Shown here: positions 1 to 64,000 of the stretch, piece by piece
Position numbering within the stretch: the first letter of the stretch is position 1
Layout of the letters: every line of letters starts with the position of its first letter
Origin: Jannaschia sp. CCS1
GTDB lineage: Bacteria; Pseudomonadota; Alphaproteobacteria; Rhodobacterales; Rhodobacteraceae
Assembly (NCBI RefSeq): GCF_000013565.1
Contig: NC_007802.1
Span: 372,001-436,000, forward strand
Reading direction: 5' to 3'
Length of the DNA stretch: 64,000 bases
Notes under the pieces: model-generated
Databases searched by the model: none
Seen by the model: only the letters and a program-made list of their open reading frames with translations
Told to the model about the DNA's origin: nothing
Translations under genes and position numbers: made by a program

Positions 1-1
1 C

Positions 2-832
2 TGGGGTCGCCTGCCCGATGAAGGCGCGATGGCGCGGTTGCTGGACGCCGCGCGCAGCTTCTGGTCGGTCCCCGATGGGGTGGAGGTCATTGCCGCCGCC
101 GGGGCCTCTCCGCTGATCGCGCGGATGCCGGATATGACGGCCTTCTCGGGCGCGTATATCCCGGTGCCCACCTATAACGAATACGCGGCGGCCTTTGCGG
201 CGCGGGGGCGGCTGAACGACCCGCTGAACCCCCAAAATCCCGTGCATGTCTACGTACATCCCAACAATCCTGATGGGCGCATGTGGCCGGGATCGGTCAT
301 TGGCGGGCGGCCCCTGACGATCATCGACGAAAGTTTCTGCGATACCGTCCCGGACAAGACCCACATGGCCCGCGCGGCAGAGCCCGGGGTGATTATCCTC
401 AAGAGTTTCGGCAAATTCTGGGGTCTCGCGGGCCTGCGCCTTGGGTTCGCGATTGCAGCGCCCGAGACGTTTGCGCGGTCGTCGTCATCCGCGTCGTTGC
501 AGGAGCTGATGGGGCCGTGGTCCGTCTCCGGCCCCGCGCTGGAGATCGGGGCGCGTGCCTTGCAGGACCACGCCTGGGCCGAGGCGACGCGGGTGCGTCT
601 GGGTCACGATGCCGCCCGGCTCGATGATATGCTGCTATCCGCTGGGGCGGAGATCGTGGGCGGCACGACGCTGTTTCGCACCTATGCATGGGAGCAGGGG
701 GCAGAGGTCTGGCAAAAACGTCTGGCCGAGCATCGCATCTGGTCACGCATTTTCCCCTATTCCACCAATTGGATGCGCCTGGGTCTTCCCGCCACGGATG
801 AGGATTGGGCGCGCCTGGACGCGGCCCTTTGA
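2..832 (+). CDS. cobC: Threonine-phosphate decarboxylase CobC, 5' end cut by window
   Basis: A PLP-dependent class I/II aminotransferase-fold enzyme that should decarboxylate L-threonine O-3-phosphate to (R)-1-aminopropan-2-yl phosphate, the aminopropanol arm of cobalamin. The frame is open to the window edge (W-G-R-L-P-D-E-G-A precedes the first ATG at 29), so the gene starts upstream. Visible signatures are HPNNPDGR near residue 86, DESF near 109, and the PLP lysine in SFGKFWGLAGLRLG (about Lys138 of the visible part). The stop overlaps the TTG proposed for cobD, which supports a cobalamin pair. A histidinol-phosphate aminotransferase is the alternative; the cobD neighbour favours CobC. Confidence 0.88.
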   Translation, partial: WGRLPDEGAMARLLDAARSFWSVPDGVEVIAAAGASPLIARMPDMTAFSGAYIPVPTYNEYAAAFAARGRLNDPLNPQNPVHVYVHPNNPDGRMWPGSVIGGRPLTIIDESFCDTVPDKTHMARAAEPGVIILKSFGKFWGLAGLRLGFAIAAPETFARSSSSASLQELMGPWSVSGPALEIGARALQDHAWAEATRVRLGHDAARLDDMLLSAGAEIVGGTTLFRTYAWEQGAEVWQKRLAEHRIWSRIFPYSTNWMRLGLPATDEDWARLDAAL

Positions 833-1788
833 TCGCCACCGCTGGGTTGCTGTTTGCTGCGATGATCCTGGATGCGCTGGTGGGCGAGCCCCGGTGGCTG
901 TGGTCCCGGATCCCGCATCCGATCGTGCTGATGGGGCGGTTGATCGACTGGTGCGATGCCACGTTCAATCGCGGGGCGCAGCGGCTCAACGGGGGTCTGG
1001 TCATGGCAGCACTTGGCCTGAGCGCATTGGGGTTGGGTTGGGTCATTGCCGCCCTGCCGCTCGGGTGGCTGTGGCAAATCCTGATCGCCGCGGTTTTGCT
1101 GGCGCAGAGGTCTTTGGTGGACCATGTGGCGGCGGTCGCTGTCGGTCTCCGCCGGTCGCTGGCGGACGGCAAGCGCGCCGTTGCGATGATCGTCGGGCGC
1201 GACACCGGGCCATTGGATGACGCCGCCGTGGCCCGCGCCGCGATTGAGAGTGCGGCAGAGAACATGTCCGATGGTGTCGTCGCGCCCGCATTCTGGTTTC
1301 TGGTCGGCGGGCTGCCCGGGTTATTGTTGTATAAGATCACGAACACGGCGGATTCGATGATCGGCCATCGCACGCCCCGGCACGAGGCCTTCGGATGGGC
1401 GGCGGCGCGGTTCGATGACGTGTTGAACTATGTCCCCGCGCGGCTGACGGCCTTGTTGATCGCACTCACCCACGGGTTTGACGCGCTGCGCTGTGCCTAT
1501 CGCGACGGTCCCAAACATCGGTCGGTGAATGCGGGCTGGCCGGAGGCGGCGATGGCCTCCGCCCTCGGTCTGTCCTTGTCGGGCTCGCGCGCCTATGGCG
1601 GGGAGATGACAGAGGATCCGGCCCTGAACGCGACCGGGTCACGCGATGCCACCCCCGGCGATATAAAAGCGGCGATCCGCGTTCTGTGGCGCGTCTGGTG
1701 GGCGATGCTTGGCGGCAGCGTCATCTGCATCCTTCTCGGCGGGTGGGGGGCGCTGCTTCTTGCCACGGTTTTGCTTGCGCTCATCTGA
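829..1788 (+). CDS. cobD: Adenosylcobinamide-phosphate synthase CobD/CbiB
   Basis: An integral inner-membrane enzyme that joins the aminopropanol phosphate made by CobC to adenosylcobyric acid. The protein is about 319 aa with several hydrophobic segments and the family start LDALVGEPRW...HPIVLMGRLI; the central GRDT and AAIESAAENMSDGVVAP motifs are conserved, as is NTADSMIGHR. I chose the TTG at 829, which overlaps the cobC stop in TTGA and gives the usual short hydrophobic N-terminus. An ATG at 862 is possible but would trim the first membrane segment; a TTG at 805 would lie well inside cobC. Translation is probably coupled to cobC. Confidence 0.9.
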   Translation: MIATAGLLFAAMILDALVGEPRWLWSRIPHPIVLMGRLIDWCDATFNRGAQRLNGGLVMAALGLSALGLGWVIAALPLGWLWQILIAAVLLAQRSLVDHVAAVAVGLRRSLADGKRAVAMIVGRDTGPLDDAAVARAAIESAAENMSDGVVAPAFWFLVGGLPGLLLYKITNTADSMIGHRTPRHEAFGWAAARFDDVLNYVPARLTALLIALTHGFDALRCAYRDGPKHRSVNAGWPEAAMASALGLSLSGSRAYGGEMTEDPALNATGSRDATPGDIKAAIRVLWRVWWAMLGGSVICILLGGWGALLLATVLLALI

Positions 1789-1854
1789 ACGGTTGCGAGC
1801 CGCGCCAACCACGCTAATCTCCCCCAAATCCATAAGTTATGAGGTTGTCCCCCC

Positions 1855-3027
1855 ATGCGTTTTCTCGCCCCGCTTCTTTTGTCTCTTTCCATCGGCACGG
1901 CCGCCCATGCGCAGCAATGCGGCGGCGATTTCAACCAGTTTGTTCAGGGCCTGCGGGCGGAAGCCGCAGAGCGGGGCCATAGTCAGGAGGCTATCGACGG
2001 CTTCTTCCGCCACGCCAGCTATTATCAGCGCGCTCTGGATGCGGACCGGCGTCAGGGCATCTTCACCGTGCCCTTCACCGATTTCGCCCGCCGTCTGATC
2101 AGTCAGGGCCGCATGGACAATGGACGGCGCAACGCCGATCGTCAGGCCGCCACCTTCGCCGAGATTGAGCGGCGTTTCGGCGTATCCCAGGGCATTCTTC
2201 TGGCCTTCTGGGCGTTCGAGACGGATTACGGCGCGTTTCAGGGCGATTACAACACGCTCGACAGCCTCGTGACCCTCGCCCACGATTGCCGCCGGCCCGA
2301 GCTGTTCCGCCCCGAAGTGTTCGGCGCTCTGGAATTGTACGAGATGGGCGATTTCGACCCGGTGAACACCCAAGGCGCCTGGGCCGGGGAAATCGGCATG
2401 GTCCAGATGCTGCCCGAAGATATCGTCGCCCACGGCATTGACGGCGACGGCGACGGCCACGTCTACCTGCAAACCTCCGCGCCCGATGCGCTGATGTCGG
2501 GTGCCAACATCCTCTCGTCCCTCGGCTGGCGTCCCGGTGAGCCCTGGCTCGTCGAAATCACCGTTCCGCAGGATCTGGACTGGTATCAGACCGGCATCCA
2601 CACCACCCGCTCCGTCGCCGACTGGCAGGCCGATGGTGTGGCGGGTCGCTCGGGCGCCCTGCCGATGCCAAACGCCCAGGCCTCGATCGTCCTGCCCCAA
2701 GGCCGCAATGGCCCCGCCTTCATGGCCTACCAGAACTTCAACGTCCTCTTTGAATGGAACCAGTCCTTCACCTACGTCCTGACCGCCGCCTATTTCGCAA
2801 CCCGTCTGGAAGGTGCGCCGGTGTTTGACGCGCGCAACCCGGAACCGGGCCTGGGCGGGGACCAGATGCGCCGCCTCCAGACCGCCCTCCAGGCGCGGGG
2901 CTATGACGTGGGGCGCATCGACGGCATCCTCGGCGCTGGCACCCGGGCCGCCGTGCGGGAAGAACAGCGCCGCCTGGGCCTGCCCGCCGATGCCTGGCCC
3001 ACCAGCGCCCTGTTAAACGCGCTGTAA
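1855..3027 (+). CDS. MltB-family lytic murein transglycosylase with C-terminal peptidoglycan-binding domain
   Basis: A periplasmic enzyme predicted to cleave the MurNAc-GlcNAc bond of peptidoglycan with formation of the 1,6-anhydro product. Residues 1-19 form a signal peptide ending AHA-Q. The catalytic domain covers about 25-310; Glu122 in FWAFETDYG matches the catalytic glutamate of MltB, and the GEIGMVQMLPEDIVAHGIDG stretch is typical of the family. Residues about 335-390 (RRLQTALQARGYDVGRIDG, then GAGTRAAV) form a PG_binding_1 domain. There is no lipobox, so it is soluble rather than a lipoprotein like E. coli MltB. It stands alone, 66 bp after cobD. Confidence 0.9.
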   Translation: MRFLAPLLLSLSIGTAAHAQQCGGDFNQFVQGLRAEAAERGHSQEAIDGFFRHASYYQRALDADRRQGIFTVPFTDFARRLISQGRMDNGRRNADRQAATFAEIERRFGVSQGILLAFWAFETDYGAFQGDYNTLDSLVTLAHDCRRPELFRPEVFGALELYEMGDFDPVNTQGAWAGEIGMVQMLPEDIVAHGIDGDGDGHVYLQTSAPDALMSGANILSSLGWRPGEPWLVEITVPQDLDWYQTGIHTTRSVADWQADGVAGRSGALPMPNAQASIVLPQGRNGPAFMAYQNFNVLFEWNQSFTYVLTAAYFATRLEGAPVFDARNPEPGLGGDQMRRLQTALQARGYDVGRIDGILGAGTRAAVREEQRRLGLPADAWPTSALLNAL

Positions 3028-3049
3028 TCTTCAATACCGCGCAATTTGT

Positions 3050-3074
3050 CCGAAAACCGGTTCCCACTTTTCGG
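3050..3074. repeat. Alphaproteobacterial intergenic inverted element (CCGAAAA...TTTTCGG)
   Basis: A 25-bp element with 7-bp arms CCGAAAA (3050-3056) and TTTTCGG (3068-3074) around the core CCGGTTCCCAC. From memory the same core recurs many times in intergenic regions of rhizobia and other Alphaproteobacteria. It sits 22 bp after the lytic transglycosylase stop. I see only this copy in the window. Function unknown. Confidence 0.6.
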
Positions 3075-3087
3075 ATCGCGCTCTGAA

Positions 3088-3104
3088 TTAACCAGACGCT
3101 AACC
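3088..3104 (+). promoter_or_regulatory. Candidate CtrA-type box upstream of the ParB-like gene
   Basis: The sequence TTAA-N7-CTAACC differs by one base from the CtrA consensus TTAA-N7-TTAAC of Alphaproteobacteria. It lies about 50 bp before the ParB-like start, a plausible promoter position. This is a pattern match only. Confidence 0.3.
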
Positions 3105-3113
3105 AAACCACCC

Positions 3114-3146
3114 GATCCTGCTTGCCCCCCAACCGCAAGCAGGATC
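3114..3146 (+). promoter_or_regulatory. Perfect 12-bp hairpin that contains the ribosome binding site of the ParB-like gene
   Basis: The arms GATCCTGCTTGC (3114-3125) and GCAAGCAGGATC (3135-3146) are exact reverse complements around a 9-nt C/A loop. The only Shine-Dalgarno-like sequence for the ATG at 3153, AGGA at 3141-3144 with 8-nt spacing, lies inside the 3' arm. If the leader folds, the site is masked. There is no U-tract, so a terminator is less likely than a translational or protein-binding operator. Confidence 0.65.
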
Positions 3147-3152
3147 GCGCCC

Positions 3153-3998
3153 ATGCACGACATCCACCACATCCCCCTCTCTGACATCGACGCCGATGCC
3201 CTCCCCCGGGACCGCATCTCCCTCGCGCCCTCAGCGCTGTCGGAACTGCAAGCCTCCATCGCGTCCCTCGGCCTCACCCACCCCATTGAGGTCTGGGCCA
3301 AGCACGATCCCTTACCCGACGCGCCCCGCCATGGCCTGATCTCCGGCCTGCGCCGCCTCACCGCCATGCGCGCGCTGGGCCACACCACCATTCCCGCCTT
3401 CATCCGCGCCCCCTCCGACATCGCCGAGGCCATGACCCGTATGGTCGCCGAGAATGAGATCCGCGCCGCCATTTCCCCCTGGGAGAAGGGCCGCCTTGTC
3501 ACCGAAGCGGTGGCTGAGGGCCTCTTCCCCACCTTTGACGCCGCCACCGACAGCCTCTACCGCACGCTCGACCGCCACCGCCGCGCCCGCATCCGTGCCA
3601 TGGCAGACGTCGTGGCCGAGATCGGCGACCACCTGCTCACATCGCCCGAGACCCTCAGTCAGAACCAGATCACCCGCATCGCCTTCGCCCTGCGTGCCGA
3701 CCTCGGCCCCCTCATCACCACCGCCCTGCGCACCTCCAAACAGAAATCCCCCGACGCCCAATGGAAAACCCTCCTGCCGATTTTACTGGAAGCCGAAGAA
3801 ACCGCCCGCACCCCCCGCGCGCCCCTCTACCGTGAAGGCCGCCCCCGCCGCATGGCCCAAGTGCGGTCCAAACTGCACATTAGACGCGAGAGAACCCCCG
3901 ACGGCTGGTCCCTGCGGTTCACAGGCCCAGAGGCGACCGGGCCTTTGATGGAGGACATCATGGACCGCGTGGAAGGGGACTTTGGCCAGACCCGATGA
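3153..3998 (+). CDS. ParB N-terminal-domain protein (orphan, ParB/RepB/Spo0J-like)
   Basis: A 281-aa protein that opens with a ParB/Srx-type domain (about residues 5-105): IPLSDIDADALPRDR, then SALSELQASIASLGL, then the GLISGLRRLTAMRALG box, then AENEIRAAISPWEKGRLV. Residues about 100-190 look like the helix-turn-helix region that follows in ParB and RepB. The C-terminus is basic and ends in a short Trp-rich segment. There is no ParA partner and no 16-bp parS palindrome that I can see, so it is not the main chromosomal parB. Its leader carries the perfect hairpin at 3114-3146, which could be an autoregulatory target. It abuts the foreign TIGR04141 segment. Confidence 0.75.
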   Translation: MHDIHHIPLSDIDADALPRDRISLAPSALSELQASIASLGLTHPIEVWAKHDPLPDAPRHGLISGLRRLTAMRALGHTTIPAFIRAPSDIAEAMTRMVAENEIRAAISPWEKGRLVTEAVAEGLFPTFDAATDSLYRTLDRHRRARIRAMADVVAEIGDHLLTSPETLSQNQITRIAFALRADLGPLITTALRTSKQKSPDAQWKTLLPILLEAEETARTPRAPLYREGRPRRMAQVRSKLHIRRERTPDGWSLRFTGPEATGPLMEDIMDRVEGDFGQTR

Positions 3999-4007
3999 AA
4001 TCGGGTC
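3989..4007 (+). terminator. Hairpin spanning the ParB-like stop codon
   Basis: GACCCGAT (3989-3996), loop GAA, ATCGGGTC (4000-4007): an 8-bp perfect stem with a 3-nt loop that includes the TGA stop (3996-3998). A G-rich run follows rather than a T-tract, so intrinsic termination is uncertain. Confidence 0.4.
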
Positions 4008-4023
4008 GGGGTGCTGGCAAGCT
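4008..4023. repeat. Left candidate end of the AT-rich island (imperfect inverted repeat)
   Basis: GGGGTGCT, GG, CAAGCT. The reverse complement of 6007-6020 reads GGGGTGCT then CAAGCT, identical except for a 2-base gap. The two copies bound the AT-rich segment. No target-site duplication is visible outside them. Confidence 0.35.
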
Positions 4024-4199
4024 CTTTTCAGCAGGAAGAGATGCCAGGAGGGGGGTGAATATCATTTGTGGTATGGGGCCAAATGAGTTCCTGAAACCAG
4101 TGTCACAGGGGTACAAGTGAAGAAACATCAGTGCTTTCGTTGACGTGAGCTCTATGCCTTGTAAGAATATACTTAGGTTTTTCATAAGGTGTATCGGCA

Positions 4200-5846
4200 T
4201 TGGCAAAAACGAGGAGTTATTCTCTTTACCTAGTAAAATCTGATGTGGAAGATTTTGAGGATATTTTTAGTGAAAATGCTAGAGATAAAATTAAAGCTGG
4301 TGACGCTTCCTTAAGTGAATCTAGTGAGCTTGGTGACCAAGCAGTAGTTTACATTTTCCCCGGTCCACCGAAGCCTCCATCATGGCTGTCTGAAGTCACA
4401 ACAGTGTTCCAAGGCATTCCGGCACTTACAAACAGGTCTTCTTGTGCTGTAGTCGTCTTCAAGTATGCCAGTCGTATTTTTGTGACGGCATTTGCGCACG
4501 GTTGGCAATATTTGGACGACTCAAAAATTGAGTCAGACTTTGGTCTAATGGTAGCCATAAATTCTCTTGACGACGCCAAGGTCAAACGCATTGACAGCAG
4601 TCATTTAGGTGAAGCGATGAAGGGGGTATCGCAGTCTGCGTTCCAACGGGATTTGCAGGCTTTCGGCGTAGATGAAGCACTGGACTTGGTCCGTCGTATC
4701 TCTGGTCGAGTCGAGGATGATGATTTCGCAAGCAGCATCTCTGGCGCTACTGGGCTCAAGATTACGCGTGAAATGAACCTTTTCGATCTTCCACAAATTG
4801 CTGAGGAAGCACTCTCGCGTTCAAAGTCTAAGGATTACCGGAATACTGGCTTCTACATCATCGATAAGGTCCGCCCTATACTCGATAGAGTTGTTCTCGC
4901 GACGTTGGACCAAAAGGCGGTAGATGTCATCAAGACTGGTGATGACAACTTTGAACTTTCAATGCCTGGTTGGTCGGACGATGACGTTGTGTACTACGGT
5001 CTCTATGGCCCACGTTTAAGGGGGCGTTTTCCTGATTTGCTGATGTCCAATTATCGGGCTGCGCTGGGCTCAACTGAACTTGCAAAACTGGACGTAAACA
5101 AAATTCAGAAGCATGGAGTTTTGGCGGAATTTAACAATGATGGCGGTGCAAAGAAAAGATGGAGTCTCAAGAAAGCGTTGGTCGGTTCTATCGTAGATAG
5201 CGGTGGGCTCTATGCCATAAGCGAAGGCGAGTGGTACCGCTTAGATGAACAATTTAAGGCGGACGTTGATGCAGGATTTGCAACACTCAAAGAAGGTTGG
5301 TCAAATCCTCCTGAAGTTATCAAAAAAATGGTATCTGATGATGGAAAGAAAACAGGATTTGAGAGCGAGTTTTCCTACAATGAGAGATGCGCCAATAAGT
5401 ATGGCCAAGTCTTACTTGATCAAAGGATACTCACAGTACCAGCGATCCCATATGGCAAGTTTGAAGCCGCTGACCTCCTTGATATTGAAGGTAAACGCCT
5501 CATTCACGTGAAAAAAAGCTCTCGGCAGTCCAGTGTTTTAAGTCACTTCTTTAAGCAGGGTAGTAACTCGGCTCGAATATTGAAAACAATACCAGAGGCT
5601 CGCGAAGCGTTGGTCTCTAAAGTAAGGGATCTGACAGATGACGTGACAGCCGACTCGTTGCAGACGGCCATGGGGGAAGCTATGTCTGGGTGGAAGATAG
5701 AATTCCATATTGTCGATGCTCCCCGCAAAGACGGTACATTTATGATCCCATTCTTTAGTCGGATCACGCTCCGCGATGAAAGCCGCACTTTGAAGGGAAT
5801 GACTTATGGCGTATCTTTGCGTTTCATACCCATGCCCTCGACATAA
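4200..5846 (+). CDS. TIGR04141/DUF6119-type sporadically distributed protein, probable defence gene on an AT-rich island
   Basis: A 548-aa protein that I recognise as the family annotated TIGR04141 or DUF6119, known for patchy distribution and no settled function. The start MAKTRSYSLYLVK and the C-terminal half fit that family. The TTG at 4200 is preceded by AAGGTG with about 8-nt spacing. Residues 390-460 resemble a PD-(D/E)XK nuclease core: an N-terminal helix (YNERCANKYGQVLLDQR), Asp425 in FEAADLL, then LIHVKK with Lys438 and LSHFFKQGSNS. The usual acidic residue before the lysine is His436. No signal peptide or membrane segment is seen. Hand counts of three 60-base rows give 37, 38 and 52% GC, against 68% for a row of smc, so it was probably acquired. 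A role in phage defence is inference. Confidence 0.72.
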   Translation: MAKTRSYSLYLVKSDVEDFEDIFSENARDKIKAGDASLSESSELGDQAVVYIFPGPPKPPSWLSEVTTVFQGIPALTNRSSCAVVVFKYASRIFVTAFAHGWQYLDDSKIESDFGLMVAINSLDDAKVKRIDSSHLGEAMKGVSQSAFQRDLQAFGVDEALDLVRRISGRVEDDDFASSISGATGLKITREMNLFDLPQIAEEALSRSKSKDYRNTGFYIIDKVRPILDRVVLATLDQKAVDVIKTGDDNFELSMPGWSDDDVVYYGLYGPRLRGRFPDLLMSNYRAALGSTELAKLDVNKIQKHGVLAEFNNDGGAKKRWSLKKALVGSIVDSGGLYAISEGEWYRLDEQFKADVDAGFATLKEGWSNPPEVIKKMVSDDGKKTGFESEFSYNERCANKYGQVLLDQRILTVPAIPYGKFEAADLLDIEGKRLIHVKKSSRQSSVLSHFFKQGSNSARILKTIPEAREALVSKVRDLTDDVTADSLQTAMGEAMSGWKIEFHIVDAPRKDGTFMIPFFSRITLRDESRTLKGMTYGVSLRFIPMPST

Positions 5847-6000
5847 CCTTTCAGACGTGAGGTCAAGACCGTTCCACTATCACTGGATGTCTCGCCCAAC
5901 ACCAACCCTCAAACCCCAGTAACCCTCCGCAAATTCACCCGCTCAAACCTCAACAAATCCAAAAAAACGAAAACAAAACGAAAACAACAACTTAACCCCC

Positions 6001-6020
6001 TGCTCAAGCTTGAGCACCCC
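6001..6020. repeat. 16-bp palindrome and right candidate end of the AT-rich island, 3' of smc
   Basis: TGCTCAAGCTTGAGCA (6001-6016) is a perfect palindrome followed by CCCC. It lies 8 bp beyond the smc stop. Read on the minus strand, a 6-bp stem with an AGCT loop followed by a G-run and T-rich sequence could also be a weak smc terminator. Bases 6007-6020 match the island's left end in inverted orientation. Confidence 0.45.
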
Positions 6021-6023
6021 GGA

Positions 6024-9000
6024 TCAGGCCACCAGAGTCTCCGCTACTTTCAGGTCCACGGAGACCAGCTGAGACACCCCCTGCTCCCCCATCGTCACCC
6101 CGAACAGCCGGTCCATGCGGGCCATCGTGACGGCGTGGTGGGTGATCGTCAGGAACCGCGTGTTGGTGCTCCGCGTCATCTCATCGAGCATGTCGCAGAA
6201 CCGGGTCACATTGGCATCATCCAGCGGCGCGTCGACCTCATCGAGCACACAGATCGGCGCAGGGTTGGCCAAGAAGACCCCAAAGATCAGCGCCAGCGCC
6301 GTCAGCGTCTGCTCCCCCCCCGATAGCAGCGACAGGGTCGAGAGTTTCTTGCCCGGCGGCTGACACAGGATCTCCAGCCCCGCTTCCAGCGGATCATCGG
6401 ATTCCACCAGCACCAACCGCGCCTCCCCGCCGCCAAAAAGGTGCGTGAACAGGCGGGAGAAGTTGGTGTTCACCTCGTCAAACGCCTTCAGAAGCCGCTC
6501 CCGCCCTTCCTTGTTCAGCGAGTTGATCCCCGTCCGCAGCTTGGCGATCGCTTCTTCCAGATCGGTCTTTTCGGAGGCCAGCGTGTCGTGTTCGTCCTGC
6601 ACCTCGTGGCTGTCCTCTTCGGCGCGGAGGTTCACGGCGCCAAGGGCATCGCGCTGACGGCGCAGGCGCATGACGTCCTGCTCAATCCGGTCAGCGGGGG
6701 GCATGGGGGCGGGCAGATCGCCAAGGGTGTCCAGCAGCGCCTCCGGCGTCAGCTCCATCTCCTCGGTGATGCGGTCGGCGGCGGTTCGTACGGCTTCCAT
6801 CGCGGCATCACGGCGGGCCTCGGACGCGGCGCGCAGTTCCCGCGCTTCGCCTGCCGCGCGTTCGGTGTCCCGCTCAGCCCCGCTAGCCGCACGGAGGTTC
6901 ATTTCACCCACCGACAGCGCATCGGCAGAGGTCGCCTTGCGTGCCTCGGCTTGCGTGATCTGAATTGCCAATTGCTCTCGCCGCATCGCCACCCGAGCGG
7001 GCTTTTCGCGCGCCTCCGCCAGGGCGGTTTCGGCCTCACCCCGACGCTTTTCCAACTCCGCCAGACGCGACGCGGCGTTGGTCAGGCGGTTCTGCCAATT
7101 GGTGATTTCGGTGCCGATCTTGGCGATGCGCGACACTCGATCCTCACCATCGCGCTTGATCTCATCGAAGGCGGCGCGCTTGGACAACATCGTCATCCGC
7201 GCCGCCTCAACGGTCACTTTGACATCGTCCAGACGGCCGCGTACGGCGTCCAGATCGTCCAGCTCGGCCAGTGCATCCCGGGCCCGGGTCAGCTCCGCGC
7301 GGGCGGTGTCGGCCTCCTCCGCGTGGCGTGATGCGGTCAGGCGAAGGGTCTCCAACTTGCCATCCAACACGCTTTGGTCCGCCTCGGCCCGGGCGGCGGC
7401 GCGGCTGGCCTGGCTCAGCTGCGTTTCGGCATCCCGCCGTGCGGTGCGGGCGGACTTGTCGGCCTCCGTCAGATGGGCCAACCGCTCGGCCAGCGCCTTA
7501 TGGGCGGCCTTCGCATCATCGGCCTTGTCGCGGGCCCGCAGACGTTCTTCCTCCAGTTCCGACAACCGGTTCGCCTGTTCCAACCGACGCGCGGCGGTGG
7601 ACACGGCGTCGGCGGCGGCCACGGCAAATCCGTCCCAGCGCCACAGGTCACCGGCCTTGCTGACAAGGCGCTGGCCGGGCTGAAGCGTCGAGTGCAGACG
7701 CGGCCCGTCGGCGGCGTCGATAATGCCGATATGCGACAGCCTGCGGGCCAACACGTCCGGGGCCTGGGCAACATCCGCAGCCGGTTGTGCGCCTTCGGGC
7801 AGAGGGGCCGCGGCGTCATAGTCCGGCAGATCCGTCCATCCGGTCGCGCCTTCAGTATCCGCCCGCGCGGCCTTCAGGTCATCGGACAGCGCGGCACCGA
7901 TTGCCGCCTCAAACCCAGGCGATACCTTAATTTCATCAAGGACTTGCGTGCCGTCGCCCCGTTCGCGTTCCAGCACGCGGGCCAGGGCTGTAACCTCCGC
8001 ATCCAACGTGCCCGCGCGCCCTTCCGCCTCGGACCGGGCAGAGCGCGCGTCGGTCTCTTTGGCTTGCGCGTCTGCCCGCGCGGTCTCGGTCTCGACCAGC
8101 GTTTCCTCGGCACGCGCGGCAAGGTCGGTGGCGCGGGTCAGGGCATCCGCGGTCTCCTCCGCCTCGCGCTTGAGCGTTTGCAGTCGGTCCGCCGCATCGC
8201 TGGCGGCTTGCTCTGCGGATTGCGCATCGGTTGTGTTGCGGGCCACCGCCTTTTCGGCCTCTCCCATCCGGCGCTGAATGGCCTGGTAACGCGCGGCAAG
8301 GGCGGCAGATTGTTCTGTGAGGTCAGAGAGTTCCGCCTCCTGCCCCGCAAGAACGCTGCGCGCGTCTGTCACTGCATCTCGGGCATCGCCAAGACGCGCA
8401 TCCTGGCCCTTCTGGGCGGTCTGCAATTCGGTGCGTTCCGCCTGCAATCGCGCAACGGTTTCGCCTGCGTCGGAGTTCAGCGCCTCTTCCCGCTCCCGAT
8501 CCTTGTCGATCTGGGTGATCCGGTTCGTCAGCGTCTCCACGGCGGCGGCGGCGCGGTCGGCCTCCGCCTGCAAATTGTCGCGTTCGACCAGCAAACGTTG
8601 GAGAATGGCGGCAGCAATCGTGTCTTCTTCGCGCAGCGGTGGCAGGTCTTCTTCGGCCTGCTCGCGGGCCTCGACGGCGGTGCGGGCCGCGACTTCGGCC
8701 TGGGCGGCAGCGGTCAGACCGTCGCGCAATGCGTCCTCGGCGCGAAGGCGCGCAGCATCGGCGTCGCGCCACCGCACGAACAGCAGGAGCCCTTCGGTCA
8801 GGCGCAGCTCTGTCCCGATCTCGCGATACCGCGCGGCCTGTTTTGCCTGTCTTGCCAAGGTGTTAAGCTGAGACGCCAACTGATCCAACACGTCGTCAAT
8901 TCGCGCCAGATTGGCCTCTGCTCCCTTCAGCTTCAGCTCTGCTTCATGGCGGCGCTGATAGAGGCCCGAGATCCCGGCGGCTTCCTCCAACACCCGCCGA

Positions 9001-9479
9001 CGGGCTTTGGGGCGGGCGTTGATCAACTCGGAAATCTGGCCCTGACGCACCAATGCGGGGCTGTGGGCACCGGTAGAGGCATCGGCAAACAGCATCGAGA
9101 CGTCGCGGGCGCGGACATCTTTTCCATTTAGTTTATAAGCACTTCCGGCATCTCGGGTGATGCGGCGGATGATGTCGATCTGGTCTTCTTCGTTGAATCC
9201 CGCGGGCGCAAGGCGGTCTGTGTTGTCGATCTGCAGGGAGACTTCGGCAAAGTTGCGGGCGTTGCGCGTTGCGGCGCCGCCGAAAATCACATCCTCCATC
9301 CCTGCGCCGCGCATGGCAGTGGGGCGGTTTTCGCCCATCACCCAACGTAACGCCTCGAGAAGATTGGATTTTCCGCAACCATTCGGCCCGACAACACCGG
9401 TCAGGCCGTCCGCGATCACGAGGTCCGTGGGATCGACGAAGGACTTAAATCCGTTGAGTCTGAGCTTCGTGAAGCGCAC
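6024..9479 (-). CDS. smc: Chromosome segregation ATPase SMC
   Basis: The structural-maintenance-of-chromosomes subunit that dimerises, binds DNA and extrudes loops to organise the nucleoid. The protein is 1151 aa, the normal length. The N-terminal head has MRFTKLRLNGFKSFVDPT and the Walker A box GPNGCGKSN (about 32-40). Long Ala/Glu/Arg-rich coiled coils follow, with a hinge at roughly 500-640 (LARRLSHIGIIDAADG, LVSKAGDLWRWDG). The C-terminal head has LSLLSGGEQTLTALALIFG and the Walker B stretch CVLDEVDAPLDDANV. The kleisin partners scpA and scpB are not in the window. It is convergent with the island gene at its 3' end. Confidence 0.97.
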   Translation of the reverse strand: MRFTKLRLNGFKSFVDPTDLVIADGLTGVVGPNGCGKSNLLEALRWVMGENRPTAMRGAGMEDVIFGGAATRNARNFAEVSLQIDNTDRLAPAGFNEEDQIDIIRRITRDAGSAYKLNGKDVRARDVSMLFADASTGAHSPALVRQGQISELINARPKARRRVLEEAAGISGLYQRRHEAELKLKGAEANLARIDDVLDQLASQLNTLARQAKQAARYREIGTELRLTEGLLLFVRWRDADAARLRAEDALRDGLTAAAQAEVAARTAVEAREQAEEDLPPLREEDTIAAAILQRLLVERDNLQAEADRAAAAVETLTNRITQIDKDREREEALNSDAGETVARLQAERTELQTAQKGQDARLGDARDAVTDARSVLAGQEAELSDLTEQSAALAARYQAIQRRMGEAEKAVARNTTDAQSAEQAASDAADRLQTLKREAEETADALTRATDLAARAEETLVETETARADAQAKETDARSARSEAEGRAGTLDAEVTALARVLERERGDGTQVLDEIKVSPGFEAAIGAALSDDLKAARADTEGATGWTDLPDYDAAAPLPEGAQPAADVAQAPDVLARRLSHIGIIDAADGPRLHSTLQPGQRLVSKAGDLWRWDGFAVAAADAVSTAARRLEQANRLSELEEERLRARDKADDAKAAHKALAERLAHLTEADKSARTARRDAETQLSQASRAAARAEADQSVLDGKLETLRLTASRHAEEADTARAELTRARDALAELDDLDAVRGRLDDVKVTVEAARMTMLSKRAAFDEIKRDGEDRVSRIAKIGTEITNWQNRLTNAASRLAELEKRRGEAETALAEAREKPARVAMRREQLAIQITQAEARKATSADALSVGEMNLRAASGAERDTERAAGEARELRAASEARRDAAMEAVRTAADRITEEMELTPEALLDTLGDLPAPMPPADRIEQDVMRLRRQRDALGAVNLRAEEDSHEVQDEHDTLASEKTDLEEAIAKLRTGINSLNKEGRERLLKAFDEVNTNFSRLFTHLFGGGEARLVLVESDDPLEAGLEILCQPPGKKLSTLSLLSGGEQTLTALALIFGVFLANPAPICVLDEVDAPLDDANVTRFCDMLDEMTRSTNTRFLTITHHAVTMARMDRLFGVTMGEQGVSQLVSVDLKVAETLVA

Positions 9480-9643
9480 CTGTGCTGCCCTTTTGCGATG
9501 GCGATTCCGTGAGCGTGCACCATACGCGACGGGCTGCGGGGCGAGTCAACGGAGATGGGGCGTATATCGTGGCGATCGGCGGGTTATCCCCAAGATATGC
9601 GGTAGGTCGCGAAACCTATGTTTTGTCCAGAGATGAAGCACAA

Positions 9644-9665
9644 GTATATCAATGCTATATCAATT
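9644..9665. repeat. Two-iteron ATTGATATA motif, copy 1
   Basis: On the minus strand it reads as ATTGATATA twice, 11 bp apart (one helical turn), preceded by an extra A and ending in C. It overlaps the stop codon of the XRE gene. A 20-of-22 identical copy lies at 55264-55285. The AT-rich motif stands out in a GC-rich genome. Confidence 0.6.
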
Positions 9666-9890
9666 CGGGTCCAACACAGGCGCCATGACCTCCAACACGT
9701 CGCCGGGCTGACACTCCAGCGCAGCGCAGATCTTGGCCAGCGTCTCGAACCGGATGCCCTTCACCTTGCCGCTCTTCAACAGGCTCAGATTCGCTTCCGT
9801 GATACCGATCTGCGCCGCAAGGTCCCGGCCCTTCATCTTGCGTCGCGCCATCATGACGTCGAGCCGGACGATGACCTCCAACGTCTGCAT
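9660..9890 (-). CDS. Small XRE-family regulator (YozG-like)
   Basis: A 76-aa Cro/C1-type helix-turn-helix protein with almost nothing outside the DNA-binding domain: IVRLDVMMARRKMKGRDLAA, QIGITEANLSLLKSGKVKGI, RFETLAKICAALECQPGDVL. Its ATG overlaps the stop of the DUF2975 gene (TGATG), so the two are translated together. YozG-like regulators paired with DUF2975 membrane proteins recur in many bacteria, but the signal they sense is not settled. It probably controls its own operon or the divergent lipoprotein. Confidence 0.85.
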   Translation of the reverse strand: MQTLEVIVRLDVMMARRKMKGRDLAAQIGITEANLSLLKSGKVKGIRFETLAKICAALECQPGDVLEVMAPVLDPN

Positions 9891-10426
9891 CAGATGAAGC
9901 CCCGGTTCTCGGCGGCGATGCGCGCGGCCTCGGACATGGCAAGGCCGATGACAGTCATCAACCCGGCGGCGAGAAACAGGAACAGATCGGTGTTGCTGAC
10001 CCCGATTGCCAGGCTGCGTGCGCCCGGCGGATTGGCGGCGGTCAGGGCCAGGATAGTGAGGGTGTTGGACACCACGCCATAGATCGCGAGCGCCAGCAAC
10101 AGCCCTCCGATGCGGCGGATTCGATGCGCGACCTCTGCCCCCAAAACATCCCCGATGGCGAACAGGACAAGCAGCGCGCGGATGTTCCAGAGCAGGACGC
10201 AGACAAGCGCCACGGACACCAGGGCGATGGCATAGACGGCGACCCAGGTGCCCTTTGGAATAACGTCAGGCAGGGTCGTAGAGGCATAGGCGTCGCGCAA
10301 GTAGGCGGCGTCAAAATACCCCGACAGCGCCAGGACAGCCAGCGTGACGGGATAGGCGAAAAGCGCGGCGGTCGTCAGATACGACAACGGGCGCGCGATG
10401 CGGCGGGTTTGCAAAAGGTTATCCAT
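9890..10426 (-). CDS. DUF2975 inner-membrane protein
   Basis: A 178-aa protein with four predicted membrane helices (about residues 15-36, 63-88, 106-130 and 143-165). The IRALLVLFAIGDVLGAEVAHRIRRIG segment, split here by a helix boundary, is the hallmark of DUF2975. I chose the ATG at 10426 because everything upstream in frame is low-complexity sequence antisense to the lipoprotein gene. The ribosome binding site candidate AAGGGG is unusually close to the ATG. It is the first gene of a two-gene operon with the XRE regulator. Confidence 0.82.
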   Translation of the reverse strand: MDNLLQTRRIARPLSYLTTAALFAYPVTLAVLALSGYFDAAYLRDAYASTTLPDVIPKGTWVAVYAIALVSVALVCVLLWNIRALLVLFAIGDVLGAEVAHRIRRIGGLLLALAIYGVVSNTLTILALTAANPPGARSLAIGVSNTDLFLFLAAGLMTVIGLAMSEAARIAAENRGFI

Positions 10427-10461
10427 GACCCCTTGTAAAAGAGAAAAAACTTTCTGTAAAA

Positions 10462-10473
10462 CAATAATTATTG
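10462..10473. promoter_or_regulatory. 12-bp palindrome in the divergent promoter region
   Basis: CAATAATTATTG is a perfect palindrome in the 67-bp AT-rich gap between the DUF2975-XRE operon and the divergent lipoprotein gene. Its position suits an operator for the XRE protein. That link is inference. Confidence 0.35.
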
Positions 10474-10493
10474 GATTCAGGAAAGGTGATGAG

Positions 10494-11015
10494 ATGAAAC
10501 ACATGATCCCCGCCCTTGGCATTCTGGCCCTGACGGGCTGTCTCAGCGTGAACCCGGTGACGCTTTTGCGCCTGGCAGCGTTGGACCCGTTGACCGCAGA
10601 CCCCACCGGGATGGCTGTGCAAATGGATCTGCCCGACGGGGTTGGAGTGACCGACGGATCCGCCTTCGTGCGGTTGCAGGCTGAAACGGAAGGGGGTGCG
10701 CAATTTGACGAGGTGTTTGCCCTTGTCGCCTCTGCGCAACAGGTCTGGCGCATCGATCCGAACGAACAGGATCGGTTCCGGGCTGCGCAGGCGCGGGCTG
10801 CGGCGTGGGAGCGGGCGGCACCAGATGCGACCAATGGCAGTTTCGGAGCCAGCTTTTCGCCTTGTCGTCTCGGCGAAGGCCCGGCTGAGGACGCCTTTGT
10901 GAGTATCAACATTCAGCTTGAGCCTGAGGCGTCGTTCTTGCCGCTCCTGTCAGAGGTCCCGATTCTGAGTCTGGTTGAGGAGGGTGACATGGAAGCGTTG
11001 AGGCCATGTGGGTAG
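10494..11015 (+). CDS. Putative lipoprotein of unknown function
   Basis: A 173-aa protein beginning MKHMIPALGILALTGCLS, a short lipoprotein signal with the lipobox LTGC (Cys17). The ATG at 10494 follows AGGAAAGG at good spacing. The mature part has no motif I know; it contains beta-rich stretches and a late Cys pair (FSPCRLG and the terminal CG). It is divergent from the DUF2975-XRE operon, 67 bp away, and could be controlled by it. No function assigned. Confidence 0.7.
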   Translation: MKHMIPALGILALTGCLSVNPVTLLRLAALDPLTADPTGMAVQMDLPDGVGVTDGSAFVRLQAETEGGAQFDEVFALVASAQQVWRIDPNEQDRFRAAQARAAAWERAAPDATNGSFGASFSPCRLGEGPAEDAFVSINIQLEPEASFLPLLSEVPILSLVEEGDMEALRPCG

Positions 11016-11087
11016 ACCAAAGCGCAGCCGATCAGGCACGTCACCCCCGACAGAAGCGGCAAGTTTCTCCACATAAGCCAAACATGG

Positions 11088-11102
11088 TTAACAAAACGTT
11101 AC
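11088..11102 (+). promoter_or_regulatory. Candidate CtrA-type box upstream of rsfS
   Basis: TTAA-N7-TTAC about 100 bp before rsfS; the reverse complement reads GTAA-N7-TTAACC. One mismatch to the CtrA consensus on either reading. Pattern match only. Confidence 0.3.
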
Positions 11103-11202
11103 GGCAACACTTGGCTGACCCGCTGTCAGGTGTGGTTGAGAATAGGGGGGTGCACTGTTATATTGAAATAACTCGGCGTCGGGGTTTCGCAGGCGCATTC
11201 GT

Positions 11203-11664
11203 ATGGAGGATAGAGTCCTGACCGGACTTAACCAAGCAGAGGCCAAGACCTCTGCCACTGCGGCGACAGCCCAAGACCGGGGCGCGCGCACCCAAACCGC
11301 GTATAGCAGCGAAGAGTTGCTTGAGCGCATTCTGACTTCCCTGACTGACGACAAAGCCGAAGACGTCGTGCAGATTGATCTGCGCGGAAAGTCCTCGATT
11401 GGCGATTACATGGTCGTGGCTTCTGGCCGGTCGACCCGTCAAGTGTCCGCCATGGCAGAGAAGCTGGTCGACAAATTGAAGACCGACTTCGGCTTATATT
11501 CCAAGATCGAAGGCAAGGATTCCGGCGATTGGGTGCTGATCGACACGGCAGATGTCATCGTCCATATTTTCCGGCCTGAGGTGCGAGAATTCTATCAGCT
11601 GGAGAAGATGTGGCAGCCAGAGGCGCCTGAGACGACCCCGGGCCCCGGGGCCGCGGCGCCCTGA
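11203..11664 (+). CDS. rsfS: Ribosome silencing factor RsfS (Iojap family)
   Basis: Binds uL14 on the 50S subunit and blocks subunit joining when nutrients are short. The core DDKAEDVVQIDLRGKSSIGD, YMVVASGRSTRQVSAMAEKL, GDWVLIDTADVIVHIFRPEV and REFYQLEKMW are diagnostic. The N-terminus up to about residue 35 is a variable Ala/Thr-rich tail. The start is not certain: ATG 11203 contains the only good GGAGG (11205-11209), which would instead serve a CTG at 11218. Its stop overlaps the proposed rlmH start. A Pro/Gly-rich C-terminal tail ends the protein. Confidence 0.92.
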   Translation: MEDRVLTGLNQAEAKTSATAATAQDRGARTQTAYSSEELLERILTSLTDDKAEDVVQIDLRGKSSIGDYMVVASGRSTRQVSAMAEKLVDKLKTDFGLYSKIEGKDSGDWVLIDTADVIVHIFRPEVREFYQLEKMWQPEAPETTPGPGAAAP

Positions 11665-12128
11665 ACGTCCACCTATGCGTCGCGGGCCGTCTGAAGGCAG
11701 GCCCCGAGAAGACGTTGATCGACGATTATTTAAGACGTTTCGACAAGACGGGCCGGGGCCTGGGCCTATCCCTTGGGCAGGTCGTGGAGGTCGAAAACCG
11801 CAAAGGCGGCGGCATGGCGGCGGAGGCGGATTTGATTCGCGCGCGCCTGCCCGGTGGTGTCTTTTGGGTGATGGATGAACGCGGCGATGTGATGACGTCG
11901 CCCGGGTTCGCGGATCGCTTAGGCGCGCAGAGAGACCGGGGCGCGGGCGATCTGACGATGGTTATCGGCGGGGCGGACGGAATTGACCCCACGCTGAGGG
12001 ACGAGGCGGGGATGGCGATTTCCTTCGGCAAGATGGTCTGGCCGCATATGCTGGCGCGGGTCATGCTGAGTGAGCAATTGTACCGGGCCGCGTCTATTCT
12101 GGCGGGCGGCCCGTATCACCGGGTCTAG
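11661..12128 (+). CDS. rlmH: 23S rRNA (pseudouridine1915-N3)-methyltransferase RlmH, probable CTG start
   Basis: A small SPOUT methyltransferase that modifies pseudouridine 1915 in helix 69 of 23S rRNA. The core FVIGGADG-type loop is here LTMVIGGADGIDP, and the C-terminal knot LARVMLSEQLYRAASILAGG and PYHRV is intact. The conserved first strand VHLCVAGRLKAGPEKTLIDD is coded from 11664, but the frame has a stop at 11628-11630 and no ATG, GTG or TTG until 11715, which would remove that strand. A CTG at 11661 overlaps the rsfS stop (CTGA) and gives 155 aa, the length of E. coli RlmH. I infer CTG initiation coupled to rsfS. Confidence 0.85.
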   Translation: MNVHLCVAGRLKAGPEKTLIDDYLRRFDKTGRGLGLSLGQVVEVENRKGGGMAAEADLIRARLPGGVFWVMDERGDVMTSPGFADRLGAQRDRGAGDLTMVIGGADGIDPTLRDEAGMAISFGKMVWPHMLARVMLSEQLYRAASILAGGPYHRV

Positions 12129-12339
12129 GACAGACCGGATTTTGCCGATCCTGGCCACATCAGGATCCGCGGCCTGTGACGCCTGAGCCGCTGCACGCCT
12201 GATGTAAGCGGCCCCACGGCCCGGAAGGCCCGCCAATGCCCGGGCGGTGACGTCCGGCACGGTCGTCGTTTCGGTGAGAAGGACGATTGCAGCGCGGAGG
12301 CGGCCTCCATAGAACGGTTTGGTAAAGGAGTTCTCACCC

Positions 12340-13854
12340 ATGACAGACCACCCGCGCCCCGTTGTTTTGTGCATTCTGGACGGCTGGGGCATTGGTCAGA
12401 CGCAAGCAGACAACGCGCCGCTTCTGGCGGACACGCCTGTGATGGATGACCTGATGGCGCGGTGTCCCCATGCGACGCTGCTGACGCATGGGCGTGATGT
12501 GGGCCTGCCGGAGGGGCAGATGGGCAATTCCGAGGTCGGCCACACCAATATCGGCGCGGGGCGTGTGGTGAAAATGGATCTGGTGGAGATCAACGACGCG
12601 ATTGAGGCGGGGGAATTTGCCGGGCGGGCGGCTTTGGTGGCGTTTGTTGAGACGTTGAAGAAAAGCGGCGGAACGGCGCATCTGATGGGGCTGGTGAGCG
12701 ACGGCGGCGTGCATTCGCAGCTGGCGCATCTGGAGGCGGCGGTGGCGGTTCTGGTGGAGGCGGGCGTGCCGGTGGCCGTTCACGCGATCACCGATGGGCG
12801 CGATGTTGCCCCGAAATCGGCAGACGGGTTTTTGCGGGGTCTGACACTGCCGGAGGGGGCGAAGATCGCGACGGTCTGCGGGCGCTATTTCGCGCTGGAC
12901 CGCGACACTCGCTGGGACCGGGTGGAAAGGGCTTACAGCGCGATGGTGCGTGGAGAGGGCGACGGGGCCAACGACGCCTTGGGCGCTGTGGCGCAGGCCT
13001 ATGACGCGGACAAGACCGATGAGTTCATTCCGCCGACGGTCGTGGGTGACTACGCCGGGATGCGCGATGGGGATGGTATTTTCATGCTGAACTACCGGGC
13101 GGACCGCGCGCGAGAAATTTTGTCAGCGCTAGGTGATCAGGCGTTTGACGGCTTCGATGTGACCGGTCGGCCCAAGTTCGCGGCCAGGCTGGGGATGGTC
13201 GATTATTCCAAAGCCCATGACGCCTATATGACGACGGTGTTCCCGAAGCAGGAGATCGTAAACACGCTGGGCGAATGGGTCTCCAAAGCGGGGCTGCGGC
13301 AGTTCCGCGTGGCGGAGACGGAAAAGTACCCCCATGTGACGTTTTTCCTGAATGGCGGCGTCGAGGTGCCGGAGCCGGGGGAAGACCGGGAGATGCCGAA
13401 ATCACCCAATGTCGCGACCTATGATTTGCAGCCCGAGATGAGCGCGCGCGAGGTGACGGACCTTCTGGTGCGCGCGATCCGGGAGCCTTACGACCTGATT
13501 GTGGTGAACTTCGCCAATCCTGACATGGTGGGTCATACCGGCGATTTGCAGGCTGCGATTGCGGCGTGTGAGGCGGTGGATGCGGGGCTTGGTCAGGCGG
13601 TGGCGGCGCTGGAAGAGATGGGTGGCGCGATGATCGTCTGCGCCGATCACGGGAATTGCGAGATGATGGTGGACCCGGAGACGGGCGGGCCGCACACGGC
13701 CCATACGACGAACCTTGTGCCGGTGGTGATGGTGGGCGGACCAGCGGGCGCGGGCCTGCGGGACGGGCGGCTGGCGGATCTGGCGCCATCGCTTTTGGCC
13801 TTGATGGGGCTGGAGCAACCGGCGGAGATGACGGGGGAGAGTTTGATCCGGTGA
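12340..13854 (+). CDS. gpmI: 2,3-bisphosphoglycerate-independent phosphoglycerate mutase
   Basis: Interconverts 3- and 2-phosphoglycerate in glycolysis and gluconeogenesis using two Mn ions and a phosphoserine. The protein is 504 aa. LCILDGWGIG at the N-terminus and MGNSEVGHTNIGAGRVV with the catalytic serine are clear, as are HAITDGRDVAPKSADGF, MLNYRADRAREI and the C-terminal metal site CADHGNCE with GGPHTAHTTN. AAGGAG at 12325-12330 sets the ATG at 12340 rather than a TTG at 12319. The stop overlaps the GTG of envC, so the block gpmI-envC-ctpA-rppH is probably one transcript. Confidence 0.97.
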   Translation: MTDHPRPVVLCILDGWGIGQTQADNAPLLADTPVMDDLMARCPHATLLTHGRDVGLPEGQMGNSEVGHTNIGAGRVVKMDLVEINDAIEAGEFAGRAALVAFVETLKKSGGTAHLMGLVSDGGVHSQLAHLEAAVAVLVEAGVPVAVHAITDGRDVAPKSADGFLRGLTLPEGAKIATVCGRYFALDRDTRWDRVERAYSAMVRGEGDGANDALGAVAQAYDADKTDEFIPPTVVGDYAGMRDGDGIFMLNYRADRAREILSALGDQAFDGFDVTGRPKFAARLGMVDYSKAHDAYMTTVFPKQEIVNTLGEWVSKAGLRQFRVAETEKYPHVTFFLNGGVEVPEPGEDREMPKSPNVATYDLQPEMSAREVTDLLVRAIREPYDLIVVNFANPDMVGHTGDLQAAIAACEAVDAGLGQAVAALEEMGGAMIVCADHGNCEMMVDPETGGPHTAHTTNLVPVVMVGGPAGAGLRDGRLADLAPSLLALMGLEQPAEMTGESLIR

Positions 13855-15011
13855 CGTCGCTTCGCTTGCATATGATCAGGCCGCTCCTCGGGCTCGCGCT
13901 GATTGCAGCGCTCCCCCTCCTCGCCGCGGTGCCGGGCACAGCGCAGAGCGATCCGGCGCTGACGGCGCGGGAGGCGGGTGACATGCTGGAGGCAGCGGCG
14001 GAGGCGTTGCGCGAGGCCGAAGGCGCGCGGGACCAGGTAGAGGCGTTGACGGAAACGGTGCGCGCCTATGAACACGGGCTGGATGCGTTGCGTGCTGGCA
14101 TCCGCGATGCGGCCCTGAGTGAGCGGACAATCTTGCTGGTGTTTGATGCGGAACGCGACCGCCTGGCCCGGCTGATAGGCGTGCTGCAACGGATCGAGGA
14201 TGCGCCCGCCCCCGCCACGCTGCTGCATCCCGAGGGGCCTTTGGGCACCGCGCGACTGGGGATGATCGTGGCCGATGTCACGCCCGCTGTCGCCCGCGAG
14301 GCCCGTGCATTGCGGGCGCAATTGCAGGAACTGGCGGAGTTGCGCGCGGTCCAGGACGACGCGGTGGTGCAATTGCAGGCCGCGCTGATGGGCGTGCAGA
14401 CCGCACGATCCGCGCTAAGCCAGGCGATTGCGGACCGTGTGGACCTGCCGGAACGGTTCTCTCTGGACCCTGAGGCCATGGCCCGGATCGCCGAAAGTGT
14501 CGACAGCCTGGGCAGTTTCGCGGCCCTGCTGGCAGAGACCCCCGCGCCCACAATCGACGTGGTGCGCGACTTCGCCACGGCGCGCGGTGACATCCCCTTG
14601 CCCGCGCTTGGCACCCTGGTGCGGGGCTTCAATGAGGCCGATGCGGCGGGCATCACGCGGCCCGGCGCATTGCTGGCCGTGCCGCAGACGGCGCTGTTGA
14701 CGGCCCCCTGGCCCGCGTCGATCCGGTATGCGGGCCCGCTGCTTGATTACGGAAATGTCATTATTCTGGAGCCGCAGGCAGACTATCTACTTATATTGGC
14801 GGGGGCGGGCGATGTCTTCGTGACCGCCGGAGAATTGGTGCCCTCGGGCGCACCGCTTGGCTTGATGCCGGATGGAAACAGCGACGTTGAGGCGGATTTG
14901 ATTGTATCTGATGCGCTTGGTGCTAGCGCCGGGCTGACGGAAACGCTTTATATGGAACTCAGACAGGGTGGGAACCCGGTGGATCCGATGGAATGGTTTG
15001 CCGCGCAATAG
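13851..15011 (+). CDS. envC: Murein hydrolase activator EnvC-like protein with degenerate LytM domain
   Basis: A periplasmic coiled-coil protein expected to activate amidases at the division site. A signal peptide (LLGLALIAALPLLAAVPGTA) leads to long Ala/Glu/Arg-rich coiled coil (about 35-215). The C-terminal M23/LytM-like domain (about 270-386) has LLDYGNVIILEPQADYLLIL, the GAGDVFVTAGELVPSGAPLG strand and YMELRQGGNPVDPMEWF, but no zinc-binding histidines, as in EnvC. GTG 13851 overlaps the gpmI stop; ATG 13872 is an alternative. The order gpmI, envC, ctpA, rppH resembles that of related Alphaproteobacteria. Confidence 0.85.
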   Translation: MTSLRLHMIRPLLGLALIAALPLLAAVPGTAQSDPALTAREAGDMLEAAAEALREAEGARDQVEALTETVRAYEHGLDALRAGIRDAALSERTILLVFDAERDRLARLIGVLQRIEDAPAPATLLHPEGPLGTARLGMIVADVTPAVAREARALRAQLQELAELRAVQDDAVVQLQAALMGVQTARSALSQAIADRVDLPERFSLDPEAMARIAESVDSLGSFAALLAETPAPTIDVVRDFATARGDIPLPALGTLVRGFNEADAAGITRPGALLAVPQTALLTAPWPASIRYAGPLLDYGNVIILEPQADYLLILAGAGDVFVTAGELVPSGAPLGLMPDGNSDVEADLIVSDALGASAGLTETLYMELRQGGNPVDPMEWFAAQ

Positions 15012-15044
15012 ACCGCCGAGATGAAAATTAGAGGACGACGTGCA

Positions 15045-16370
15045 ATGAAGAAACTGATGATGGCAGCCGTGGGCGGGATTGCAGGCGGAGTGCTGTTGAG
15101 CACTCAGGTCGCGGGTCCCTTGCTGGCACAGGAGGCGGAGCGGAATTCTTCTGTCTATGAACAGCTGGATCTGTTCGGCGATATCTTCGAGCGTATTCGC
15201 CAGAATTACGTGGAAGACGTCGATGAGGCAGAGCTGATCGAGGCGGCAATCAACGGCATGCTGATCTCTCTCGATCCGCATTCGTCCTATATCTCGGCCA
15301 GTGACTTTGAAGACATGCAGGTGCAAACGCGCGGCGAGTTTGGCGGTCTTGGCATCGAAGTGACCCAGGAAGACGGCTTCGTGCGCGTGATCACGCCGAT
15401 GGATGACACGCCTGCGATGGAGGCCGGTGTCGAGGCCGGTGATTTCATCACAGCCGTCGACGGGGAGGCGCTGCTGGGTCTGACCCTGGAGCAATCCGTT
15501 GACCTGATGCGCGGCCCCGTGGGCAGTGACATCATCATCACCATCGTGCGCGAAGGGGCGGACGAGCCGTTTGACCTGACGATCACCCGCGACCGCATTC
15601 AACTGACCGCCGTGCGCGCGCGGCTGGAAGGCAATACCGCGATCCTGCGCGTCTCCACCTTCAGCGACCAGACCTTCCCCAATCTGCGCGAAGGGTTGCT
15701 GGAGCTGATCGAAGAGGTCGGCGGGTTGGACAACATGAACGGTGTCGTGCTGGACCTGCGCAACAACCCCGGCGGTCTGCTGAACCAGGCGATCCGTGTG
15801 TCCGATGCGTTTCTGGAGCAGGGCGAGATCGTCTCGACCCGTGGTCGGGAGCCCCAGGACGGGGAGCGCTATAACGCCACCCCCGGCGATATGATCGAAG
15901 GCCTGCCGATGGTGGTGCTGATCAACGGTGGCTCTGCCTCCGCGTCCGAGATTGTGGCCGGTGCGTTGCAGGATCACCGCCGTGCGGTGGTCGTGGGCAC
16001 CAACAGCTTTGGCAAGGGCTCCGTCCAGTCGGTGATGCCGCTGGCCGGTGATGGCGCGATGCGGTTGACGACGTCGCTGTATTATACGCCGTCGGGCCGA
16101 TCCATTCAGGCGCTTGGCGTGGCCCCCGATATCATCGTGGAGCAGCGCGATCCGATCGAGGTGGAGGAGGACGAAGACGGTCGCCCCGCCCGCACGGAGG
16201 CCGGTCTGCGCGGCGCGATTGAAAACTCCAGCCTGACGGAAGACCAGTTGCAGCAATTGGAGGAAGAGCGTGCCATTGCCGAGGCGACCGCAGCCCTGCG
16301 CAACGAAGATTATCAGCTGGCCTATGCTATTGATATCCTGACGGGTCTTGGCGCGTTAGGTCCGAACTGA
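15045..16370 (+). CDS. ctpA: Carboxy-terminal processing protease CtpA (S41 family)
   Basis: A periplasmic serine protease of the CtpA/Prc type that trims or degrades envelope proteins. About 441 aa: signal peptide 1-29, an N-terminal helical part (LDLFGDIFERIRQNYVEDVD), a PDZ domain at about 85-170 (GGLGIEVTQEDGFVRVITPM), and the S41 core. The catalytic Ser is in INGGSASASEIVAGAL and the Lys in TNSFGKGSVQ; the Ser-Lys dyad is intact. ATG 15045 follows AGAGGA; ATG 15021 is also open but has a weak ribosome site. It follows envC by 33 bp. Confidence 0.95.
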   Translation: MKKLMMAAVGGIAGGVLLSTQVAGPLLAQEAERNSSVYEQLDLFGDIFERIRQNYVEDVDEAELIEAAINGMLISLDPHSSYISASDFEDMQVQTRGEFGGLGIEVTQEDGFVRVITPMDDTPAMEAGVEAGDFITAVDGEALLGLTLEQSVDLMRGPVGSDIIITIVREGADEPFDLTITRDRIQLTAVRARLEGNTAILRVSTFSDQTFPNLREGLLELIEEVGGLDNMNGVVLDLRNNPGGLLNQAIRVSDAFLEQGEIVSTRGREPQDGERYNATPGDMIEGLPMVVLINGGSASASEIVAGALQDHRRAVVVGTNSFGKGSVQSVMPLAGDGAMRLTTSLYYTPSGRSIQALGVAPDIIVEQRDPIEVEEDEDGRPARTEAGLRGAIENSSLTEDQLQQLEEERAIAEATAALRNEDYQLAYAIDILTGLGALGPN

Positions 16371-16832
16371 GTGGCTGATCTACCTTATCGCCCGTGCGCG
16401 GGGGTCGTTTTGACCAACGCGGACGGGCGTATCTTTGCGGGACAGCGCGCAGGGTTCGACACGCCCGCCTGGCAGATGCCCCAGGGCGGGCTCGATAAGG
16501 GGGAAGACCCCTTGGACGCCGCTTACCGAGAGCTGGAAGAAGAAACCGGCGTGGGCCGCGACCACGTCACGTTTGTGGCACAAACGACCGATTGGCTGAC
16601 CTATGACTTCCCGCCCGAGCTGGCGCTGGGGCGATGGAAGGGCAAATATGGCGGCCAGAAGCAGATGTGGGCGCATCTTCAACTGGACGCGCCCGACAGC
16701 GTCATTAACCTCACCCACAAAGACGTGGAATTCAGCGATTGGCGGTGGATGACAAAGCGGGATATCCTGACTGCCATCGTGCCCTTCAAGCGTGGTATCT
16801 ATAAGGCCATCTTCAAGGAGTTCGGTCTATGA
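16371..16832 (+). CDS. rppH: RNA pyrophosphohydrolase RppH (NUDIX)
   Basis: Removes pyrophosphate from 5'-triphosphate mRNA to start decay. The 153-aa protein has the full Nudix box, GGLDKGEDPLDAAYRELEEE followed by TGV, and the RppH-specific start YRPCAGVVLTNADGRIFAGQ with WQMPQGG. The start is a GTG directly after the ctpA TGA, with no gap, so translation is likely coupled. The last gene-pair overlap is with the secreted protein at 16829 (ATGA). Confidence 0.93.
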   Translation: MADLPYRPCAGVVLTNADGRIFAGQRAGFDTPAWQMPQGGLDKGEDPLDAAYRELEEETGVGRDHVTFVAQTTDWLTYDFPPELALGRWKGKYGGQKQMWAHLQLDAPDSVINLTHKDVEFSDWRWMTKRDILTAIVPFKRGIYKAIFKEFGL

Positions 16833-17311
16833 TCCGCTGCGCCGCATTTGCCCTGTCCGTTTTTGCCGCGGGCCCCGCCGTCGCGTTGTCCTGCGCGGTA
16901 CCGTCCGTTGCAGACAGCTATGGCGGGGCTGCCGCCAGCGCGACGGATTACGTGATCGGCGTTGGGGCATTGGCGTTGACCGGGCAGACCAACCCACCCG
17001 AAGGCGCGGTCGCGCAGGGCGGCGACATCAACCAGATGGTCGGCTACACGCAGCCCGCGCAGTTCACCGGCGGGCTTTTTACCGGAAACGGATTTGGCCC
17101 GTCGCAGCACGTGAACATTGAGGTGAATGTCACCTGCATCGTGGCCTGGTGCGGACAAGCGGCAGAGGTCGACAACGCCCTGTTTTTCTTCCGCGCCACC
17201 AATGCGGGCTACGTGCTGGATGAGGGCGCGTGTCCTGGTAACGTGTTCTACGATCCCACGCCCGCGCAGCTGCAACAGGTGCAGCAATGCTACGACAGTG
17301 GCACGTGCTAG
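16829..17311 (+). CDS. Secreted protein of unknown function
   Basis: A 160-aa protein with a signal peptide (MIRCAAFALSVFAAGPAVA, cleavage before LSC). The mature part has six Cys residues (SCAVP, NVTCIVAWCGQ, GACPGN, QQCYDSGTC), which suggests disulphides in the periplasm or outside. The start overlaps the rppH stop in ATGA, so it is the last cistron of the gpmI-rppH block. I do not recognise the family. The gene ends 108 bp before the tandem repeat array. Confidence 0.7.
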   Translation: MIRCAAFALSVFAAGPAVALSCAVPSVADSYGGAAASATDYVIGVGALALTGQTNPPEGAVAQGGDINQMVGYTQPAQFTGGLFTGNGFGPSQHVNIEVNVTCIVAWCGQAAEVDNALFFFRATNAGYVLDEGACPGNVFYDPTPAQLQQVQQCYDSGTC

Positions 17312-17674
17312 GCAGCGTTGTTCGGGCGGTGTGGGCGGGATGAACTGCGCCCTAAGGCCCGACCTGAATGTGCCGCATAGGATCGGGTCGCCGTCTGAGC
17401 GCGAGGAAGCGTTTTTTTCGCTACCGCGTCGCTACTTGAGCGCGATGATCTACTGCGCGCTATCGCTTCGCTACTTGAGCGCGATGATCTACTGCGCGCT
17501 ATCGCTTCGCTACTTGAGCGCGATGACCTGCTACGCGCTACCGCGTCGCTACTTGAGCGCGATGACCTGCTACGCGCTACCGCGTCGCTACTTGAGCGCG
17601 ATGACCTGCTGCGCGCTATCGCTTCGCTACTTGAGCGCGATGATCTACTGCGCTACCGCTTCGCTACTTGAGCG
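17312..17674. other. Gene-free stretch between convergent genes
   Basis: The first 107 bp are GC-rich with no motif apart from a T7 run at 17412-17418. The rest is the 39-bp repeat array. No RNA gene or gene with a usable start is visible. The pairing arms in each unit could give bidirectional termination. Confidence 0.7.
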
Positions 17675-17675
17675 C
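17419..17675. repeat. 39-bp minisatellite, six units plus partial ends
   Basis: Units of 39 bp begin at 17430, 17469, 17508, 17547 and 17586; a sixth of 37 bp begins at 17625 and a partial seventh at 17662. Two sequence types occur: GATGATCTACTGCGCGCTATC in units 1, 2, and GATGACCTGCTACGCGCTACC in units 3, 4, with hybrids in 5 and 6 (only the varying part differs). Each unit carries CGCGCT and AGCGCG, able to pair. 39 is a multiple of 3, and two plus-strand frames and one minus-strand frame stay open through the full units, but no start codon with a ribosome site serves them. The array ends inside the stop codon of the oxygenase gene. Confidence 0.9.
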
Positions 17676-18853
17676 TAGAGCACCCGCATCAGCCCTTCGC
17701 GCACAAACCGTTTGGCCAGCACCATCTTTCCGGCGTCATCCAAATCGCCCTCCATATCGCCAAGGCGGAAGTCGGCCGTCGTGATGCAGAACTCCATCGC
17801 ATCGCGGGCGTGGGCGGGCAGGATGATCTCTGCGCCCTGGGCGACCAGACAGACCTGATCCTCATTCGGGACATCGTGGATGCCAAAAACGATGTGGGGA
17901 TGCGCGCCCATGCGGCTGTCCATCGTCAACCCGTCCAGCTTGGCCAGTTGCGCCATCTGTCCCTCCACACGGGGCACGCGGGCAGTCAGGAACTCCTCGC
18001 GAAAGCCGGACAGCAGCTTGCCCACATGGGCATCGCCGACCAGTTCGATCAACTCTGCGAATGTGTCTTTGTAATCGTCCAGATCCACGCCGTTATTGGC
18101 AAACCCAGGCGGCAGGGCGCGGCGAAGGCTGGGCTCGCGGTGGGCCTTGGCGATCACGGCCTCGGCCAGCGCATCGGCCCAGGTGCGGAACATCAGACCG
18201 GTCGTGATGTGCAGCGAGGTTTCATCTGTGGCGACAGCGTCGTGCGCCATGCCGCGCGGGATGTAGACGGCATCACCGGGCTCCAGCACAAACCGCTGCG
18301 CCTCTTCGCCCACGTCCATGCCCCGTTCAAACGCCTGATCGGCCAGGGGCAGTTCCACGGGCGTGCCGTAGATGCGCCATTCCTTCGTGCCGGCGACTTG
18401 CAGCACCAGCACATCGTGGCCGTCGTAATGGGGGTTGAATCCCTGATTGCCCGGAGGGGTCATGTAGATGTTGGTCTGCACGCGGGCCGACATCGCGGCC
18501 TCCATCGCGCGGCAATAGCGTGCAAGCGCCGGCAGACGTTCGTGCAAGCCAGACAGGATCACGGTCGCACCATCGGCGTGCAGCTGGTTCACCCGCACTG
18601 GATCAATCTGTCCCGTCTCATAGGCAAAATCGGCGGGTGTGATATTGCCGTCCGCCCGGGTCACGTTAATCTCGGGCACATGCAGACCCATCGTCGAGAC
18701 GACGCGGTCAATCTCCCCATAGCTGAGCAGATCGGAGAAATACCCCGGCTGCCCGCGCTTGATCAGCATCGGCTTCTTCTCGAAATACTCGGCAAAGAAG
18801 GTGTCAGGGGTTTCAGGCGCAATCGCCCAATCGAAGCTGAATGTGTTCGTCAT
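17675..18853 (-). CDS. JmjC/cupin-fold 2-oxoglutarate oxygenase (RoxA/YcfD-like)
   Basis: A 392-aa cupin_4 family protein. The iron facial triad is visible as His142 and Asp144 in NPHYDGHDVLVLQ and His204 in IPRGMAHDA. Family members (E. coli RoxA/YcfD, human MINA/NO66) hydroxylate ribosomal proteins; RoxA acts on uL16. The substrate here is inferred only. The C-terminal third (about 300-392) is a winged-helix-like dimer region with a poor match I can name. Its stop codon is formed by the end of the minisatellite, so changes in repeat number could alter its mRNA 3' end. Confidence 0.82.
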   Translation of the reverse strand: MTNTFSFDWAIAPETPDTFFAEYFEKKPMLIKRGQPGYFSDLLSYGEIDRVVSTMGLHVPEINVTRADGNITPADFAYETGQIDPVRVNQLHADGATVILSGLHERLPALARYCRAMEAAMSARVQTNIYMTPPGNQGFNPHYDGHDVLVLQVAGTKEWRIYGTPVELPLADQAFERGMDVGEEAQRFVLEPGDAVYIPRGMAHDAVATDETSLHITTGLMFRTWADALAEAVIAKAHREPSLRRALPPGFANNGVDLDDYKDTFAELIELVGDAHVGKLLSGFREEFLTARVPRVEGQMAQLAKLDGLTMDSRMGAHPHIVFGIHDVPNEDQVCLVAQGAEIILPAHARDAMEFCITTADFRLGDMEGDLDDAGKMVLAKRFVREGLMRVL

Positions 18854-19010
18854 CTGGCGCTCTTATGCTGCATGTTGTGTTGCGATACTCTGACCATGAC
18901 CAGCCCCGGTGATCAATCGCCCATCAAGGTAAGGGATTACCTCCGTTGACTGGATTTCGTGCTTCGGTCACAACATGAGGTATCATTGGCCAGACGCACA
19001 TTGAGGATTC

Positions 19011-19307
19011 ATGACAATGTCCAGCAACGACAAGAAGACCAAATCCCTGACAGACGCAGATATTTCCACCGATCGCCCCACGGGCCGTCGGACCTTCCTG
19101 GGCGCGATGGGTGCCGCAGGTGTTGGTGCGGCCCTGGTGCCCACGGGCGCGGCTGCCCAGGGCACCGACAGCGACAACGGGTCCTGGACGGATGCGGCAG
19201 GCTGCGGACGCGGCAGCGGCGGCTATTCCACCGGTATCACCGATGCCGACAACGGCTCCCTCGGGACCGATGCGCCGGGTGCCGGTCGCGGTGCGCCTTA
19301 CTGCTGA
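19011..19307 (+). CDS. Tat-exported small protein with two DxDNG loops
   Basis: A 98-aa protein with a twin-arginine signal, GRRTFLGAMGAAGVGAALVP then AAAQ, giving a mature peptide of about 48 residues. That peptide is two imperfect copies of a unit: TDSDNGSWTDAAGCGRGSGG and TDADNGSLGTDAPGAGRGAP. The D-x-D-N-G-x3-D spacing resembles dockerin or EF-hand calcium loops. Two Cys residues could form one disulphide. ATG 19011 follows GAGGA; ATG 19017 is in frame. A strong terminator follows at 19334. Tat export implies folding in the cytoplasm. I cannot name the family. Confidence 0.75.
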   Translation: MTMSSNDKKTKSLTDADISTDRPTGRRTFLGAMGAAGVGAALVPTGAAAQGTDSDNGSWTDAAGCGRGSGGYSTGITDADNGSLGTDAPGAGRGAPYC

Positions 19308-19333
19308 GGCGCGACTGATTGAGACTCGTGAAG

Positions 19334-19360
19334 CGGGGTGGCCAAGGGCTGCCCCGTTTT
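19334..19360 (+). terminator. Intrinsic terminator of the Tat peptide gene
   Basis: CGGGGTGGCC, loop AAG, GGCTGCCCCG, then TTTT: a 10-bp stem with two G-T pairs and a T-tract. It sits in the 56-bp gap before the convergent esterase gene. Confidence 0.8.
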
Positions 19361-19363
19361 GCG

Positions 19364-20284
19364 TTAAAGGCGGACGGCAAGGGCTGCAGTGGCTCGCCGA
19401 AAGGCGGCATCCGAGGCGGGCGAGATGGCGCGAAAGCGCAAAAAGCCATGGATGAGGCCGGAGGCCGTCTCATACCAGACGGGTGTGCCCGCCGCGAGGA
19501 AAGTGGCGGCGAGTTCTTCGCCGTCACCGAGGAGCGGGTCGAGCGTCGCCGTCAGAATGACGGCCTGGGGCAAAGACCGCAGGTCTGCCGTGTTGGGGCT
19601 CGTATAGATGTCGGGTGATTGCCCGCCCAGATAGTCACGCCAGCAGCGGTGCATCATGTCGCGACTGAGGTAGGGGGCATTGGCATGGGTTGTGTAGCTG
19701 TCGGCACCGCATGTCGGGTCCGTTGCCGGATAGATCAGGAACAACCCTGCCGCACCTTTCGTCTTCAGCGCGGCCCCAAGGGCAAGGTTGCCGCCCGCGC
19801 TGTCCCCACCAAGCCAGAGGCCCGGAACCGTCTCCAAAGGTGACGCGCCCGTGCGAAGATGCTGAAACACCGCCACACATTCGGTCAGCGCTGCCGGGTA
19901 GGGATGTTCCGGCGCCAACGCGTAATCGATGCTGACCACCCGCAGCCCAGTGTCCCGCGCGATATCTGCGCAGATGAGGTCGTGACCTCGGATGGACCCA
20001 AGGCTCCACCCGCCACCATGGATATAGAGCATCGCCGCTGCGCGGGCGTCTGCCGTCTGATAGCTCCGTAGGGGCACCGCGCGGCCAGCCACGTCCATCG
20101 TCCAGTCGCGGGTCTGAATATCGTCAGGAACGGGTGGCAGCGCCGCCTCCATCCGCGCCACCGCAGCGCGGAGCTGGGATATCGGGCGCAGATGCTCGGG
20201 CACCGGGTCGGGGTCGGCGGCCATCTCGCGCGCCAGATCCCAAAGGTCCGGGGCGAGGCCGGGATAGGGGGCCGTATCGCCCAT
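19364..20284 (-). CDS. Alpha/beta hydrolase, hormone-sensitive-lipase family esterase
   Basis: A 306-aa serine hydrolase. The HSL oxyanion motif HGGGW is at 89-93, the nucleophile Ser162 in GGDSAGGNLA, the acid probably in TLDPLLGDGEEL and the His in SGLIHGFLRF. There is no signal peptide, so it is cytoplasmic. Substrates of the family are short-chain acyl esters; the natural one is unknown. Its ATG follows directly after the TAG of the membrane winged-helix gene, so it is the third gene of that operon and perhaps its effector. Confidence 0.88.
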   Translation of the reverse strand: MGDTAPYPGLAPDLWDLAREMAADPDPVPEHLRPISQLRAAVARMEAALPPVPDDIQTRDWTMDVAGRAVPLRSYQTADARAAAMLYIHGGGWSLGSIRGHDLICADIARDTGLRVVSIDYALAPEHPYPAALTECVAVFQHLRTGASPLETVPGLWLGGDSAGGNLALGAALKTKGAAGLFLIYPATDPTCGADSYTTHANAPYLSRDMMHRCWRDYLGGQSPDIYTSPNTADLRSLPQAVILTATLDPLLGDGEELAATFLAAGTPVWYETASGLIHGFLRFRAISPASDAAFRRATAALAVRL

Positions 20285-20986
20285 CTACATCATCTTGATG
20301 ACGTCTTTGTCGATCGCCAGAATATACCCGCGCCGCGCGATGTTCTTGATCAGCAGCTCGGACACCATCTGGTTGCCAAGCGTGTCGCGCAGACGCTTGA
20401 TGCGGGTCGCCCCCGCCGCCTCGTCGACATCCGTTTCGTGCTTGCCGGAAACCATCGATTCAATCTGCGCGCCGGTCAGCACGTCATCGTCCAGACGCGC
20501 TTCGGCCAAAACGGACAGCGTTTCCATCGCCGCGTCGGTCAGCTTGAATTCGAGGTTGTTGATCAGCACCACACGCTCTTCGCGCGACAGGATCAGGGAC
20601 GAAACCTGAATTCCCTGACGCTCAATCTCGCGCATGCGGCGGTTCAGGGTGATAATCGTGACCAGAAACACGAGGCAAGCCACCAGAAGCGCGGTGGCGA
20701 AGATCATCAGGACAAAGATGACGGCGCGATAACTGGCCAACACCTTGGAGAACGTCGTGCCGGATTGCGCCAGCACCTCCAACATCCGGATCGCATCCGG
20801 ATCACGGACCTCATTGGCCTCGAACACCTGAACGACCGCCTCGTTAAAGGCGTCCGCATCGGGCAGGTTCACGAACAGCAAAACGGCGGACGTCACGAGA
20901 ACCACGACGACCGCCAGAATGCCAAGTTGTACGACGCGTGTTGACGCGATCCGTGTGTCAGAAACGGAGGAAGTATTGTCCGGCAT
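20285..20986 (-). CDS. Inner-membrane winged-helix protein, possible membrane-bound transcription regulator
   Basis: A 233-aa protein with an N-terminal tail of about 17 aa, helix TM1 (18-41), a periplasmic loop of about 45 aa, TM2 (87-113), and a cytoplasmic C-terminal domain. Residues about 133-225 look like an OmpR-type winged helix: EERVVLINNLEFKLTDAAME, then GATRIKRLRDTLG, ending KNIARRGYILAID, which matches the RGxGY wing. The order TM-TM-wHTH is the reverse of ToxR/CadC. ATG 20986 has AAGGAG at 5-nt spacing. The 5' end overlaps the small secreted protein gene by 29 bp. I infer a sensor that acts on DNA from the membrane. Confidence 0.7.
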   Translation of the reverse strand: MPDNTSSVSDTRIASTRVVQLGILAVVVVLVTSAVLLFVNLPDADAFNEAVVQVFEANEVRDPDAIRMLEVLAQSGTTFSKVLASYRAVIFVLMIFATALLVACLVFLVTIITLNRRMREIERQGIQVSSLILSREERVVLINNLEFKLTDAAMETLSVLAEARLDDDVLTGAQIESMVSGKHETDVDEAAGATRIKRLRDTLGNQMVSELLIKNIARRGYILAIDKDVIKMM

Positions 20987-21251
20987 CCGCTCTCCTTGAG
21001 GCGAGGCCGCTGTCGTCAAACACCGAACTCACATTCACCAACGTCCAGCCTTGGGCGGAAAGACGGCCAGCCACCACACCGGATGCGGCACCGACCGAAC
21101 ACGCGCTGTCAGGCACTTGCATGACACCGTAATGCAGACGCAGCGGGTTATCCATCCTTGCGCGGTAGTCCGCATAACAGGCGGCGTGGAGAGGACCGGC
21201 CAGGACAGACAGTGCAAGGGCGGCGAGGAGAGGTTTCAAAAATCGGGTCAT
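20958..21251 (-). CDS. Small secreted protein, first gene of the membrane winged-helix operon
   Basis: A 97-aa protein with a clear signal peptide (FLKPLLAALALSVLAGPLHA, cleavage before ACYADYRAR). The mature 73 aa has two Cys (ACYADY, DSACSVG) and a C-terminal half with small residues. ATG 21251 is chosen because it gives a standard signal peptide; a TTG at 21293 is open but adds an unlikely leader. It overlaps the downstream regulator gene by 29 bp, so the two are probably translated together. It may be the signal or partner sensed by that regulator; that is inference. Confidence 0.65.
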   Translation of the reverse strand: MTRFLKPLLAALALSVLAGPLHAACYADYRARMDNPLRLHYGVMQVPDSACSVGAASGVVAGRLSAQGWTLVNVSSVFDDSGLASRRADAGQYFLRF

Positions 21252-21558
21252 AATGGAGTGCTCATCTATTGTGCTGAAAGGGGGCAGCTTCAAGGTCCAA
21301 TATGCCGCCTGAGATGCCTGTCATTCAATATCCAGACGCGCGCGCAACGGCTGTTATTGGATAGCGGATGGGTCGGAATGGGTTGTTTTGCGCGGCTATC
21401 GGATAGCGGCGGGCCGTCATTGCATGGCCGAGCGGCCGGGAGAGAGGTTGGGGACACAAGCGCCGAATGAGTGCACCTTTCCTCACCACGCCCAGGGCCG
21501 TCACGCCCCGGGTCCAAGACCTCAACCTCTCGCAATTTACTTACAAGGGATAAAAACG
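21252..21558. other. Divergent intergenic region with a 13-bp palindrome and a 9-bp direct repeat
   Basis: No gene is supported here. It contains GCTATC-G-GATAGC (21395-21407), a near-perfect palindrome, and GGATAGCGG at 21359-21367 and again at 21401-21409. These could be operator sites for the divergent operon at 20284-21251 or the secreted protein at 21559. Confidence 0.4.
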
Positions 21559-22059
21559 ATGCTGCGCCATCTCTCCAGATCATTCACCGCCGGGGCCCTG
21601 GCGATCACACTCGCGCTGACCGGGATAACGGCCACGGCCTCTCCGGCGGCGGCCAACAATCACCGCAACAATGGCGGGGAGGCGGCGGCCGTCCTCGGCG
21701 GGCTGCTGCTCCTGTATGGGTTGAGCCAGGCGGGTCGGAACAACGGCGACCGTCGTCAGCCGCAGGTCATCCAACCCCATCGTCCGCACAACCCCCAGCC
21801 GCAATTCCACCCCCAGCCGCGGTTTCAGCCCCAGCCCCAGTTTCAGCCGGTGCATCGTGTCGCCCCCCAACATTGTTTTGTGCAGGGCCATGACGGCAAC
21901 GGCCAATATCGCGGCTACCGTTACCGCTGCATGCAAAACCATGCCGCCCAAGCGCATTTTCTGCCGTCCAATTGCCTGCGCCATGTCTGGACCGATCGCG
22001 GCCAGCGCACGATCTACAGCGCACGGTGCCTGAGCAATCACGGCTGGACCTTCGGCTGA
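21559..22059 (+). CDS. Secreted Pro/Gln/His-rich protein with Cys-containing C-terminus
   Basis: A 166-aa protein: signal peptide (about 1-33, ending ASPAAANN), a short hydrophobic glycine/alanine stretch (EAAAVLGGLLLLYGLSQAG), a low-complexity linker of repeated PQ-F-x-PQP (about 78-98), then a C-terminal domain of about 65 aa with four Cys (HCFVQGHDGNG, YRYRCMQNH, PSNCLRHVW, SARCLSNHG). ATG 21559 follows AAGGGA. The linker resembles those of wall- or surface-exposed proteins. Family not recognised. Confidence 0.72.
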   Translation: MLRHLSRSFTAGALAITLALTGITATASPAAANNHRNNGGEAAAVLGGLLLLYGLSQAGRNNGDRRQPQVIQPHRPHNPQPQFHPQPRFQPQPQFQPVHRVAPQHCFVQGHDGNGQYRGYRYRCMQNHAAQAHFLPSNCLRHVWTDRGQRTIYSARCLSNHGWTFG

Positions 22060-22141
22060 ATCTTTCCAAGGCGCAGTCCCCCGGGCGATGTATGCCCGGC
22101 GGACCCCCTGCGCGGCAAAACCGACCGAGCAGTCAGGGCGG

Positions 22142-22175
22142 GGCGGCGTGACCATCTGGTTGCGCCGCCTTTGTT
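22142..22175 (+). terminator. Terminator between the secreted protein gene and rnhB
   Basis: GGCGGCG (22142-22148) pairs with CGCCGCC (22163-22169); an inner ACCA/TGGT extends the stem; TTTGTT follows. It ends about 20 bp before the rnhB start. Confidence 0.6.
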
Positions 22176-22194
22176 GTTGGGCCATGGCGATGGC

Positions 22195-22794
22195 ATGGGA
22201 CCTGATTTTGAGATTGAGCGCGAGCTGGGTGGCCTTGTCGCGGGCGTGGATGAAGTGGGGCGCGGGCCGTGGGCCGGTCCCGTAACCGCCTGCGCCGTGG
22301 TTCTGGACCCCATGCAGGTCCCCGACGGCCTGAACGATTCCAAGAAGCTGTCAGAGGCGCGGCGCGATGCCTTGGCGATGCAGATCCTGCGGGTCGCCGA
22401 TGTCTCGCTGGGCTGGGCCAGCGTCGAGGAGATCGACGCTCTCAACATCCGCCAGGCCACATTTCTTGCCATGCGCCGCGCGATGGACGGTCTGACCACC
22501 CCACCGACCCACGCGCTGATCGACGGAAACGCCATCCCGCCGGGCTTGTCCTGTCCGGCCACCTGCGTCGTGAAGGGGGACGGGCGGTCTGTCTCCATCG
22601 CGGCGGCGTCAATTGTGGCCAAAGTGCGGCGCGACGCCCTGATGAAAGAGCTTGCTGTGATGCATCCCGGTTACGGTTGGGAGACAAACATGGGCTATGG
22701 CACCGCCAAACACGCCGCTGGTCTACATCATCTAGGGGTGACCCAATATCATCGGCGCAGCTTTGCGCCCATTGCCAAGATCTTGTGTGGATAA
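22195..22794 (+). CDS. rnhB: Ribonuclease HII
   Basis: Removes ribonucleotides and RNA primers from DNA duplexes. Start MGPDFEIERELGG, then AGVDEVGRGPWAGPV with the first catalytic Asp and Glu, LNDSKKLSE, the third acidic residue in HALIDGN, and ASIVAKVRRD. The protein is 199 aa, a usual length. ATG 22195 is preferred over a TTG at 22171, which lies in the T-tract of the terminator just upstream. It is followed after 105 bp by ccrM on the same strand. Confidence 0.94.
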   Translation: MGPDFEIERELGGLVAGVDEVGRGPWAGPVTACAVVLDPMQVPDGLNDSKKLSEARRDALAMQILRVADVSLGWASVEEIDALNIRQATFLAMRRAMDGLTTPPTHALIDGNAIPPGLSCPATCVVKGDGRSVSIAAASIVAKVRRDALMKELAVMHPGYGWETNMGYGTAKHAAGLHHLGVTQYHRRSFAPIAKILCG

Positions 22795-24003
<1,209 letters not shown>

Positions 24004-24023
24004 CATTTTCACAGAATTCCTCT

Positions 24024-24125
24024 CGCCCAAACGGGCGTTGGGACCAGAACCTTGCCGCCCGCGCATGACACCATTTTGGCGCGCGGGCCAACTTTGCCCG
24101 TCGGTCCAGGACCGGCGGGTTTTTT
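24024..24125 (+). terminator. Three stacked hairpins ending ccrM transcription
   Basis: CGCCC-AAAC-GGGCG (24024-24037), GCCCGCGC (24057-24064) pairing with GCGCGGGC (24081-24088), and CCCGTCGGTCC-A-GGACCGGCGGG (24097-24119) followed by six T. The last is a textbook intrinsic terminator. Confidence 0.8.
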
Positions 24126-24205
24126 CTTGTGAGCCGCCCTGCGCGGTTTTTCCCCGTTGGAGGACGATGCGGCGCGCCTATCTATTGAAACAGGAGGTGC
24201 TGCCC

Positions 24206-24841
24206 ATGAAAATTTCGGTGATCGGTGCAAGCCGCGGCATTGGCCGCAAAGTGGTGGAAGAGGCTCTGGAACGCGGCCATAGCGTGACTGGCATGGCGCG
24301 GTCCGCCACATCGCTTGGAATAGACCATGCGGAGTTCACCGCAATCGACGGGGATGCCACCAACGCGACCGATGTGACGCAAGCCATCGACGGCGCGGAC
24401 GCGGTGATCCTGACCCTCGGCGTGCCGAAAGATGCGCGGGTCCTGAAGTCCACGACGCTATTCTCGGATGCCACAAGAACCTTGATCACCGCGATGGAAG
24501 AGGCGGGGATAAAACGCCTGCTCACCGTCACAGGCTTTGGCGCGGGCGACAGCAAAGAGAAACTCTCCACGCCGGAGCGTCTGACCCAAAAAGCGTTCCT
24601 GGGCCGCGCCTATGCCGACAAGGACCTGCAAGAAAAGTTGATCCGCGACAGCGATCTGGACTGGACCATCGCCCGCCCCGGCATCCTGTCGGACAACCGT
24701 AAAAGCAACGCCTATAAGGTGCTGGTCGAGAAAGAGACCTGGCGCAACGGGTTGATCAACCGCTCAGACGTGGCAGACTTTTTGGTCACCGCTGCAGAGG
24801 ACGAGAGCCACATCCACAAAACCCCTGCCCTTCAACGCTGA
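24206..24841 (+). CDS. NAD(P)-binding Rossmann protein (NmrA/SDR-a like)
   Basis: A 211-aa atypical short-chain dehydrogenase. The nucleotide site is KISVIGASRGIGRKVVEEAL at the N-terminus; GDATNATDV and ADAVILTLG follow, and LLTVTGFGAGDS and DLDWTIARPGIL are as in NAD(P)H-binding NmrA-like proteins such as YwnB or biliverdin reductase B. There is no YxxxK catalytic pair in the usual place. ATG 24206 is set by a perfect AGGAGGT at 24193-24199. Substrate unknown. Monocistronic between two intergenic elements. Confidence 0.82.
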   Translation: MKISVIGASRGIGRKVVEEALERGHSVTGMARSATSLGIDHAEFTAIDGDATNATDVTQAIDGADAVILTLGVPKDARVLKSTTLFSDATRTLITAMEEAGIKRLLTVTGFGAGDSKEKLSTPERLTQKAFLGRAYADKDLQEKLIRDSDLDWTIARPGILSDNRKSNAYKVLVEKETWRNGLINRSDVADFLVTAAEDESHIHKTPALQR

Positions 24842-24912
24842 GGGGCCCATTCGTCGCGCTCAACCCCATCAAGCGCTCTGGCACCAATGATCGACACTGC
24901 CCTTCCTTCCCC

Positions 24913-24954
24913 GTTCTTCAAATATCCCGGGGAGCGCGAGGGGCTGGCCCCTCG
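24913..24954. repeat. Rhodobacteraceae-type intergenic element, copy 1
   Basis: TTCTTCAAATATCCCGGGGAG followed closely by the hairpin CGAGGGG-CTGG-CCCCTCG (one base of overlap in the first motif may differ). It resembles copies at 37624-37677 and 52392-52465. Between a Rossmann protein gene and alkB. Confidence 0.55.
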
Positions 24955-25002
24955 CATCGGGCGGCCGCTTCAGCGGTCGCCCCCACCAAAAAAAGCCCCA
25001 GA

Positions 25003-26142
25003 CTAACGCGGTTCCGGATGGGTCAGCTTGTCATAGGCCTGCCACTCCGTGATTTCGGGGTAATACATTGCCCGCCAGCGCTTCACCCGCGGGTTCATCA
25101 CCCGCTTCCACAAAGGCGGAACCATCGCGGCAGCCGTCATCACCGGGTAGCCGTATGGGAACTGCGGCGCGTCGGCCTCTCCATAGGTCTGCAACAGGGG
25201 GTATGGCCGATCCGGCTTGTAGTGATGATCGGAATGGCGCTGCAGGTTGATCAGCAACCAGTTTGACGCCTTATGCGCGGCATTCCACGAATGTCTCGGC
25301 TGCACGTGCTCGTATTTGCCACCGCCTAGGTGCTTTCGCGTCAACCCGTAATGCTCGATGTAGTTGGTCAGTTCCAACTGCCACACGGCCACGAAGGCCT
25401 GGCCCAGGAATATGGCGAGGCCGACCCAGCCGCCGATCCCAAACGCCAATGCGGTGAAGCCGGCTTGCAAGGCCAGATACCGCCAGACCGGATTTGACCC
25501 GTCCCACCACGGCAATCCCTTGCGGGCCAGCATGGTCTTCTCTGCCCGCCAGGAGGAGCCGTAGCTTTCGCGCAGTACGCGGGGAAAGAAGCGGTGGAAG
25601 CCCTCGTTATAGCGGGCGGTCACCGGGTCACGGCCCGTGCCGATATAGCGGTGATGGACCAGCAGATGCTCCGACCGGAAGTGGCTGTAGAGGACGCTGG
25701 CCATCAGCAGATCCCCCAGCCAGCGCTCCAGTCTGGACTTCTGGTGCATCAGCTCATGGGCGTAGTTGATGCCGATGGTGCCGCTCAGCACGCCCATCCC
25801 GAAGGATAGAAACACCAGTTCCACCCCGCCCAGATGATCGGCCCGTGTGGCATAGAAGATCACCGCGAACAGGGTCGCGAATTGCAGCGGCGGCCAGATC
25901 AGCGTGATGGCGCGGTACCAGAACAGCTGATCGTCCGGCGTGGTGGGGTCCGCGTTCTCCAGCTCCAACCCCGCGACCTGGTCGAGCATCGCAAAGAGCC
26001 ACCATGTCGAAAGTGGGATCAACACCAGCCACCAGCCCCCTTTCGTGGCAACAAAGGCGATCAGTGGGATCAGCGCGAGGCTTGCCCAGAAGGGCAGGGC
26101 ACGGTGGATTTTTGCGAATTTGTCAGCCGAGATCATGATCAT
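25003..26142 (-). CDS. alkB: Alkane 1-monooxygenase AlkB (membrane diiron hydroxylase)
   Basis: Hydroxylates the terminal carbon of medium-chain alkanes using rubredoxin-delivered electrons. The protein is 379 aa with about six membrane helices and all the histidine boxes of the family: NYAHELMH, HFRSEHLLVHHRYIGTGRDP, NYIEHYGL and LQRHSDHHYKPDRPY. This is the alkane hydroxylase, not the DNA repair dioxygenase of the same name. Its 5' end overlaps the mutY 3' end by 20 bp. No rubredoxin or rubredoxin reductase gene is in the window. A start at 26136 is also possible. Confidence 0.94.
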   Translation of the reverse strand: MIMISADKFAKIHRALPFWASLALIPLIAFVATKGGWWLVLIPLSTWWLFAMLDQVAGLELENADPTTPDDQLFWYRAITLIWPPLQFATLFAVIFYATRADHLGGVELVFLSFGMGVLSGTIGINYAHELMHQKSRLERWLGDLLMASVLYSHFRSEHLLVHHRYIGTGRDPVTARYNEGFHRFFPRVLRESYGSSWRAEKTMLARKGLPWWDGSNPVWRYLALQAGFTALAFGIGGWVGLAIFLGQAFVAVWQLELTNYIEHYGLTRKHLGGGKYEHVQPRHSWNAAHKASNWLLINLQRHSDHHYKPDRPYPLLQTYGEADAPQFPYGYPVMTAAAMVPPLWKRVMNPRVKRWRAMYYPEITEWQAYDKLTHPEPR

Positions 26143-27187
26143 CTCCGGTGAAGTGTCCCACGCTTAGATCGTGCGCCTTGCGCATCAGTGTAGGCAGGGA
26201 CGACGGTTTGAATAGCGCGCGCGGCAGGAATTCGCCCCGCTGCGGCGACGTGTCCGATGCCGCGTTGGTGACACGCAGGGCGAGGCGCAGGTGGAAATGG
26301 GTGAAGGTATGGCGCACCTCCAGGCCCGGGTCGTGCCAATCGGCGGCGAAGGGTGGCACGTCGGTCGGCGCTTCGGACCAATCGCTGGTGGGGAAGGCCA
26401 ACATGCCGCCCAACAATCCCTTTTCCTCGCGGGTTTCCAGCAGCACTGACCCGTCCTCCTGGCGCGCCACATAGACATAGCCAAGGCGGGTGGGCTTGGC
26501 TTTCTTGGGGGCTTTCTTTGGAAGGTCGGCAGCGATGCCCCGTTTGTGGGCGGTACAGGCCTCCATCACCGGGCAGATCCCACAGGCAGGGTTTTTCGGC
26601 GTACAGATCGTGGCGCCCAGATCCATCAGCGCCTGCGCATGATCACCGGGGCGATCATTGGGCGTCAGGCGGGTCGCGTGTTCTTTCAGAACAGATTTGC
26701 AGCCCGGCAGCGGGTCCTCCACCGCGAAGAGCCGGGCCATGACCCGTTCGATATTGCCATCCATGACCGGGGCGGGTTGTTGAAACGCGATGGAGGCGAC
26801 GGCGGCGGCTGTGTAGGGCCCGATCCCGGGCAATTCCAGCAGCTCTGCCTCCGTCCTTGGGAACTGCCCGCCGTGTTCCTCCACCACCACGCGGGCGCAT
26901 TTCAGCAAATTCCGGGCACGCGCGTAGTAACCAAGACCCGCCCATTCACCCATCACGGCCGCATCCTCTGCTGCGGCCAGATCACCAACCGTGGGCCAGA
27001 GCGCCGTGAACCGCTGAAAATACGCTTTCACGGCGGCCACGGTGGTTTGCTGCAACATGATCTCGCTGAGCCACACGCGGTAAGGGTCCGCGTCCAGCCC
27101 GCTTAACGGGGGCACGCGCCAGGGCAAATCGCGCGCGTGTACGTCGTACCAGTCCAGCAAGGCTCCTCCGATCAGCTGTTCACGCAC
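26123..27187 (-). CDS. mutY: A/G-specific adenine DNA glycosylase MutY
   Basis: Removes adenine mispaired with 8-oxoguanine. Helix-hairpin-helix LLELPGIGPYTAAAVASI with the catalytic Asp in PAPVMDGNIERVMARLFAVE; the [4Fe-4S] cysteines are spaced C-x6-C-x2-C-x5-C in CTPKNPACGICPVMEAC; the C-terminal Nudix-like domain (about 230-350) reads 8-oxoG. Length 354 aa is normal. It is divergent from the DUF721 gene by 79 bp and co-directional with alkB, which overlaps its end. Confidence 0.96.
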   Translation of the reverse strand: MREQLIGGALLDWYDVHARDLPWRVPPLSGLDADPYRVWLSEIMLQQTTVAAVKAYFQRFTALWPTVGDLAAAEDAAVMGEWAGLGYYARARNLLKCARVVVEEHGGQFPRTEAELLELPGIGPYTAAAVASIAFQQPAPVMDGNIERVMARLFAVEDPLPGCKSVLKEHATRLTPNDRPGDHAQALMDLGATICTPKNPACGICPVMEACTAHKRGIAADLPKKAPKKAKPTRLGYVYVARQEDGSVLLETREEKGLLGGMLAFPTSDWSEAPTDVPPFAADWHDPGLEVRHTFTHFHLRLALRVTNAASDTSPQRGEFLPRALFKPSSLPTLMRKAHDLSVGHFTGDDHDLG

Positions 27188-27266
27188 CCGTTATCCATCC
27201 TGTGTGGCTTGCACTTGGTTAGCATCCCGTGAAGGCATAGAGTGCGCTCAGCCAAAGGATCAACCC

Positions 27267-27806
27267 ATGCCCCCCCGTCACACGAGCGGCTCCTACCAAG
27301 CGAAATCCCCAAATGCGCGCCGCCGGCGTGGGTTTGAACGTGCCGTGACGCTGGTGGGGCCCGAGCTGAAGACGCCCGCCGAAAAGCGCGGATTCGCCGA
27401 GACCAAGCTGCTCACCCATTGGGCCGAGATCGCCGGGCCGGAGATTGCCGATATGGCGGTGCCGGTGAAAGTGAAATTCGGGCGCGGTTTCGGGGGCACG
27501 CTGGTTCTGCTGACCACAGGTGCCAAAGCGCCAATGCTGGAGATGAGCCGCGAGATCATCATCACCCGGGTGAATGCCTGCTACGGATATTCGGCCATCA
27601 AGGACGTTCAGGTCACTCAGACCGCCCCCACAGGATTTGCGGAGGGGCAGGTGGCCTTCAATGCCTCCAAACCCAAGGTCAAAGCCACGCCCGATCCGGC
27701 ACGCATGGAGAAGGCGACAAAAGACCTCGATCATATATCAGACCCGGTGCTGCGAGACGCCTTGCGAAAGCTCGCCGGAAACATAATTAGTCAGACAAAC
27801 CGTTAA
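27267..27806 (+). CDS. DUF721 protein (DciA-like)
   Basis: A 179-aa basic protein. The DUF721 core covers about 20-110: LKTPAEKRGFAETKLLTHWA, EIAGPEIADMAVPVKVKFGR, then LVLLTTGAKAPMLEMSREII and VNACYGYSAIKDVQV. DciA proteins with this fold load the replicative helicase in bacteria lacking DnaC; that role is inferred for this one. ATG 27267 follows AAGGA. It precedes the DsbA-like gene by 11 bp, an arrangement that is common in Rhodobacteraceae opposite mutY. Confidence 0.85.
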   Translation: MPPRHTSGSYQAKSPNARRRRGFERAVTLVGPELKTPAEKRGFAETKLLTHWAEIAGPEIADMAVPVKVKFGRGFGGTLVLLTTGAKAPMLEMSREIIITRVNACYGYSAIKDVQVTQTAPTGFAEGQVAFNASKPKVKATPDPARMEKATKDLDHISDPVLRDALRKLAGNIISQTNR

Positions 27807-27817
27807 GGAGAATCCAC

Positions 27818-28501
27818 ATGCAACGCAGAGCCATGTTGTTGGGCGGCGCCACCGGTATTCTGGGCGCGGGCGCCTACCTGCTGTGGAACGGCAGAGGCGG
27901 TCAGCGTTTTCAGACCGAAGCGCCGCTGACTCCGTTTACTGCGGCGAATGCGCAGGAGGCCACGGACCTGCCGGACGTGTTGGAGATGTCGAAAGGCAAC
28001 CCCGACAGCGGCGTCACACTGATCGAATATGCGAGCTTCACCTGCCCGCATTGCCGCAGTTTCCACACCAATGTCTATCCGGATCTGAACCGCGACTATA
28101 TCGAGCCGGGTCTGATCAACTTCGTCTATCGCGAGGTCTACTTTGACCGCTACGGCCTGTGGGCGGGCATGGTCGCACGCTGCGGCGGGCCTCTGCGCTA
28201 CTTTGGCATTGTCGATCTGATCTACGCGCAGCAAAGCGAGTGGACCCAGGGGTCGCCTGCGGAGATTGCCGAAAACCTCAAGCGCATCGGGCGCGCCGCG
28301 GGCCTGTCCAACGAAGAGCTGGACGCCTGCATGACCGATGCCGCCATGGCCGAGGCGATGATCGCCAACTACGAGGCGCAGATGGAAGAGCATCCGATTG
28401 CGGGCACGCCTGCCTTTGTCCTCAACGGTGAGATGAGTGGCAACATGAACTACAACGAATTGCGCGGACGTCTGGATGCGGCCATTGAGGCGGCTGGCTG
28501 A
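27818..28501 (+). CDS. DsbA-family thiol-disulphide protein
   Basis: A 227-aa exported thioredoxin-fold protein. An N-terminal signal with RR (MQRRAMLLGGATGILGAGAY) may be a membrane anchor or Tat-like. The active site is Cys76-Pro-His-Cys79 in ASFTCPHCRSF and the cis-proline loop is GTPAFVLNG. It likely introduces or isomerises disulphides in the periplasm. AAGGAG precedes the ATG with good spacing. The following gene starts 6 bp after its stop. Confidence 0.92.
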   Translation: MQRRAMLLGGATGILGAGAYLLWNGRGGQRFQTEAPLTPFTAANAQEATDLPDVLEMSKGNPDSGVTLIEYASFTCPHCRSFHTNVYPDLNRDYIEPGLINFVYREVYFDRYGLWAGMVARCGGPLRYFGIVDLIYAQQSEWTQGSPAEIAENLKRIGRAAGLSNEELDACMTDAAMAEAMIANYEAQMEEHPIAGTPAFVLNGEMSGNMNYNELRGRLDAAIEAAG

Positions 28502-28507
28502 ACTGCC

Positions 28508-29023
28508 ATGCAGCAGGCGTTGGGCGCAGGCCGGGTCTTTGCCAGTCACTACCAGTTTGTGCTGTGCGAAGATCCCGACCGGGTTCTGGCAGATGCCGAG
28601 AACTGGACGGATGACACGATTCAGCTGGGCTTTGCCGGTGTGCCCAAGTGGCGGATGATCGGCACGGAGGCCAATCTGAACGATCACTGGATCGAGCTGA
28701 GTCTGGACGACCAGGCGCCGGAACCAGAGCACTGGCAGCGCATCATCTGCTGCGGTTTTGAGACCGCAACAGGGGCCGTGCACGTCATGGGCCTGATGGA
28801 CGCAGACCCCGCGATATCGGCGAAGATCGCCCCCGGCGCTTACGCCGCGTATATCTGTGGGCGCAATTTGGGCGTCGATGCCGAGGGATCTGAACTCCCC
28901 ACCGATGCCGAACTGGCGGCGCGTGATGATGTTGAGCGGTACCGCATCATTTTGGTGCCGGGTGCACCGTCGGAGGTGGGTGTGCTTTATGATCGGGGCG
29001 GGGATGCCGGGTCAGCGCCCTAG
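28508..29023 (+). CDS. ComJ-like protein (competence protein J / nuclease inhibitor family), tentative
   Basis: A 171-aa protein without signal peptide. The N-terminal SHYQFVLCEDPD, then NWTDDTIQLGFAGVPKWRMI and a run of beta strands resemble, from memory, Bacillus ComJ (SYHQFTVFQ..., DWTDEAIEKGYA), the inhibitor of the competence nuclease NucA. The resemblance covers about 100 residues. No NucA-like nuclease is in the window. It follows the dsbA-like gene by 6 bp, so it is probably in the same operon. Its end overlaps lpxK (convergent) by 12 bp. Confidence 0.45.
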   Translation: MQQALGAGRVFASHYQFVLCEDPDRVLADAENWTDDTIQLGFAGVPKWRMIGTEANLNDHWIELSLDDQAPEPEHWQRIICCGFETATGAVHVMGLMDADPAISAKIAPGAYAAYICGRNLGVDAEGSELPTDAELAARDDVERYRIILVPGAPSEVGVLYDRGGDAGSAP

Positions 29024-29998
29024 GACCTTGTCCACCGCGCTGTCCAATGGCCCCCAATCGTCGACCTCCAGCCGGACCGGCACCGTCATGACCTGCGCGC
29101 GAAATTCCGGCGAGAGGCGCACGGCGTCTTTCTCCGTCGTGACCACCTGCGCGCCACGCATGGACGCATCACGCAGCAGGCGGATCATCAGCGTATCCGT
29201 CAACGGCTGGTGATCGGCAAGGGCGTGGGTGGCATGAAGGTCCGCGCCGAGGCTGCGCAGGGTCTGGAAGAACTTCTCCGGGTGGCCGATGCCCGCGAAG
29301 GCCAGGACAGGCAGACCATCCAGCGGCAGGCCCGTGGGCAAAGGCTGCAACGTGCCGGTCAGATGCGGGACGGCGATGTGACGGCCCCAGGTGGTCGCAA
29401 AGCGCTGCTGCGCTGCGTCCGGCCCGATGGACAGAACGATATCCGCGCGTTTCAGGCCGATCTCCACCGGTTCTCTCAACGGCCCTGCCGGGATCACGCG
29501 CCCGTTGCCGAACCCGCGCCACGCATCGACGACGACGATGGAGAGGTCATAGGCAAGCGCGGGGTTCTGGAAACCGTCGTCGAGGATCAGACACTCCGCG
29601 CCGTCCGCCACGGCGGCCCGTGCCCCCGCTTGTCGGTCCGTGGAGACCCAGGTCGGCAGGAAGGCGGAGAGCAACAACGCCTCATCCCCCACCTGCTTCG
29701 CGGTATGCGTGCGCTCCTCCACACAGAGTGGCCCCTCGACCTCGCCGCCATAGCCGCGCGTCACGGCGTGCACTTTCACACCTTTTGCAAGCAGGCGCTG
29801 CGCCAGTGCGATGGCCGTGGGCGTCTTGCCGGTGCCGCCCGCATTGATATTGCCGATGCAGATCACCGGGACATCGACGCGTACCCGAGGACCGGTCCGC
29901 AAGCGTCGCGCTGTGCCAGCCGCGTAAAGCGCGCCAAGGGGGGCCAGCAAGGTCGAGGCCACGCCCGCCGGTTCATGCCAGAACCCCGGCGCGCGCAT
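29012..29998 (-). CDS. lpxK: Tetraacyldisaccharide 4'-kinase LpxK
   Basis: Phosphorylates the 4' position of the lipid A disaccharide at the inner membrane. It is 328 aa with FWHEPAGVASTLLAPLGALY at the N-terminus as membrane anchor, the P-loop GNINAGGTGKTPTAIAL (about 52-68), VILDDGFQN-type signature here as LILDDGFQNPALAYDL, and FAGIGHPEKFFQTL. The start codon abuts the waaA stop at 29998. With waaA and the DUF4170 gene it forms a lipopolysaccharide operon. Confidence 0.95.
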   Translation of the reverse strand: MRAPGFWHEPAGVASTLLAPLGALYAAGTARRLRTGPRVRVDVPVICIGNINAGGTGKTPTAIALAQRLLAKGVKVHAVTRGYGGEVEGPLCVEERTHTAKQVGDEALLLSAFLPTWVSTDRQAGARAAVADGAECLILDDGFQNPALAYDLSIVVVDAWRGFGNGRVIPAGPLREPVEIGLKRADIVLSIGPDAAQQRFATTWGRHIAVPHLTGTLQPLPTGLPLDGLPVLAFAGIGHPEKFFQTLRSLGADLHATHALADHQPLTDTLMIRLLRDASMRGAQVVTTEKDAVRLSPEFRAQVMTVPVRLEVDDWGPLDSAVDKVLGR

Positions 29999-31290
29999 CA
30001 GGGTGTCTCTGCCTCTTCCAACGTGTCGATGATCAGCGCCAGGGCGCGATCCGTCACGTCAGCACCGTCCGAGATCACCTGCCACGCCGCTGCCGCCATA
30101 TTCGCGGCCTCATCGGGGTTGAGAAGCTCCGCCACTTGCCCGGCCAGCTTCTCCGGTGACGACACCAGTTGCGCAGCACCGCCATCGCGCAGGCGGTCAT
30201 AGATGTCGACGAAGTTGGTGACATAGGGCCCGTGCAAAATAGCGGATCCAAGGGCCGCCGGTTCAAACGGGTTGTGCCCGCCGATGGCGACAAGGCTGCC
30301 GCCCACGAAGCTGATCGGCGAGAGGCGATACCAAAGGCCCATCTCACCCATCGTGTCCGCCAGGTAAACAGGTGCCTCATCGGCGGGGTCTTCATCGGCA
30401 GAGCGCCGGGTGAACCGCCACCCCTCCGTCCGCATATGGTCCGCAATCTCATCCCCGCGATGGGGATGCCTGGGCACAAGGATCAGCAGCAGTCGGGGAG
30501 AGGAGCGCATCGCCATACGGTGGGCTTGCAGCACCATCTTTTCCTCCCCCTCATGGGTGGAGGCCGCCAGCCAGACGGGCCGCCCGGCAAGATCCGCCGC
30601 CATGGCCGCGCGATCATCTTCATTGCAGGGCAGCGCGGCGGCGCCTTCCTTCAGGGTGCCCATGACCTTCATCCGGCTGACGGGCATGCCCAGGCGCCGC
30701 AGATAGACCATCGTCAGATTGTCCTGGACCAGCGCGGTCTGGAACCGTTCCAGCAGGCTTTGGGCCATGCCGCGCGCAAACCGCCACTTGTCATGGCTGG
30801 ATTTCGACATCCGCGCGTTCAGGAGCAGCATGGGAATATCGCGGGCGTGGGTTTCCACAATCAGGGTGGGCCACAGCTCACTCTCCGTCCAGATCGCCAC
30901 ATCGGGCTGCCAATGGTCAAGGAAGGCGGTGACGAACGGCTTGGCATCCAGCGGTGCATAATGGTGGATCGCGCGGTCCGGCAGACGCTCGGCCATGACG
31001 GCGGCAGAGGTCACGGTGCCGGTGGTCACCAGCAGATGTAGATCATCGCGTTCATCCAACAGGCGGCGGATCAGTTCCAGCACCGCGAGCGATTCCCCGA
31101 CCGAGGCGGCATGAAACCAGATCAGGGGGCCGTCAGGGCGTGGCATATTGGCAATACCACGACGCTCATCCAGACGCGCACCATCTTCCTTCCCAGCCGC
31201 AAGACGCTGGCTCAGCTTGCGCTCGGCAAAAGCCCGTGCACCACGCGCGGACCACGCCAGATAGAGGCCAAGGACAAAGGAGCGGTTCAT
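29998..31290 (-). CDS. waaA: 3-deoxy-D-manno-octulosonic acid transferase WaaA
   Basis: Adds Kdo to lipid A precursor at the inner membrane. The 430-aa GT30-type protein has the N-terminal domain with LIWFHAASVGESLAVLELIR, then WTESELWPTLI, and the C-terminal Rossmann half with LIVPRHPHRGDEI and LVAIGGHNPFEPAALGSAIL. The stop/start contact with lpxK (1-nt overlap) implies coupling. The 5' end is 6 bp from the DUF4170 gene. Confidence 0.95.
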   Translation of the reverse strand: MNRSFVLGLYLAWSARGARAFAERKLSQRLAAGKEDGARLDERRGIANMPRPDGPLIWFHAASVGESLAVLELIRRLLDERDDLHLLVTTGTVTSAAVMAERLPDRAIHHYAPLDAKPFVTAFLDHWQPDVAIWTESELWPTLIVETHARDIPMLLLNARMSKSSHDKWRFARGMAQSLLERFQTALVQDNLTMVYLRRLGMPVSRMKVMGTLKEGAAALPCNEDDRAAMAADLAGRPVWLAASTHEGEEKMVLQAHRMAMRSSPRLLLILVPRHPHRGDEIADHMRTEGWRFTRRSADEDPADEAPVYLADTMGEMGLWYRLSPISFVGGSLVAIGGHNPFEPAALGSAILHGPYVTNFVDIYDRLRDGGAAQLVSSPEKLAGQVAELLNPDEAANMAAAAWQVISDGADVTDRALALIIDTLEEAETP

Positions 31291-31296
31291 CGGCGT

Positions 31297-31542
31297 TTAG
31301 CTGCCCAGTTCTTCGGTCGGGGACGCCTCGACCCCCTCATCACGCAGGCGGTGAATATGGGCAATGAAGTAGCGCATATGGGCATTGTCCACAGTGCGCT
31401 GCGCCTCGGATTTCCACGCGTCATAGGCCGATTGATAATCGGGGAACATGCCGACGACATGGATGTCTTCGGGGTTCTCGAATTCCGTCTTCTGGGGGTC
31501 TTTCAGCTCTCCGCCGAAAACAAGGTGCAGGCGTTGGGGCAC
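31297..31542 (-). CDS. DUF4170 protein
   Basis: An 81-aa protein, PQRLHLVFGGELKDPQKTEF, IHVVGMFPDYQSAYDAWKSE and TVDNAHMRYFIAHIHRL, as in the short DUF4170 family that accompanies lipid A genes in Alphaproteobacteria. I set the start at the GTG at 31542, which has GGGAG 6 nt before it; a longer in-frame opening upstream runs through Pro-rich non-conserved sequence. Function unknown. Confidence 0.85.
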   Translation of the reverse strand: MPQRLHLVFGGELKDPQKTEFENPEDIHVVGMFPDYQSAYDAWKSEAQRTVDNAHMRYFIAHIHRLRDEGVEASPTEELGS

Positions 31543-31705
31543 GGGGATCTCCCTGTCGATTGGATCGGGTTTGGATTTCGGGTGCACCCTTAAGGGGCCG
31601 GGCGGGGGCGTCAAGCGGGGCATCGGCGTGAAGGTCAGGATTCCCGCCATATCGACGGTCTCCGCAAGCGGGCATAGTCACTCCATCGACACGGAGAGTT
31701 TTTCA

Positions 31706-31906
31706 ATGACTAAAGCAATTTCAAACCTCGTCGCAGCTTTGGCAATGACCGCCTCGCTCGCAGCTGTGACCACTCCCGTCTCGGCCTTCACAGCAACTGG
31801 CGATGTCACCCGTATTTCGAGCGGTGACTTGGGGTCAGGCCGTATTTCAGGGGGCGATCTCGGCTCTGGCCGCATCGCAAATGGTGATCTTGGATCCGGG
31901 CGGTAA
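31706..31906 (+). CDS. Tiny exported peptide with three decapeptide repeats
   Basis: A 66-aa product: signal peptide of about 27 aa (KAISNLVAALAMTASLAAVT, then TPVSA) and a mature peptide FTATGDVT followed by three units RISSGDLGSG, RISGGDLGSG, RIANGDLGSG and a final R. The repeats are also near-identical in DNA, about 30 bp each. ATG 31706 has GGAGAG 8-13 nt before it. The strong terminator at 31974 follows. I know no family; an extracellular or periplasmic role is inferred from the signal. Confidence 0.65.
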   Translation: MTKAISNLVAALAMTASLAAVTTPVSAFTATGDVTRISSGDLGSGRISGGDLGSGRIANGDLGSGR

Positions 31907-31973
31907 ATCGCTCGGTCATGGTGGGGTGGTCCAGTTTTCTCCCCAATCTCTTTACGGACCATCTTGCCACAAG

Positions 31974-32005
31974 CCCCCGTCGCGACCCCCCGCGGCGGGG
32001 GTTTT
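31974..32005 (+). terminator. Intrinsic terminator after the repeat-peptide gene
   Basis: CCCCCGTCGCG (31974-31984) pairs with CGCGGCGGGGG (31991-32001) around ACCCCC, then TTTT. Eleven pairs including one G-T. Confidence 0.8.
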
Positions 32006-32161
32006 GCTGTGTTCGACCAAGTCGCTGCGATGGCAGGACTGTGCGGAGGTAAGGAGAGCCTTACTCGCGCATTATGGCCCCTCCGCGTAGTGTCATCTTG
32101 CAAGCACAGAAGACCATCGAGAGATTTCGCCACCAAGATTTCAAGAGACCCCATAGCTGCC

Positions 32162-32344
32162 ATGACCTTTTCAAAACCCCTTTCATTCCTGGCCCTGCTT
32201 TTGACCGTCTCTGTGCTTGCAACCGTCCCCCAGGGCGCACGCGCCCACACCAATGGACCAGCTGAAGAGGAGGAATTTTCCTCCAGCCGGATCCTGGCCA
32301 CGGGCCCTTTGAATGTCGTGGTGTATCGCGTCAGCCGGTTCTGA
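32162..32344 (+). CDS. Tiny exported peptide, second of two
   Basis: A 60-aa product with signal peptide (FSKPLSFLALLLTVSVLATV, then PQGARA, cleavage before HTNG) and a mature peptide of about 32 aa with an acidic run EEEEF and a C-terminus RILATGPLNVVVYRVSRF. No strong ribosome site is visible, so the call rests on the signal peptide and the lack of another gene in this stretch. It does not resemble the repeat peptide upstream in sequence. Family unknown. Confidence 0.5.
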   Translation: MTFSKPLSFLALLLTVSVLATVPQGARAHTNGPAEEEEFSSSRILATGPLNVVVYRVSRF

Positions 32345-32357
32345 CGACGTGCCGCGG

Positions 32358-33140
32358 CTATTTCGCAGCGCGCGCCGCAAGCAAGCCTGAATGGATCTTC
32401 GGAGAACCGGCCAGAAGCCCGTCAACTTGCGCGGTTGACCCGTTGAAGCGAAGCGCCTGCCCGTAGCCATCCGTCACCGCGCCGCCCGCTTCCGCGATGA
32501 TCAACGCACCCGCCGCAATGTCCCATTCCCAGGTTGGGCGGAACGTCATCATTGCATCAAATCGACCTTCGCCGACCAAAGACATCCGGTACGCAAGCGA
32601 CGGGCGGTAGGCCTTGCCAATCGCGGGCACGTCGCCGTGCCAATGGTGCGGTTGCAGGTTGCCTTTGGTGGTCAGCGCCGTGGCGTCTTGCAGCGTCTCC
32701 GTCTGCGTGACTTGCAGAGCGGTGCCGTTCATCGTGCTGCCGCCGCCCAGATGCGCCGCATACAGTTTGTCCCGCATCGGCAAAAACACGACGGCGGCTG
32801 TCGGCGTGCCATTCCGCACCACGGATAGGGAGTGGGAGAAACTTTTGCCGCCCTCGATAAACGCGCGGGTGCCGTCGATGGGGTCGCAGATGAACACATG
32901 CTCGCAGGTCAGCCGGGCATCGGTGTCTTCGGTCTCTTCCGACAACCAGCCATAGTCGGGCCGGGCTGACCGCAACGTCTCGTGCAGCATCGTGTCAATC
33001 GCAAGGTCAGCCTCCGTCACCGGGCCTTCGTCGCCCTTGTCATAGACTTTCGGATCGTTGCCAAAGTGCAATTTCGCGATCTCACCGGCGCGTAGGGCAG
33101 CGGCGATCAGGAGTTGTAAATCGTCGTCAGGCCCCGGCAA
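32358..33140 (-). CDS. Inositol-monophosphatase-family phosphatase, CysQ-like
   Basis: A 260-aa Mg-dependent phosphatase. Metal sites are visible in WLSEETEDT, the hallmark CDPIDGTRAFIEGGKSFS and EWDIAAGALIIAEAGG. The pattern is close to 3'(2'),5'-bisphosphate nucleotidase CysQ, which clears PAP from sulphur assimilation, but inositol or histidinol phosphatase cannot be excluded. Its start overlaps the end of the PmbA-like gene by 14 bp. Confidence 0.85.
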   Translation of the reverse strand: MPGPDDDLQLLIAAALRAGEIAKLHFGNDPKVYDKGDEGPVTEADLAIDTMLHETLRSARPDYGWLSEETEDTDARLTCEHVFICDPIDGTRAFIEGGKSFSHSLSVVRNGTPTAAVVFLPMRDKLYAAHLGGGSTMNGTALQVTQTETLQDATALTTKGNLQPHHWHGDVPAIGKAYRPSLAYRMSLVGEGRFDAMMTFRPTWEWDIAAGALIIAEAGGAVTDGYGQALRFNGSTAQVDGLLAGSPKIHSGLLAARAAK

Positions 33141-34476
33141 TCGTCAGCCCCTCGACGAGAAGCGACGGCACCACACGGCTGAGATGCGCGCGGGCGTCAT
33201 TGGCAGGCACGATCCCGCGCAGCATGTCGCGCAGATTACCCGCGACCGTGCATTCATTGACGGCGTGGGTGATCTCTCCGTTCTCCACCCAGAAACCCGA
33301 TGCACCGCGAGAGTAATCGCCCGTGGTGGCGTTGATGGAAGAGCCGATGAGCGAGGTGATCAGCAAACCGGTTCCCATCTCCTTCAACAGGTCCTCCCGG
33401 GTGCGCTCCCCCTCTGTCAGGCATGCATTACCAGCGGACGGAGATGGTGGGGCGCCGGTGCTGCGCGTGGCCGACGCGGTGGAGGTCAGCCCCAGTTTGC
33501 GCGCGGTCGAAAGGTCCAGTGTCCAGCCCGTGAGCACGCCGTCCGATACAATCAGGCGATCCGCAGTGGGCAGGCCCTCTGCGTCGAACGGACGGCTGGC
33601 AGAGGTGCGCGGGCGGTGCGGCTCCTCGATCAGGGAGATGCCCCTGGGCAAAATCTGGTCCCCCAGAAGATCCCGCGCCCACGACGCGCCGCGGGCAATT
33701 GCCGTGCCGTTGGTGGCGGCCAGAAGGTGGCCGATCAGGCCGCCCGCCACGCGTTCGTCATACATGACCGGAAACGCTCCGGTCGGCGGTTTCCTTGCGC
33801 CTGCGCGCGCCACGGTTCGCTCTGCCGCGATGCGCCCGACATCCGCTGGCGACATCAGGTCGCCCGCGTGGTTGCGCCCGTCGCCGAAGTAATCCCGCTC
33901 CATCGACGCGCCTTCGCCCGTGATTGCAATGCAGTGAAGGCCGTGGTCCGTGCGCGCATAGCCGCCCGCAAAACCGTTGGTTGCCGCCAGAAAGATCTGA
34001 CGCCGCGAGAAGCCCGCACCTGCATCCGAGACCTGCGAAATGCCGTCAACAGCCAGCGCGGCCGCCTCCGCCTCCAGCGCCATGGCCTCCAACGCGGCGG
34101 GGTCCGGGTCCGTGCCCGGATCATTCATGTCCAGTGCGGCCCCGTCACGAACGGTGCTGAGCTGGTCCACATCTGCCAGACCCGCATGGGGATCTTCCGG
34201 GGCAAGGCGCGCCATGGCGACGGCGCGCTCGGCCATGTCCGTGACCGTGGCCGCAGATGTATCAGACGCAGACACGCAGGCCTGCCGTTGGCCGACCAGA
34301 ACCCGCAGGCCCATGTCGATCCCCTCGGATCGCTCGGCCTGCTCCAGCGCGCCGTTGAGAACGCCGATGCTGACGGAAGTGCCATCCACCACAAGGGCAT
34401 CGGCGGCATCTGCACCGGCGCGGGTGGCAGCCTCCAGAAGGGCGTGGGCAAGGGGCGCGAGTTGCGTGTCTGTCAT
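33127..34476 (-). CDS. pmbA: TldD/PmbA-family protein, PmbA (TldE) type
   Basis: The TldE/PmbA subunit that pairs with TldD to form a protease acting on modified peptides and antitoxins. 449 aa; landmarks are DALVVDGTSVSIGVLNGALE, RDYFGDGRNHAGDLMSP, FPVMYDERVAGGLIGHLLAA, then GDQILPRGISLIEEP, STGAPPSPSAGN and GFWVENGEITHAVNECTVAG. It lacks an HExxH zinc motif, as expected for PmbA rather than TldD. TldD is not in the window. Start set at ATG 34476 because sequence upstream is non-conserved. Confidence 0.9.
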   Translation of the reverse strand: MTDTQLAPLAHALLEAATRAGADAADALVVDGTSVSIGVLNGALEQAERSEGIDMGLRVLVGQRQACVSASDTSAATVTDMAERAVAMARLAPEDPHAGLADVDQLSTVRDGAALDMNDPGTDPDPAALEAMALEAEAAALAVDGISQVSDAGAGFSRRQIFLAATNGFAGGYARTDHGLHCIAITGEGASMERDYFGDGRNHAGDLMSPADVGRIAAERTVARAGARKPPTGAFPVMYDERVAGGLIGHLLAATNGTAIARGASWARDLLGDQILPRGISLIEEPHRPRTSASRPFDAEGLPTADRLIVSDGVLTGWTLDLSTARKLGLTSTASATRSTGAPPSPSAGNACLTEGERTREDLLKEMGTGLLITSLIGSSINATTGDYSRGASGFWVENGEITHAVNECTVAGNLRDMLRGIVPANDARAHLSRVVPSLLVEGLTIAGA

Positions 34477-34534
34477 GGGAAACCTCAGTCTGTTGCCTTG
34501 GAGGTAGAGCCGCGACCGGGGGCTTGCAAGCGAA

Positions 34535-34562
34535 ACGGCCCGAAGCAGGTGCCCCGGGCCGT
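34535..34562 (-). terminator. Terminator after the DUF2125 gene
   Basis: ACGGCCCG (34535-34542) pairs with CGGGCCGT (34555-34562) with a 12-nt loop; on the minus strand a short T run follows. It lies just past the stop at 34586. Confidence 0.6.
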
Positions 34563-34585
34563 CGCAACCATCGGTCCTGCATTGC

Positions 34586-36076
34586 TTATTGCAGCGGCAC
34601 CCCGTTCGCGGTGATGGAGCCATCGGCCCCGAACTCCACCGTCGTCTCCAACGTGTCAGGTCCCGCACCGGGGCGCGCAAAGACGTTCGTCATGCCCATG
34701 ATCATGCCGCTTTGGGCTGCGGGGACCAAGCCACCGGCCACCAGCGCGTCCATCAAGGCATTTCCGCCCGACAGCTCCAGATCAGCCGAGCCCACGGGCA
34801 TCGGGATGATCTGGTTCGGCGCGAAGCTGAGGTCTGCCGTGCCGGACAGCTCCGCGCCGCCCACTGACAGGTTCAGCTCGTTGACCGTGATCGCGCGTAA
34901 TTCACCCGGCGGGCCTGTCAGTTCCTCGGGGTTGATGTTCATCAGGTCCATGAACAATTGCACCTGGCCCGTGGCATCCAGCAGCAAGCTGGCCGGATCG
35001 CGGGGCAAGGCCTGGGCCGGGTCGACCATACCCAACAGCGATTCGCCAACCATCAGGTCCTGCACGCTCAACCGAAGGCCCATGTCCTGCGGTGTGTCCC
35101 CGGCGGCCAGCGGCATCAGTAACGCCAATTCGCTGGAGCCAACGGACACTTCGACCGGGACGGGAATGTCAGACCCCGTTAAGGTCGCCCGCGCACCGGA
35201 GGCGGCGATGTCATAGCTGATCGCCTCACCGGAAATGGACGCCCCGATGCTGCCGCCATCGTTGGAATACAGCGCCGCAAATGCCTCTCCCGGCATCTCG
35301 AACTGCATTTCAAGGCCAAGGGGGCCATAGGTGGTGGTCCCTGCCAGATCAAAACCCTCGGGCAGCGTGCCTTGCGTCTGGTTCATGCTCGCCAATGAGA
35401 GCAGCGTGCCTTCACTGGTGCCCTGCATCGGCCCAATCACGAGCCCGGCTTTGAACAGCCCCTCCTCTCCGGGGGGGGCCGCAACCTCCATGACCATGGT
35501 CAGCCCGCCAACGGCCCCCTCGGAGGTGAACCGCATGGTCTCCGGATCCGTGCCGGTCACGTTGTAGACGGTGTCGATATCGCTCATCACCATATCCACC
35601 TCGATCTCCGGTGGCTCGCTCCCGCCGCCCCAAAGCCGTCCTTGGGTGATGGAGATTTCGTCTGCGGTATAGGCATAGGTCCGCGCCCCCGCATCGCCAG
35701 AGATCCGCATGTCCAGGTTCTCGTGGCGCAGGAGCAGCTCGATATTGGCGGGCGGGTTGCCTGGATCGACCTGGAAGGTGAAGACGATCGTGTAGAGGTC
35801 GGAATAGGTGACCGTAACCGTGCCATCGGCGTTTTCGGTCAGTTGGATCTCATCAATCGAACCGGTCGTTGAAAAGCCGTCTTCCTCAAAGACGGTTGAG
35901 AAATTGCTTAGCGTCAGGCCGGTATCGGTTTCCGTCACCTCAGCCGAGACGGCCTGGCCGGAAATTTCAGCCTGTGCCTGCCACTCAGCCCAAAGTTCTG
36001 TGGCAGAGGTATCGGCCATAGCAGGGGAGGCAGCGGCGAGGGCCAGGGATGAAAGCGTGTAACAAAGTCGTTTCAT
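34586..36076 (-). CDS. DUF2125 protein, exported
   Basis: A 496-aa protein with a signal peptide (CYTLSSLALAAASPAMA, cleavage before DTSATELW). The rest is beta-rich with Gly/Thr/Ser and repeating strand patterns (DFSF-like segments such as LTLSNFSTVFEEDGF and LDMRISGD), which fits DUF2125. Related proteins in this family are periplasmic with unknown role. The RBS is close to AGGAGGG upstream. It is divergent from the SDR gene with 151 bp between. Confidence 0.82.
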   Translation of the reverse strand: MKRLCYTLSSLALAAASPAMADTSATELWAEWQAQAEISGQAVSAEVTETDTGLTLSNFSTVFEEDGFSTTGSIDEIQLTENADGTVTVTYSDLYTIVFTFQVDPGNPPANIELLLRHENLDMRISGDAGARTYAYTADEISITQGRLWGGGSEPPEIEVDMVMSDIDTVYNVTGTDPETMRFTSEGAVGGLTMVMEVAAPPGEEGLFKAGLVIGPMQGTSEGTLLSLASMNQTQGTLPEGFDLAGTTTYGPLGLEMQFEMPGEAFAALYSNDGGSIGASISGEAISYDIAASGARATLTGSDIPVPVEVSVGSSELALLMPLAAGDTPQDMGLRLSVQDLMVGESLLGMVDPAQALPRDPASLLLDATGQVQLFMDLMNINPEELTGPPGELRAITVNELNLSVGGAELSGTADLSFAPNQIIPMPVGSADLELSGGNALMDALVAGGLVPAAQSGMIMGMTNVFARPGAGPDTLETTVEFGADGSITANGVPLQ

Positions 36077-36227
36077 AGGAGGGATTGCTCCAGCAAACAG
36101 GGATGTAAAGATTAGATGATCACGAGCGTGGCGGGACGCGTCAAGTCGCGATCACCGTAAATGGCTGGTCGCCGCCGATTGGGGGCGTTACTTTCAGCGC
36201 AAACGCTGTTGTGAGAGGGGTAGCATC

Positions 36228-36977
36228 ATGGCGCATGTGGTAGATGGAAAAGTCGTGGCGATCACCGGGGCAAGCCGGGGTATCGGTGCCGCCGCCGCGC
36301 GCGAATTTGCGGCGTTGGGCGCGAAGGTCGTGCTTTTGGCCCGGTCGCGGGATGCGATTGCGGAACTGGCAGGCGAGATTGGCGAAAACGCCCTGGCCGT
36401 GCCCTGTGATGTGGTGCGGTATTGGGAGGTCGAGGCCGCCTTCGGGGCTGCCGTGGATACCTTTGGCGCGCTCGACGTGGTGATCAACAATGCCGGTGTG
36501 ATCGAGCCTGTGGCGCGGATCGAGGATGCCAACCCTGATGGCTGGGGTCAGGCCATCGACATCAACCTCAAGGGCACGTTCAACGGCGTCCGTGCGGCGC
36601 TGCCGCATATGGGCGGCGGTGGGACGATCATCGGCATCTCGTCGGGGGCCGCGACCAATGCGCTGGAAGGCTGGTCGCATTATTGCGCGTCCAAGGCCGC
36701 CGCGTTGATGCTGACCCGCTCGCTCCACAAGGAAATGGGCGATCGGGGCATTCGCGCCCTGGGCCTGTCGCCGGGCACTGTGGCGACCCAGATGCAGGTG
36801 GAGATCAAGGCCTCAGGCGTGAACCCGGTGGCGGGGCTCGACTGGTCCGATCATATTCCGCCGGAATGGCCCGCCAAGGCATTGGCCTGGATGTGTACCG
36901 AGGCGGCAGATCCCTATCTCGGTGGCGATATCTCGCTTCGGGATGAAGGTATTCGCGCGGTGGTCGGTCTCGCATGA
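36228..36977 (+). CDS. SDR-family oxidoreductase
   Basis: A classical short-chain dehydrogenase of 249 aa: cofactor motif VAITGASRGIGAAAAREFAA, NNAG in VVINNAGVIEP, catalytic Ser in IIGISSGAAT and the YxxxK pair in SHYCASKAAAL. PG motif LSPGTVATQM follows. Arg at the end of the second strand (LLARSRD) suggests NADP preference. Substrate unknown. The enoyl-CoA hydratase-like gene follows by 28 bp, so a small acyl-CoA operon is possible. Confidence 0.92.
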   Translation: MAHVVDGKVVAITGASRGIGAAAAREFAALGAKVVLLARSRDAIAELAGEIGENALAVPCDVVRYWEVEAAFGAAVDTFGALDVVINNAGVIEPVARIEDANPDGWGQAIDINLKGTFNGVRAALPHMGGGGTIIGISSGAATNALEGWSHYCASKAAALMLTRSLHKEMGDRGIRALGLSPGTVATQMQVEIKASGVNPVAGLDWSDHIPPEWPAKALAWMCTEAADPYLGGDISLRDEGIRAVVGLA

Positions 36978-37005
36978 GCGAGAGCGCAGATAAGGGACGC
37001 CGTTC

Positions 37006-37617
37006 GTGATCGACGTAAGCGACCAAGATGGCCTGCGCAGTGTCACGCTCAGTCGCCCGGAGAAAGCCAATTCCCTGACCACAGCCATGCTGACTGACCT
37101 TGTGGAGGTGTTCGAGGGTAGCCACCGCGTCCGCGCGCTGATTTTGACAGGCGCCGGGGCCAAGGTCTTTTCAGCAGGCGCGGATCTGGAAGAGGCCCAC
37201 GGGGGCCTCGCCACCTCTCCACTTTGGGAGCAAGCCTCCGGTGCGCTTGCGGCCTTGCCGTGTCTGACCATCGCGGCGCTGAATGGCACCCTCGCTGGCG
37301 GCGCGTTCGGCATGGCGCTGGCCTGTGACATCCGCCTCTCGGTGCCGCACGCCAAATTCTTCTACCCCGTCGCCAAACTGGGCTTCCTCCCCCAACCATC
37401 GGACCCCGCGCGTCTGTCCGCGTTGATCGGCCCGGCCCGCACGAAACTGATCCTTTTGGCGGCCGAGAAACTCAGCGCGGATGAGGCGCTTTCCTTCGGC
37501 CTCGTCGACCGTATCTGCACGCCGGACGATCTTCTGCCCGTCGCCCGTGACCTCGCCAGCGCCTCTCTCAATGGCGACCCATTCACGCTTCATAAGATCA
37601 AAGCCATGATCCCCTGA
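37006..37617 (+). CDS. Enoyl-CoA hydratase/isomerase-family protein
   Basis: A 203-aa crotonase-fold protein, shorter than the usual 260 aa, mostly lost at the C-terminus. LSRPEKANSLTTAMLTDLVE, ALILTGAGAKVFSAGADLEE and ALNGTLAGGAFGMALACDIR are intact, including the oxyanion loop. The second catalytic Glu region (about 105-115 of the family) reads FYPVAKLGFLP, without the Glu of a hydratase, so isomerase, hydrolase or another reaction is possible. GTG start, operon with the SDR. Confidence 0.85.
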   Translation: MIDVSDQDGLRSVTLSRPEKANSLTTAMLTDLVEVFEGSHRVRALILTGAGAKVFSAGADLEEAHGGLATSPLWEQASGALAALPCLTIAALNGTLAGGAFGMALACDIRLSVPHAKFFYPVAKLGFLPQPSDPARLSALIGPARTKLILLAAEKLSADEALSFGLVDRICTPDDLLPVARDLASASLNGDPFTLHKIKAMIP

Positions 37618-37623
37618 CGCGCC

Positions 37624-37677
37624 GCTCCTCTTTCATCTGGGCCTTACAACTCCGGGGGTTTGGGGGCAGCGCCCCCG
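37624..37677. repeat. Rhodobacteraceae-type intergenic element, copy 2
   Basis: Contains TTTCATCTGGGCC (37631-37643), then CTCCGGGGG, then the hairpin GGGGGC-AGC-GCCCCC. The 13-mer is identical in copy 3 (52398-52410). Confidence 0.6.
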
Positions 37678-37689
37678 ATTATCGAACAC

Positions 37690-38883
37690 ATGACGCAACA
37701 CCACATCGACGCGCTCGTCATCGGCTCCGGCCCCGCAGGTTTCATGGCCGCCGAGACGCTGGTGCGCGCAGGCCGCAACGTCACCATCGTGGAGGCCAAG
37801 CCATCCGTGGGTCGCAAGTTTCTGATGGCGGGGAAATCCGGCCTCAACCTCACCAAAGATGAGCCGCTGGAGGACTTCACCCGCGCCTACGGGGCCGCGC
37901 GCGACTGGCTCTACCCGATGATCGCACAGCTTGACCCGGTCGAGGTCATGGCCTTCGCGGAGGATCTGGGCCAGCCTGTGTTCACCGGAACCACGGGCCG
38001 GGTCTTTCCCAAGGCGATGAAGGCGTCACCGCTCCTGCGGGCGTGGCTGCAACGGCTTGATGCGCAGTTGTTTCTGCGCTGGCGTTGGACCGGGTTTGAC
38101 GGCGATGCCCTGACCTTCGACACGCCGGACGGCCCCCAAACGCTCTCCACCAAAGTGACAGTCCTTGCCCTGGGCGGCGCCAGCTGGTCCCGGCTTGGGT
38201 CGGATGGGGCCTGGTCGGATATCCTTGCGTCCAAGGGCGTCGCGCTTGCCCCGTTCCAGCCTGCCAATATGGGGTTTCGCGTCACGTGGTCCGACCACAT
38301 GGCCCCGCATTTTGGCACGCCCCTGAAAAACATTGCGCTGATGGCCGGGGATATGCGCCAGCGTGGAGAGGCTGTCGTGTCTCACCGCGGTCTTGAAGGG
38401 GGCGGCATCTATGCAGTTTCCTCCGCGGTGCGCGACGGCGCGGATCTGGCCTTCGATCTTCTTCCCGACAGGACCGTCGAAAGCCTGATGTCTCGCCTCA
38501 GGACGCGCCCGAAGAAGCAGACGATGACAAAGGCACTGACGGGTCTTGGCCTCGATCCCCTGAAACGCGCGCTTTTGCAGGAATTTGCCCGCCCGCTTCC
38601 CGAAGATCCCACGACCCTGGCGGCTCTGATCAAGGCCTTGCCGGTCAAACACGACGGCCCCCGCCCGATGGATGAGGCGATTTCCACCGCCGGCGGTGTC
38701 CCGCAAACCGCCGTCACCAAGGGTCTGATGCTGGAGGCGATCCCCGGCGTCTTTGTTGCCGGAGAGATGCTGGATTGGGAGGCGCCCACAGGCGGCTACC
38801 TGATCAACGGATGCTTCGCGACGGGGCGGTGGGCCGGTGCAAATGCAGCGATGCACCATGACGGAGTGTCATTTGCGGGTTAG
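37690..38883 (+). CDS. TIGR03862-type flavoprotein (HI0933/BaiN-like)
   Basis: A 397-aa FAD protein. N-terminal dinucleotide site DALVIGSGPAGFMAAETLV, then VEAKPSVGRKFLMAGKSGLN, the GRVFPKAMKAS motif, and the C-terminal FVAGEMLDWEAPTGGYLIN followed by GCFATGRWAG. These match the HI0933 fold, with BaiN as a reductase relative. The reaction is not settled. ATG 37690 gives the usual start; 30 bp more are open upstream. Its stop overlaps that of the convergent GST by a few bases. Confidence 0.88.
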   Translation: MTQHHIDALVIGSGPAGFMAAETLVRAGRNVTIVEAKPSVGRKFLMAGKSGLNLTKDEPLEDFTRAYGAARDWLYPMIAQLDPVEVMAFAEDLGQPVFTGTTGRVFPKAMKASPLLRAWLQRLDAQLFLRWRWTGFDGDALTFDTPDGPQTLSTKVTVLALGGASWSRLGSDGAWSDILASKGVALAPFQPANMGFRVTWSDHMAPHFGTPLKNIALMAGDMRQRGEAVVSHRGLEGGGIYAVSSAVRDGADLAFDLLPDRTVESLMSRLRTRPKKQTMTKALTGLGLDPLKRALLQEFARPLPEDPTTLAALIKALPVKHDGPRPMDEAISTAGGVPQTAVTKGLMLEAIPGVFVAGEMLDWEAPTGGYLINGCFATGRWAGANAAMHHDGVSFAG

Positions 38884-39482
38884 GTGCCCGCCGCCAAAGC
38901 CCGTTTGAACGCGGGCCGGGCGCGCATCATTGCGTTGTGTGCCAACAACCGGTCGTTGCGGGCATCGAACTTCGCGCTGCCCGCCCATCCCACGCAATGG
39001 GACAGAAGGATATCGGCAAGACACATCTCCTCGCCCATGACGAACGGCCCATCGGCGGACATTCGATCGGCAATCGCGTCTTCATTGCGGGCGAACTCCC
39101 ACCGCAGCGAGTCTTTCACACCGGCCACGCGCTGCTCCTCCGGCAGGATAAAACTGTGGCGCGCCGCCGCCCAGAGCACAGCGTCGATCTCATCATTGAC
39201 GGCTTGTACGAACGCGTCCTGCTGCGCGCGTGCGATTGTGCCCGCAGGGGCGGTCAGGCGACCATGCTTGTCCGCCAGATACGTCATGATCGCGACCGAA
39301 TCAGAGATCGCGACGCCATCTTCCACCAGCACCGGGATCTTGCCTGTTGGGTTGAGCGCGCGGACATCCTCGGACCTCGGCAGGGTGGGCACGACGGCGT
39401 AATCCAGCCCCAACTCCTCCAGCATCCATAACACTCGCATCGCGCGGGATCGTGCGCCGCCAAACACCACATATTCACTCAT
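38880..39482 (-). CDS. Glutathione S-transferase-family protein
   Basis: A 200-aa cytosolic GST fold: thioredoxin-like N-domain (VVFGGARSRAMRVLWMLEEL, NPTGKIPVLVEDG, then AISDSVAIMTYLA) and an all-helical C-domain (PFVMGEEMCLADILLSHC). The active-site residue at the position of Ser/Cys appears as Ser12 in ARSRAM. ATG 39482 overlaps the holA stop in ATGA. The substrate is unknown. Confidence 0.9.
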   Translation of the reverse strand: MSEYVVFGGARSRAMRVLWMLEELGLDYAVVPTLPRSEDVRALNPTGKIPVLVEDGVAISDSVAIMTYLADKHGRLTAPAGTIARAQQDAFVQAVNDEIDAVLWAAARHSFILPEEQRVAGVKDSLRWEFARNEDAIADRMSADGPFVMGEEMCLADILLSHCVGWAGSAKFDARNDRLLAHNAMMRARPAFKRALAAGT

Positions 39483-40510
39483 CGTCGTCCTCTCCCCGGC
39501 AGCATCGCCAGCCTGATTAACGTCCGCTCCATCACCGCCATTTGTGGCGCGGTGCTGGCGGATCTCAGCGTCAGATCCGTCTCGACCAGCATCGACAGCG
39601 CGGCTTCCAGCGCGCTTTGCCCCCAGCGGCTGGCCTGTCGTGCCATACGGTCCCGGCGCGGTCCGAACACGGGCGGGCGCATGGCTTGCAACCCGGCGGC
39701 GGGGCCATCGGGATGGGCGGCGGCGGAATGGAGCGCGCGAAAGTGGCGCAACGCGGCGATACAAAGGGAGACGGGCGTCGTTCCCTGCTGTTTCAAACGT
39801 ACGAGGATGGGGCCAATTGCGCCAGTCTCGGCCTCCGCTGTTGCATGCAAGATATCGTCCAGCTCGGCCTCCCGCGTCAGGGGCGCGACGGCTTCGATAT
39901 CGGCGGGCAGCACAGGCGTCGCGTCGCCGCGTTTATACAGCCCTAGCTTGTCCACCATCTGCCGGAAATCCCCCGGACCGATGGACCGCGCGAGCCCCTC
40001 CAGATCAACCATCGCCTCCCGATCCGTGTTGGTGATCCCGGCGGCTTTCAGCATATCCTCAATCTCGGCGCGGCCCGGTGGATCATCATAAATCGCGGCG
40101 GCATAGGCGCGCTTGTTGCCCTCAAACACCTTGCGCAGGGCTGATTTGGCGGTCAGCCGGCCGGCGGTGGCAATGATCTGGGCATCGCCGTCCTGCCATT
40201 CTTCAAACGCGGCGGTAAAAACCTTCGCCAAGCCATCGGTCGCCCCTTCCACCAGCACCGCCCTCGGCCCCGGAAAAAAGCCCACGGCCTTCACGGCATC
40301 CAGAAGCCCGGCACTGTCGGACCGCAGATCCGCGCCGGTCATGCGGGTCAGGCGCATCTCCTCTTCCGCGGCTGCCCCAAGCAAAGCCGCCAGAAGGTCC
40401 TGTCGTTTCAGGGCCACGCGCATGGCGTCGTCGCCGAAAATCAGGCACCCGGCGGCAGAGGTATCGGGCCGCTTGAAATAGACGTTTGCATCGCGGGTGG
40501 AGAGCTTCAT
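39479..40510 (-). CDS. holA: DNA polymerase III subunit delta
   Basis: The clamp-loader subunit that opens the beta clamp. 343 aa. Conserved segments are CLIFGDDAMRVALKRQDLLA, FFPGPRAVLVEGATDGLAKV, TAKSALRKVFEGNKRAYAAA, and the C-terminal collar part ERTLIRLAMLPGRG. It lies in the usual alphaproteobacterial order leuS, lptE, holA. ATG 40510 is 10 bp after lptE. Confidence 0.92.
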   Translation of the reverse strand: MKLSTRDANVYFKRPDTSAAGCLIFGDDAMRVALKRQDLLAALLGAAAEEEMRLTRMTGADLRSDSAGLLDAVKAVGFFPGPRAVLVEGATDGLAKVFTAAFEEWQDGDAQIIATAGRLTAKSALRKVFEGNKRAYAAAIYDDPPGRAEIEDMLKAAGITNTDREAMVDLEGLARSIGPGDFRQMVDKLGLYKRGDATPVLPADIEAVAPLTREAELDDILHATAEAETGAIGPILVRLKQQGTTPVSLCIAALRHFRALHSAAAHPDGPAAGLQAMRPPVFGPRRDRMARQASRWGQSALEAALSMLVETDLTLRSASTAPQMAVMERTLIRLAMLPGRGRR

Positions 40511-40520
40511 CGAAAGATCT

Positions 40521-41003
40521 TCACCAGGATTGCGCCCCGGCGATGAGGCGCGTGACCATTTGATCGGCCAAGGCGACCGCCAAACGATCCTCCGCATCGC
40601 GGCGCGCGGATTCGGTGGCCACTGGCGATTCCGTTGTGGCGTAAGAGGTGAACGTCGACACCGTGGCGGTCTGGACGTTCCGCCCCGTTCCGACCTCCGT
40701 CACATTGAAATTGAGGTTGCCCACAAGGTTGACGCGGTTGATCACCGCCGTCTCGTCAATCGCGAGGTTCCGGGTCGCAACAGAGACGCTGTAGTTCAGC
40801 GCGTAGCTGGACCCGGCGCCAAGGCGATCTTCCAGGCGGGAGACTAGCTCAAACTCCAACCTGGAATTGGGTTCGGCCACCCGGATCTGATCACGAATGA
40901 TGTCGCCAGATCCGCCCGGCCCATAGACCGGCTGGAAATTGCACGCGGCCAGCGGCAATGCGCTGAGCAAGACCAACAGAGTTCTGCGTCTAAATAACGA
41001 CAT
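40521..41003 (-). CDS. lptE: LPS-assembly lipoprotein LptE
   Basis: The outer-membrane lipoprotein that plugs LptD for LPS insertion. 160 aa with the signal [20 protein letters not shown], lipobox LAAC (Cys21), then PVYG, and the alphaproteobacterial LptE pattern with [20 protein letters not shown]. The first 14 bp overlap the leuS 3' end. Order leuS-lptE-holA matches relatives. Confidence 0.92.
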
Positions 41004-43581
41004 TCACGATCCGTCCGGGGACAACGATCAGCTTTTTCGGCGCGGCCCCATCCAACGCCCTGACCACAGCGTCGTCTGCAAGCGCGCGTTTTTCAACCTC
41101 TTCCTTGCTGGCGTCCTTGGCGACGGTCACTTCCGAGCGGCGTTTGCCGTTGATCTGGATCGGCAAGGTCACGGTGGATTCCACCAACATCGCCTCATTC
41201 GCAACGGGCCATGGGGCGTCGGCGATCAGGCCGTCGCCACCTTGATGGGCCCAGATATCTTCAGACAGATGCGGGGTCATCGGGGCCATCAATTGCGCAA
41301 GGGTCATGACGGCCTCACGCTGTGCTTTGTGCGACGCCTTGGACTTTTGCAGCGTATTGGTGAAGGCGTAGAGCTTTGCGATAGCGGCGTTGAAGCCGAA
41401 ACTATCGACCCCGTTGGTGACGTCACGAATGGTTTTGTGCATCTCTCGCAGCAGGGCCGTATCGTGTTCGCCTGCGGCGGGCTGCGCCTCCTCGCTGACG
41501 CTCCTCGCAGCTTCGCTGATGCGGTCACACAGGGCCCAGACCCGGCCCAGGTGTTTGTAGGCCGCTTCCGCGCCCGATGCCGTCCACTCCACGTCCCGCT
41601 CGGGGGGCGAATCGGACAGGACGAACCAGCGGGCCGTATCCGCGCCGTATTGTTTGATGATCTCAATGGGGTCGACGACGTTGTTCTTCGACTTCGACAT
41701 CTTGGCGGACGGGATGATCTCCACCGCTGTGCCGTCATCCAGATATCCACCGCCGTCGCGCAGATCGACCGTTTCCGGGTAATGATAGACGGGGCGGTTC
41801 TTGGCGTCGGTGGTCTTGTAGATCGCGTGGGTGACCATCCCCTGGGTGAACAGCGCATCGAACGGCTCAATCGCCTTGCGGGGCAGGTGGCCGGTGATGT
41901 GCATCGCCCGGGCGAAGAAGCGGGAATAGAGCAGGTGCAGGATCGCGTGTTCGATGCCGCCGATATATTGATCAACGTTCATCCAGTATTCGACTTCAGC
42001 CTTCGACGTCGGCGTGTCCGCATGGGGTGCCGTGAAGCGGGCGAAGTACCAGCTTGAGTCCACAAAGGTGTCCATCGTGTCCGTCTCCCGCAGGGCGGGC
42101 GCGCCGCAGGACGGGCAGGGGGTGTTGCGCCATGTGGGATGACGGTCCAGCGGGTTGCCGGGGACATCAAAGGTGACGTCATAGGGCAGCTCAATCGGCA
42201 GGTTTTCTTTCTTTTCAGGCACCACCCCGCAGGCGTCGCAATGCACCACCGGGATCGGGCAGCCCCAGTAGCGTTGGCGCGACAGGCCCCAATCGCGCAG
42301 GCGGAACTTGGTGACGCCTTGGCCCACGCCCTCGGCCTCGCAGAAGGTGACAGCAGCGTCGATGGCGTCATTGCCGGATTGGATTTCTTCGCCGGCGAAT
42401 CCGCGGATATAGCGCACCGGGTCGGGCTTTGGTGGCACATAGGCGGCACCACCGTCTTCGGGCAGCACGTGCCCTTCATCGTCAATCGGCACGTAGGTGG
42501 AGACGACGGGCAAGTCGTACTTGCGCGCAAAGTCAAGATCCCGCTCATCATGGGCGGGACATCCGAAGATCGCGCCGGTGCCGTAATCCATCAAGATGAA
42601 GTTTGCGATATAGACGGGCAATTGTGCGGCCGTATCGAAGGGGTGGCGCACCTTCAGGCCGGTGTCGAATCCCAGCTTTTCCGCCGTCTCAACCTCTGCC
42701 GCTGTGGTGCCGCCCTTGCGGCATTCGGCACAGAAGGCGGCGATGTCCTCGGATTCGCTCTCCAATTGCTTGGCGATGGCGTGATCGGGGGAGATCCCTA
42801 CAAAGCTGGCGCCCAACAGAGTGTCGGGGCGCGTGGTGTAGACGTCCACCCGGTCATGGCCGCCCACGGGCTCCACCAGACCGAATGCAAATTGCAGCCC
42901 GCGCGATTTGCCGATCCAGTTGGCCTGCATCAGCTTCACCTTGGCGGGCCAGTCGTCCAGCCCGTCCAGCGCCTCCAGCAGCTCGTCCGAATAGTCGGAG
43001 ATCTTGAAGAACCATTGCGTCAGTTCCTTGCGCTCCACCTCTGCGCCGGATCGCCAGCCCTTGCCGTCTTCCACCTGCTCATTGGCCAGCACCGTCATAT
43101 CGACCGGATCCCAGTTCACGACGGCGTTCTTGCGGTCGATCAGACCGGCCTCCATCATGTCGATGAACAACGCCTGCTGCTGGCCGTAATAGTCCGGGTC
43201 ACAGGTCGCCAGATCGCGGGACCAATCGATGGAAAAGCCAAGCGGACGCATCTGGTCGCGCATGTCGTCCATGTTCTTGTAGGTCCAGTCCTTGGGGTGA
43301 ATGCCCCGGTCCATCGCCGCGTTCTCCGCCGCCAGACCAAAGGCATCGAACCCCATCGGGTGCAGAACGTTGTGGCCCATCGCCTTTTTGTGGCGCGCGA
43401 TGACATCGCCCATCGTGTAGTTGCGCACGTGCCCGATATGGATGCGGCCCGACGGATAGGGGAACATCTCCAACACGTAATATTTGGGCTTGTTGCCCTC
43501 CATGCTTGCCGTGAATGTCCCGGCCTCGGCCCAGGCTTTCTGCCATTTCGGCTCGATCATCGAGGGGTCGTAGCGGGACAT
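40990..43581 (-). CDS. leuS: Leucyl-tRNA synthetase
   Basis: Class I synthetase of 863 aa. HIGH motif [14 protein letters not shown] near 43, the CP1 editing domain at roughly 220-415 ([19 protein letters not shown]), the catalytic WG-type region ESR, and KMSKS in [14 protein letters not shown] near 630. Anticodon-binding helices and the leucine-specific C-domain ([20 protein letters not shown]) close it. The next gene upstream (DUF3576) is separated by a terminator. Confidence 0.97.
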
Positions 43582-43610
43582 CGTTGTATTCCTTGGGGCG
43601 GGTAGACATG

Positions 43611-43636
43611 AAAACGCCGGGCAAGTTGGCCCGGCG
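43611..43636 (-). terminator. Terminator of the DUF3576 gene
   Basis: CGCCGGGC (43615-43622), loop AAGTTG, GCCCGGCG (43629-43636). On the minus strand a run of four T (43611-43614) follows the stem. It lies between DUF3576 and leuS, so leuS needs its own promoter or readthrough. Confidence 0.8.
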
Positions 43637-43664
43637 TGTTGTTAAGCGACAGCGGTGGGCAGGT

Positions 43665-44147
43665 CTAGAGATTGCCGTCAGCGACCCGAAGTTGGCGGGC
43701 ACGGGTCAGAATCGCATCTTCCACCTGGCGTGCGGTTTCCCGGCTGACGGCCGATCCGCCGCGTCCCTGCAACGCCACGCGGAGGGACCGCGCTTCAAGG
43801 GCGGGATCGCTGACATAGACGGTCGCGCGGTAGGCGCGGTTGCCACCCGGAGGGGTCGCGTAATCAAACACGAGAATGCCGGTGAAAGGATCGGCGGCTT
43901 CCAGCGGCATGAAATCCAGGATCTCCAGCGACGCGCGCCACAGGTAGCGGTTCACTTCCACCGTGACCGACGGATCATCGTTATTGCCGAAGAGATCCCA
44001 GATCGTCTCCCGGCTGGGATCAGCCAGCAAACCGTCGCGGCGCAGGGTCTCATTCGAGGCTTCGCGGTTGTTGGCCAAACCGTTGCACGCGGCCAGTGCC
44101 CCGATCACCACGGCCAAGCCAAGATAGTTTGCAAATCGTTTCAACAT
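43665..44147 (-). CDS. DUF3576 lipoprotein
   Basis: A 160-aa protein with lipobox in YLGLAVVIGALAACNGLANN (Cys20), then WDLFGNNDDPSVTVEVNRYL and the WRASLEILDFMPLEAADPFT, GILVFDYATPPG segments of DUF3576. The C-terminus ends RQVEDAILTRARQLRVA, as usual for the family. It is common upstream of leuS in this group. Start set at ATG 44147 where the signal begins. Function unknown; envelope-linked. Confidence 0.87.
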   Translation of the reverse strand: MLKRFANYLGLAVVIGALAACNGLANNREASNETLRRDGLLADPSRETIWDLFGNNDDPSVTVEVNRYLWRASLEILDFMPLEAADPFTGILVFDYATPPGGNRAYRATVYVSDPALEARSLRVALQGRGGSAVSRETARQVEDAILTRARQLRVADGNL

Positions 44148-44654
44148 CTTCACCGGTCCCGCCCAAGTTGCTTGGCGACTTTTATAGAAGCGCCCTGCAT
44201 GCGGCAAGGGGCGGCGTTCTATACATAAGGTGCAGCACGCCGGTGCAGAGGCAGCACAGATGCCGCGCCGCGACGGGCCGCGTCCTACATGACACATCTA
44301 AATAGCGTCTGTCGCCAGGTCTCGATTCGCAATCAGGGGGGTCGGAGGGGCCCATTGGCCTCGTTTTCCATGGCCGCCCCAGACCGTCCGCCGACCCCTT
44401 GATACTCCGTGTGTTTGCCTGTGCGTGAGGGACTGCGAGACCCCTAAGTCCAATTAACGTTTGATTTATTGGGGGTGGGCCGATCTGGCCGCGAGAGTGC
44501 ACTGTGACATGTCTGCACCACGCAAAACCCAACCTTTGAGGCGTCTCCGAGCCATTCTTGCAATCAAAGAGGTGAAAGGCGAAACACCATGCATACCCAA
44601 TTCGGGCGTTCCGCTTTGGGGTTAAGTTTTTCAAGTGAACACAAGGGAAAAACC
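44148..44654. other. 507-bp divergent leader between DUF3576 and porin, with nested inverted repeat
   Basis: No gene is supported. GGGGTCGG (44338-44345) pairs with CCGACCCC (44391-44398), and inside it GGGGC (44347-44351) pairs with GCCCC (44376-44380). A TTAA-N7-TTTA pattern lies at 44454-44468 and AGTGCACT is a palindrome near 44495. Long AT-containing leaders are common upstream of major porins, where regulators bind. The T-rich segment before 44655 carries AAGGGA as ribosome site. Confidence 0.45.
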
Positions 44655-45665
44655 ATGAAAAAGGTTCTCTTCGCAACCACGGCGCTGATCGCGACCGCTG
44701 GCATTGCAGCAGCCGATGGCCACACCGGCGTCGCGCTGTCCGGTTCCGCCGAAATGGGCGTCATCGGTGGCGACAACACCAACACTCAGTTCTGGACGCA
44801 CGTTGACGTGACGTTCACGCTCTCCGGCGAAACCGACGGCGGCATCACTTTTGGTGCAGCAGTTGATCTCGACGAAGCTGGCGACGCAATCGACACCGCA
44901 GACGGCCGTGACGGCGTTGCGATCTTCATCTCCGGCGACTTCGGTACGCTGACGATGGGTGACACCGATGGCGCTCTCGACTTCGCTATGCAGGAAGTTG
45001 CAGTCAACAACGCTGGTTCCATCGCGGACGACGAGACGGCCCACGGCGGCTACCTCGGCTCCTACGGTGACGGCGCATATGACGGCCAGATCCTGCGTTA
45101 CGACTACTCCATCGCTGACTTCGCGTTCGCAGTGTCCGTTGAGCTCGACGACGCCGACGTTCGTGACGTTGGTTACGCCTTGGGTGCAACCTACAACCTC
45201 TCCTTCGGTGGCGGTTCCGCTACCTTCGGTGCTGGTGTTCAGTTCATCGACGCGGTTAACTACAACCCCGGCAACACCAACGCATTCACCGGCCAGGATC
45301 TGGACGGCGAGTACCTGATCTACGGTGTGTCCGCATCTGTGTCCCTCGACAACGGCCTGGCCGTTGGCATCGCCTACACGGACTATCAGTCCGAAGAGGC
45401 TGTTGCTGATGACGAGTACACGCATATCGGTTTCGGCGCGGGTTACACCTTCGACGCAATCACCGTGTCCGCCAACTACGGCATGTGGGAAATCGACGCC
45501 GACGGCGCCGCACCTGACGAAGAGATCACGGGTTACGGCCTCGCCGCTGCCTATGACTTCGGTGGCGGTCTCTCCGCTCACCTCGGTTACAACATGACCG
45601 AGACGGATGCTCCTGCTGGCGCAGACAACTCCACCTGGTCCCTGGGCCTGGCAATGTCCTTCTAA
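44655..45665 (+). CDS. Major outer-membrane porin (Rhodobacteraceae type)
   Basis: A 336-aa beta-barrel porin. Signal peptide KKVLFATTALIATAGIAAA with cleavage before DGHTG. Mature strands alternate (VALSGSAEMGVIGGDNT and GYTFDAITVSANYGMWE among them) and the chain ends WSLGLAMSF with the terminal Phe needed for barrel assembly. Acidic loops (DDADVRD, SEEAVADDE) suit a marine outer membrane. The codon choice is unlike its neighbours: mainly C- and T-ending codons such as GTT, TCC and GCT, as for highly expressed genes. Strong terminator follows. Confidence 0.92.
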   Translation: MKKVLFATTALIATAGIAAADGHTGVALSGSAEMGVIGGDNTNTQFWTHVDVTFTLSGETDGGITFGAAVDLDEAGDAIDTADGRDGVAIFISGDFGTLTMGDTDGALDFAMQEVAVNNAGSIADDETAHGGYLGSYGDGAYDGQILRYDYSIADFAFAVSVELDDADVRDVGYALGATYNLSFGGGSATFGAGVQFIDAVNYNPGNTNAFTGQDLDGEYLIYGVSASVSLDNGLAVGIAYTDYQSEEAVADDEYTHIGFGAGYTFDAITVSANYGMWEIDADGAAPDEEITGYGLAAAYDFGGGLSAHLGYNMTETDAPAGADNSTWSLGLAMSF

Positions 45666-45691
45666 TCCAACCGGATTAGTTCGATTTGGGA

Positions 45692-45720
45692 AGAGCGGGC
45701 CTTGTGCCCGCTCTTTTCTT
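45692..45720 (+). terminator. Porin terminator
   Basis: AGAGCGGGC (45692-45700), loop CTTGT, GCCCGCTCT (45706-45714), then TTTCTT. A second small hairpin AATCC-AACC-GGATT (45664-45677) precedes it. Confidence 0.85.
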
Positions 45721-45737
45721 TTGGTGAACCTGCCTGC

Positions 45738-46391
45738 ATGGCATTGTCTGATATCACCACCCGCCTCGCCGCTTGCGCAGAGACCCATGGCCGCGCTGCA
45801 GCCGACATCACCTTGATTGCTGTCTCCAAAGTTCAACCGACCGAGCGGGTCGACGCCGTCCTGACGGAGGGCCACCGTATCTTTGGAGAGAATCGCGTGC
45901 AGGAGGCCCAGGGGCGCTGGCCGGATTTTCAGGCGCGCTTTGACGGTATCGATCTGCATCTCATCGGGCCGTTACAAACCAACAAGGCCCGCCAAGCGGT
46001 GGAGATGTTCGGCACCATTCACACAGTGGACCGCCCCAAACTCGCCAAGACCCTGGCCCGTTTGGCGCAGGAGCGTGGCACAAGCCCGGATCTTTTTATC
46101 CAGGTGAATACCGGGGAAGAACCTCAGAAGGCCGGCTGCCTTCCATCCGAGGCCGATGCCTTCATCGCAGATGCGCGCGCCATGGACCTCCCTCTGCTGG
46201 GCTTGATGTGTATCCCCCCGGTGGATGAAGAGCCGTCGCTGCACTTCGCCCTTCTGGCAAAGATCGCCAAACGAAACGGACTTTCGGGCCTGTCGATGGG
46301 CATGTCGTCTGATTTTGAGACGGCGATTGCCCAGGGCGCCACCCATATCCGTGTGGGCTCTGCCATCTTTGGGGAACGAACGCCTGTGTAG
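45738..46391 (+). CDS. PLP homeostasis protein YggS/PLPBP
   Basis: A 217-aa alanine-racemase-like TIM barrel without racemase second domain. Lys in ITLIAVSKVQPTERVDAVL should hold PLP; GENRVQEAQGRW, LHLIGPLQTNKARQAVEMF, LFIQVNTGEEPQKAGCLPSE and LSMGMSSDFETAIAQGATHI are diagnostic. It balances vitamin B6 and amino-acid pools. ATG 45738 begins only 18 bp after the porin terminator, so its promoter must overlap that terminator or it depends on readthrough. Confidence 0.93.
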   Translation: MALSDITTRLAACAETHGRAAADITLIAVSKVQPTERVDAVLTEGHRIFGENRVQEAQGRWPDFQARFDGIDLHLIGPLQTNKARQAVEMFGTIHTVDRPKLAKTLARLAQERGTSPDLFIQVNTGEEPQKAGCLPSEADAFIADARAMDLPLLGLMCIPPVDEEPSLHFALLAKIAKRNGLSGLSMGMSSDFETAIAQGATHIRVGSAIFGERTPV

Positions 46392-46442
46392 GGTAGGTTT
46401 ATCCCGTTGCCCGCGCCATCGGCGGGGCGAACCCTCGCCAAG

Positions 46443-46952
46443 TCACCTCGCCAATGTGTCGGGAACGATCAACCGCGTGCCATGGTTGATTCGCGGTACG
46501 ATCCAGCGCAAATGACGCCGGCTGACGGCCACGCAGCCCTCGGTAGAGCGCCCGGGTCCACGCCATTGGTGGATGAAGATGGCAGACCCCCGGCCAGGTT
46601 GCGCCTCGGGCCAGTTCCAATCGGTGATCAACACAATGTCATAAAGCGGATCGCCACGGGCCAGCCGCTCGGCGGTTCCCATGTAGGGCCTGCGCACCAT
46701 CAGATTGTAATCGTCCGACGCCTCATCATCTGACCAAAGGTCGTTGGGGCCGATCGGCACCGCCCAATCGCAGGGTTTGGGTCCCCGGTCCGCGCGGTAG
46801 AGGCACCCAACGATCCGGTGCGTTCCCACGGGCGTGCCGCCATCGCCTTCCCGTTTGTCGCGCACGACACCGCCGCGCCCCACCGTGAAGGGCAGGCGCG
46901 CGCCCCAAAACCGTAAACCAGAGGGTGTCAGGACCAAATCTTCCGGGGACAT
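46443..46952 (-). CDS. L,D-transpeptidase-family protein
   Basis: A 169-aa YkuD-fold protein that may crosslink peptidoglycan stems or attach proteins. Catalytic residues sit in FIHQWRGPGRSTEGCVAVSR with the His and the Cys of the H-x-S/T-x-G-C pattern. No clear signal peptide is present in the chosen start (ATG 46952), so either export is by an unclear signal or the true start is further upstream. The DUF1330 gene begins 8 bp before it in the same direction. Confidence 0.82.
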   Translation of the reverse strand: MSPEDLVLTPSGLRFWGARLPFTVGRGGVVRDKREGDGGTPVGTHRIVGCLYRADRGPKPCDWAVPIGPNDLWSDDEASDDYNLMVRRPYMGTAERLARGDPLYDIVLITDWNWPEAQPGRGSAIFIHQWRGPGRSTEGCVAVSRRHLRWIVPRINHGTRLIVPDTLAR

Positions 46953-46959
46953 GCCGCTG

Positions 46960-47235
46960 CTACACGCCTTCAACGACGTGCAGATCCGTGTTGGTGGCGG
47001 CTTCGGGGATCGCCTTCGCATTCCAGTAGCTTTGCGATTCGTAGAAGGCGCGCGCGGTGGCGATGTCACCGAACGCCACCACCACCGAGATCCCCGTCAC
47101 CTTGCCGTCGCGCAGCTCGGGGTCGCGATCCCGAACCAACACGGAGCCACCATACTCCCCGATGACAGCGGCGGAGGCGTCGCCAAAGCGGGCGATCCGG
47201 TCCATATCGTGGGCGATGATGTGGCCTTTGGCCAT
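46960..47235 (-). CDS. DUF1330 protein
   Basis: A 91-aa ferredoxin-like alpha-beta protein: GHIIAHDMDRIARFGDASAA, VIGEYGGSVLVRDRDPE, VVVAFGDIATARAFYESQSY and WNAKAIPEAATNTDLHVVEG. The YxxYRPIRE-like ending of the family is here YWNAKAIPE. Function unknown in DUF1330. ATG 47235 starts the conserved domain. Same strand as the L,D-transpeptidase. Confidence 0.85.
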   Translation of the reverse strand: MAKGHIIAHDMDRIARFGDASAAVIGEYGGSVLVRDRDPELRDGKVTGISVVVAFGDIATARAFYESQSYWNAKAIPEAATNTDLHVVEGV

Positions 47236-47271
47236 CGTACTCTCCTCGCAGCCCCGCATTTTGCCAGGACC

Positions 47272-48345
47272 TTACAGCAAATGCCCTGATTTGGTGCGTT
47301 TCACCTGCAAATAGTCGGCATTGTGCCGGTTAGGGTCAATGATCAGCGGCACGCGCTCGGCCACATCTATGCCTTCCGCATCCATCATCTCGACCTTGCG
47401 GGGATTGTTGGTCATCAGGCGCACGGCGTCGAACCCCATGCGGCGTAGAAGATCCGCGCCGATGCGGAAGTCGCGTTCATCATCCTCAAAGCCAAGACGG
47501 TGATTGGCCTCGACCGTGTCAAACCCCTGATCCTGCAACGCATAGGCGCGCATCTTGTTGGCCAGCCCGATCCCGCGCCCCTCCTGGTTGAGGTATAGCA
47601 GCACGCCTTCCCCGATCCGCCCCATCTCGGCCAAAGCGGCGTGCAGCTGGGGGCCGCAATCGCATTTCAATGACCCAAGGACATCGCCGGTGAAACAGGC
47701 GGAATGCAGCCGCGCCAAAACAGGCCTGGAGCGGTCCGGGCGGCCGACCTCGATGGCGTAGTGTTCGATCCCGGCATTGTCGGGGCGGAAGATGTGCAGA
47801 CGCCCGGCACCCGCCAGCGCCATCGGAAGACGCGCGGCGGCCACCGGTGACAGGGGCGCGGACATCGCCAAATCCTGGGCGGCCAGGTCGGCGGGCAGAA
47901 TCGTCAGTCCCTCCGGCCAAGCGCTCACCTCGACGCCTGCGATTGCGGGCAGAAGCTGGGCGGATTTCGTCAGATCAAGGGCAATCCGGTGAAGGCTGGC
48001 ATCGCCATCGCGATCCTCCCTGAACGGGCCACGCATCGGGGCGGACAGGTCACAGGCCGGGTCGGCCAGCTCTGCCAACCACCGCGCGCCCGCATCGGCG
48101 GGCATCGTGATCCGGGCAATGTCGCCGTCATAGATGCGGATCTTCAACGTCTCGGCCCGCCACCCGGTGATCGCGGCGGTGACTGGGCCGAGGGCACGCA
48201 GGGCCTCCAGCCGCGCATCGCTTGCCGTTTCGCAGGCCAGCACGATCAGCCCCGTACCGTCGCGGTCCAGCACAACGGGCAGTCCCACGCGCAGGTCACT
48301 GCGGGCGCGCGCCACAAGGTCCGATATGGAGGGCAACAAACTCAT
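47272..48345 (-). CDS. ribA: GTP cyclohydrolase II with N-terminal extension
   Basis: First committed step of riboflavin synthesis. 357 aa. The C-terminal 195 aa is RibA: LARLHSACFTGDVLGSLKCD with the zinc Cys, LYLNQEGRGIGLANKMRAYA, and LMTNNPRKVEMMDAEGI. The N-terminal 160 aa is like a degenerate second domain (RITMPADAGARWLAELADPA) without a DHBP synthase active site, seen in other Alphaproteobacteria. ATG 48345 is chosen over 48354. Monocistronic. Confidence 0.92.
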   Translation of the reverse strand: MSLLPSISDLVARARSDLRVGLPVVLDRDGTGLIVLACETASDARLEALRALGPVTAAITGWRAETLKIRIYDGDIARITMPADAGARWLAELADPACDLSAPMRGPFREDRDGDASLHRIALDLTKSAQLLPAIAGVEVSAWPEGLTILPADLAAQDLAMSAPLSPVAAARLPMALAGAGRLHIFRPDNAGIEHYAIEVGRPDRSRPVLARLHSACFTGDVLGSLKCDCGPQLHAALAEMGRIGEGVLLYLNQEGRGIGLANKMRAYALQDQGFDTVEANHRLGFEDDERDFRIGADLLRRMGFDAVRLMTNNPRKVEMMDAEGIDVAERVPLIIDPNRHNADYLQVKRTKSGHLL

Positions 48346-48511
48346 CGCCCACACATAGCCCGCAAAGTCCCGGAATTGGAAGAATGGCGGAATTGAAACA
48401 TTCCCTCACGCGCCGACACAGGGCCGTGAGGCATGGTTACATCCATAGACAAACCGGGTGCGGGCGGGCCATGTCAGGACAACGGAACAAGACACGACAG
48501 GAACCCGCACC

Positions 48512-49198
48512 ATGGCAAACCTCAAGAAAATCCTTCTGGTCGATGACGAAGATGACCTGCGCGAAGCGCTCAGTGAACAGCTTGTGATGACCGAGGACTT
48601 CGATGTGTTCGAGGCGGCCAATGGCGCCCAGGCGATGGAGCGTGCAAAGGAAGGGATCTACGATCTCGTTATCCTCGACGTGGGCCTGCCCGATACCGAT
48701 GGCCGTGAGCTGTGCCGCCTGATGCGCAAGCAGGGCGTGAAATGCCCGGTTCTGATGCTGACGGGTCATGACAGTGACGCCGACACGATCCTTGGTCTGG
48801 ATGCCGGGGCCAACGATTATGTCACCAAACCCTTCCGTTTTCCGGTGCTTCTGGCCCGTATCCGCGCGCAACTACGCCAGCATGAGCAGTCTGAGGATGC
48901 CGTCTTCCAACTGGGGCCGTACACGTTCAAGCCCGCCATGAAGATGCTGATCACCGAGGACGAGCGGAAGATCCGCCTGACCGAGAAAGAGACCAACATC
49001 CTCAAGTTCCTCTACCGTGCCCAGGATGGCGTCGTCGCCCGTGACGTGCTGCTGCATGAGGTTTGGGGCTACAATGCCGGTGTCACGACCCACACGTTGG
49101 AGACGCATATTTACCGTCTTCGCCAGAAAATTGAGCCAGATCCGTCCAATGCCCGCCTTCTTGTGACCGAATCTGGTGGGTATCGTCTGGTGGCGTAA
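48512..49198 (+). CDS. cenR: OmpR-family response regulator, CenR-like
   Basis: A 228-aa regulator with receiver domain (KILLVDDEDDLREALSEQLV; phospho-acceptor Asp in VILDVGLPDTDG; LMLTGHDSDADTILGLDAGA; K in YVTKPFRFP) and OmpR-type winged helix with RLTEKETNILKFLYRAQDGV and VARDVLLHEVWGYNAG, ending HIYRLRQKIEPDPSNA. These stretches are, from memory, nearly identical to Caulobacter CenR, the essential envelope regulator. The cenK-like kinase is not in the window. A strong terminator follows at 49262. Confidence 0.8.
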   Translation: MANLKKILLVDDEDDLREALSEQLVMTEDFDVFEAANGAQAMERAKEGIYDLVILDVGLPDTDGRELCRLMRKQGVKCPVLMLTGHDSDADTILGLDAGANDYVTKPFRFPVLLARIRAQLRQHEQSEDAVFQLGPYTFKPAMKMLITEDERKIRLTEKETNILKFLYRAQDGVVARDVLLHEVWGYNAGVTTHTLETHIYRLRQKIEPDPSNARLLVTESGGYRLVA

Positions 49199-49261
49199 GG
49201 AATTCCCCCGGTGCCTGGGACCCGAGTTTGTGGGATAAGGCATCACCTCCCTGTTGTACTG

Positions 49262-49290
49262 GCCCGGACCTCGTGTCCGGGCTTTTTTTT
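49262..49290 (+). terminator. cenR terminator
   Basis: GCCCGGAC (49262-49269), loop CTCGT, GTCCGGGC (49275-49282), then eight T. Confidence 0.9.
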
Positions 49291-49388
49291 GGATGGGCCT
49301 TTCGGCGCGGGTCATTTCGATGGCGGTCCAGGACTTTCATGATGACCCGTGGCGTCTCCCGCGCCGGGATTTTCTTGCGTTGTATCCA

Positions 49389-49423
49389 GTTTGAGAACAT
49401 TATAGGAACAAGTTAACTCAAAC
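49389..49423. promoter_or_regulatory. Inverted repeat upstream of the LysE exporter
   Basis: GTTTGAG (49389-49395) and CTCAAAC (49417-49423), 21 bp apart, flanking an AT-rich stretch with the palindrome GTTAAC at 49412-49417. It ends 14 bp before the LysE start and could be its operator or promoter region. Confidence 0.4.
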
Positions 49424-49437
49424 CTATTGGACCTCCC

Positions 49438-50079
49438 ATGTTAGACGTCGCGCTTTACTTGCCCGGTATCCTCCTTAGCTATGCGGCGTTTCTTCTGGCC
49501 ATCGCCAGTCCCGGTCCCAACATCCTCGCCGTCATCGGCACGTCGATGGGGGTCAACCGACGCTCGGGCATGGCGCTGGCGATGGGGGTCGCGACGGGGT
49601 CCTTCACATGGGCGTTGCTGACGGTGTTCGGCCTGTCGGCGCTGCTGGCGACCTACGCGCAGGCCCTGATTGCGATCAAGATATTCGGCGGGCTGTACCT
49701 GTTATGGCTGGCCTATAAGGCGTTCAAATCCGCCATGGCGTCCCATGATATTGAAGCGACGGAACTGGCGGGCGGCAAGCGCTCTCCATGGGGCTATGCG
49801 CGGCGCGGATACGTGATCCAGATGACCAACCCCAAAGCGGCGCTGGCATGGATCGCGATTATCTCGCTTGGATTGTCGGACGGCGCGCCCGCATGGGTCG
49901 GCGCGGTGATCGTGGTGGGCACCTTCGCGCTGTCGATCGCTATCCATATGCTCTACGCGATCGCGTTCTCCACGCCTGTGATGGTGCGTCTCTACGGGCG
50001 GGCGCGCCGTGGGATCCAGGGCGTCTTGGGCACATTCTTTGCCTATGCGGGCCTGCGTCTGTTGACGGACCGCACCTAA
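49438..50079 (+). CDS. LysE/RhtB-family amino-acid exporter
   Basis: A 213-aa inner-membrane exporter with six predicted helices. IASPGPNILAVIGTSMGVNR matches the PGP signature; GMALAMGVATGSFTWALLTV, FGGLYLLWLAYKAFKSA and NPKAALAWIAIISLGLSD follow. Likely exports amino acids or similar compounds; the substrate is not known. Convergent with the MFS gene 30 bp downstream. Confidence 0.9.
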   Translation: MLDVALYLPGILLSYAAFLLAIASPGPNILAVIGTSMGVNRRSGMALAMGVATGSFTWALLTVFGLSALLATYAQALIAIKIFGGLYLLWLAYKAFKSAMASHDIEATELAGGKRSPWGYARRGYVIQMTNPKAALAWIAIISLGLSDGAPAWVGAVIVVGTFALSIAIHMLYAIAFSTPVMVRLYGRARRGIQGVLGTFFAYAGLRLLTDRT

Positions 50080-50109
50080 GGCAAGCCGCTTTGCCCCTTA
50101 GGGCAGGGT

Positions 50110-51360
50110 TTACCCCGCCGCCCCCTTCGGCAACCGCAATCGCGCCAATCCATAGAGGAAAAGCGCGGCGAACAGCCCCGCGCAGAGCAGGAACACCAGC
50201 CGCAGCGCATCTTCGCGGCCCATGGACGGCTCCGCCAGCGCCATGATCCAGCCGCCCGCCAGCGCACCAAGGGGCATCATGCCCCAGCCGAAGAAGCGGT
50301 AGATGGAGTTCACCCGGCCCAGAAGCGCGTCGGGGATGACGCGCTGGCGGAACGATACGGTGACGACGTTCCACAGGACCGCCACGAAGGTTTCCAGAAA
50401 CAGCAGGACCACCGCGACCCAGACCTGAGACGTGAAATACAGGCCCAGAAACGGCAGCGGCATCAACGCCAGCGCCACCCACAGGCTGCGCGATGCGCCG
50501 AGGCGCTTGGCGACCCAGGGGCATAGCAACCCGCCCGCGACGCCGCCAGCGGCCCCTGCCGTCAGCAGCATTCCGTGGCCCACCGCGCCCAGGCCAAGAA
50601 CCTCCTGGCTGAACAGGACGAGAATGGTGAACCCGGCCATATGGGCGGCGTTCAACCCGCCCAGTATCAGCGCCAGTTGCAGGATCACCTTATGCTCGCG
50701 GATCCACGTCCAGCCCGCATTCATCTCGGTCCAGAAGCCCCGGCGCGGGACCAATGCGCCGCGCGCGGGGAAGGCAATGGCCCAGACGGCGAAGGCCGCC
50801 AGCGCGAAGCCCAACGCTTCAAACAGGAACGGCGCGGGGGCGGCGACCGCGATCAGGAAGCCTGCCAGCGGCGGCCCGATGAACTGACCCATGACCTGTT
50901 CTACCGACCAGATCTGGCCGTTGGCTTCTTCCAGCCGGTCCTTGGGCACAACGCTGGGAAGGGCGGTTTGGGCTGCGTTGTCGCGGAAGACTTCTGCGGT
51001 GCCCATAAGGAAGGCCAGCGCCGCCAATCCGCCGATCATCCAAGCGACCTGCCCCCCGTCCCTCGGGCCCGCAACGATCAGCGCGACAACCGCCATGGCC
51101 AGCGCCATGCGCGCCAGATCCGCGCGCACCATCATCTTCTGCCGATCCGCGCGGTCCGTCCAGACGCCCACGGGCAGGGACCACAGGAACCACGGCAGGC
51201 GCGTGGCGAAGGCGACAATCGCTAAAGCGCGCGGGTCAGTGGTGATCAGGGTCGCCATCCACGGAAAGGCCAGCGCGCCGATCCCGTCAGACAGGTTCGA
51301 CACGCCCGCCCCGGACATCAGCAGGCGGAAGTTGCGATTCTCGCGGATGAGTGCTGGCAT
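50110..51360 (-). CDS. MFS-family transporter (EntS-like)
   Basis: A 416-aa protein with 12 predicted helices. NFRLLMSGAGVSNLSDGIGA, VGVWTDRADRQKMMVRADLA (loop 2-3 motif A), ALPSVVPKDRLEEANGQIWS and ERVN-type segment LLGRVNSIYRFFGWGMMPLG resemble the EntS branch of drug and siderophore exporters. ATG 51360 follows AAGGAG; longer in-frame sequence upstream is antisense to the hydrolase and rejected. It is divergent from the hydrolase gene, 48 bp apart. Confidence 0.9.
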   Translation of the reverse strand: MPALIRENRNFRLLMSGAGVSNLSDGIGALAFPWMATLITTDPRALAIVAFATRLPWFLWSLPVGVWTDRADRQKMMVRADLARMALAMAVVALIVAGPRDGGQVAWMIGGLAALAFLMGTAEVFRDNAAQTALPSVVPKDRLEEANGQIWSVEQVMGQFIGPPLAGFLIAVAAPAPFLFEALGFALAAFAVWAIAFPARGALVPRRGFWTEMNAGWTWIREHKVILQLALILGGLNAAHMAGFTILVLFSQEVLGLGAVGHGMLLTAGAAGGVAGGLLCPWVAKRLGASRSLWVALALMPLPFLGLYFTSQVWVAVVLLFLETFVAVLWNVVTVSFRQRVIPDALLGRVNSIYRFFGWGMMPLGALAGGWIMALAEPSMGREDALRLVFLLCAGLFAALFLYGLARLRLPKGAAG

Positions 51361-51408
51361 CGGCCTCTCCTTTGCAAGCACCTTGCGCTGGCGCGTGTGA
51401 GAAGCACA

Positions 51409-52377
51409 ATGTCCCCCATGCGGTTTTTGTTCAAACTCCTTCTCGCGCTTGTGCTCCTCGCAGGTGTCGCTTTGGCGGGCTTCCGGATCGCGGCGGATCA
51501 GCGCGAAGTCATGGCCGCAGCCGATGCCGCGCCCGAGGATGGGCGCCTCGCCCCCACCGCCCTGCAAGGCATTTTCGCTATCGAACGCGGGCCGGCGGAT
51601 GGCCCTCCGGTTCTGCTGATCCACGGCTCCGTCGGCTGGTCGGGGTCGTGGCGGCACACGCTGGAGGTGCTGGCCCAGGATGGCTACCGCGCCATCGCCA
51701 TTGACCTGCCGCCGATGGGTTATTCCGACCGCGACCCGGATGGCGATTATGGCCGCGCCGCAAGCGCCGCGCGCATCCTGGCTTTCATCGACGCGGAAAC
51801 CATTACCCCCCACATCGTCGCCCATTCCTTCGGCGCGGGCGCCGCGATTGAAGCGGTGATGCAGCGCGCGGATGCCTTCGCCTCCCTCACCATCATCAAC
51901 GGGGCCCTCCCGCTGGACCCCGACGCCACGGATCTGCCCGCCATCCTCCGCCCCCTCTGGCTGCGCGAGGCCCTCGTCTCGGCCACCGTCACCAACCCAC
52001 TGGCCTCCCGTCGCCTGTTGCAAGCGTTCCTCTACCGTAAAGACACCGCGACGGATGAGGTGCTGGAGGTCCTCGCCCAACCCAGCCGCCTCGACGGCGC
52101 GACGGAGGCGCTGTCCATCTGGCTCCCCACGCTTCTGGTGCCGCCAACAAACCTCCCCTCCGTGACGTCTGCCGCCTATGGCACCCTCGACCTTCCCGTC
52201 GCGCTCATCTGGGGCGAGCAAGACACAACCACCCCACTTCCCCAGGGCGAAAACCTGCGCGACCTTATCCCCGGCGCGTCGCTCACAATCCTCCCGGACG
52301 TGGGCCATATCCCGATGATCGAAGACCCAGCCGCCTTCGACGCCGCGCTCCTCGCGGCCCTGTCCGAGATGCGCTGA
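51409..52377 (+). CDS. Alpha/beta hydrolase, membrane-anchored
   Basis: A 322-aa protein. An N-terminal helix (FKLLLALVLLAGVALAGF) anchors or exports it. VLLIHGSVGWSGSW carries the oxyanion region, AHSFGAGAAIEAV the nucleophile Ser, ALIWGEQDTTTPL the acid and DVGHIPMIEDP the His. Substrate unknown. ATG 51418 or a GTG at 51397 are alternative starts. Followed after 14 bp by the intergenic element at 52392. Confidence 0.88.
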   Translation: MSPMRFLFKLLLALVLLAGVALAGFRIAADQREVMAAADAAPEDGRLAPTALQGIFAIERGPADGPPVLLIHGSVGWSGSWRHTLEVLAQDGYRAIAIDLPPMGYSDRDPDGDYGRAASAARILAFIDAETITPHIVAHSFGAGAAIEAVMQRADAFASLTIINGALPLDPDATDLPAILRPLWLREALVSATVTNPLASRRLLQAFLYRKDTATDEVLEVLAQPSRLDGATEALSIWLPTLLVPPTNLPSVTSAAYGTLDLPVALIWGEQDTTTPLPQGENLRDLIPGASLTILPDVGHIPMIEDPAAFDAALLAALSEMR

Positions 52378-52391
52378 CCTTACAACACGCG

Positions 52392-52465
52392 CCCTCCTTT
52401 CATCTGGGCCAATATACCTCCGGGGGAGTCTGCGGCCTTTAGGCCGTGGACGGGGGCTGGCCCCC
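52392..52465. repeat. Rhodobacteraceae-type intergenic element, copy 3
   Basis: Contains TTTCATCTGGGCC (52398-52410), CTCCGGGGGAG, the stem GCGGCC-TTTA-GGCCGT and the hairpin GGGGG-CTGG-CCCCC. Confidence 0.6.
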
Positions 52466-52520
52466 TAGCCACGCCCGCCCAAATCACTATCGTGATCGAA
52501 ACTCGAAACCGGAGCCCGAC

Positions 52521-53309
52521 ATGCCCTTCACTCTCGCCACCTGGAACATCAACTCCGTCCGTCTGCGCCAACCGATCGTGTCGCAACTCATGACCGAGGA
52601 GGCGCCCGACATTCTGTGCCTTCAGGAATGCAAAAGCCCCGTCGACAAGATGCCGTCCGATGTCTTTGCAGCGCTTGGCTACACCCATGTCGTGGCGCGT
52701 GGGCAGAAGGGCTACAACGGTGTGGCGATCTACTCCAAACTCCCGATGGAGGAGGCCGGATCCCATGAATTCGCAGGCCTCGACCATGCGCGCCACATCG
52801 CCGGGCGGCTGGAAAACGGCGTCACCATCCACAACTTCTATGTGCCCGCGGGCGGCGACGTGCCGGACCGCGACGTGAACATCAAGTTCGGCCAGAAGCT
52901 CGACTACCTCACCGATATGCGAGATTGGGCGAAGACGGACACACCGCAGAAATCCATCCTCTTGGGCGACCTGAACATCGCACCCCGGGAAGATGACGTC
53001 TGGTCCCACAAACAATTGCTGAAAGTTGTATCCCATACGCCCATCGAGGTGGAGCATTTGGCCGAGGCGCAGGACGCCGGGGGATGGGTCGACGTCACCC
53101 GCAAGGATATCCCCGACGGGCCGCTATTCTCGTGGTGGTCCTACCGCTCGCCGGATTGGGACAATGCCGACAAGGGGCGTCGTCTCGATCATGTGTGGGC
53201 CACGCCCGATATCTCCAATGCTGCGCATTCCTCCCGCATTGCCCGCCATGTGCGCGGGTGGGAAAAGCCGTCCGATCACGCCCCGGTTTTTGCGACTTTC
53301 GACCTCTGA
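52521..53309 (+). CDS. xth: Exodeoxyribonuclease III (AP endonuclease family)
   Basis: A 262-aa Mg-dependent nuclease of base-excision repair. Start PFTLATWNINSVRLRQP; Glu in CLQECKS; NFYVPAGGD; LLGDLNIAP; and the end WEKPSDHAPVFATF with the catalytic Asp-His. ATG 52521 is preceded by GGAG. Alone between the repeat element and the thioredoxin-TPR gene. Confidence 0.95.
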   Translation: MPFTLATWNINSVRLRQPIVSQLMTEEAPDILCLQECKSPVDKMPSDVFAALGYTHVVARGQKGYNGVAIYSKLPMEEAGSHEFAGLDHARHIAGRLENGVTIHNFYVPAGGDVPDRDVNIKFGQKLDYLTDMRDWAKTDTPQKSILLGDLNIAPREDDVWSHKQLLKVVSHTPIEVEHLAEAQDAGGWVDVTRKDIPDGPLFSWWSYRSPDWDNADKGRRLDHVWATPDISNAAHSSRIARHVRGWEKPSDHAPVFATFDL

Positions 53310-53375
53310 CCCTTGGCGAACGGCCCCGCGCCGCGCATATAGAGCGCAACACATGCAAATGACGGAGCTTGCACC

Positions 53376-54296
53376 ATGCTCGAACTCGGCCAAACCCCGA
53401 ACGCGGCCCCCGACGCCGCTCCCGCTGATCTGATCAAGGACACCACGGACGCCACCTTCATGGCCGATGTGGTGGATGCCAGCCAGACAACCCCCGTGAT
53501 CGTGGATTTCTGGGCCCCCTGGTGCGGCCCCTGCAAGACGCTTGGGCCACAGCTGGAAGCCGCCGTGACTGCCGCAAAAGGCAAGGTGCGGATGGTGAAG
53601 GTCAATGTGGACGAGAACCAGCAAATCGCGGCACAGCTGCGGGTGCAGTCGATCCCCATGGTCTATGCCTTCGTCGATGGTCAGCCCATTGATGGCTTCC
53701 AGGGCGCCGTGCCGGAAAGCCAGATCAAGGATTTTGTGACCAAGCTGGCCGCCATGTCCAAAGAGGATGGCGGCCTCGCCGAGGCGTTGGAGGCCGCCGA
53801 GGAAATGCTGAGCATGGGGGAGCATGACGACGCCGCCCAGACTTTTGCTGCAATCCTGGGTGAAGAGCCTGAGAATGCGGCCGCCATGGGTGGTCTCGCC
53901 CGCGCGCATCTGGCCATGGGACAAGTCGATGAGGCGGAGCAATTGCTGTCCACCGCACCGGACGCGATTTTCAATGCGCCCGAGCTGGAAGCTGTTCGCG
54001 CCCAGATCGAGTTGGCCCGCCAAGCCGAAAGTGCAGGCCCCCTGGCTGAATTGCAGGCCGCCGTGGATGCCAACCCCGATGATCACGCCGCGCGGTTTGA
54101 GTTGGCCCAGGCGCTTCACGCAAACGGAGACGTGGAGCAGGCCGTGGATCAATTGCTGGAGCTGTTCCGCCGCGATCGCGAGTGGGAAGATGCCAAGGCC
54201 AAAACGCAGCTTTTCACCATTTTCGACGCGCTCCCGCCGCAAGATCCGATCGCGTTAACTGGCCGTCGGAGACTCAGCTCGATGATATTTGCCTGA
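53376..54296 (+). CDS. Thioredoxin-TPR protein (CnoX/YbbN type)
   Basis: A 306-aa protein: thioredoxin domain about 20-125 with WCGPC in VIVDFWAPWCGPCKTLGPQL and the cis-Pro loop RVQSIPMVYAF, then TPR-like helical repeats (LEAAEEMLSMGEHDDAAQTF, ARAHLAMGQVDEAEQLLST, and FELAQALHANGDVEQAVDQL). Family members are redox chaperones that hand clients to GroEL and DnaK. It is followed by a Lon N-domain gene at 27 bp. Confidence 0.9.
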   Translation: MLELGQTPNAAPDAAPADLIKDTTDATFMADVVDASQTTPVIVDFWAPWCGPCKTLGPQLEAAVTAAKGKVRMVKVNVDENQQIAAQLRVQSIPMVYAFVDGQPIDGFQGAVPESQIKDFVTKLAAMSKEDGGLAEALEAAEEMLSMGEHDDAAQTFAAILGEEPENAAAMGGLARAHLAMGQVDEAEQLLSTAPDAIFNAPELEAVRAQIELARQAESAGPLAELQAAVDANPDDHAARFELAQALHANGDVEQAVDQLLELFRRDREWEDAKAKTQLFTIFDALPPQDPIALTGRRRLSSMIFA

Positions 54297-54323
54297 GACA
54301 AGGATCAGCCTACGTCCCTATCC

Positions 54324-54968
54324 ATGATGACACACGCTGACCTCCCGGGGACGATCCCGATCTTTCCCCTGCCGGGTGCGCTGATGCTGCCCCGCGCGCG
54401 GTTGCCGCTCCATATTTTTGAGCCGCGCTACCTTCAGATGATTGAAGATACGCTGAAGACCTCTCATCGGCTGATTGGGATGGTGCAGCCCTTTGAAGCG
54501 CCCGGCTCGGGTGAGCAAAAGTTGCACCACATCGGTTGCGCCGGGCGGCTCACGCAGTTCTCCGAAACGGAGGACGGGCGCTACATGATCACGCTGGCGG
54601 GCATGTCGCGGTTTCGGATCAGCAAAGAGGTTCAGGGTTTCGCGCCCTATCGCCGCTGCGATGTGTCGTGGGACGGCTTCAGCGCTGATCTGGGTCCGAC
54701 GGAGGTCGACAAGCTCTTTGACCGCGACAGTTTTCTTGATCTGTTGAACAGGTATTTTGAGGCGCAGGACCTGTCCACCGATTGGGACAGCTTGAAAGAC
54801 GCGGAGGATGAGCTGCTGATCAACTCGCTCTCGATGCTGTGCCCCTTCGATCCCGAGGAAAAGCAGGCGTTGCTGGAAGCGCCGTCGCTGAGTACGCGGC
54901 GAGAGACTTTGGTGACTTTGCTGGAATTCGCGCTGGCCTCCGGAACCGATGAAGAGCGGATGCAATGA
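54324..54968 (+). CDS. Lon N-terminal-domain protein
   Basis: A 214-aa protein composed of the Lon substrate-binding (PUA-like) domain: [71 protein letters not shown]. No AAA or protease part. Its ATG (54324 or 54327) follows the thioredoxin-TPR gene and its stop overlaps the Trm112 ATG (ATGA). A quality-control cluster is plausible but inferred. Confidence 0.9.
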
Positions 54969-55165
54969 GCGACGGGGACACGAACGGTCCTACAGGGCCG
55001 ATTGACCGTCGCATGCTGGAGGCGCTCGTTTGCCCCATGACCCAGGCGCCGCTGAGCTACGATGCCGAAAAGCAGGAGCTGATCTCCAAGGCGGCACATC
55101 TGGCCTACCCGATCCGGGGTGGGATCCCGATCATGCTGGAAGAAGAAGCCCGCAAGCTGGATTAA
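54965..55165 (+). CDS. Trm112-family small protein
   Basis: A 66-aa Trm112/YcaR-like protein: [20 protein letters not shown], then [20 protein letters not shown]. It keeps only one of the zinc Cys of other members (LVCPMT). In eukaryotes Trm112 activates methyltransferases; bacterial members are less known. ATGA overlap with the Lon-domain gene. Confidence 0.9.
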
Positions 55166-55263
55166 GCGGCGGGGCGGATCATGAGATGACCTCCGGGTGT
55201 GGATATCGCCCTCAGTCGACAGGATCTGCGACTGGGCGACGGACCGGCACCCCTCATTTTCGA

Positions 55264-55285
55264 AATTGATATACGATTGATATAC
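55264..55285. repeat. Two-iteron ATTGATATA motif, copy 2
   Basis: AATTGATATACGATTGATATAC is split across this entry as ATTGATATA at 55265-55273 and again at 55276-55284, spaced by 11 bp. It matches copy 1 (9644-9665, opposite strand) at 20 of 22 bases; the two differing bases are the CG/GC between iterons. It lies 22 bp past the ubiH-like stop and about 100 bp past Trm112. Confidence 0.6.
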
Positions 55286-55307
55286 CCCTGATGCCCTTTT
55301 GGGCGAT

Positions 55308-56534
55308 CTACAGGGTCCGACCTTGCATCAAACGCGGGAGGTCTCCGGTCAAGCCGGCAGCCTCCCGAATGAAACGGCGGCGCAAGGTTGGCAGCGCGCC
55401 GATGGCCCCCATACCGATATCCCGGATCGCCCGCACGGCCGGATTGTCGTTGGAGAACAGGCGGTTCACGCTATCGGTCGCGACCGCAAGCCCCGCCGTA
55501 TCGAAGCGCCGCCATTGCTGATAGCGATCCAGCACGTCGCGCCGCGCGAAATCTTCTCCGCGCCGTTTGGCATCGGCGAGGGTCTCCGCAAGGGCACTGA
55601 CGTCTCGTAGACCAAGGTTCAGACCTTGCCCGGCAATCGGGTGCACACCATGGGCGGCATCACCCACAAGGGCCAGTTTTTCGGCCACAAAGGCCTGCGC
55701 GAGGGACAGCGACAGCGGGTAGCTATGTCGTTGTCCTGTCAATGAAATATTGCCTAGGAAGTCCCCAAACGCGGGGCGCAGCGCATCCATGAACGTGTCA
55801 TCATCCGCTGCCGCCAACTCGCTGGCGCGCGGCTCAGATTCTGACCAGACGATGGAGGATCTGTTGCCCGGCAGCGGCAAGATTGCCAGCGGTCCACCCG
55901 GCATGAAGAACTGATGCGCAATGCCGTTGTGGGGACGGTCATGGTCGACGGCGCAGACCAATGCCGTTTGGTTGTAATCCCAGCCCATCCGCCTGATGCC
56001 AGCTCGCTCCGCCACGCCGGATCGTTTGCCATCAGCGCCGATCAGAAGCCGCCCGCGCAGGACCTCTCCGCCGTCCAACGTGACGGATGCCATCCCATTG
56101 GTATCTTGCGACAAAACACGCGATGCTGCGCGGTGCGCGACCAGTGATGACGCCTCCATCGCGGCCATCAATGCGCGCCGCAGGTAGCGGTCCTCCAGCA
56201 TGTGACCCATCGGGCCTTCCTCGATCTCGGCATGATCGAAGTGCAGGAAAAACGGCGCGGCCCCTTCACCGGCCCGCCCGTCGGAGGCTTTAATCTCCAA
56301 CATCGGCTGTGCGTGATCCTCGACCTGATTCCAGATCCCCAGCGCATCCAGCATCCGCACAGACGCCAAAGCCAGCGCATAGGCGCGCCCGTCAAAGCCC
56401 GTCTCTTCGCGGGTCTGCGCAGGAAGGGCATCCAAGACGACCGAAGACAGCCCCGCTTGCGCGCAGGCCAGGGCAAGACAGGGGCCGTTTAAACCCCCGC
56501 CAACAATCAGAATATCTGCATCAAGCTGTTCCAT
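55308..56534 (-). CDS. UbiH/UbiF/COQ6-family FAD monooxygenase
   Basis: A 408-aa flavin hydroxylase of ubiquinone biosynthesis. FAD site DILIVGGGLNGPCLALACAQ, then GFDGRAYALALASVRMLDAL, the VRMLD/ADGxxS motif LLIGADGKRSGVAERAGI and the second FAD motif GDAAHGVHPIAGQGLNLG. UbiH, UbiF and UbiI cannot be told apart by eye, so no symbol is given. Start set at ATG 56534. Confidence 0.92.
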   Translation of the reverse strand: MEQLDADILIVGGGLNGPCLALACAQAGLSSVVLDALPAQTREETGFDGRAYALALASVRMLDALGIWNQVEDHAQPMLEIKASDGRAGEGAAPFFLHFDHAEIEEGPMGHMLEDRYLRRALMAAMEASSLVAHRAASRVLSQDTNGMASVTLDGGEVLRGRLLIGADGKRSGVAERAGIRRMGWDYNQTALVCAVDHDRPHNGIAHQFFMPGGPLAILPLPGNRSSIVWSESEPRASELAAADDDTFMDALRPAFGDFLGNISLTGQRHSYPLSLSLAQAFVAEKLALVGDAAHGVHPIAGQGLNLGLRDVSALAETLADAKRRGEDFARRDVLDRYQQWRRFDTAGLAVATDSVNRLFSNDNPAVRAIRDIGMGAIGALPTLRRRFIREAAGLTGDLPRLMQGRTL

Positions 56535-56618
56535 AGCATGAACTATGGCGCGGCCATGGGGATTGTCCATGTGGCGCGTCGTCGTTAGCGTCCTTGGGGG
56601 GCAGATAGGGGTGCACAG

Positions 56619-57941
56619 ATGGATTGGCTGAGCAAAAGCGCGAGTGAGATCGGGCGCGGTATCGGCGCGGGCGACGTGGACCCGGTGGCCCTGACCGAAG
56701 GCTATCTGGACGTCATCAAGGCAAGCCCTTTTGGCGACCGCATTTACGCCCGCACCACCCGTGACCGGGCTTTGGCCGAAGCGATTGCCGCCCATGACCG
56801 TGCCAAGGCTGGCGTGCGGCGCGGGTTGCTCGACGGTGTGCCGATCAGTTGGAAAGACCTGTTCGACACGGCTGGCGTCGTGACGGAGGCCGGGTCCAAC
56901 CTGTTAGAGGGTCGCGTGCCCGATAAGGACGCTGAGGTTTTGGCCAACGCCACCCGCGCGGGCCTTGTTTGCCTGGGCAAGACCCACATGACGGAACTCG
57001 CTTTTTCCGGCCTTGGGGTGAATCCATCGACGGCCACACCCCCCAACGCGAACGACCCAGAGCTTGCGCCGGGCGGCTCGTCCTCAGGCGCAGCTACGTC
57101 TGTGGCATACGGCATGGCGGCTGCGGGAATTGGGTCCGACACCGGTGGCTCGGTCCGCTTGCCGTCCGCGTGGAACGATCTGGTGGGGTTCAAGCCCTCC
57201 CACGGGGCGCTGTCTCTCGACGGGGTCGTGCCGCTGGCCGCCAGTTTTGACACGGTCGGGCCGCTCTGCCGCACGGTTGAAGATTGCGCAGAACTCTTCG
57301 CTGTTATGGGCAACACCAAGGCGGCTGATTTGGCCGGGGCGTCGCTGGACGGCACACGCCTGCTTGTTTTGAACCCCTACGCAAGTGATGTGCGCGATGC
57401 GCCCGGTGCGGCGTTCCAATCCGCTGTCGAACGGCTCAGCACCGCAGGCGCATTGATTGAAAACGCCGATATCCCCGCCGTTAATGAAGCGATGGACACG
57501 ACGCTTTCTCTATATACCGCAGAAGCCTATGGCACCTGGGGTAAGGTGATTGAGGCCAACCCCGATAAGATGTTCCACCGCATTCGCGACCGCTTCCGCC
57601 AGGGTGCGGAAGTGAAGGCCGCTGATTTCGTGGCCCTCTGGCAGCGGCTGCGTGCCCTGCGACAGGCGTATTACAAGGCGACCGCCAGCTATGACGCCGT
57701 GCTGATCCCCTCTGCCGCCAATCTACCGCCAAATGTCGCGCGCCTGGACAGTGACGACGACTACTTCGTGACCGAAAACCTGCTGACCCTGCGCAATACC
57801 CGCGTTGGCAACCTGATGGGCGTTTGCGCCGTGACCCTGCCCACCGGCGTGCCGTCCACCGGCCTTATGATGATGTGCTCCCCCGGTGACGACGCGCGTT
57901 TGCTACGTCTGGCCCGTGCGGCGGAGGGCGCATTGGCCTAA
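56619..57941 (+). CDS. Amidase signature-family enzyme
   Basis: A 440-aa amidase. Catalytic Lys in GVPISWKDLFDTAGVVTEAG; Ser-cisSer-Lys signature in GGSSSGAATSVAYGMAAAGI, GSDTGGSVRLPSAWNDLVGF and KPSHGALSLDGVVPLAASFD. All three catalytic residues are present. Substrate is unknown; the family includes aryl and aliphatic amidases and GatA. It is not GatA, since no gatB or gatC is nearby. Confidence 0.9.
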   Translation: MDWLSKSASEIGRGIGAGDVDPVALTEGYLDVIKASPFGDRIYARTTRDRALAEAIAAHDRAKAGVRRGLLDGVPISWKDLFDTAGVVTEAGSNLLEGRVPDKDAEVLANATRAGLVCLGKTHMTELAFSGLGVNPSTATPPNANDPELAPGGSSSGAATSVAYGMAAAGIGSDTGGSVRLPSAWNDLVGFKPSHGALSLDGVVPLAASFDTVGPLCRTVEDCAELFAVMGNTKAADLAGASLDGTRLLVLNPYASDVRDAPGAAFQSAVERLSTAGALIENADIPAVNEAMDTTLSLYTAEAYGTWGKVIEANPDKMFHRIRDRFRQGAEVKAADFVALWQRLRALRQAYYKATASYDAVLIPSAANLPPNVARLDSDDDYFVTENLLTLRNTRVGNLMGVCAVTLPTGVPSTGLMMMCSPGDDARLLRLARAAEGALA

Positions 57942-58046
57942 CCGCCACACCTCCCTCAGAACAGGGCGCTTTTTCTGGACCCGGAGTCTCTCGTTCGCTA
58001 TCATCATCGCTAACAGGGCATGAATGACCCTGAATATGAGGCAGTT

Positions 58047-59228
58047 ATGGTGTTCCCTGAGCGGTTTTCGAACCTCCCAGACTATGCGTTTCCGCGTTTG
58101 CGGACCCTTTTGGATTCCCATGAACCGGGCGCCGAGCCGATTGCCATGACCATTGGCGAGCCGCGCCATGATTTTCCGCCTTGGATCGCAGAGATCATTG
58201 GGCAGAACCTCCACGGTTTTGGAAAATACCCCGAAAACGATGGCACGTTGTCACTGCGCACGGCGCAGGCGGATTGGCTGGGGCGGCGGTATGGCGTGGA
58301 TGTTGATCCGGCGCGGCAGATCCTCGCTTTGAACGGCACGCGGGAGGGCTTGTATAATGCCTGCATGTCGCTGTGCCCTGAGCGCAAGAACGGCCAAAAG
58401 CCCGTGGTTCTGACGCCCAATCCGTTCTATCAGGTGTATGCCGTCGCGGCTTTGTCCGTGGGCGCGGAGCCGATTTACCTGCCCGCCACGGAAGCCACTG
58501 GAGATCTGCCGGATTTCCACGCCGTGGACCCTGCGATCCTGGATCGCACGGCCATTGCCTACATCTGTTCCCCCGCGAACCCGCAGGGCGCCGTGGCGTC
58601 TGAGGCCTATTGGGAAGGCCTGATTGCGCTGGCCGAGCAGCATGATTTCAAGATCTTCGCTGATGAATGCTATTGTGAAATCTACCGCGATAGCCCGCCC
58701 CCGGGTGCTTTGGAGATTGCGCACAAGATGGGTGCGGACCCGGAACGGGTGATGGTGTTTCACTCGCTCTCCAAACGCTCCAATCTGCCCGGATTGCGCA
58801 GCGGCTTTTGCGCGGGTGGCCCAGAGAGTATCGCGCGGATGAAGACCTTGCGCGCCTATGCCGGTGCGCCCCTGCCGATGCCCCTGCAGGCGGTGGCAGA
58901 GGCGGTTTGGACCGATGAGGATCACGTCATCGACAACCGCAACCTTTACCGGGTGAAATACAAGATTGCCGACGACATCCTTGGTGATGTCCAGGGCTAC
59001 AAGGGCCCCGAGGCGGGGTTTTTCCTGTGGCTTCCGGTCCAGGATGCGGAACAAGCCACATTGAAACTGTGGCAAGAGACCGGCGTGCGTGTGCTGCCCG
59101 GATCCTATCTCGCGCGCGAAGTGGACGGGGTGACCCCCGGCCACGACAAGATCCGCGTCGCGATGGTTGCTGAAAAAGAAGAAATGCGTCGGGGGCTGAA
59201 AACGCTCCGCAAGACGCTGTATGAGTGA
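58047..59228 (+). CDS. Class I/II aminotransferase, DapC-like
   Basis: A 393-aa PLP aminotransferase. FSNLPDYAFPRLRTLLDSHE is typical of DapC-like N-succinyldiaminopimelate aminotransferases in Alphaproteobacteria; NPFYQVYAVAALSVGAEPIY, ICSPANPQGAV, FADECYCEIY and the PLP lysine in FHSLSKRSNLPGLRSGFCAG. ATG 58047 has GAGG upstream at 6 nt; 58020 also is open. ftsK follows by 12 bp, so a shared transcript is likely. Confidence 0.85.
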   Translation: MVFPERFSNLPDYAFPRLRTLLDSHEPGAEPIAMTIGEPRHDFPPWIAEIIGQNLHGFGKYPENDGTLSLRTAQADWLGRRYGVDVDPARQILALNGTREGLYNACMSLCPERKNGQKPVVLTPNPFYQVYAVAALSVGAEPIYLPATEATGDLPDFHAVDPAILDRTAIAYICSPANPQGAVASEAYWEGLIALAEQHDFKIFADECYCEIYRDSPPPGALEIAHKMGADPERVMVFHSLSKRSNLPGLRSGFCAGGPESIARMKTLRAYAGAPLPMPLQAVAEAVWTDEDHVIDNRNLYRVKYKIADDILGDVQGYKGPEAGFFLWLPVQDAEQATLKLWQETGVRVLPGSYLAREVDGVTPGHDKIRVAMVAEKEEMRRGLKTLRKTLYE

Positions 59229-59240
59229 GGAGGCACGACA

Positions 59241-62132
59241 ATGGCCTATCAGACCCGCCAGCGAGAGCCGCTACTAGACGGCCACATGCAGGAAATCGTG
59301 TCTCGTCGGGGACGAGAGATGTGTGGCATCGCCCTTGTGGGCGTTGGTGTGGCGCTGGCCGCGATGTTGTGGAGTTACGTGCCCGAAGATCCCAACTGGA
59401 TGGCCGCGACCGATGCGCAGCCTGAGAATCTTTTGGGTCGGGGCGGGGCGTCCATCGCCGCTTTGATGATGATGATCATGGGTTTTGCCGCCTGGGTCTT
59501 GCCCGTCGCCAGCATCATCTGGGGCGCGCGGTTTGTCCTGCACCGTGGGCAGGAGCGCGCCTTGGGTCGTGTCTTGTTTGTGCCCATCGCCGTTGCGCTG
59601 GCCGCGATTTATGCCGCAAGCCATGTGCCGCCCGTGGGGTGGACCCATTCCTTCGGGACCGGCGGGCTGTTCGGCGATACGATCCTTGGCGCAATCCTAA
59701 GCGCGTTGCCGATGGCGCCGCAGGTGGGCATCAAGCTGGCCGCGTTTGTTGCCTTTGTCCTGACCGCAGGGATGGTGCTGTTTGTTCTGGGTGTGACGCA
59801 GCGGGAGCTTGGCCTGACCCTTCGGTTCCTGCTGGTCGGTTTGATCGCCACAAGCACGGCCCTCGCAGCATTGTCGCGCCGGGTGGGGCGTGGCCTTGGA
59901 CGCGGGGCCGGAGCTGCGGCTGTGGCGTTGCAGGAGCGACGGGCCGCGCGGGCAGAGCGCGCCGCCGCGATGGAGATTGAGGCTGCCTACACCACGACTG
60001 GCCAGCCGCGCGTCCAGCGTGCAGATGCATCGATGGACCCTGACATGACGCCGGTTGCGCCGGTGCCTGCACAGCAGGGCCTGTTCTCCCGCAGGCCCGG
60101 TTTGCGTCGGGAACCAGAGGCGATGTTGGAGGCCCCTTTACCGGAGGCTGATCCGATGTTGGTTGAGGACCTGTATGACGAACCCGCGGGCGAAGACCGT
60201 GTCCGGTCGCGCATCTCCGACGCGATCCGTGCGCGGCGGCGTCCGACTGAGGCCCCTGCCACCGGAAATACCATCGCCGACGTGGCCGCACGTGCCCGGG
60301 TGACACCCGGAACGCCGTCTCGCGTGCCCGGTTTGAACCGGGTCGAGCCGCCCCTGACCGCCGCCCACCGTGAGGCCGTGGCTGACCCATACGAGATCTA
60401 CGAGACGCCCGAAGCGCCGATGGCGGAAGCCGAACCGGTTGAGTTACGTCGGCCGGAGCCGGAGCAAGCCCCGATGGCCACGTCTATCGCAGCCCCGCAG
60501 GTGCAGCCGGAGGTGCAACGCCGGGTCATTCAGCAGCCCATGCGCAAGCCCGCGATGCAATCGCGTCAGGCCCAGGCCGACAGCCAGCCCTCGCTGCCTT
60601 TGTCGGAGCCGGAACCTTACGAATTTCCGCCCCTGACGCTGTTGACCAATCCATCCACGATCGAACGCCACCACCTGTCCGACGAGGCGCTGGAGGCCAA
60701 CGCCCGGATGCTGGAAAACGTGCTGGATGACTATGGCGTGAAGGGCGAGATCGTCTCCGTCCGCCCTGGCCCTGTGGTCACGATGTATGAGCTGGAGCCC
60801 GCGCCGGGCCTCAAGGCGTCCCGTGTGATCGGCCTGGCCGATGATATCGCGCGCTCCATGTCCGCGCTGTCCGCCCGTGTGTCGACCGTGCCGGGCCGCA
60901 CCGTGATTGGCATCGAACTGCCGAACCAGAACCGCGAAATGGTGGTGCTGCGCGAAATGCTATCGCATCGGGATTTCGGTGACGGATCCCACAAACTGCC
61001 GCTGGCGTTGGGTAAGGACATCGGCGGCGATCCGATCATTGCGAACCTTGCCAAGATGCCTCACCTGCTGATCGCGGGTACAACCGGTTCGGGTAAATCC
61101 GTGGCGATCAACACGATGATCCTGTCGCTGCTTTATAAAATGAAGCCGGAAGATTGCCGGATGATCATGATTGATCCCAAGATGCTGGAACTCAGCGTCT
61201 ATGACGGCATCCCGCATCTGCTGTCCCCCGTTGTGACGGACCCGAAGAAGGCTGTTGTGGCGCTGAAATGGACCGTGGGTGAGATGGAAGAGCGTTATCG
61301 CAAGATGTCCAAGATGGGCGTGCGGAATATCGATGGCTACAATTCCCGCGTGAAAGACGCGCTTGAGAAGGGGGAGATGTTCTCCCGCACCTTCCAGACG
61401 GGCTTCGATGACGAGAGTGGCGATCCGGTGTTCGAGACCGAAGAATATCTGCCCGAGAAGATGCCCTATATCGTCGTCATCGTCGACGAGATGGCCGACC
61501 TGATGATGGTCGCGGGCAAAGAGATTGAAGCCTGCATTCAGCGTCTTGCACAGATGGCGCGTGCATCGGGCATCCATATTATCATGGCCACGCAGCGCCC
61601 GTCGGTGGATGTGATCACCGGTACGATCAAGGCGAATTTCCCGACGCGGATTTCCTTCCATGTGACCTCCAAAGTGGACTCGCGGACCATTCTTGGCGAG
61701 ATGGGGGCCGAGCAACTTCTGGGCATGGGTGACATGCTTTACATGGCGGGCGGCGCGAAGATCACGCGCGTCCATGGGCCGTTCTGTTCTGACGAGGAGG
61801 TGGAAGAGATTGTTCGTCACCTGAAATCATTCGGGCCGCCTGATTATGCCTCCAGCGTGCTGGATGGACCCGATGACGACAAGGAATCCGACATCGACGC
61901 GGTTCTGGGCTTGGCCACGGGTGGCAATACCGGTGGCGAGGATGCCCTTTATGATCAGGCGGTCGCCATCGTGATCAAGGACCGGAAGTGTTCCACCAGC
62001 TACATCCAGCGGAAGCTGGGGATCGGCTACAACAAGGCCGCGCGTCTGGTGGAGCAGATGGAGGAAAACAGCCTCGTGTCGTCGGCCAACCACGTGGGCA
62101 AGCGCGAGATTCTGGTGCCCGAGCAGGATTAG
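59241..62132 (+). CDS. ftsK: DNA translocase FtsK
   Basis: Septal DNA pump that moves chromosome dimers to dif and activates XerCD. 963 aa. N-terminal four-helix membrane domain (about 30-200), a variable Pro/Glu/Arg linker (about 200-450), the RecA-like motor with Walker A in [20 protein letters not shown], Walker B in [15 protein letters not shown], and the winged-helix gamma domain at the end ([20 protein letters not shown] then [14 protein letters not shown]). Gamma is the DNA-orienting part. lolA follows after 178 bp. Confidence 0.97.
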
Positions 62133-62310
62133 GCTGGCAGCATTACGGCTTGCAAGACCGCGCCTCAGACCGCTCCTCCGCTGACGCGTCCTCGCGGCTT
62201 TGCTTCGGCGATCGCGCGCTGTTGATAGGCTGAGACGCGCCGCTGTTATCGCATAGCGCGGCGATCATCCCTATATTTGGGACAAGCCATTCGAACCGGA
62301 GCATAATTTC

Positions 62311-62922
62311 ATGTCGATCACACGCCGTCATCTGTTGGGTGCCACTGCCGCCTTTATCCTTGCGGGCACGTCCGCCGCGTTCGCCAATGCTATTCCGCTG
62401 GCGCAACTGTCCGGCTATCTGAATGCGATGCAGACGGCGGAAAGTCCGTTCACGCAGATCAACTCGGACGGGACCGTGTCTACGGGAACCGTTTATATTC
62501 ATCGCCCGGGCCGGGTGCGGTTTGATTATGATGGCGACGATCTGCTGGTGATGGCTGGTGGAAGCCAAGTGGCGATCTTTGACGGTCGCGCCTCTGGTCC
62601 ACCCGAGCAATACCCGCTGGATCAGACGCCCCTGCGGATCATCTTGCAGCGCAATGTGGACCTTGGGCAATCCGGCATGGTGAGCGAACATTCGTTTGAC
62701 GGAACGTCCACGCGCGTTGTCGCCCGGGACCCGCAGCGGCCCAACATCGGCTCTATCACGTTGGTGTTTACACCCAATCCGATTGAGCTACGCCAATGGG
62801 TTATCACCGACGAAGGCGGTGCGCAGACTACGGTGATCCTGGGCGCGCTGGAGCAAGGGGGACGGATACCCGCGCGCTTCTTCTCGATCCCGCAGGAGGT
62901 CAACGCCCGCAACGGCGATTAA
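62311..62922 (+). CDS. lolA: Outer-membrane lipoprotein carrier LolA
   Basis: Periplasmic chaperone that moves lipoproteins from LolCDE to LolB. 203 aa with signal (RRHLLGATAAFILAGTSAAF, then AN) and the LolA fold: LNAMQTAESPFTQINSDGTV, STGTVYIHRPGRVRFDYDGD, and LRQWVITDEGGAQTTVIL. FtsK-LolA order is shared with many Proteobacteria. The hairpin at 62949 follows. Confidence 0.92.
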   Translation: MSITRRHLLGATAAFILAGTSAAFANAIPLAQLSGYLNAMQTAESPFTQINSDGTVSTGTVYIHRPGRVRFDYDGDDLLVMAGGSQVAIFDGRASGPPEQYPLDQTPLRIILQRNVDLGQSGMVSEHSFDGTSTRVVARDPQRPNIGSITLVFTPNPIELRQWVITDEGGAQTTVILGALEQGGRIPARFFSIPQEVNARNGD

Positions 62923-62948
62923 GCCTCTGGCTGCCCGGACAGATCAGA

Positions 62949-62974
62949 CGTCAGCAGCTTTCGAGCTGCTGACG
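62949..62974. terminator. 11-bp hairpin with TTCG loop at the convergent ends of lolA and the SLT gene
   Basis: CGTCAGCAGCT (62949-62959), TTCG, AGCTGCTGACG (62964-62974): a perfect stem closed by a UUCG tetraloop on the plus-strand transcript. It overlaps the stop codon of the minus-strand SLT gene. No T-tract on either side, so it may protect 3' ends or work with Rho. Confidence 0.6.
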
Positions 62975-63529
62975 ATAGCGCTCGGCCCGCGCCTCAACCC
63001 GCCCGGCGACCTCAATCAACCACGGCTTTGAGTTGTAGCTGCCGCGCGCGTAGCCAGTATGCCCCTCGTGGTAGGCGAGGTATTGGCGGCGCGCATCGGT
63101 GAGTGGAATATTGTTCCGCTCGACCGTGAGGTTCATGTACCAGCCCATGAAGTCGGTCGCATCGGCGATATCGGTGCGGTCCGCGCGGCGGTTTCCCGTT
63201 TCCTGTCTGTATTCGTCCCACGTGCCGTCCAGCGCCTGACTGTATCCGACTGCGGAGCTTTGACGCCCCACCGGAATGATCCCGAGGGCGAATTCGAAGG
63301 GGGGGCGAATATCGCCGTCGAAGCGGCTTTCCTGGTGGATCACCGCCATCTGTACATGGACGGGAACGTTCCAGTTCCGCTCGGCGCGGCGCATGGCGCG
63401 AAAGTAATTCGGTCGCTCTGCGATCAATCCACACGCGTTGTCGAGGTTGCGGGGAGAGTTGAATTCCTGCGACCTGCCACACGCAACAAGTGAGGCCGTG
63501 AGGCCTAGCAATAAAGTTCGTCTATACAT
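62951..63529 (-). CDS. SLT-domain lipoprotein, putative lytic transglycosylase
   Basis: A 192-aa lipoprotein with YRRTLLLGLTASLVACGRSQ (lipobox LVAC, Cys18). The SLT-like domain has the catalytic Glu in VIHQESRFDGDIRPPFEF and GIIPVGRQSSAVGYSQALDG, ending YLAYHEGHTGYARGSYNSKP. It likely cleaves peptidoglycan from the outer membrane. Opposite lolA. Confidence 0.88.
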   Translation of the reverse strand: MYRRTLLLGLTASLVACGRSQEFNSPRNLDNACGLIAERPNYFRAMRRAERNWNVPVHVQMAVIHQESRFDGDIRPPFEFALGIIPVGRQSSAVGYSQALDGTWDEYRQETGNRRADRTDIADATDFMGWYMNLTVERNNIPLTDARRQYLAYHEGHTGYARGSYNSKPWLIEVAGRVEARAERYRQQLESC

Positions 63530-63622
63530 TGGCCTGCTCTGCCTATGGGGGTGCCCCGTTTTTCGGAGCGTTATCGGGGGAATATAGCGCAATTCTGATG
63601 CCAGGAAAACTGCTGGTTTACC

Positions 63623-64000
63623 TCACCCGGGCAGAAGGAACGAAAGCGTGATCGGAAGGGCCACAATCGCCAGAAGGGTGGAGGTCACGACAAGGCTGGC
63701 GGCGGCGTCGGGATCGGTTTTGTACCGCTCGGCCATGAGATAGGAGGTGACGCCCACAGGAGTGGCCATTTGCAGGATCAGAACGGCCAGGGGCGCGCCA
63801 GACAGCCCAAACGCGAGGCCGACGCCAATGCCCACCAGCAACCCGATGGACAATTTGATCGCCGAGAGCCCGAAGGCGGGCAGGACGCGAGCGGGTTTCA
63901 GCCGAGCAACGGCGGCACCGAGGGTCAGCAGCATCAGCGGGATGCCCATGTGCCCGATCAGAGTGAGGGAATTCAGCGCAACGTTAGGAGGCGTCCACCC
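63623..64000 (-). CDS. AEC-family transporter, 5' part beyond window
   Basis: The C-terminal half of an auxin-efflux-carrier-type permease; the frame is open to the window edge. Visible helices carry MGIPLMLLTLGAAVARLKPA, LSIGLLVGIGVGLAFGLSGA, LAVLILQMATPVGVTSYLMA and ATSLVVTSTLL-type segment as AASLVVTSTLLAIVALPITL. AEC members export small organic acids; the substrate is unknown. Confidence 0.85.
   Translation of the reverse strand, partial: GWTPPNVALNSLTLIGHMGIPLMLLTLGAAVARLKPARVLPAFGLSAIKLSIGLLVGIGVGLAFGLSGAPLAVLILQMATPVGVTSYLMAERYKTDPDAAASLVVTSTLLAIVALPITLSFLLPG

Follow-up and report, generated by a model that had tools for sequence, protein, structure and literature searches.

The interval 3' of a ParB-like gene in Jannaschia sp. 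CCS1 is a defence hotspot, where the same flanks enclose different cargo from one relative to the next, much of it of defence type. In the 64,000-nucleotide stretch analysed here (the window), the present occupant of this slot is a single AT-rich gene of the DUF6119/TIGR04141 family, a family without an assigned function, and horizontal transfer would be what refills the slot. Judged on its sequence and on that of its neighbours, this gene is very probably defence cargo. That its product is a nuclease is favoured with moderate confidence on the strength of structure models, and the two propositions held jointly have slightly better than an even chance.

The AT-rich segment and its edges

The slot is visible as a break in composition. 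GC content is 0.45-0.48 across positions 4001-6000 and 0.55-0.71 in the other 500-base steps of positions 1-14000. Over the full 64 kb (mean 0.626, SD 0.043), seven steps fall more than 2 SD below the mean and all of them lie in the AT-rich stretch; what the initial annotation had described as the sole clear GC break of the window is indeed its only segment this far under mean GC. The same foreign composition is found at third codon positions, where the DUF6119 gene has a GC3 of 0.45 vs 0.62-0.84 in the 33 other long ORFs of the window (at least 250 aa, computed with the same script for all). The island had been placed at 4008-6020. It stands as an AT-rich island, but comparison with relatives gives the replaced part a narrower extent, about 4058-5905, because the edge matches (3999-4057 and 5906-6023) end there. 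On the smc side, the match to the genus genomes G001, G003 and G008 corresponds to the last ~118 bases ahead of the smc stop. The layout is as follows:

1855..3027, + strand: mltB-like gene (named by eye), left neighbour, conserved in the genus loci
3153..3998, + strand: ParB-like gene, 281 aa, with a ParB_N domain (PF02195, 30.8 bits, cut-off 26.3), which marks the slot
3999..4057, unstranded: left edge, a stem-loop-like stretch with 79.7% identity to G008 over 59 bases
4058..5905, unstranded: swapped AT-rich cargo segment of ~1.85 kb, its interior without DNA match to the other ten genus slots
5906..6023, unstranded: right slot edge, 80-85% DNA identity over 110-120 bases with G001, G003 and G008
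6024..9479, - strand: smc, right neighbour, matched in all 13 genus genomes

No integrase or recombinase gene is present in 4058-5905, where the DUF6119 gene is the sole ORF above 100 aa. The slot 3' of the ParB-like gene had gone unnoticed in the initial annotation.

The slot within the genus

The ParB-like gene occupies this position in 11 of the 13 genus genomes. In all 11, it is separated from smc by 1.85-2.27 kb of AT-rich content, and GC falls by more than 0.10 past its 3' end (11/11 loci). A single gene fills the slot in 10 cases out of 11. No shared interior DNA was found among the 55 pairs of these intervals, and the only similarity between cargo proteins of the genus is a short one that links two reverse transcriptases.

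Several of these sister cargoes are of defence type. They include Drt2 (402 bits, DRT2) in G001, Drt8 (484 bits, DRT8) in G006, a retron II-A (RT 355 bits, with NDT at 162) in G011, HEC-07 (594 bits) in G002 and an OLD/Ari-type AAA ATPase (86 bits) in G012. The slot of G003 carries an AIPR protein (68.5 bits in Pfam, with PADLOC AbiU at just 36) and that of G004 a HATPase at 24.7 bits, under the Pfam cut-off. The protein of G008 has a Pfam zinc finger under cut-off only and no PADLOC match, and those of G009 and G010 have no match in Pfam or PADLOC.

The two other genomes lack the gene at this site. The ParB-like protein is matched at E<=0.001 in 12 of the 13 genomes, weakly and elsewhere in G007, and not at all in G005. 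Between mltB and smc, G007 has an ORF of 196 aa and of native composition; G005, whose genome is 83% complete, has about 94 bases that by eye appear to be a remnant of this ORF. Such a layout may represent the older arrangement.

The DUF6119 gene and the distribution of its family

The gene has an intact reading frame and the following signals:

4186..4191, + strand: AAGGTG, Shine-Dalgarno-like, eight bases upstream of the TTG start (read from sequence)
4200..5846, + strand: DUF6119/TIGR04141 gene, 548 aa, TTG start, intact frame, predicted stand-alone anti-phage effector

Membership of TIGR04141 and PF19614, which had been proposed from the letters alone, extends over the full length of the protein and above both curated cut-offs (PF19614: 441 bits, cut-off 27, residues 8-544; TIGR04141: 479.5 bits, cut-off 35, residues 8-543). 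The sporadic nature attributed to this family is equally apparent: a single genus genome out of 13 has a match, which excludes a gene fixed at this locus in all relatives. Beyond the genus, DUF6119 is found in 3 of 295 genomes of the taxonomic family (one per genus), in 11 of 398 of the phylum, in 22 of 72,556 plasmid records and in 1 of 50,697 phage records. This sole phage match is partial (73% of the query, 24% identity) and lies at the end of Pseudomonas phage vB_PaeS-D14B, flanked by an integrase gene and small hypothetical genes. The window protein also matches weakly (61 bits) phrog_18579, an unnamed phage family.

Several other searches gave no match. No family of PADLOC-DB 2.0.0 matches the window protein at E<=10, or the second slot copy of DUF6119 at E<=1e-5; sequence and profile searches of the PDB with the window protein returned nothing meaningful, and a direct sequence search of viral and genome contigs found no relative. 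In the openly licensed part of PubMed Central, nothing relevant was found for DUF6119/TIGR04141, the one paper retrieved for DUF6119 being an unrelated one on wheat.

A two-motif scan, built from a six-member alignment, recovered 275 homologues, 80 of which make up the homologue loci studied here. The closest relative of the window protein, in G175, is 73% identical to it. Residues ~113-122 and ~447-456 owe part of their conservation to the two motifs that served for this selection. Neither motif includes E390, D407, E422, D425, H436 or K438, and the DUF6119 protein of L265, which was reached through its ParB-like gene, retains the E, the D and the HxK.

The window is not the only place where this family sits in the slot. 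In G869, from another genus, the slot is bounded by the ParB-like gene and by a native gene, beyond which lies a dinB-like gene; its occupant is a DUF6119 protein of 582 aa (GC 0.40, PF19614 300 bits). It is only 22% identical to the window protein, and we therefore read the two occupants as at least two entries of the DUF6119 family into the slot.

The C-terminal domain

The nuclease proposal concerns the last third of the protein:

5313..5843, + strand: C-terminal domain, residues 372-548, with PD-(D/E)XK-like topology (AlphaFold2 domain model, pLDDT 93.9, pTM 0.89)
5367..5513, + strand: putative active site, with E390 at 5367-5369, E422 at 5463-5465, D425 at 5472-5474, H436 at 5505-5507 and K438 at 5511-5513

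The whole protein was also modelled with AlphaFold2 (pLDDT 86.4, pTM 0.81), using 65 sequences: a length filter reduced the 80 homologues to 73, from which 64 were hand-picked against near-copies and joined to the window protein, L003 and the other genome-search loci being left out of the structure models. In this alignment, E390, D407, E422, D425, H436, K438, S444 and H449 are invariant (65/65). In the whole model, the domain starts with a helix (390-401) and four strands (410-412, 420-422, 426-428 and 433-439), and continues with helices 444-463, 465-478 and 481-492, strand 499-506, helix 518-533 and strand 537-544. E390 opens the first helix, D425 stands just ahead of strand 426-428, and H436 and K438 are both within strand 433-439. 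The numbering of Asp425, His436 and Lys438 given by the initial annotation is right.

In both models, the order of secondary structures fits the alpha-beta-beta-beta-alpha-beta arrangement, alongside the lack of any significant Foldseek match. Indeed, neither the whole model nor the domain has a match at E<=0.001 against the PDB, where the top rows are unrelated proteins, or against a viral library. A CdiA-CT structure, 4g6u (E 0.31, probability 0.54, target TM 0.40), 4zqu (E 0.39, probability 0.20, target TM 0.40) and two phage endonuclease I rows are all below significance and were not used as proof. For the domain, the best 25 of 31 weak Pfam families contain no nuclease catalytic domain; one weak row is a FAN1 TPR, with one member at E 0.084.

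The motif itself departs from the canonical D + (D/E)xK: D425 and K438 are invariant, yet the (D/E) position is His436 in 65/65 sequences. Some known PD-(D/E)XK members have other residues at this position. An HKD (phospholipase D-type) assignment was considered and rejected. In the HKD motif, HxK-x4-D, an Asp is found five residues past the Lys; here this position is Ser444 in 65/65 sequences (the window protein has one extra residue before it), and near the HxK an Asp occurs only at 439, in 12/65 sequences, apart from single rows.

Thus, of the PD-(D/E)XK core that had been claimed for residues around Asp425, the topology and the invariant E390, D425, H436 and K438 stand, and the AlphaFold models do show the expected order of elements; no significant fold match, no Pfam nuclease and no acidic residue in place of the His could be added to them. 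The likeness to PD-(D/E)XK nucleases (Mrr, the HsdR N-terminal domain, the CdiA-CT type) lies in the predicted order of elements and in the E...D...xxK series; the difference lies in the HxK that takes the place of (D/E)xK and in the fold searches. From the models, the C-terminal domain probably belongs to the PD-(D/E)XK type, in a divergent form where His replaces D/E. Because Foldseek gave no significant match, we infer nuclease activity from topology and invariant residues.

A different reading of the same residues deserves to be weighed. The gene could be defence cargo whose C-terminal domain is something other than a nuclease, either an enzyme of another kind that depends on a metal or a nucleotide, or a domain that senses a host partner, acting through the invariant E/D/H/K cluster. 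The absence of significant fold or family matches to nucleases and the replacement of D/E by His both speak for it; the succession helix-strand-strand-strand-helix-strand, with D425 before one core strand and HxK in the next one as in PD-(D/E)XK, and the linkage to restriction operons speak against it. We consider it unlikely, but the most serious of the alternatives.

On our main reading, the DUF6119 protein would work by itself as an effector against phages (or plasmids). The first ~370 residues may sense or bind the invader, and the C-terminal PD-(D/E)XK-like domain would cut nucleic acid, more likely DNA, with Glu390, Glu422, Asp425, His436 and Lys438 predicted to surround a metal ion.

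Connection with type I restriction-modification

In other bacteria, the neighbours of DUF6119 genes also point to defence. A survey of whether homologues sit in defence islands had been proposed as a check, and they do occur in type I restriction-modification (R-M) operons: hsdR and hsdM are both present at 23 of the 80 homologue loci vs 0 of 32 control loci (Fisher p 1.9e-4, for 1.20 Mb of homologue loci vs 0.37 Mb of control). Among the 22 plasmid hits, eight neighbourhoods were examined; in four annotated plasmids, hsdS and hsdR flank DUF6119, and a SprT-like gene follows. In Rhizobium sp. AB2/73 it adjoins hsdR, and in several loci (e.g. L144, L171, L204, L213) the DUF6119 stop and the hsdR start overlap by four bases. 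Other annotated neighbours of plasmid homologues are a NACHT gene, TIR and deaminase genes, and an S8 peptidase with an ATPase. In such operons (hsdM-hsdS-DUF6119-hsdR), DUF6119 could serve as an extra restriction or back-up module. By eye, DarT-like genes were also seen beside the G175 homologue and in L050, and a GmrSD-like gene in L046.

The window protein differs from these operon-borne members of its family in that it stands alone in a ParB-linked slot; no hsdM, hsdS or hsdR is present there, so it is not part of a type I R-M operon. One could then see in it a type I R-M accessory stranded without its operon, inactive or neutral here, as the 23 hsd-linked loci and the lack of any hsd gene in the slot would allow. 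This is improbable: the other 57 homologue loci have no hsdR-hsdM pair in the sequence available (some stretches being short), DUF6119 is found without hsd genes in the slot of two genera, and the reading frame is intact. The idea of a one-gene defence system, put forward in the initial annotation, is instead strongly supported by context, namely the defence genes in sister slots, the second DUF6119 occupant and the type I R-M homologues.

The slot in other genera and the exchange of its cargo

At E<=1e-30, 62 of 295 genomes of the taxonomic family have a match to the ParB-like protein, and many of these matches look plasmid-type by eye. The 31 loci outside the genus that entered the ParB tree occupy several chromosomal sites (16 near clpB and/or a dinB-like gene, 2 near aroC, 2 near mltB and 11 unnamed; names by eye). 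None of 30 genus and family loci shows a GC drop of more than 0.10 upstream of the gene; downstream, 13 of the 19 family loci do. These 19 come from 29 family loci, leaving out L088 (broken, at a contig end) and L102-L110, which are lower-scoring, longer, plasmid-type by eye and mostly without AT drop. In a search of the order, 38 of 390 genomes match at E<=1e-45, and 15/15 further loci satisfy a similar AT-drop rule, counting only the new loci returned; for L254 and L259 about 400 bases were available downstream, and L254 is marginal (0.62). By GC profile, the slot measures ~1-3.5 kb, with one to about four genes outside the genus. No integrase gene was noticed among the slot ORFs read, and one ORF of L120 resembles an IS transposase by eye.

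The cargo found in these genera includes RT_UG20 (658 bits in PADLOC), Drt6 (547), PDC-S33 (294; RelA_SpoT by Pfam), a partial PDC-M38A (155 bits), HerA (570 bits) and HEC-06/GmrSD (534). OLD-type ATPases are present in the slots of L115, L127 and L270, with a TOPRIM domain over cut-off in L127 alone, and further slots carry GmrSD_N, DUF4062, Panacea, DUF3800 and Schlafen AlbA_2. The PADLOC scan covered 30 slots, usually with one protein per slot where the cargo is multi-gene; outside it are L123, L126, L266, L271, L274, L275, L277, L278, L254 and L259, the latter two being short, and those family loci that lack an AT drop. Fourteen slots have a match of at least 100 bits (among them L118 and L268, partial, and L270, a generic ATPase), three match weakly (G003, G012, L115) and 13 have none at the thresholds used (G000, which is this genome, G004, G008, G009, G010, L112, L113, L121, L122, L129, L265, L272 and L276). 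This bare rate is weak evidence, because 2 of 10 native genes of the window also reach 100 bits (smc at 185, with an ATPase-type model, and a CcrM-type methyltransferase at 641). The kinds of gene carried appear to be the stronger evidence.

It is marginally more improbable still than a stranded accessory that slot cargo serves other ends, be it selfish maintenance (toxin-antitoxin) or general mobile-element functions, as might be suggested by the antitoxin-like Panacea pair of L129 and by several proteins that are unknown or look exported (G008, L112), since defence types dominate among the nameable cargo (DRT, retron, OLD-type, GmrSD, HerA, RelA_SpoT, AIPR).

Cargo is moreover exchanged between near-identical carriers. 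In G755 and G867, the ParB sequences are 98.5% identical and the right flanks 91.4% identical over 2,477 bases; the 2.0-2.3 kb between them have no DNA match, and hold RT_UG20 on one side vs a PDC-M38A-type gene and a second ORF on the other. The same is seen in G203 and G782 (ParB 95.6%, flank 95.8% over 2,788 bases, 1.8-1.9 kb between without DNA match), and in G000, G001, G003 and G008, whose ParB sequences are 89-93% identical and whose DNA matches are found at the edges only. The ParB tree (L088, L102-L110, L254, L259 and L264 left out) tracks the chromosomal site, with 12 label changes vs 24.6 in shuffles, so the carrier seems to have been largely inherited while its cargo changed.

The ParB-like carrier and the dispersed palindromes

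ParB and Noc are DNA-binding CTPases. The likeness of the carrier to them is found in its ParB_N domain, where GxRR (G65, R67, R68) and E100 N101 are invariant in 42 homologues, and in the palindromes dispersed in the genus genomes that bear the gene. It differs from them by scores under the TIGR00180 and Noc cut-offs, and by its location beside mltB and smc. One of these palindromes is at the right edge of the slot:

6001..6016, unstranded: 16-base perfect palindrome, 13 exact copies in this genome

A perfect palindrome of at least 14 bases is found at the right edge of 10 of the 11 genus slots, the form of G006 having one mismatched pair, and its sequence varies between genomes; no similar palindrome was found at the two genus sites without the ParB-like gene (G005, G007). 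Matches to the pattern TGYKCAMGCKTGMRCA number 2-46 per genome where the gene is present (11 genomes) and 0 in G005 and G007 (p 0.013). This test is post hoc, because the pattern was built from the slot palindromes of those 11 genomes and also admits imperfect ones; the palindromes of G005 and G007 could be of another set. The exact palindrome of the window has 13 copies in G000, 46 in G003, 10 in G008 and 2 in G001. It has 0 copies in G007, a genome with an smc as close to that of the window as those of G001, G003 and G008 (93% identity). Among 198 genomes of the taxonomic family, it is found in this one and in one other, with one copy. This palindrome could be where the ParB-like protein binds, or the stem of a terminator; most copies have no clear T-run after them.

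In six slots, a 175-bp element precedes the cargo. It was rejected as an attachment site specific to the slot, for it is the best copy of a dispersed repeat. An Rfam search of four loci, three of them with this element (L042, L043, L044), returned nothing.

A bolder proposal, which we regard as doubtful, is that the ParB-like gene carries a defence-exchange unit of a kind not described before. Its product, a clamp of the ParB/Noc type, would recognise its own family of 16-base palindromes, and would keep, silence or exchange small AT-rich defence cargo next to the gene, DUF6119 being one nuclease-type immune effector among this cargo.

Relation to known hotspots and significance

Defence hotspots with core genes as flanks have been described in other bacteria. 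In Pseudomonas aeruginosa, cDHS1 and cDHS2 have median sizes of 26 kb and 6 kb (PMC10250203), and the hotspots of Escherichia coli receive mobile islands such as prophages, ICEs and transposons (PMC10121019). The slot resembles them in that core genes flank strain-variable defence genes, but theirs are larger islands or prophages, ICEs and transposons, whereas the slot is ~1-3.5 kb and accompanies a ParB-like gene at several chromosomal sites. In openly licensed PubMed Central, the slot is not described among the matches listed for ParB with defence or hotspots, and nothing direct on gene transfer agents limiting cargo size is among those listed for that subject.

If our reading is right, the 3' side of the ParB-like gene would provide a handle to search the Rhodobacteraceae for immune genes without the bulk of genomic islands: a short stretch, often a single gene, and often an immune one. 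The DUF6119/TIGR04141 family would gain a testable role with named residues, and some type I restriction operons a possible extra part. It would also raise the question of why the ParB-like gene stays at several sites while neighbouring pieces of similar size keep replacing each other.

Repeats at the slot

The right edge of the slot, the AT-rich cargo site between the ParB-like gene and smc, is marked by a short repeat, and a longer one is found at its left side in several genomes of the genus:

Window 6001-6016: perfect palindrome of 16 bases, TGCTCAAGCTTGAGCA
L044 (a genus slot), 1012-1186: 175-bp GC-rich element with hairpin-like repeats, also in five other genus slots

Among the 13 genus genomes, TGCTCAAGCTTGAGCA occurs 13 times in the window genome, 46 times in G003, 10 times in G008 and twice in G001, and it is absent from the remaining nine. 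Matches to a degenerate form of it are confined to the 11 genus genomes that carry the ParB-like gene. A TTAAG/TAAG-like stretch lies about five bases from several copies of TGCTCAAGCTTGAGCA. In 6 of the 11 genus slots, the 175-bp element separates the ParB-like gene from the cargo and stops abruptly at the latter; weaker copies are also dispersed, with at most 17 matches per genome.

The site without the ParB-like gene

In G007, one of the genus genomes devoid of the ParB-like gene, an ORF of native composition is located between mltB and smc:

L080 (G007), 5945-6535: exported-looking 196-aa protein

By eye, G005 seems to hold a remnant of this protein.

Other genes of the window genome

Window 22822-24003: orphan CcrM-type DNA methyltransferase (PADLOC oMTase, 641 bits)
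G000:C1:58218-58925: another ParB-like match (34% identity), located on the second contig, of 86 kb

The methyltransferase is probably the ordinary cell-cycle enzyme.

Neighbours of the DUF6119 homologues

In L045 (genome G175), a gene judged DarT-like by eye (about 8254-8784) adjoins the closest DUF6119 relative, and a serine-recombinase-like gene lies farther along. Another neighbour recurs:

L134, 5466-6806: 446-aa protein, also in L204, L205, L206, L207, L209, L211 and L212

This protein, for which no Pfam match was found, directly precedes DUF6119 in seven of the 80 homologue loci, be hsd genes present or absent there, and it is possibly a partner of DUF6119.
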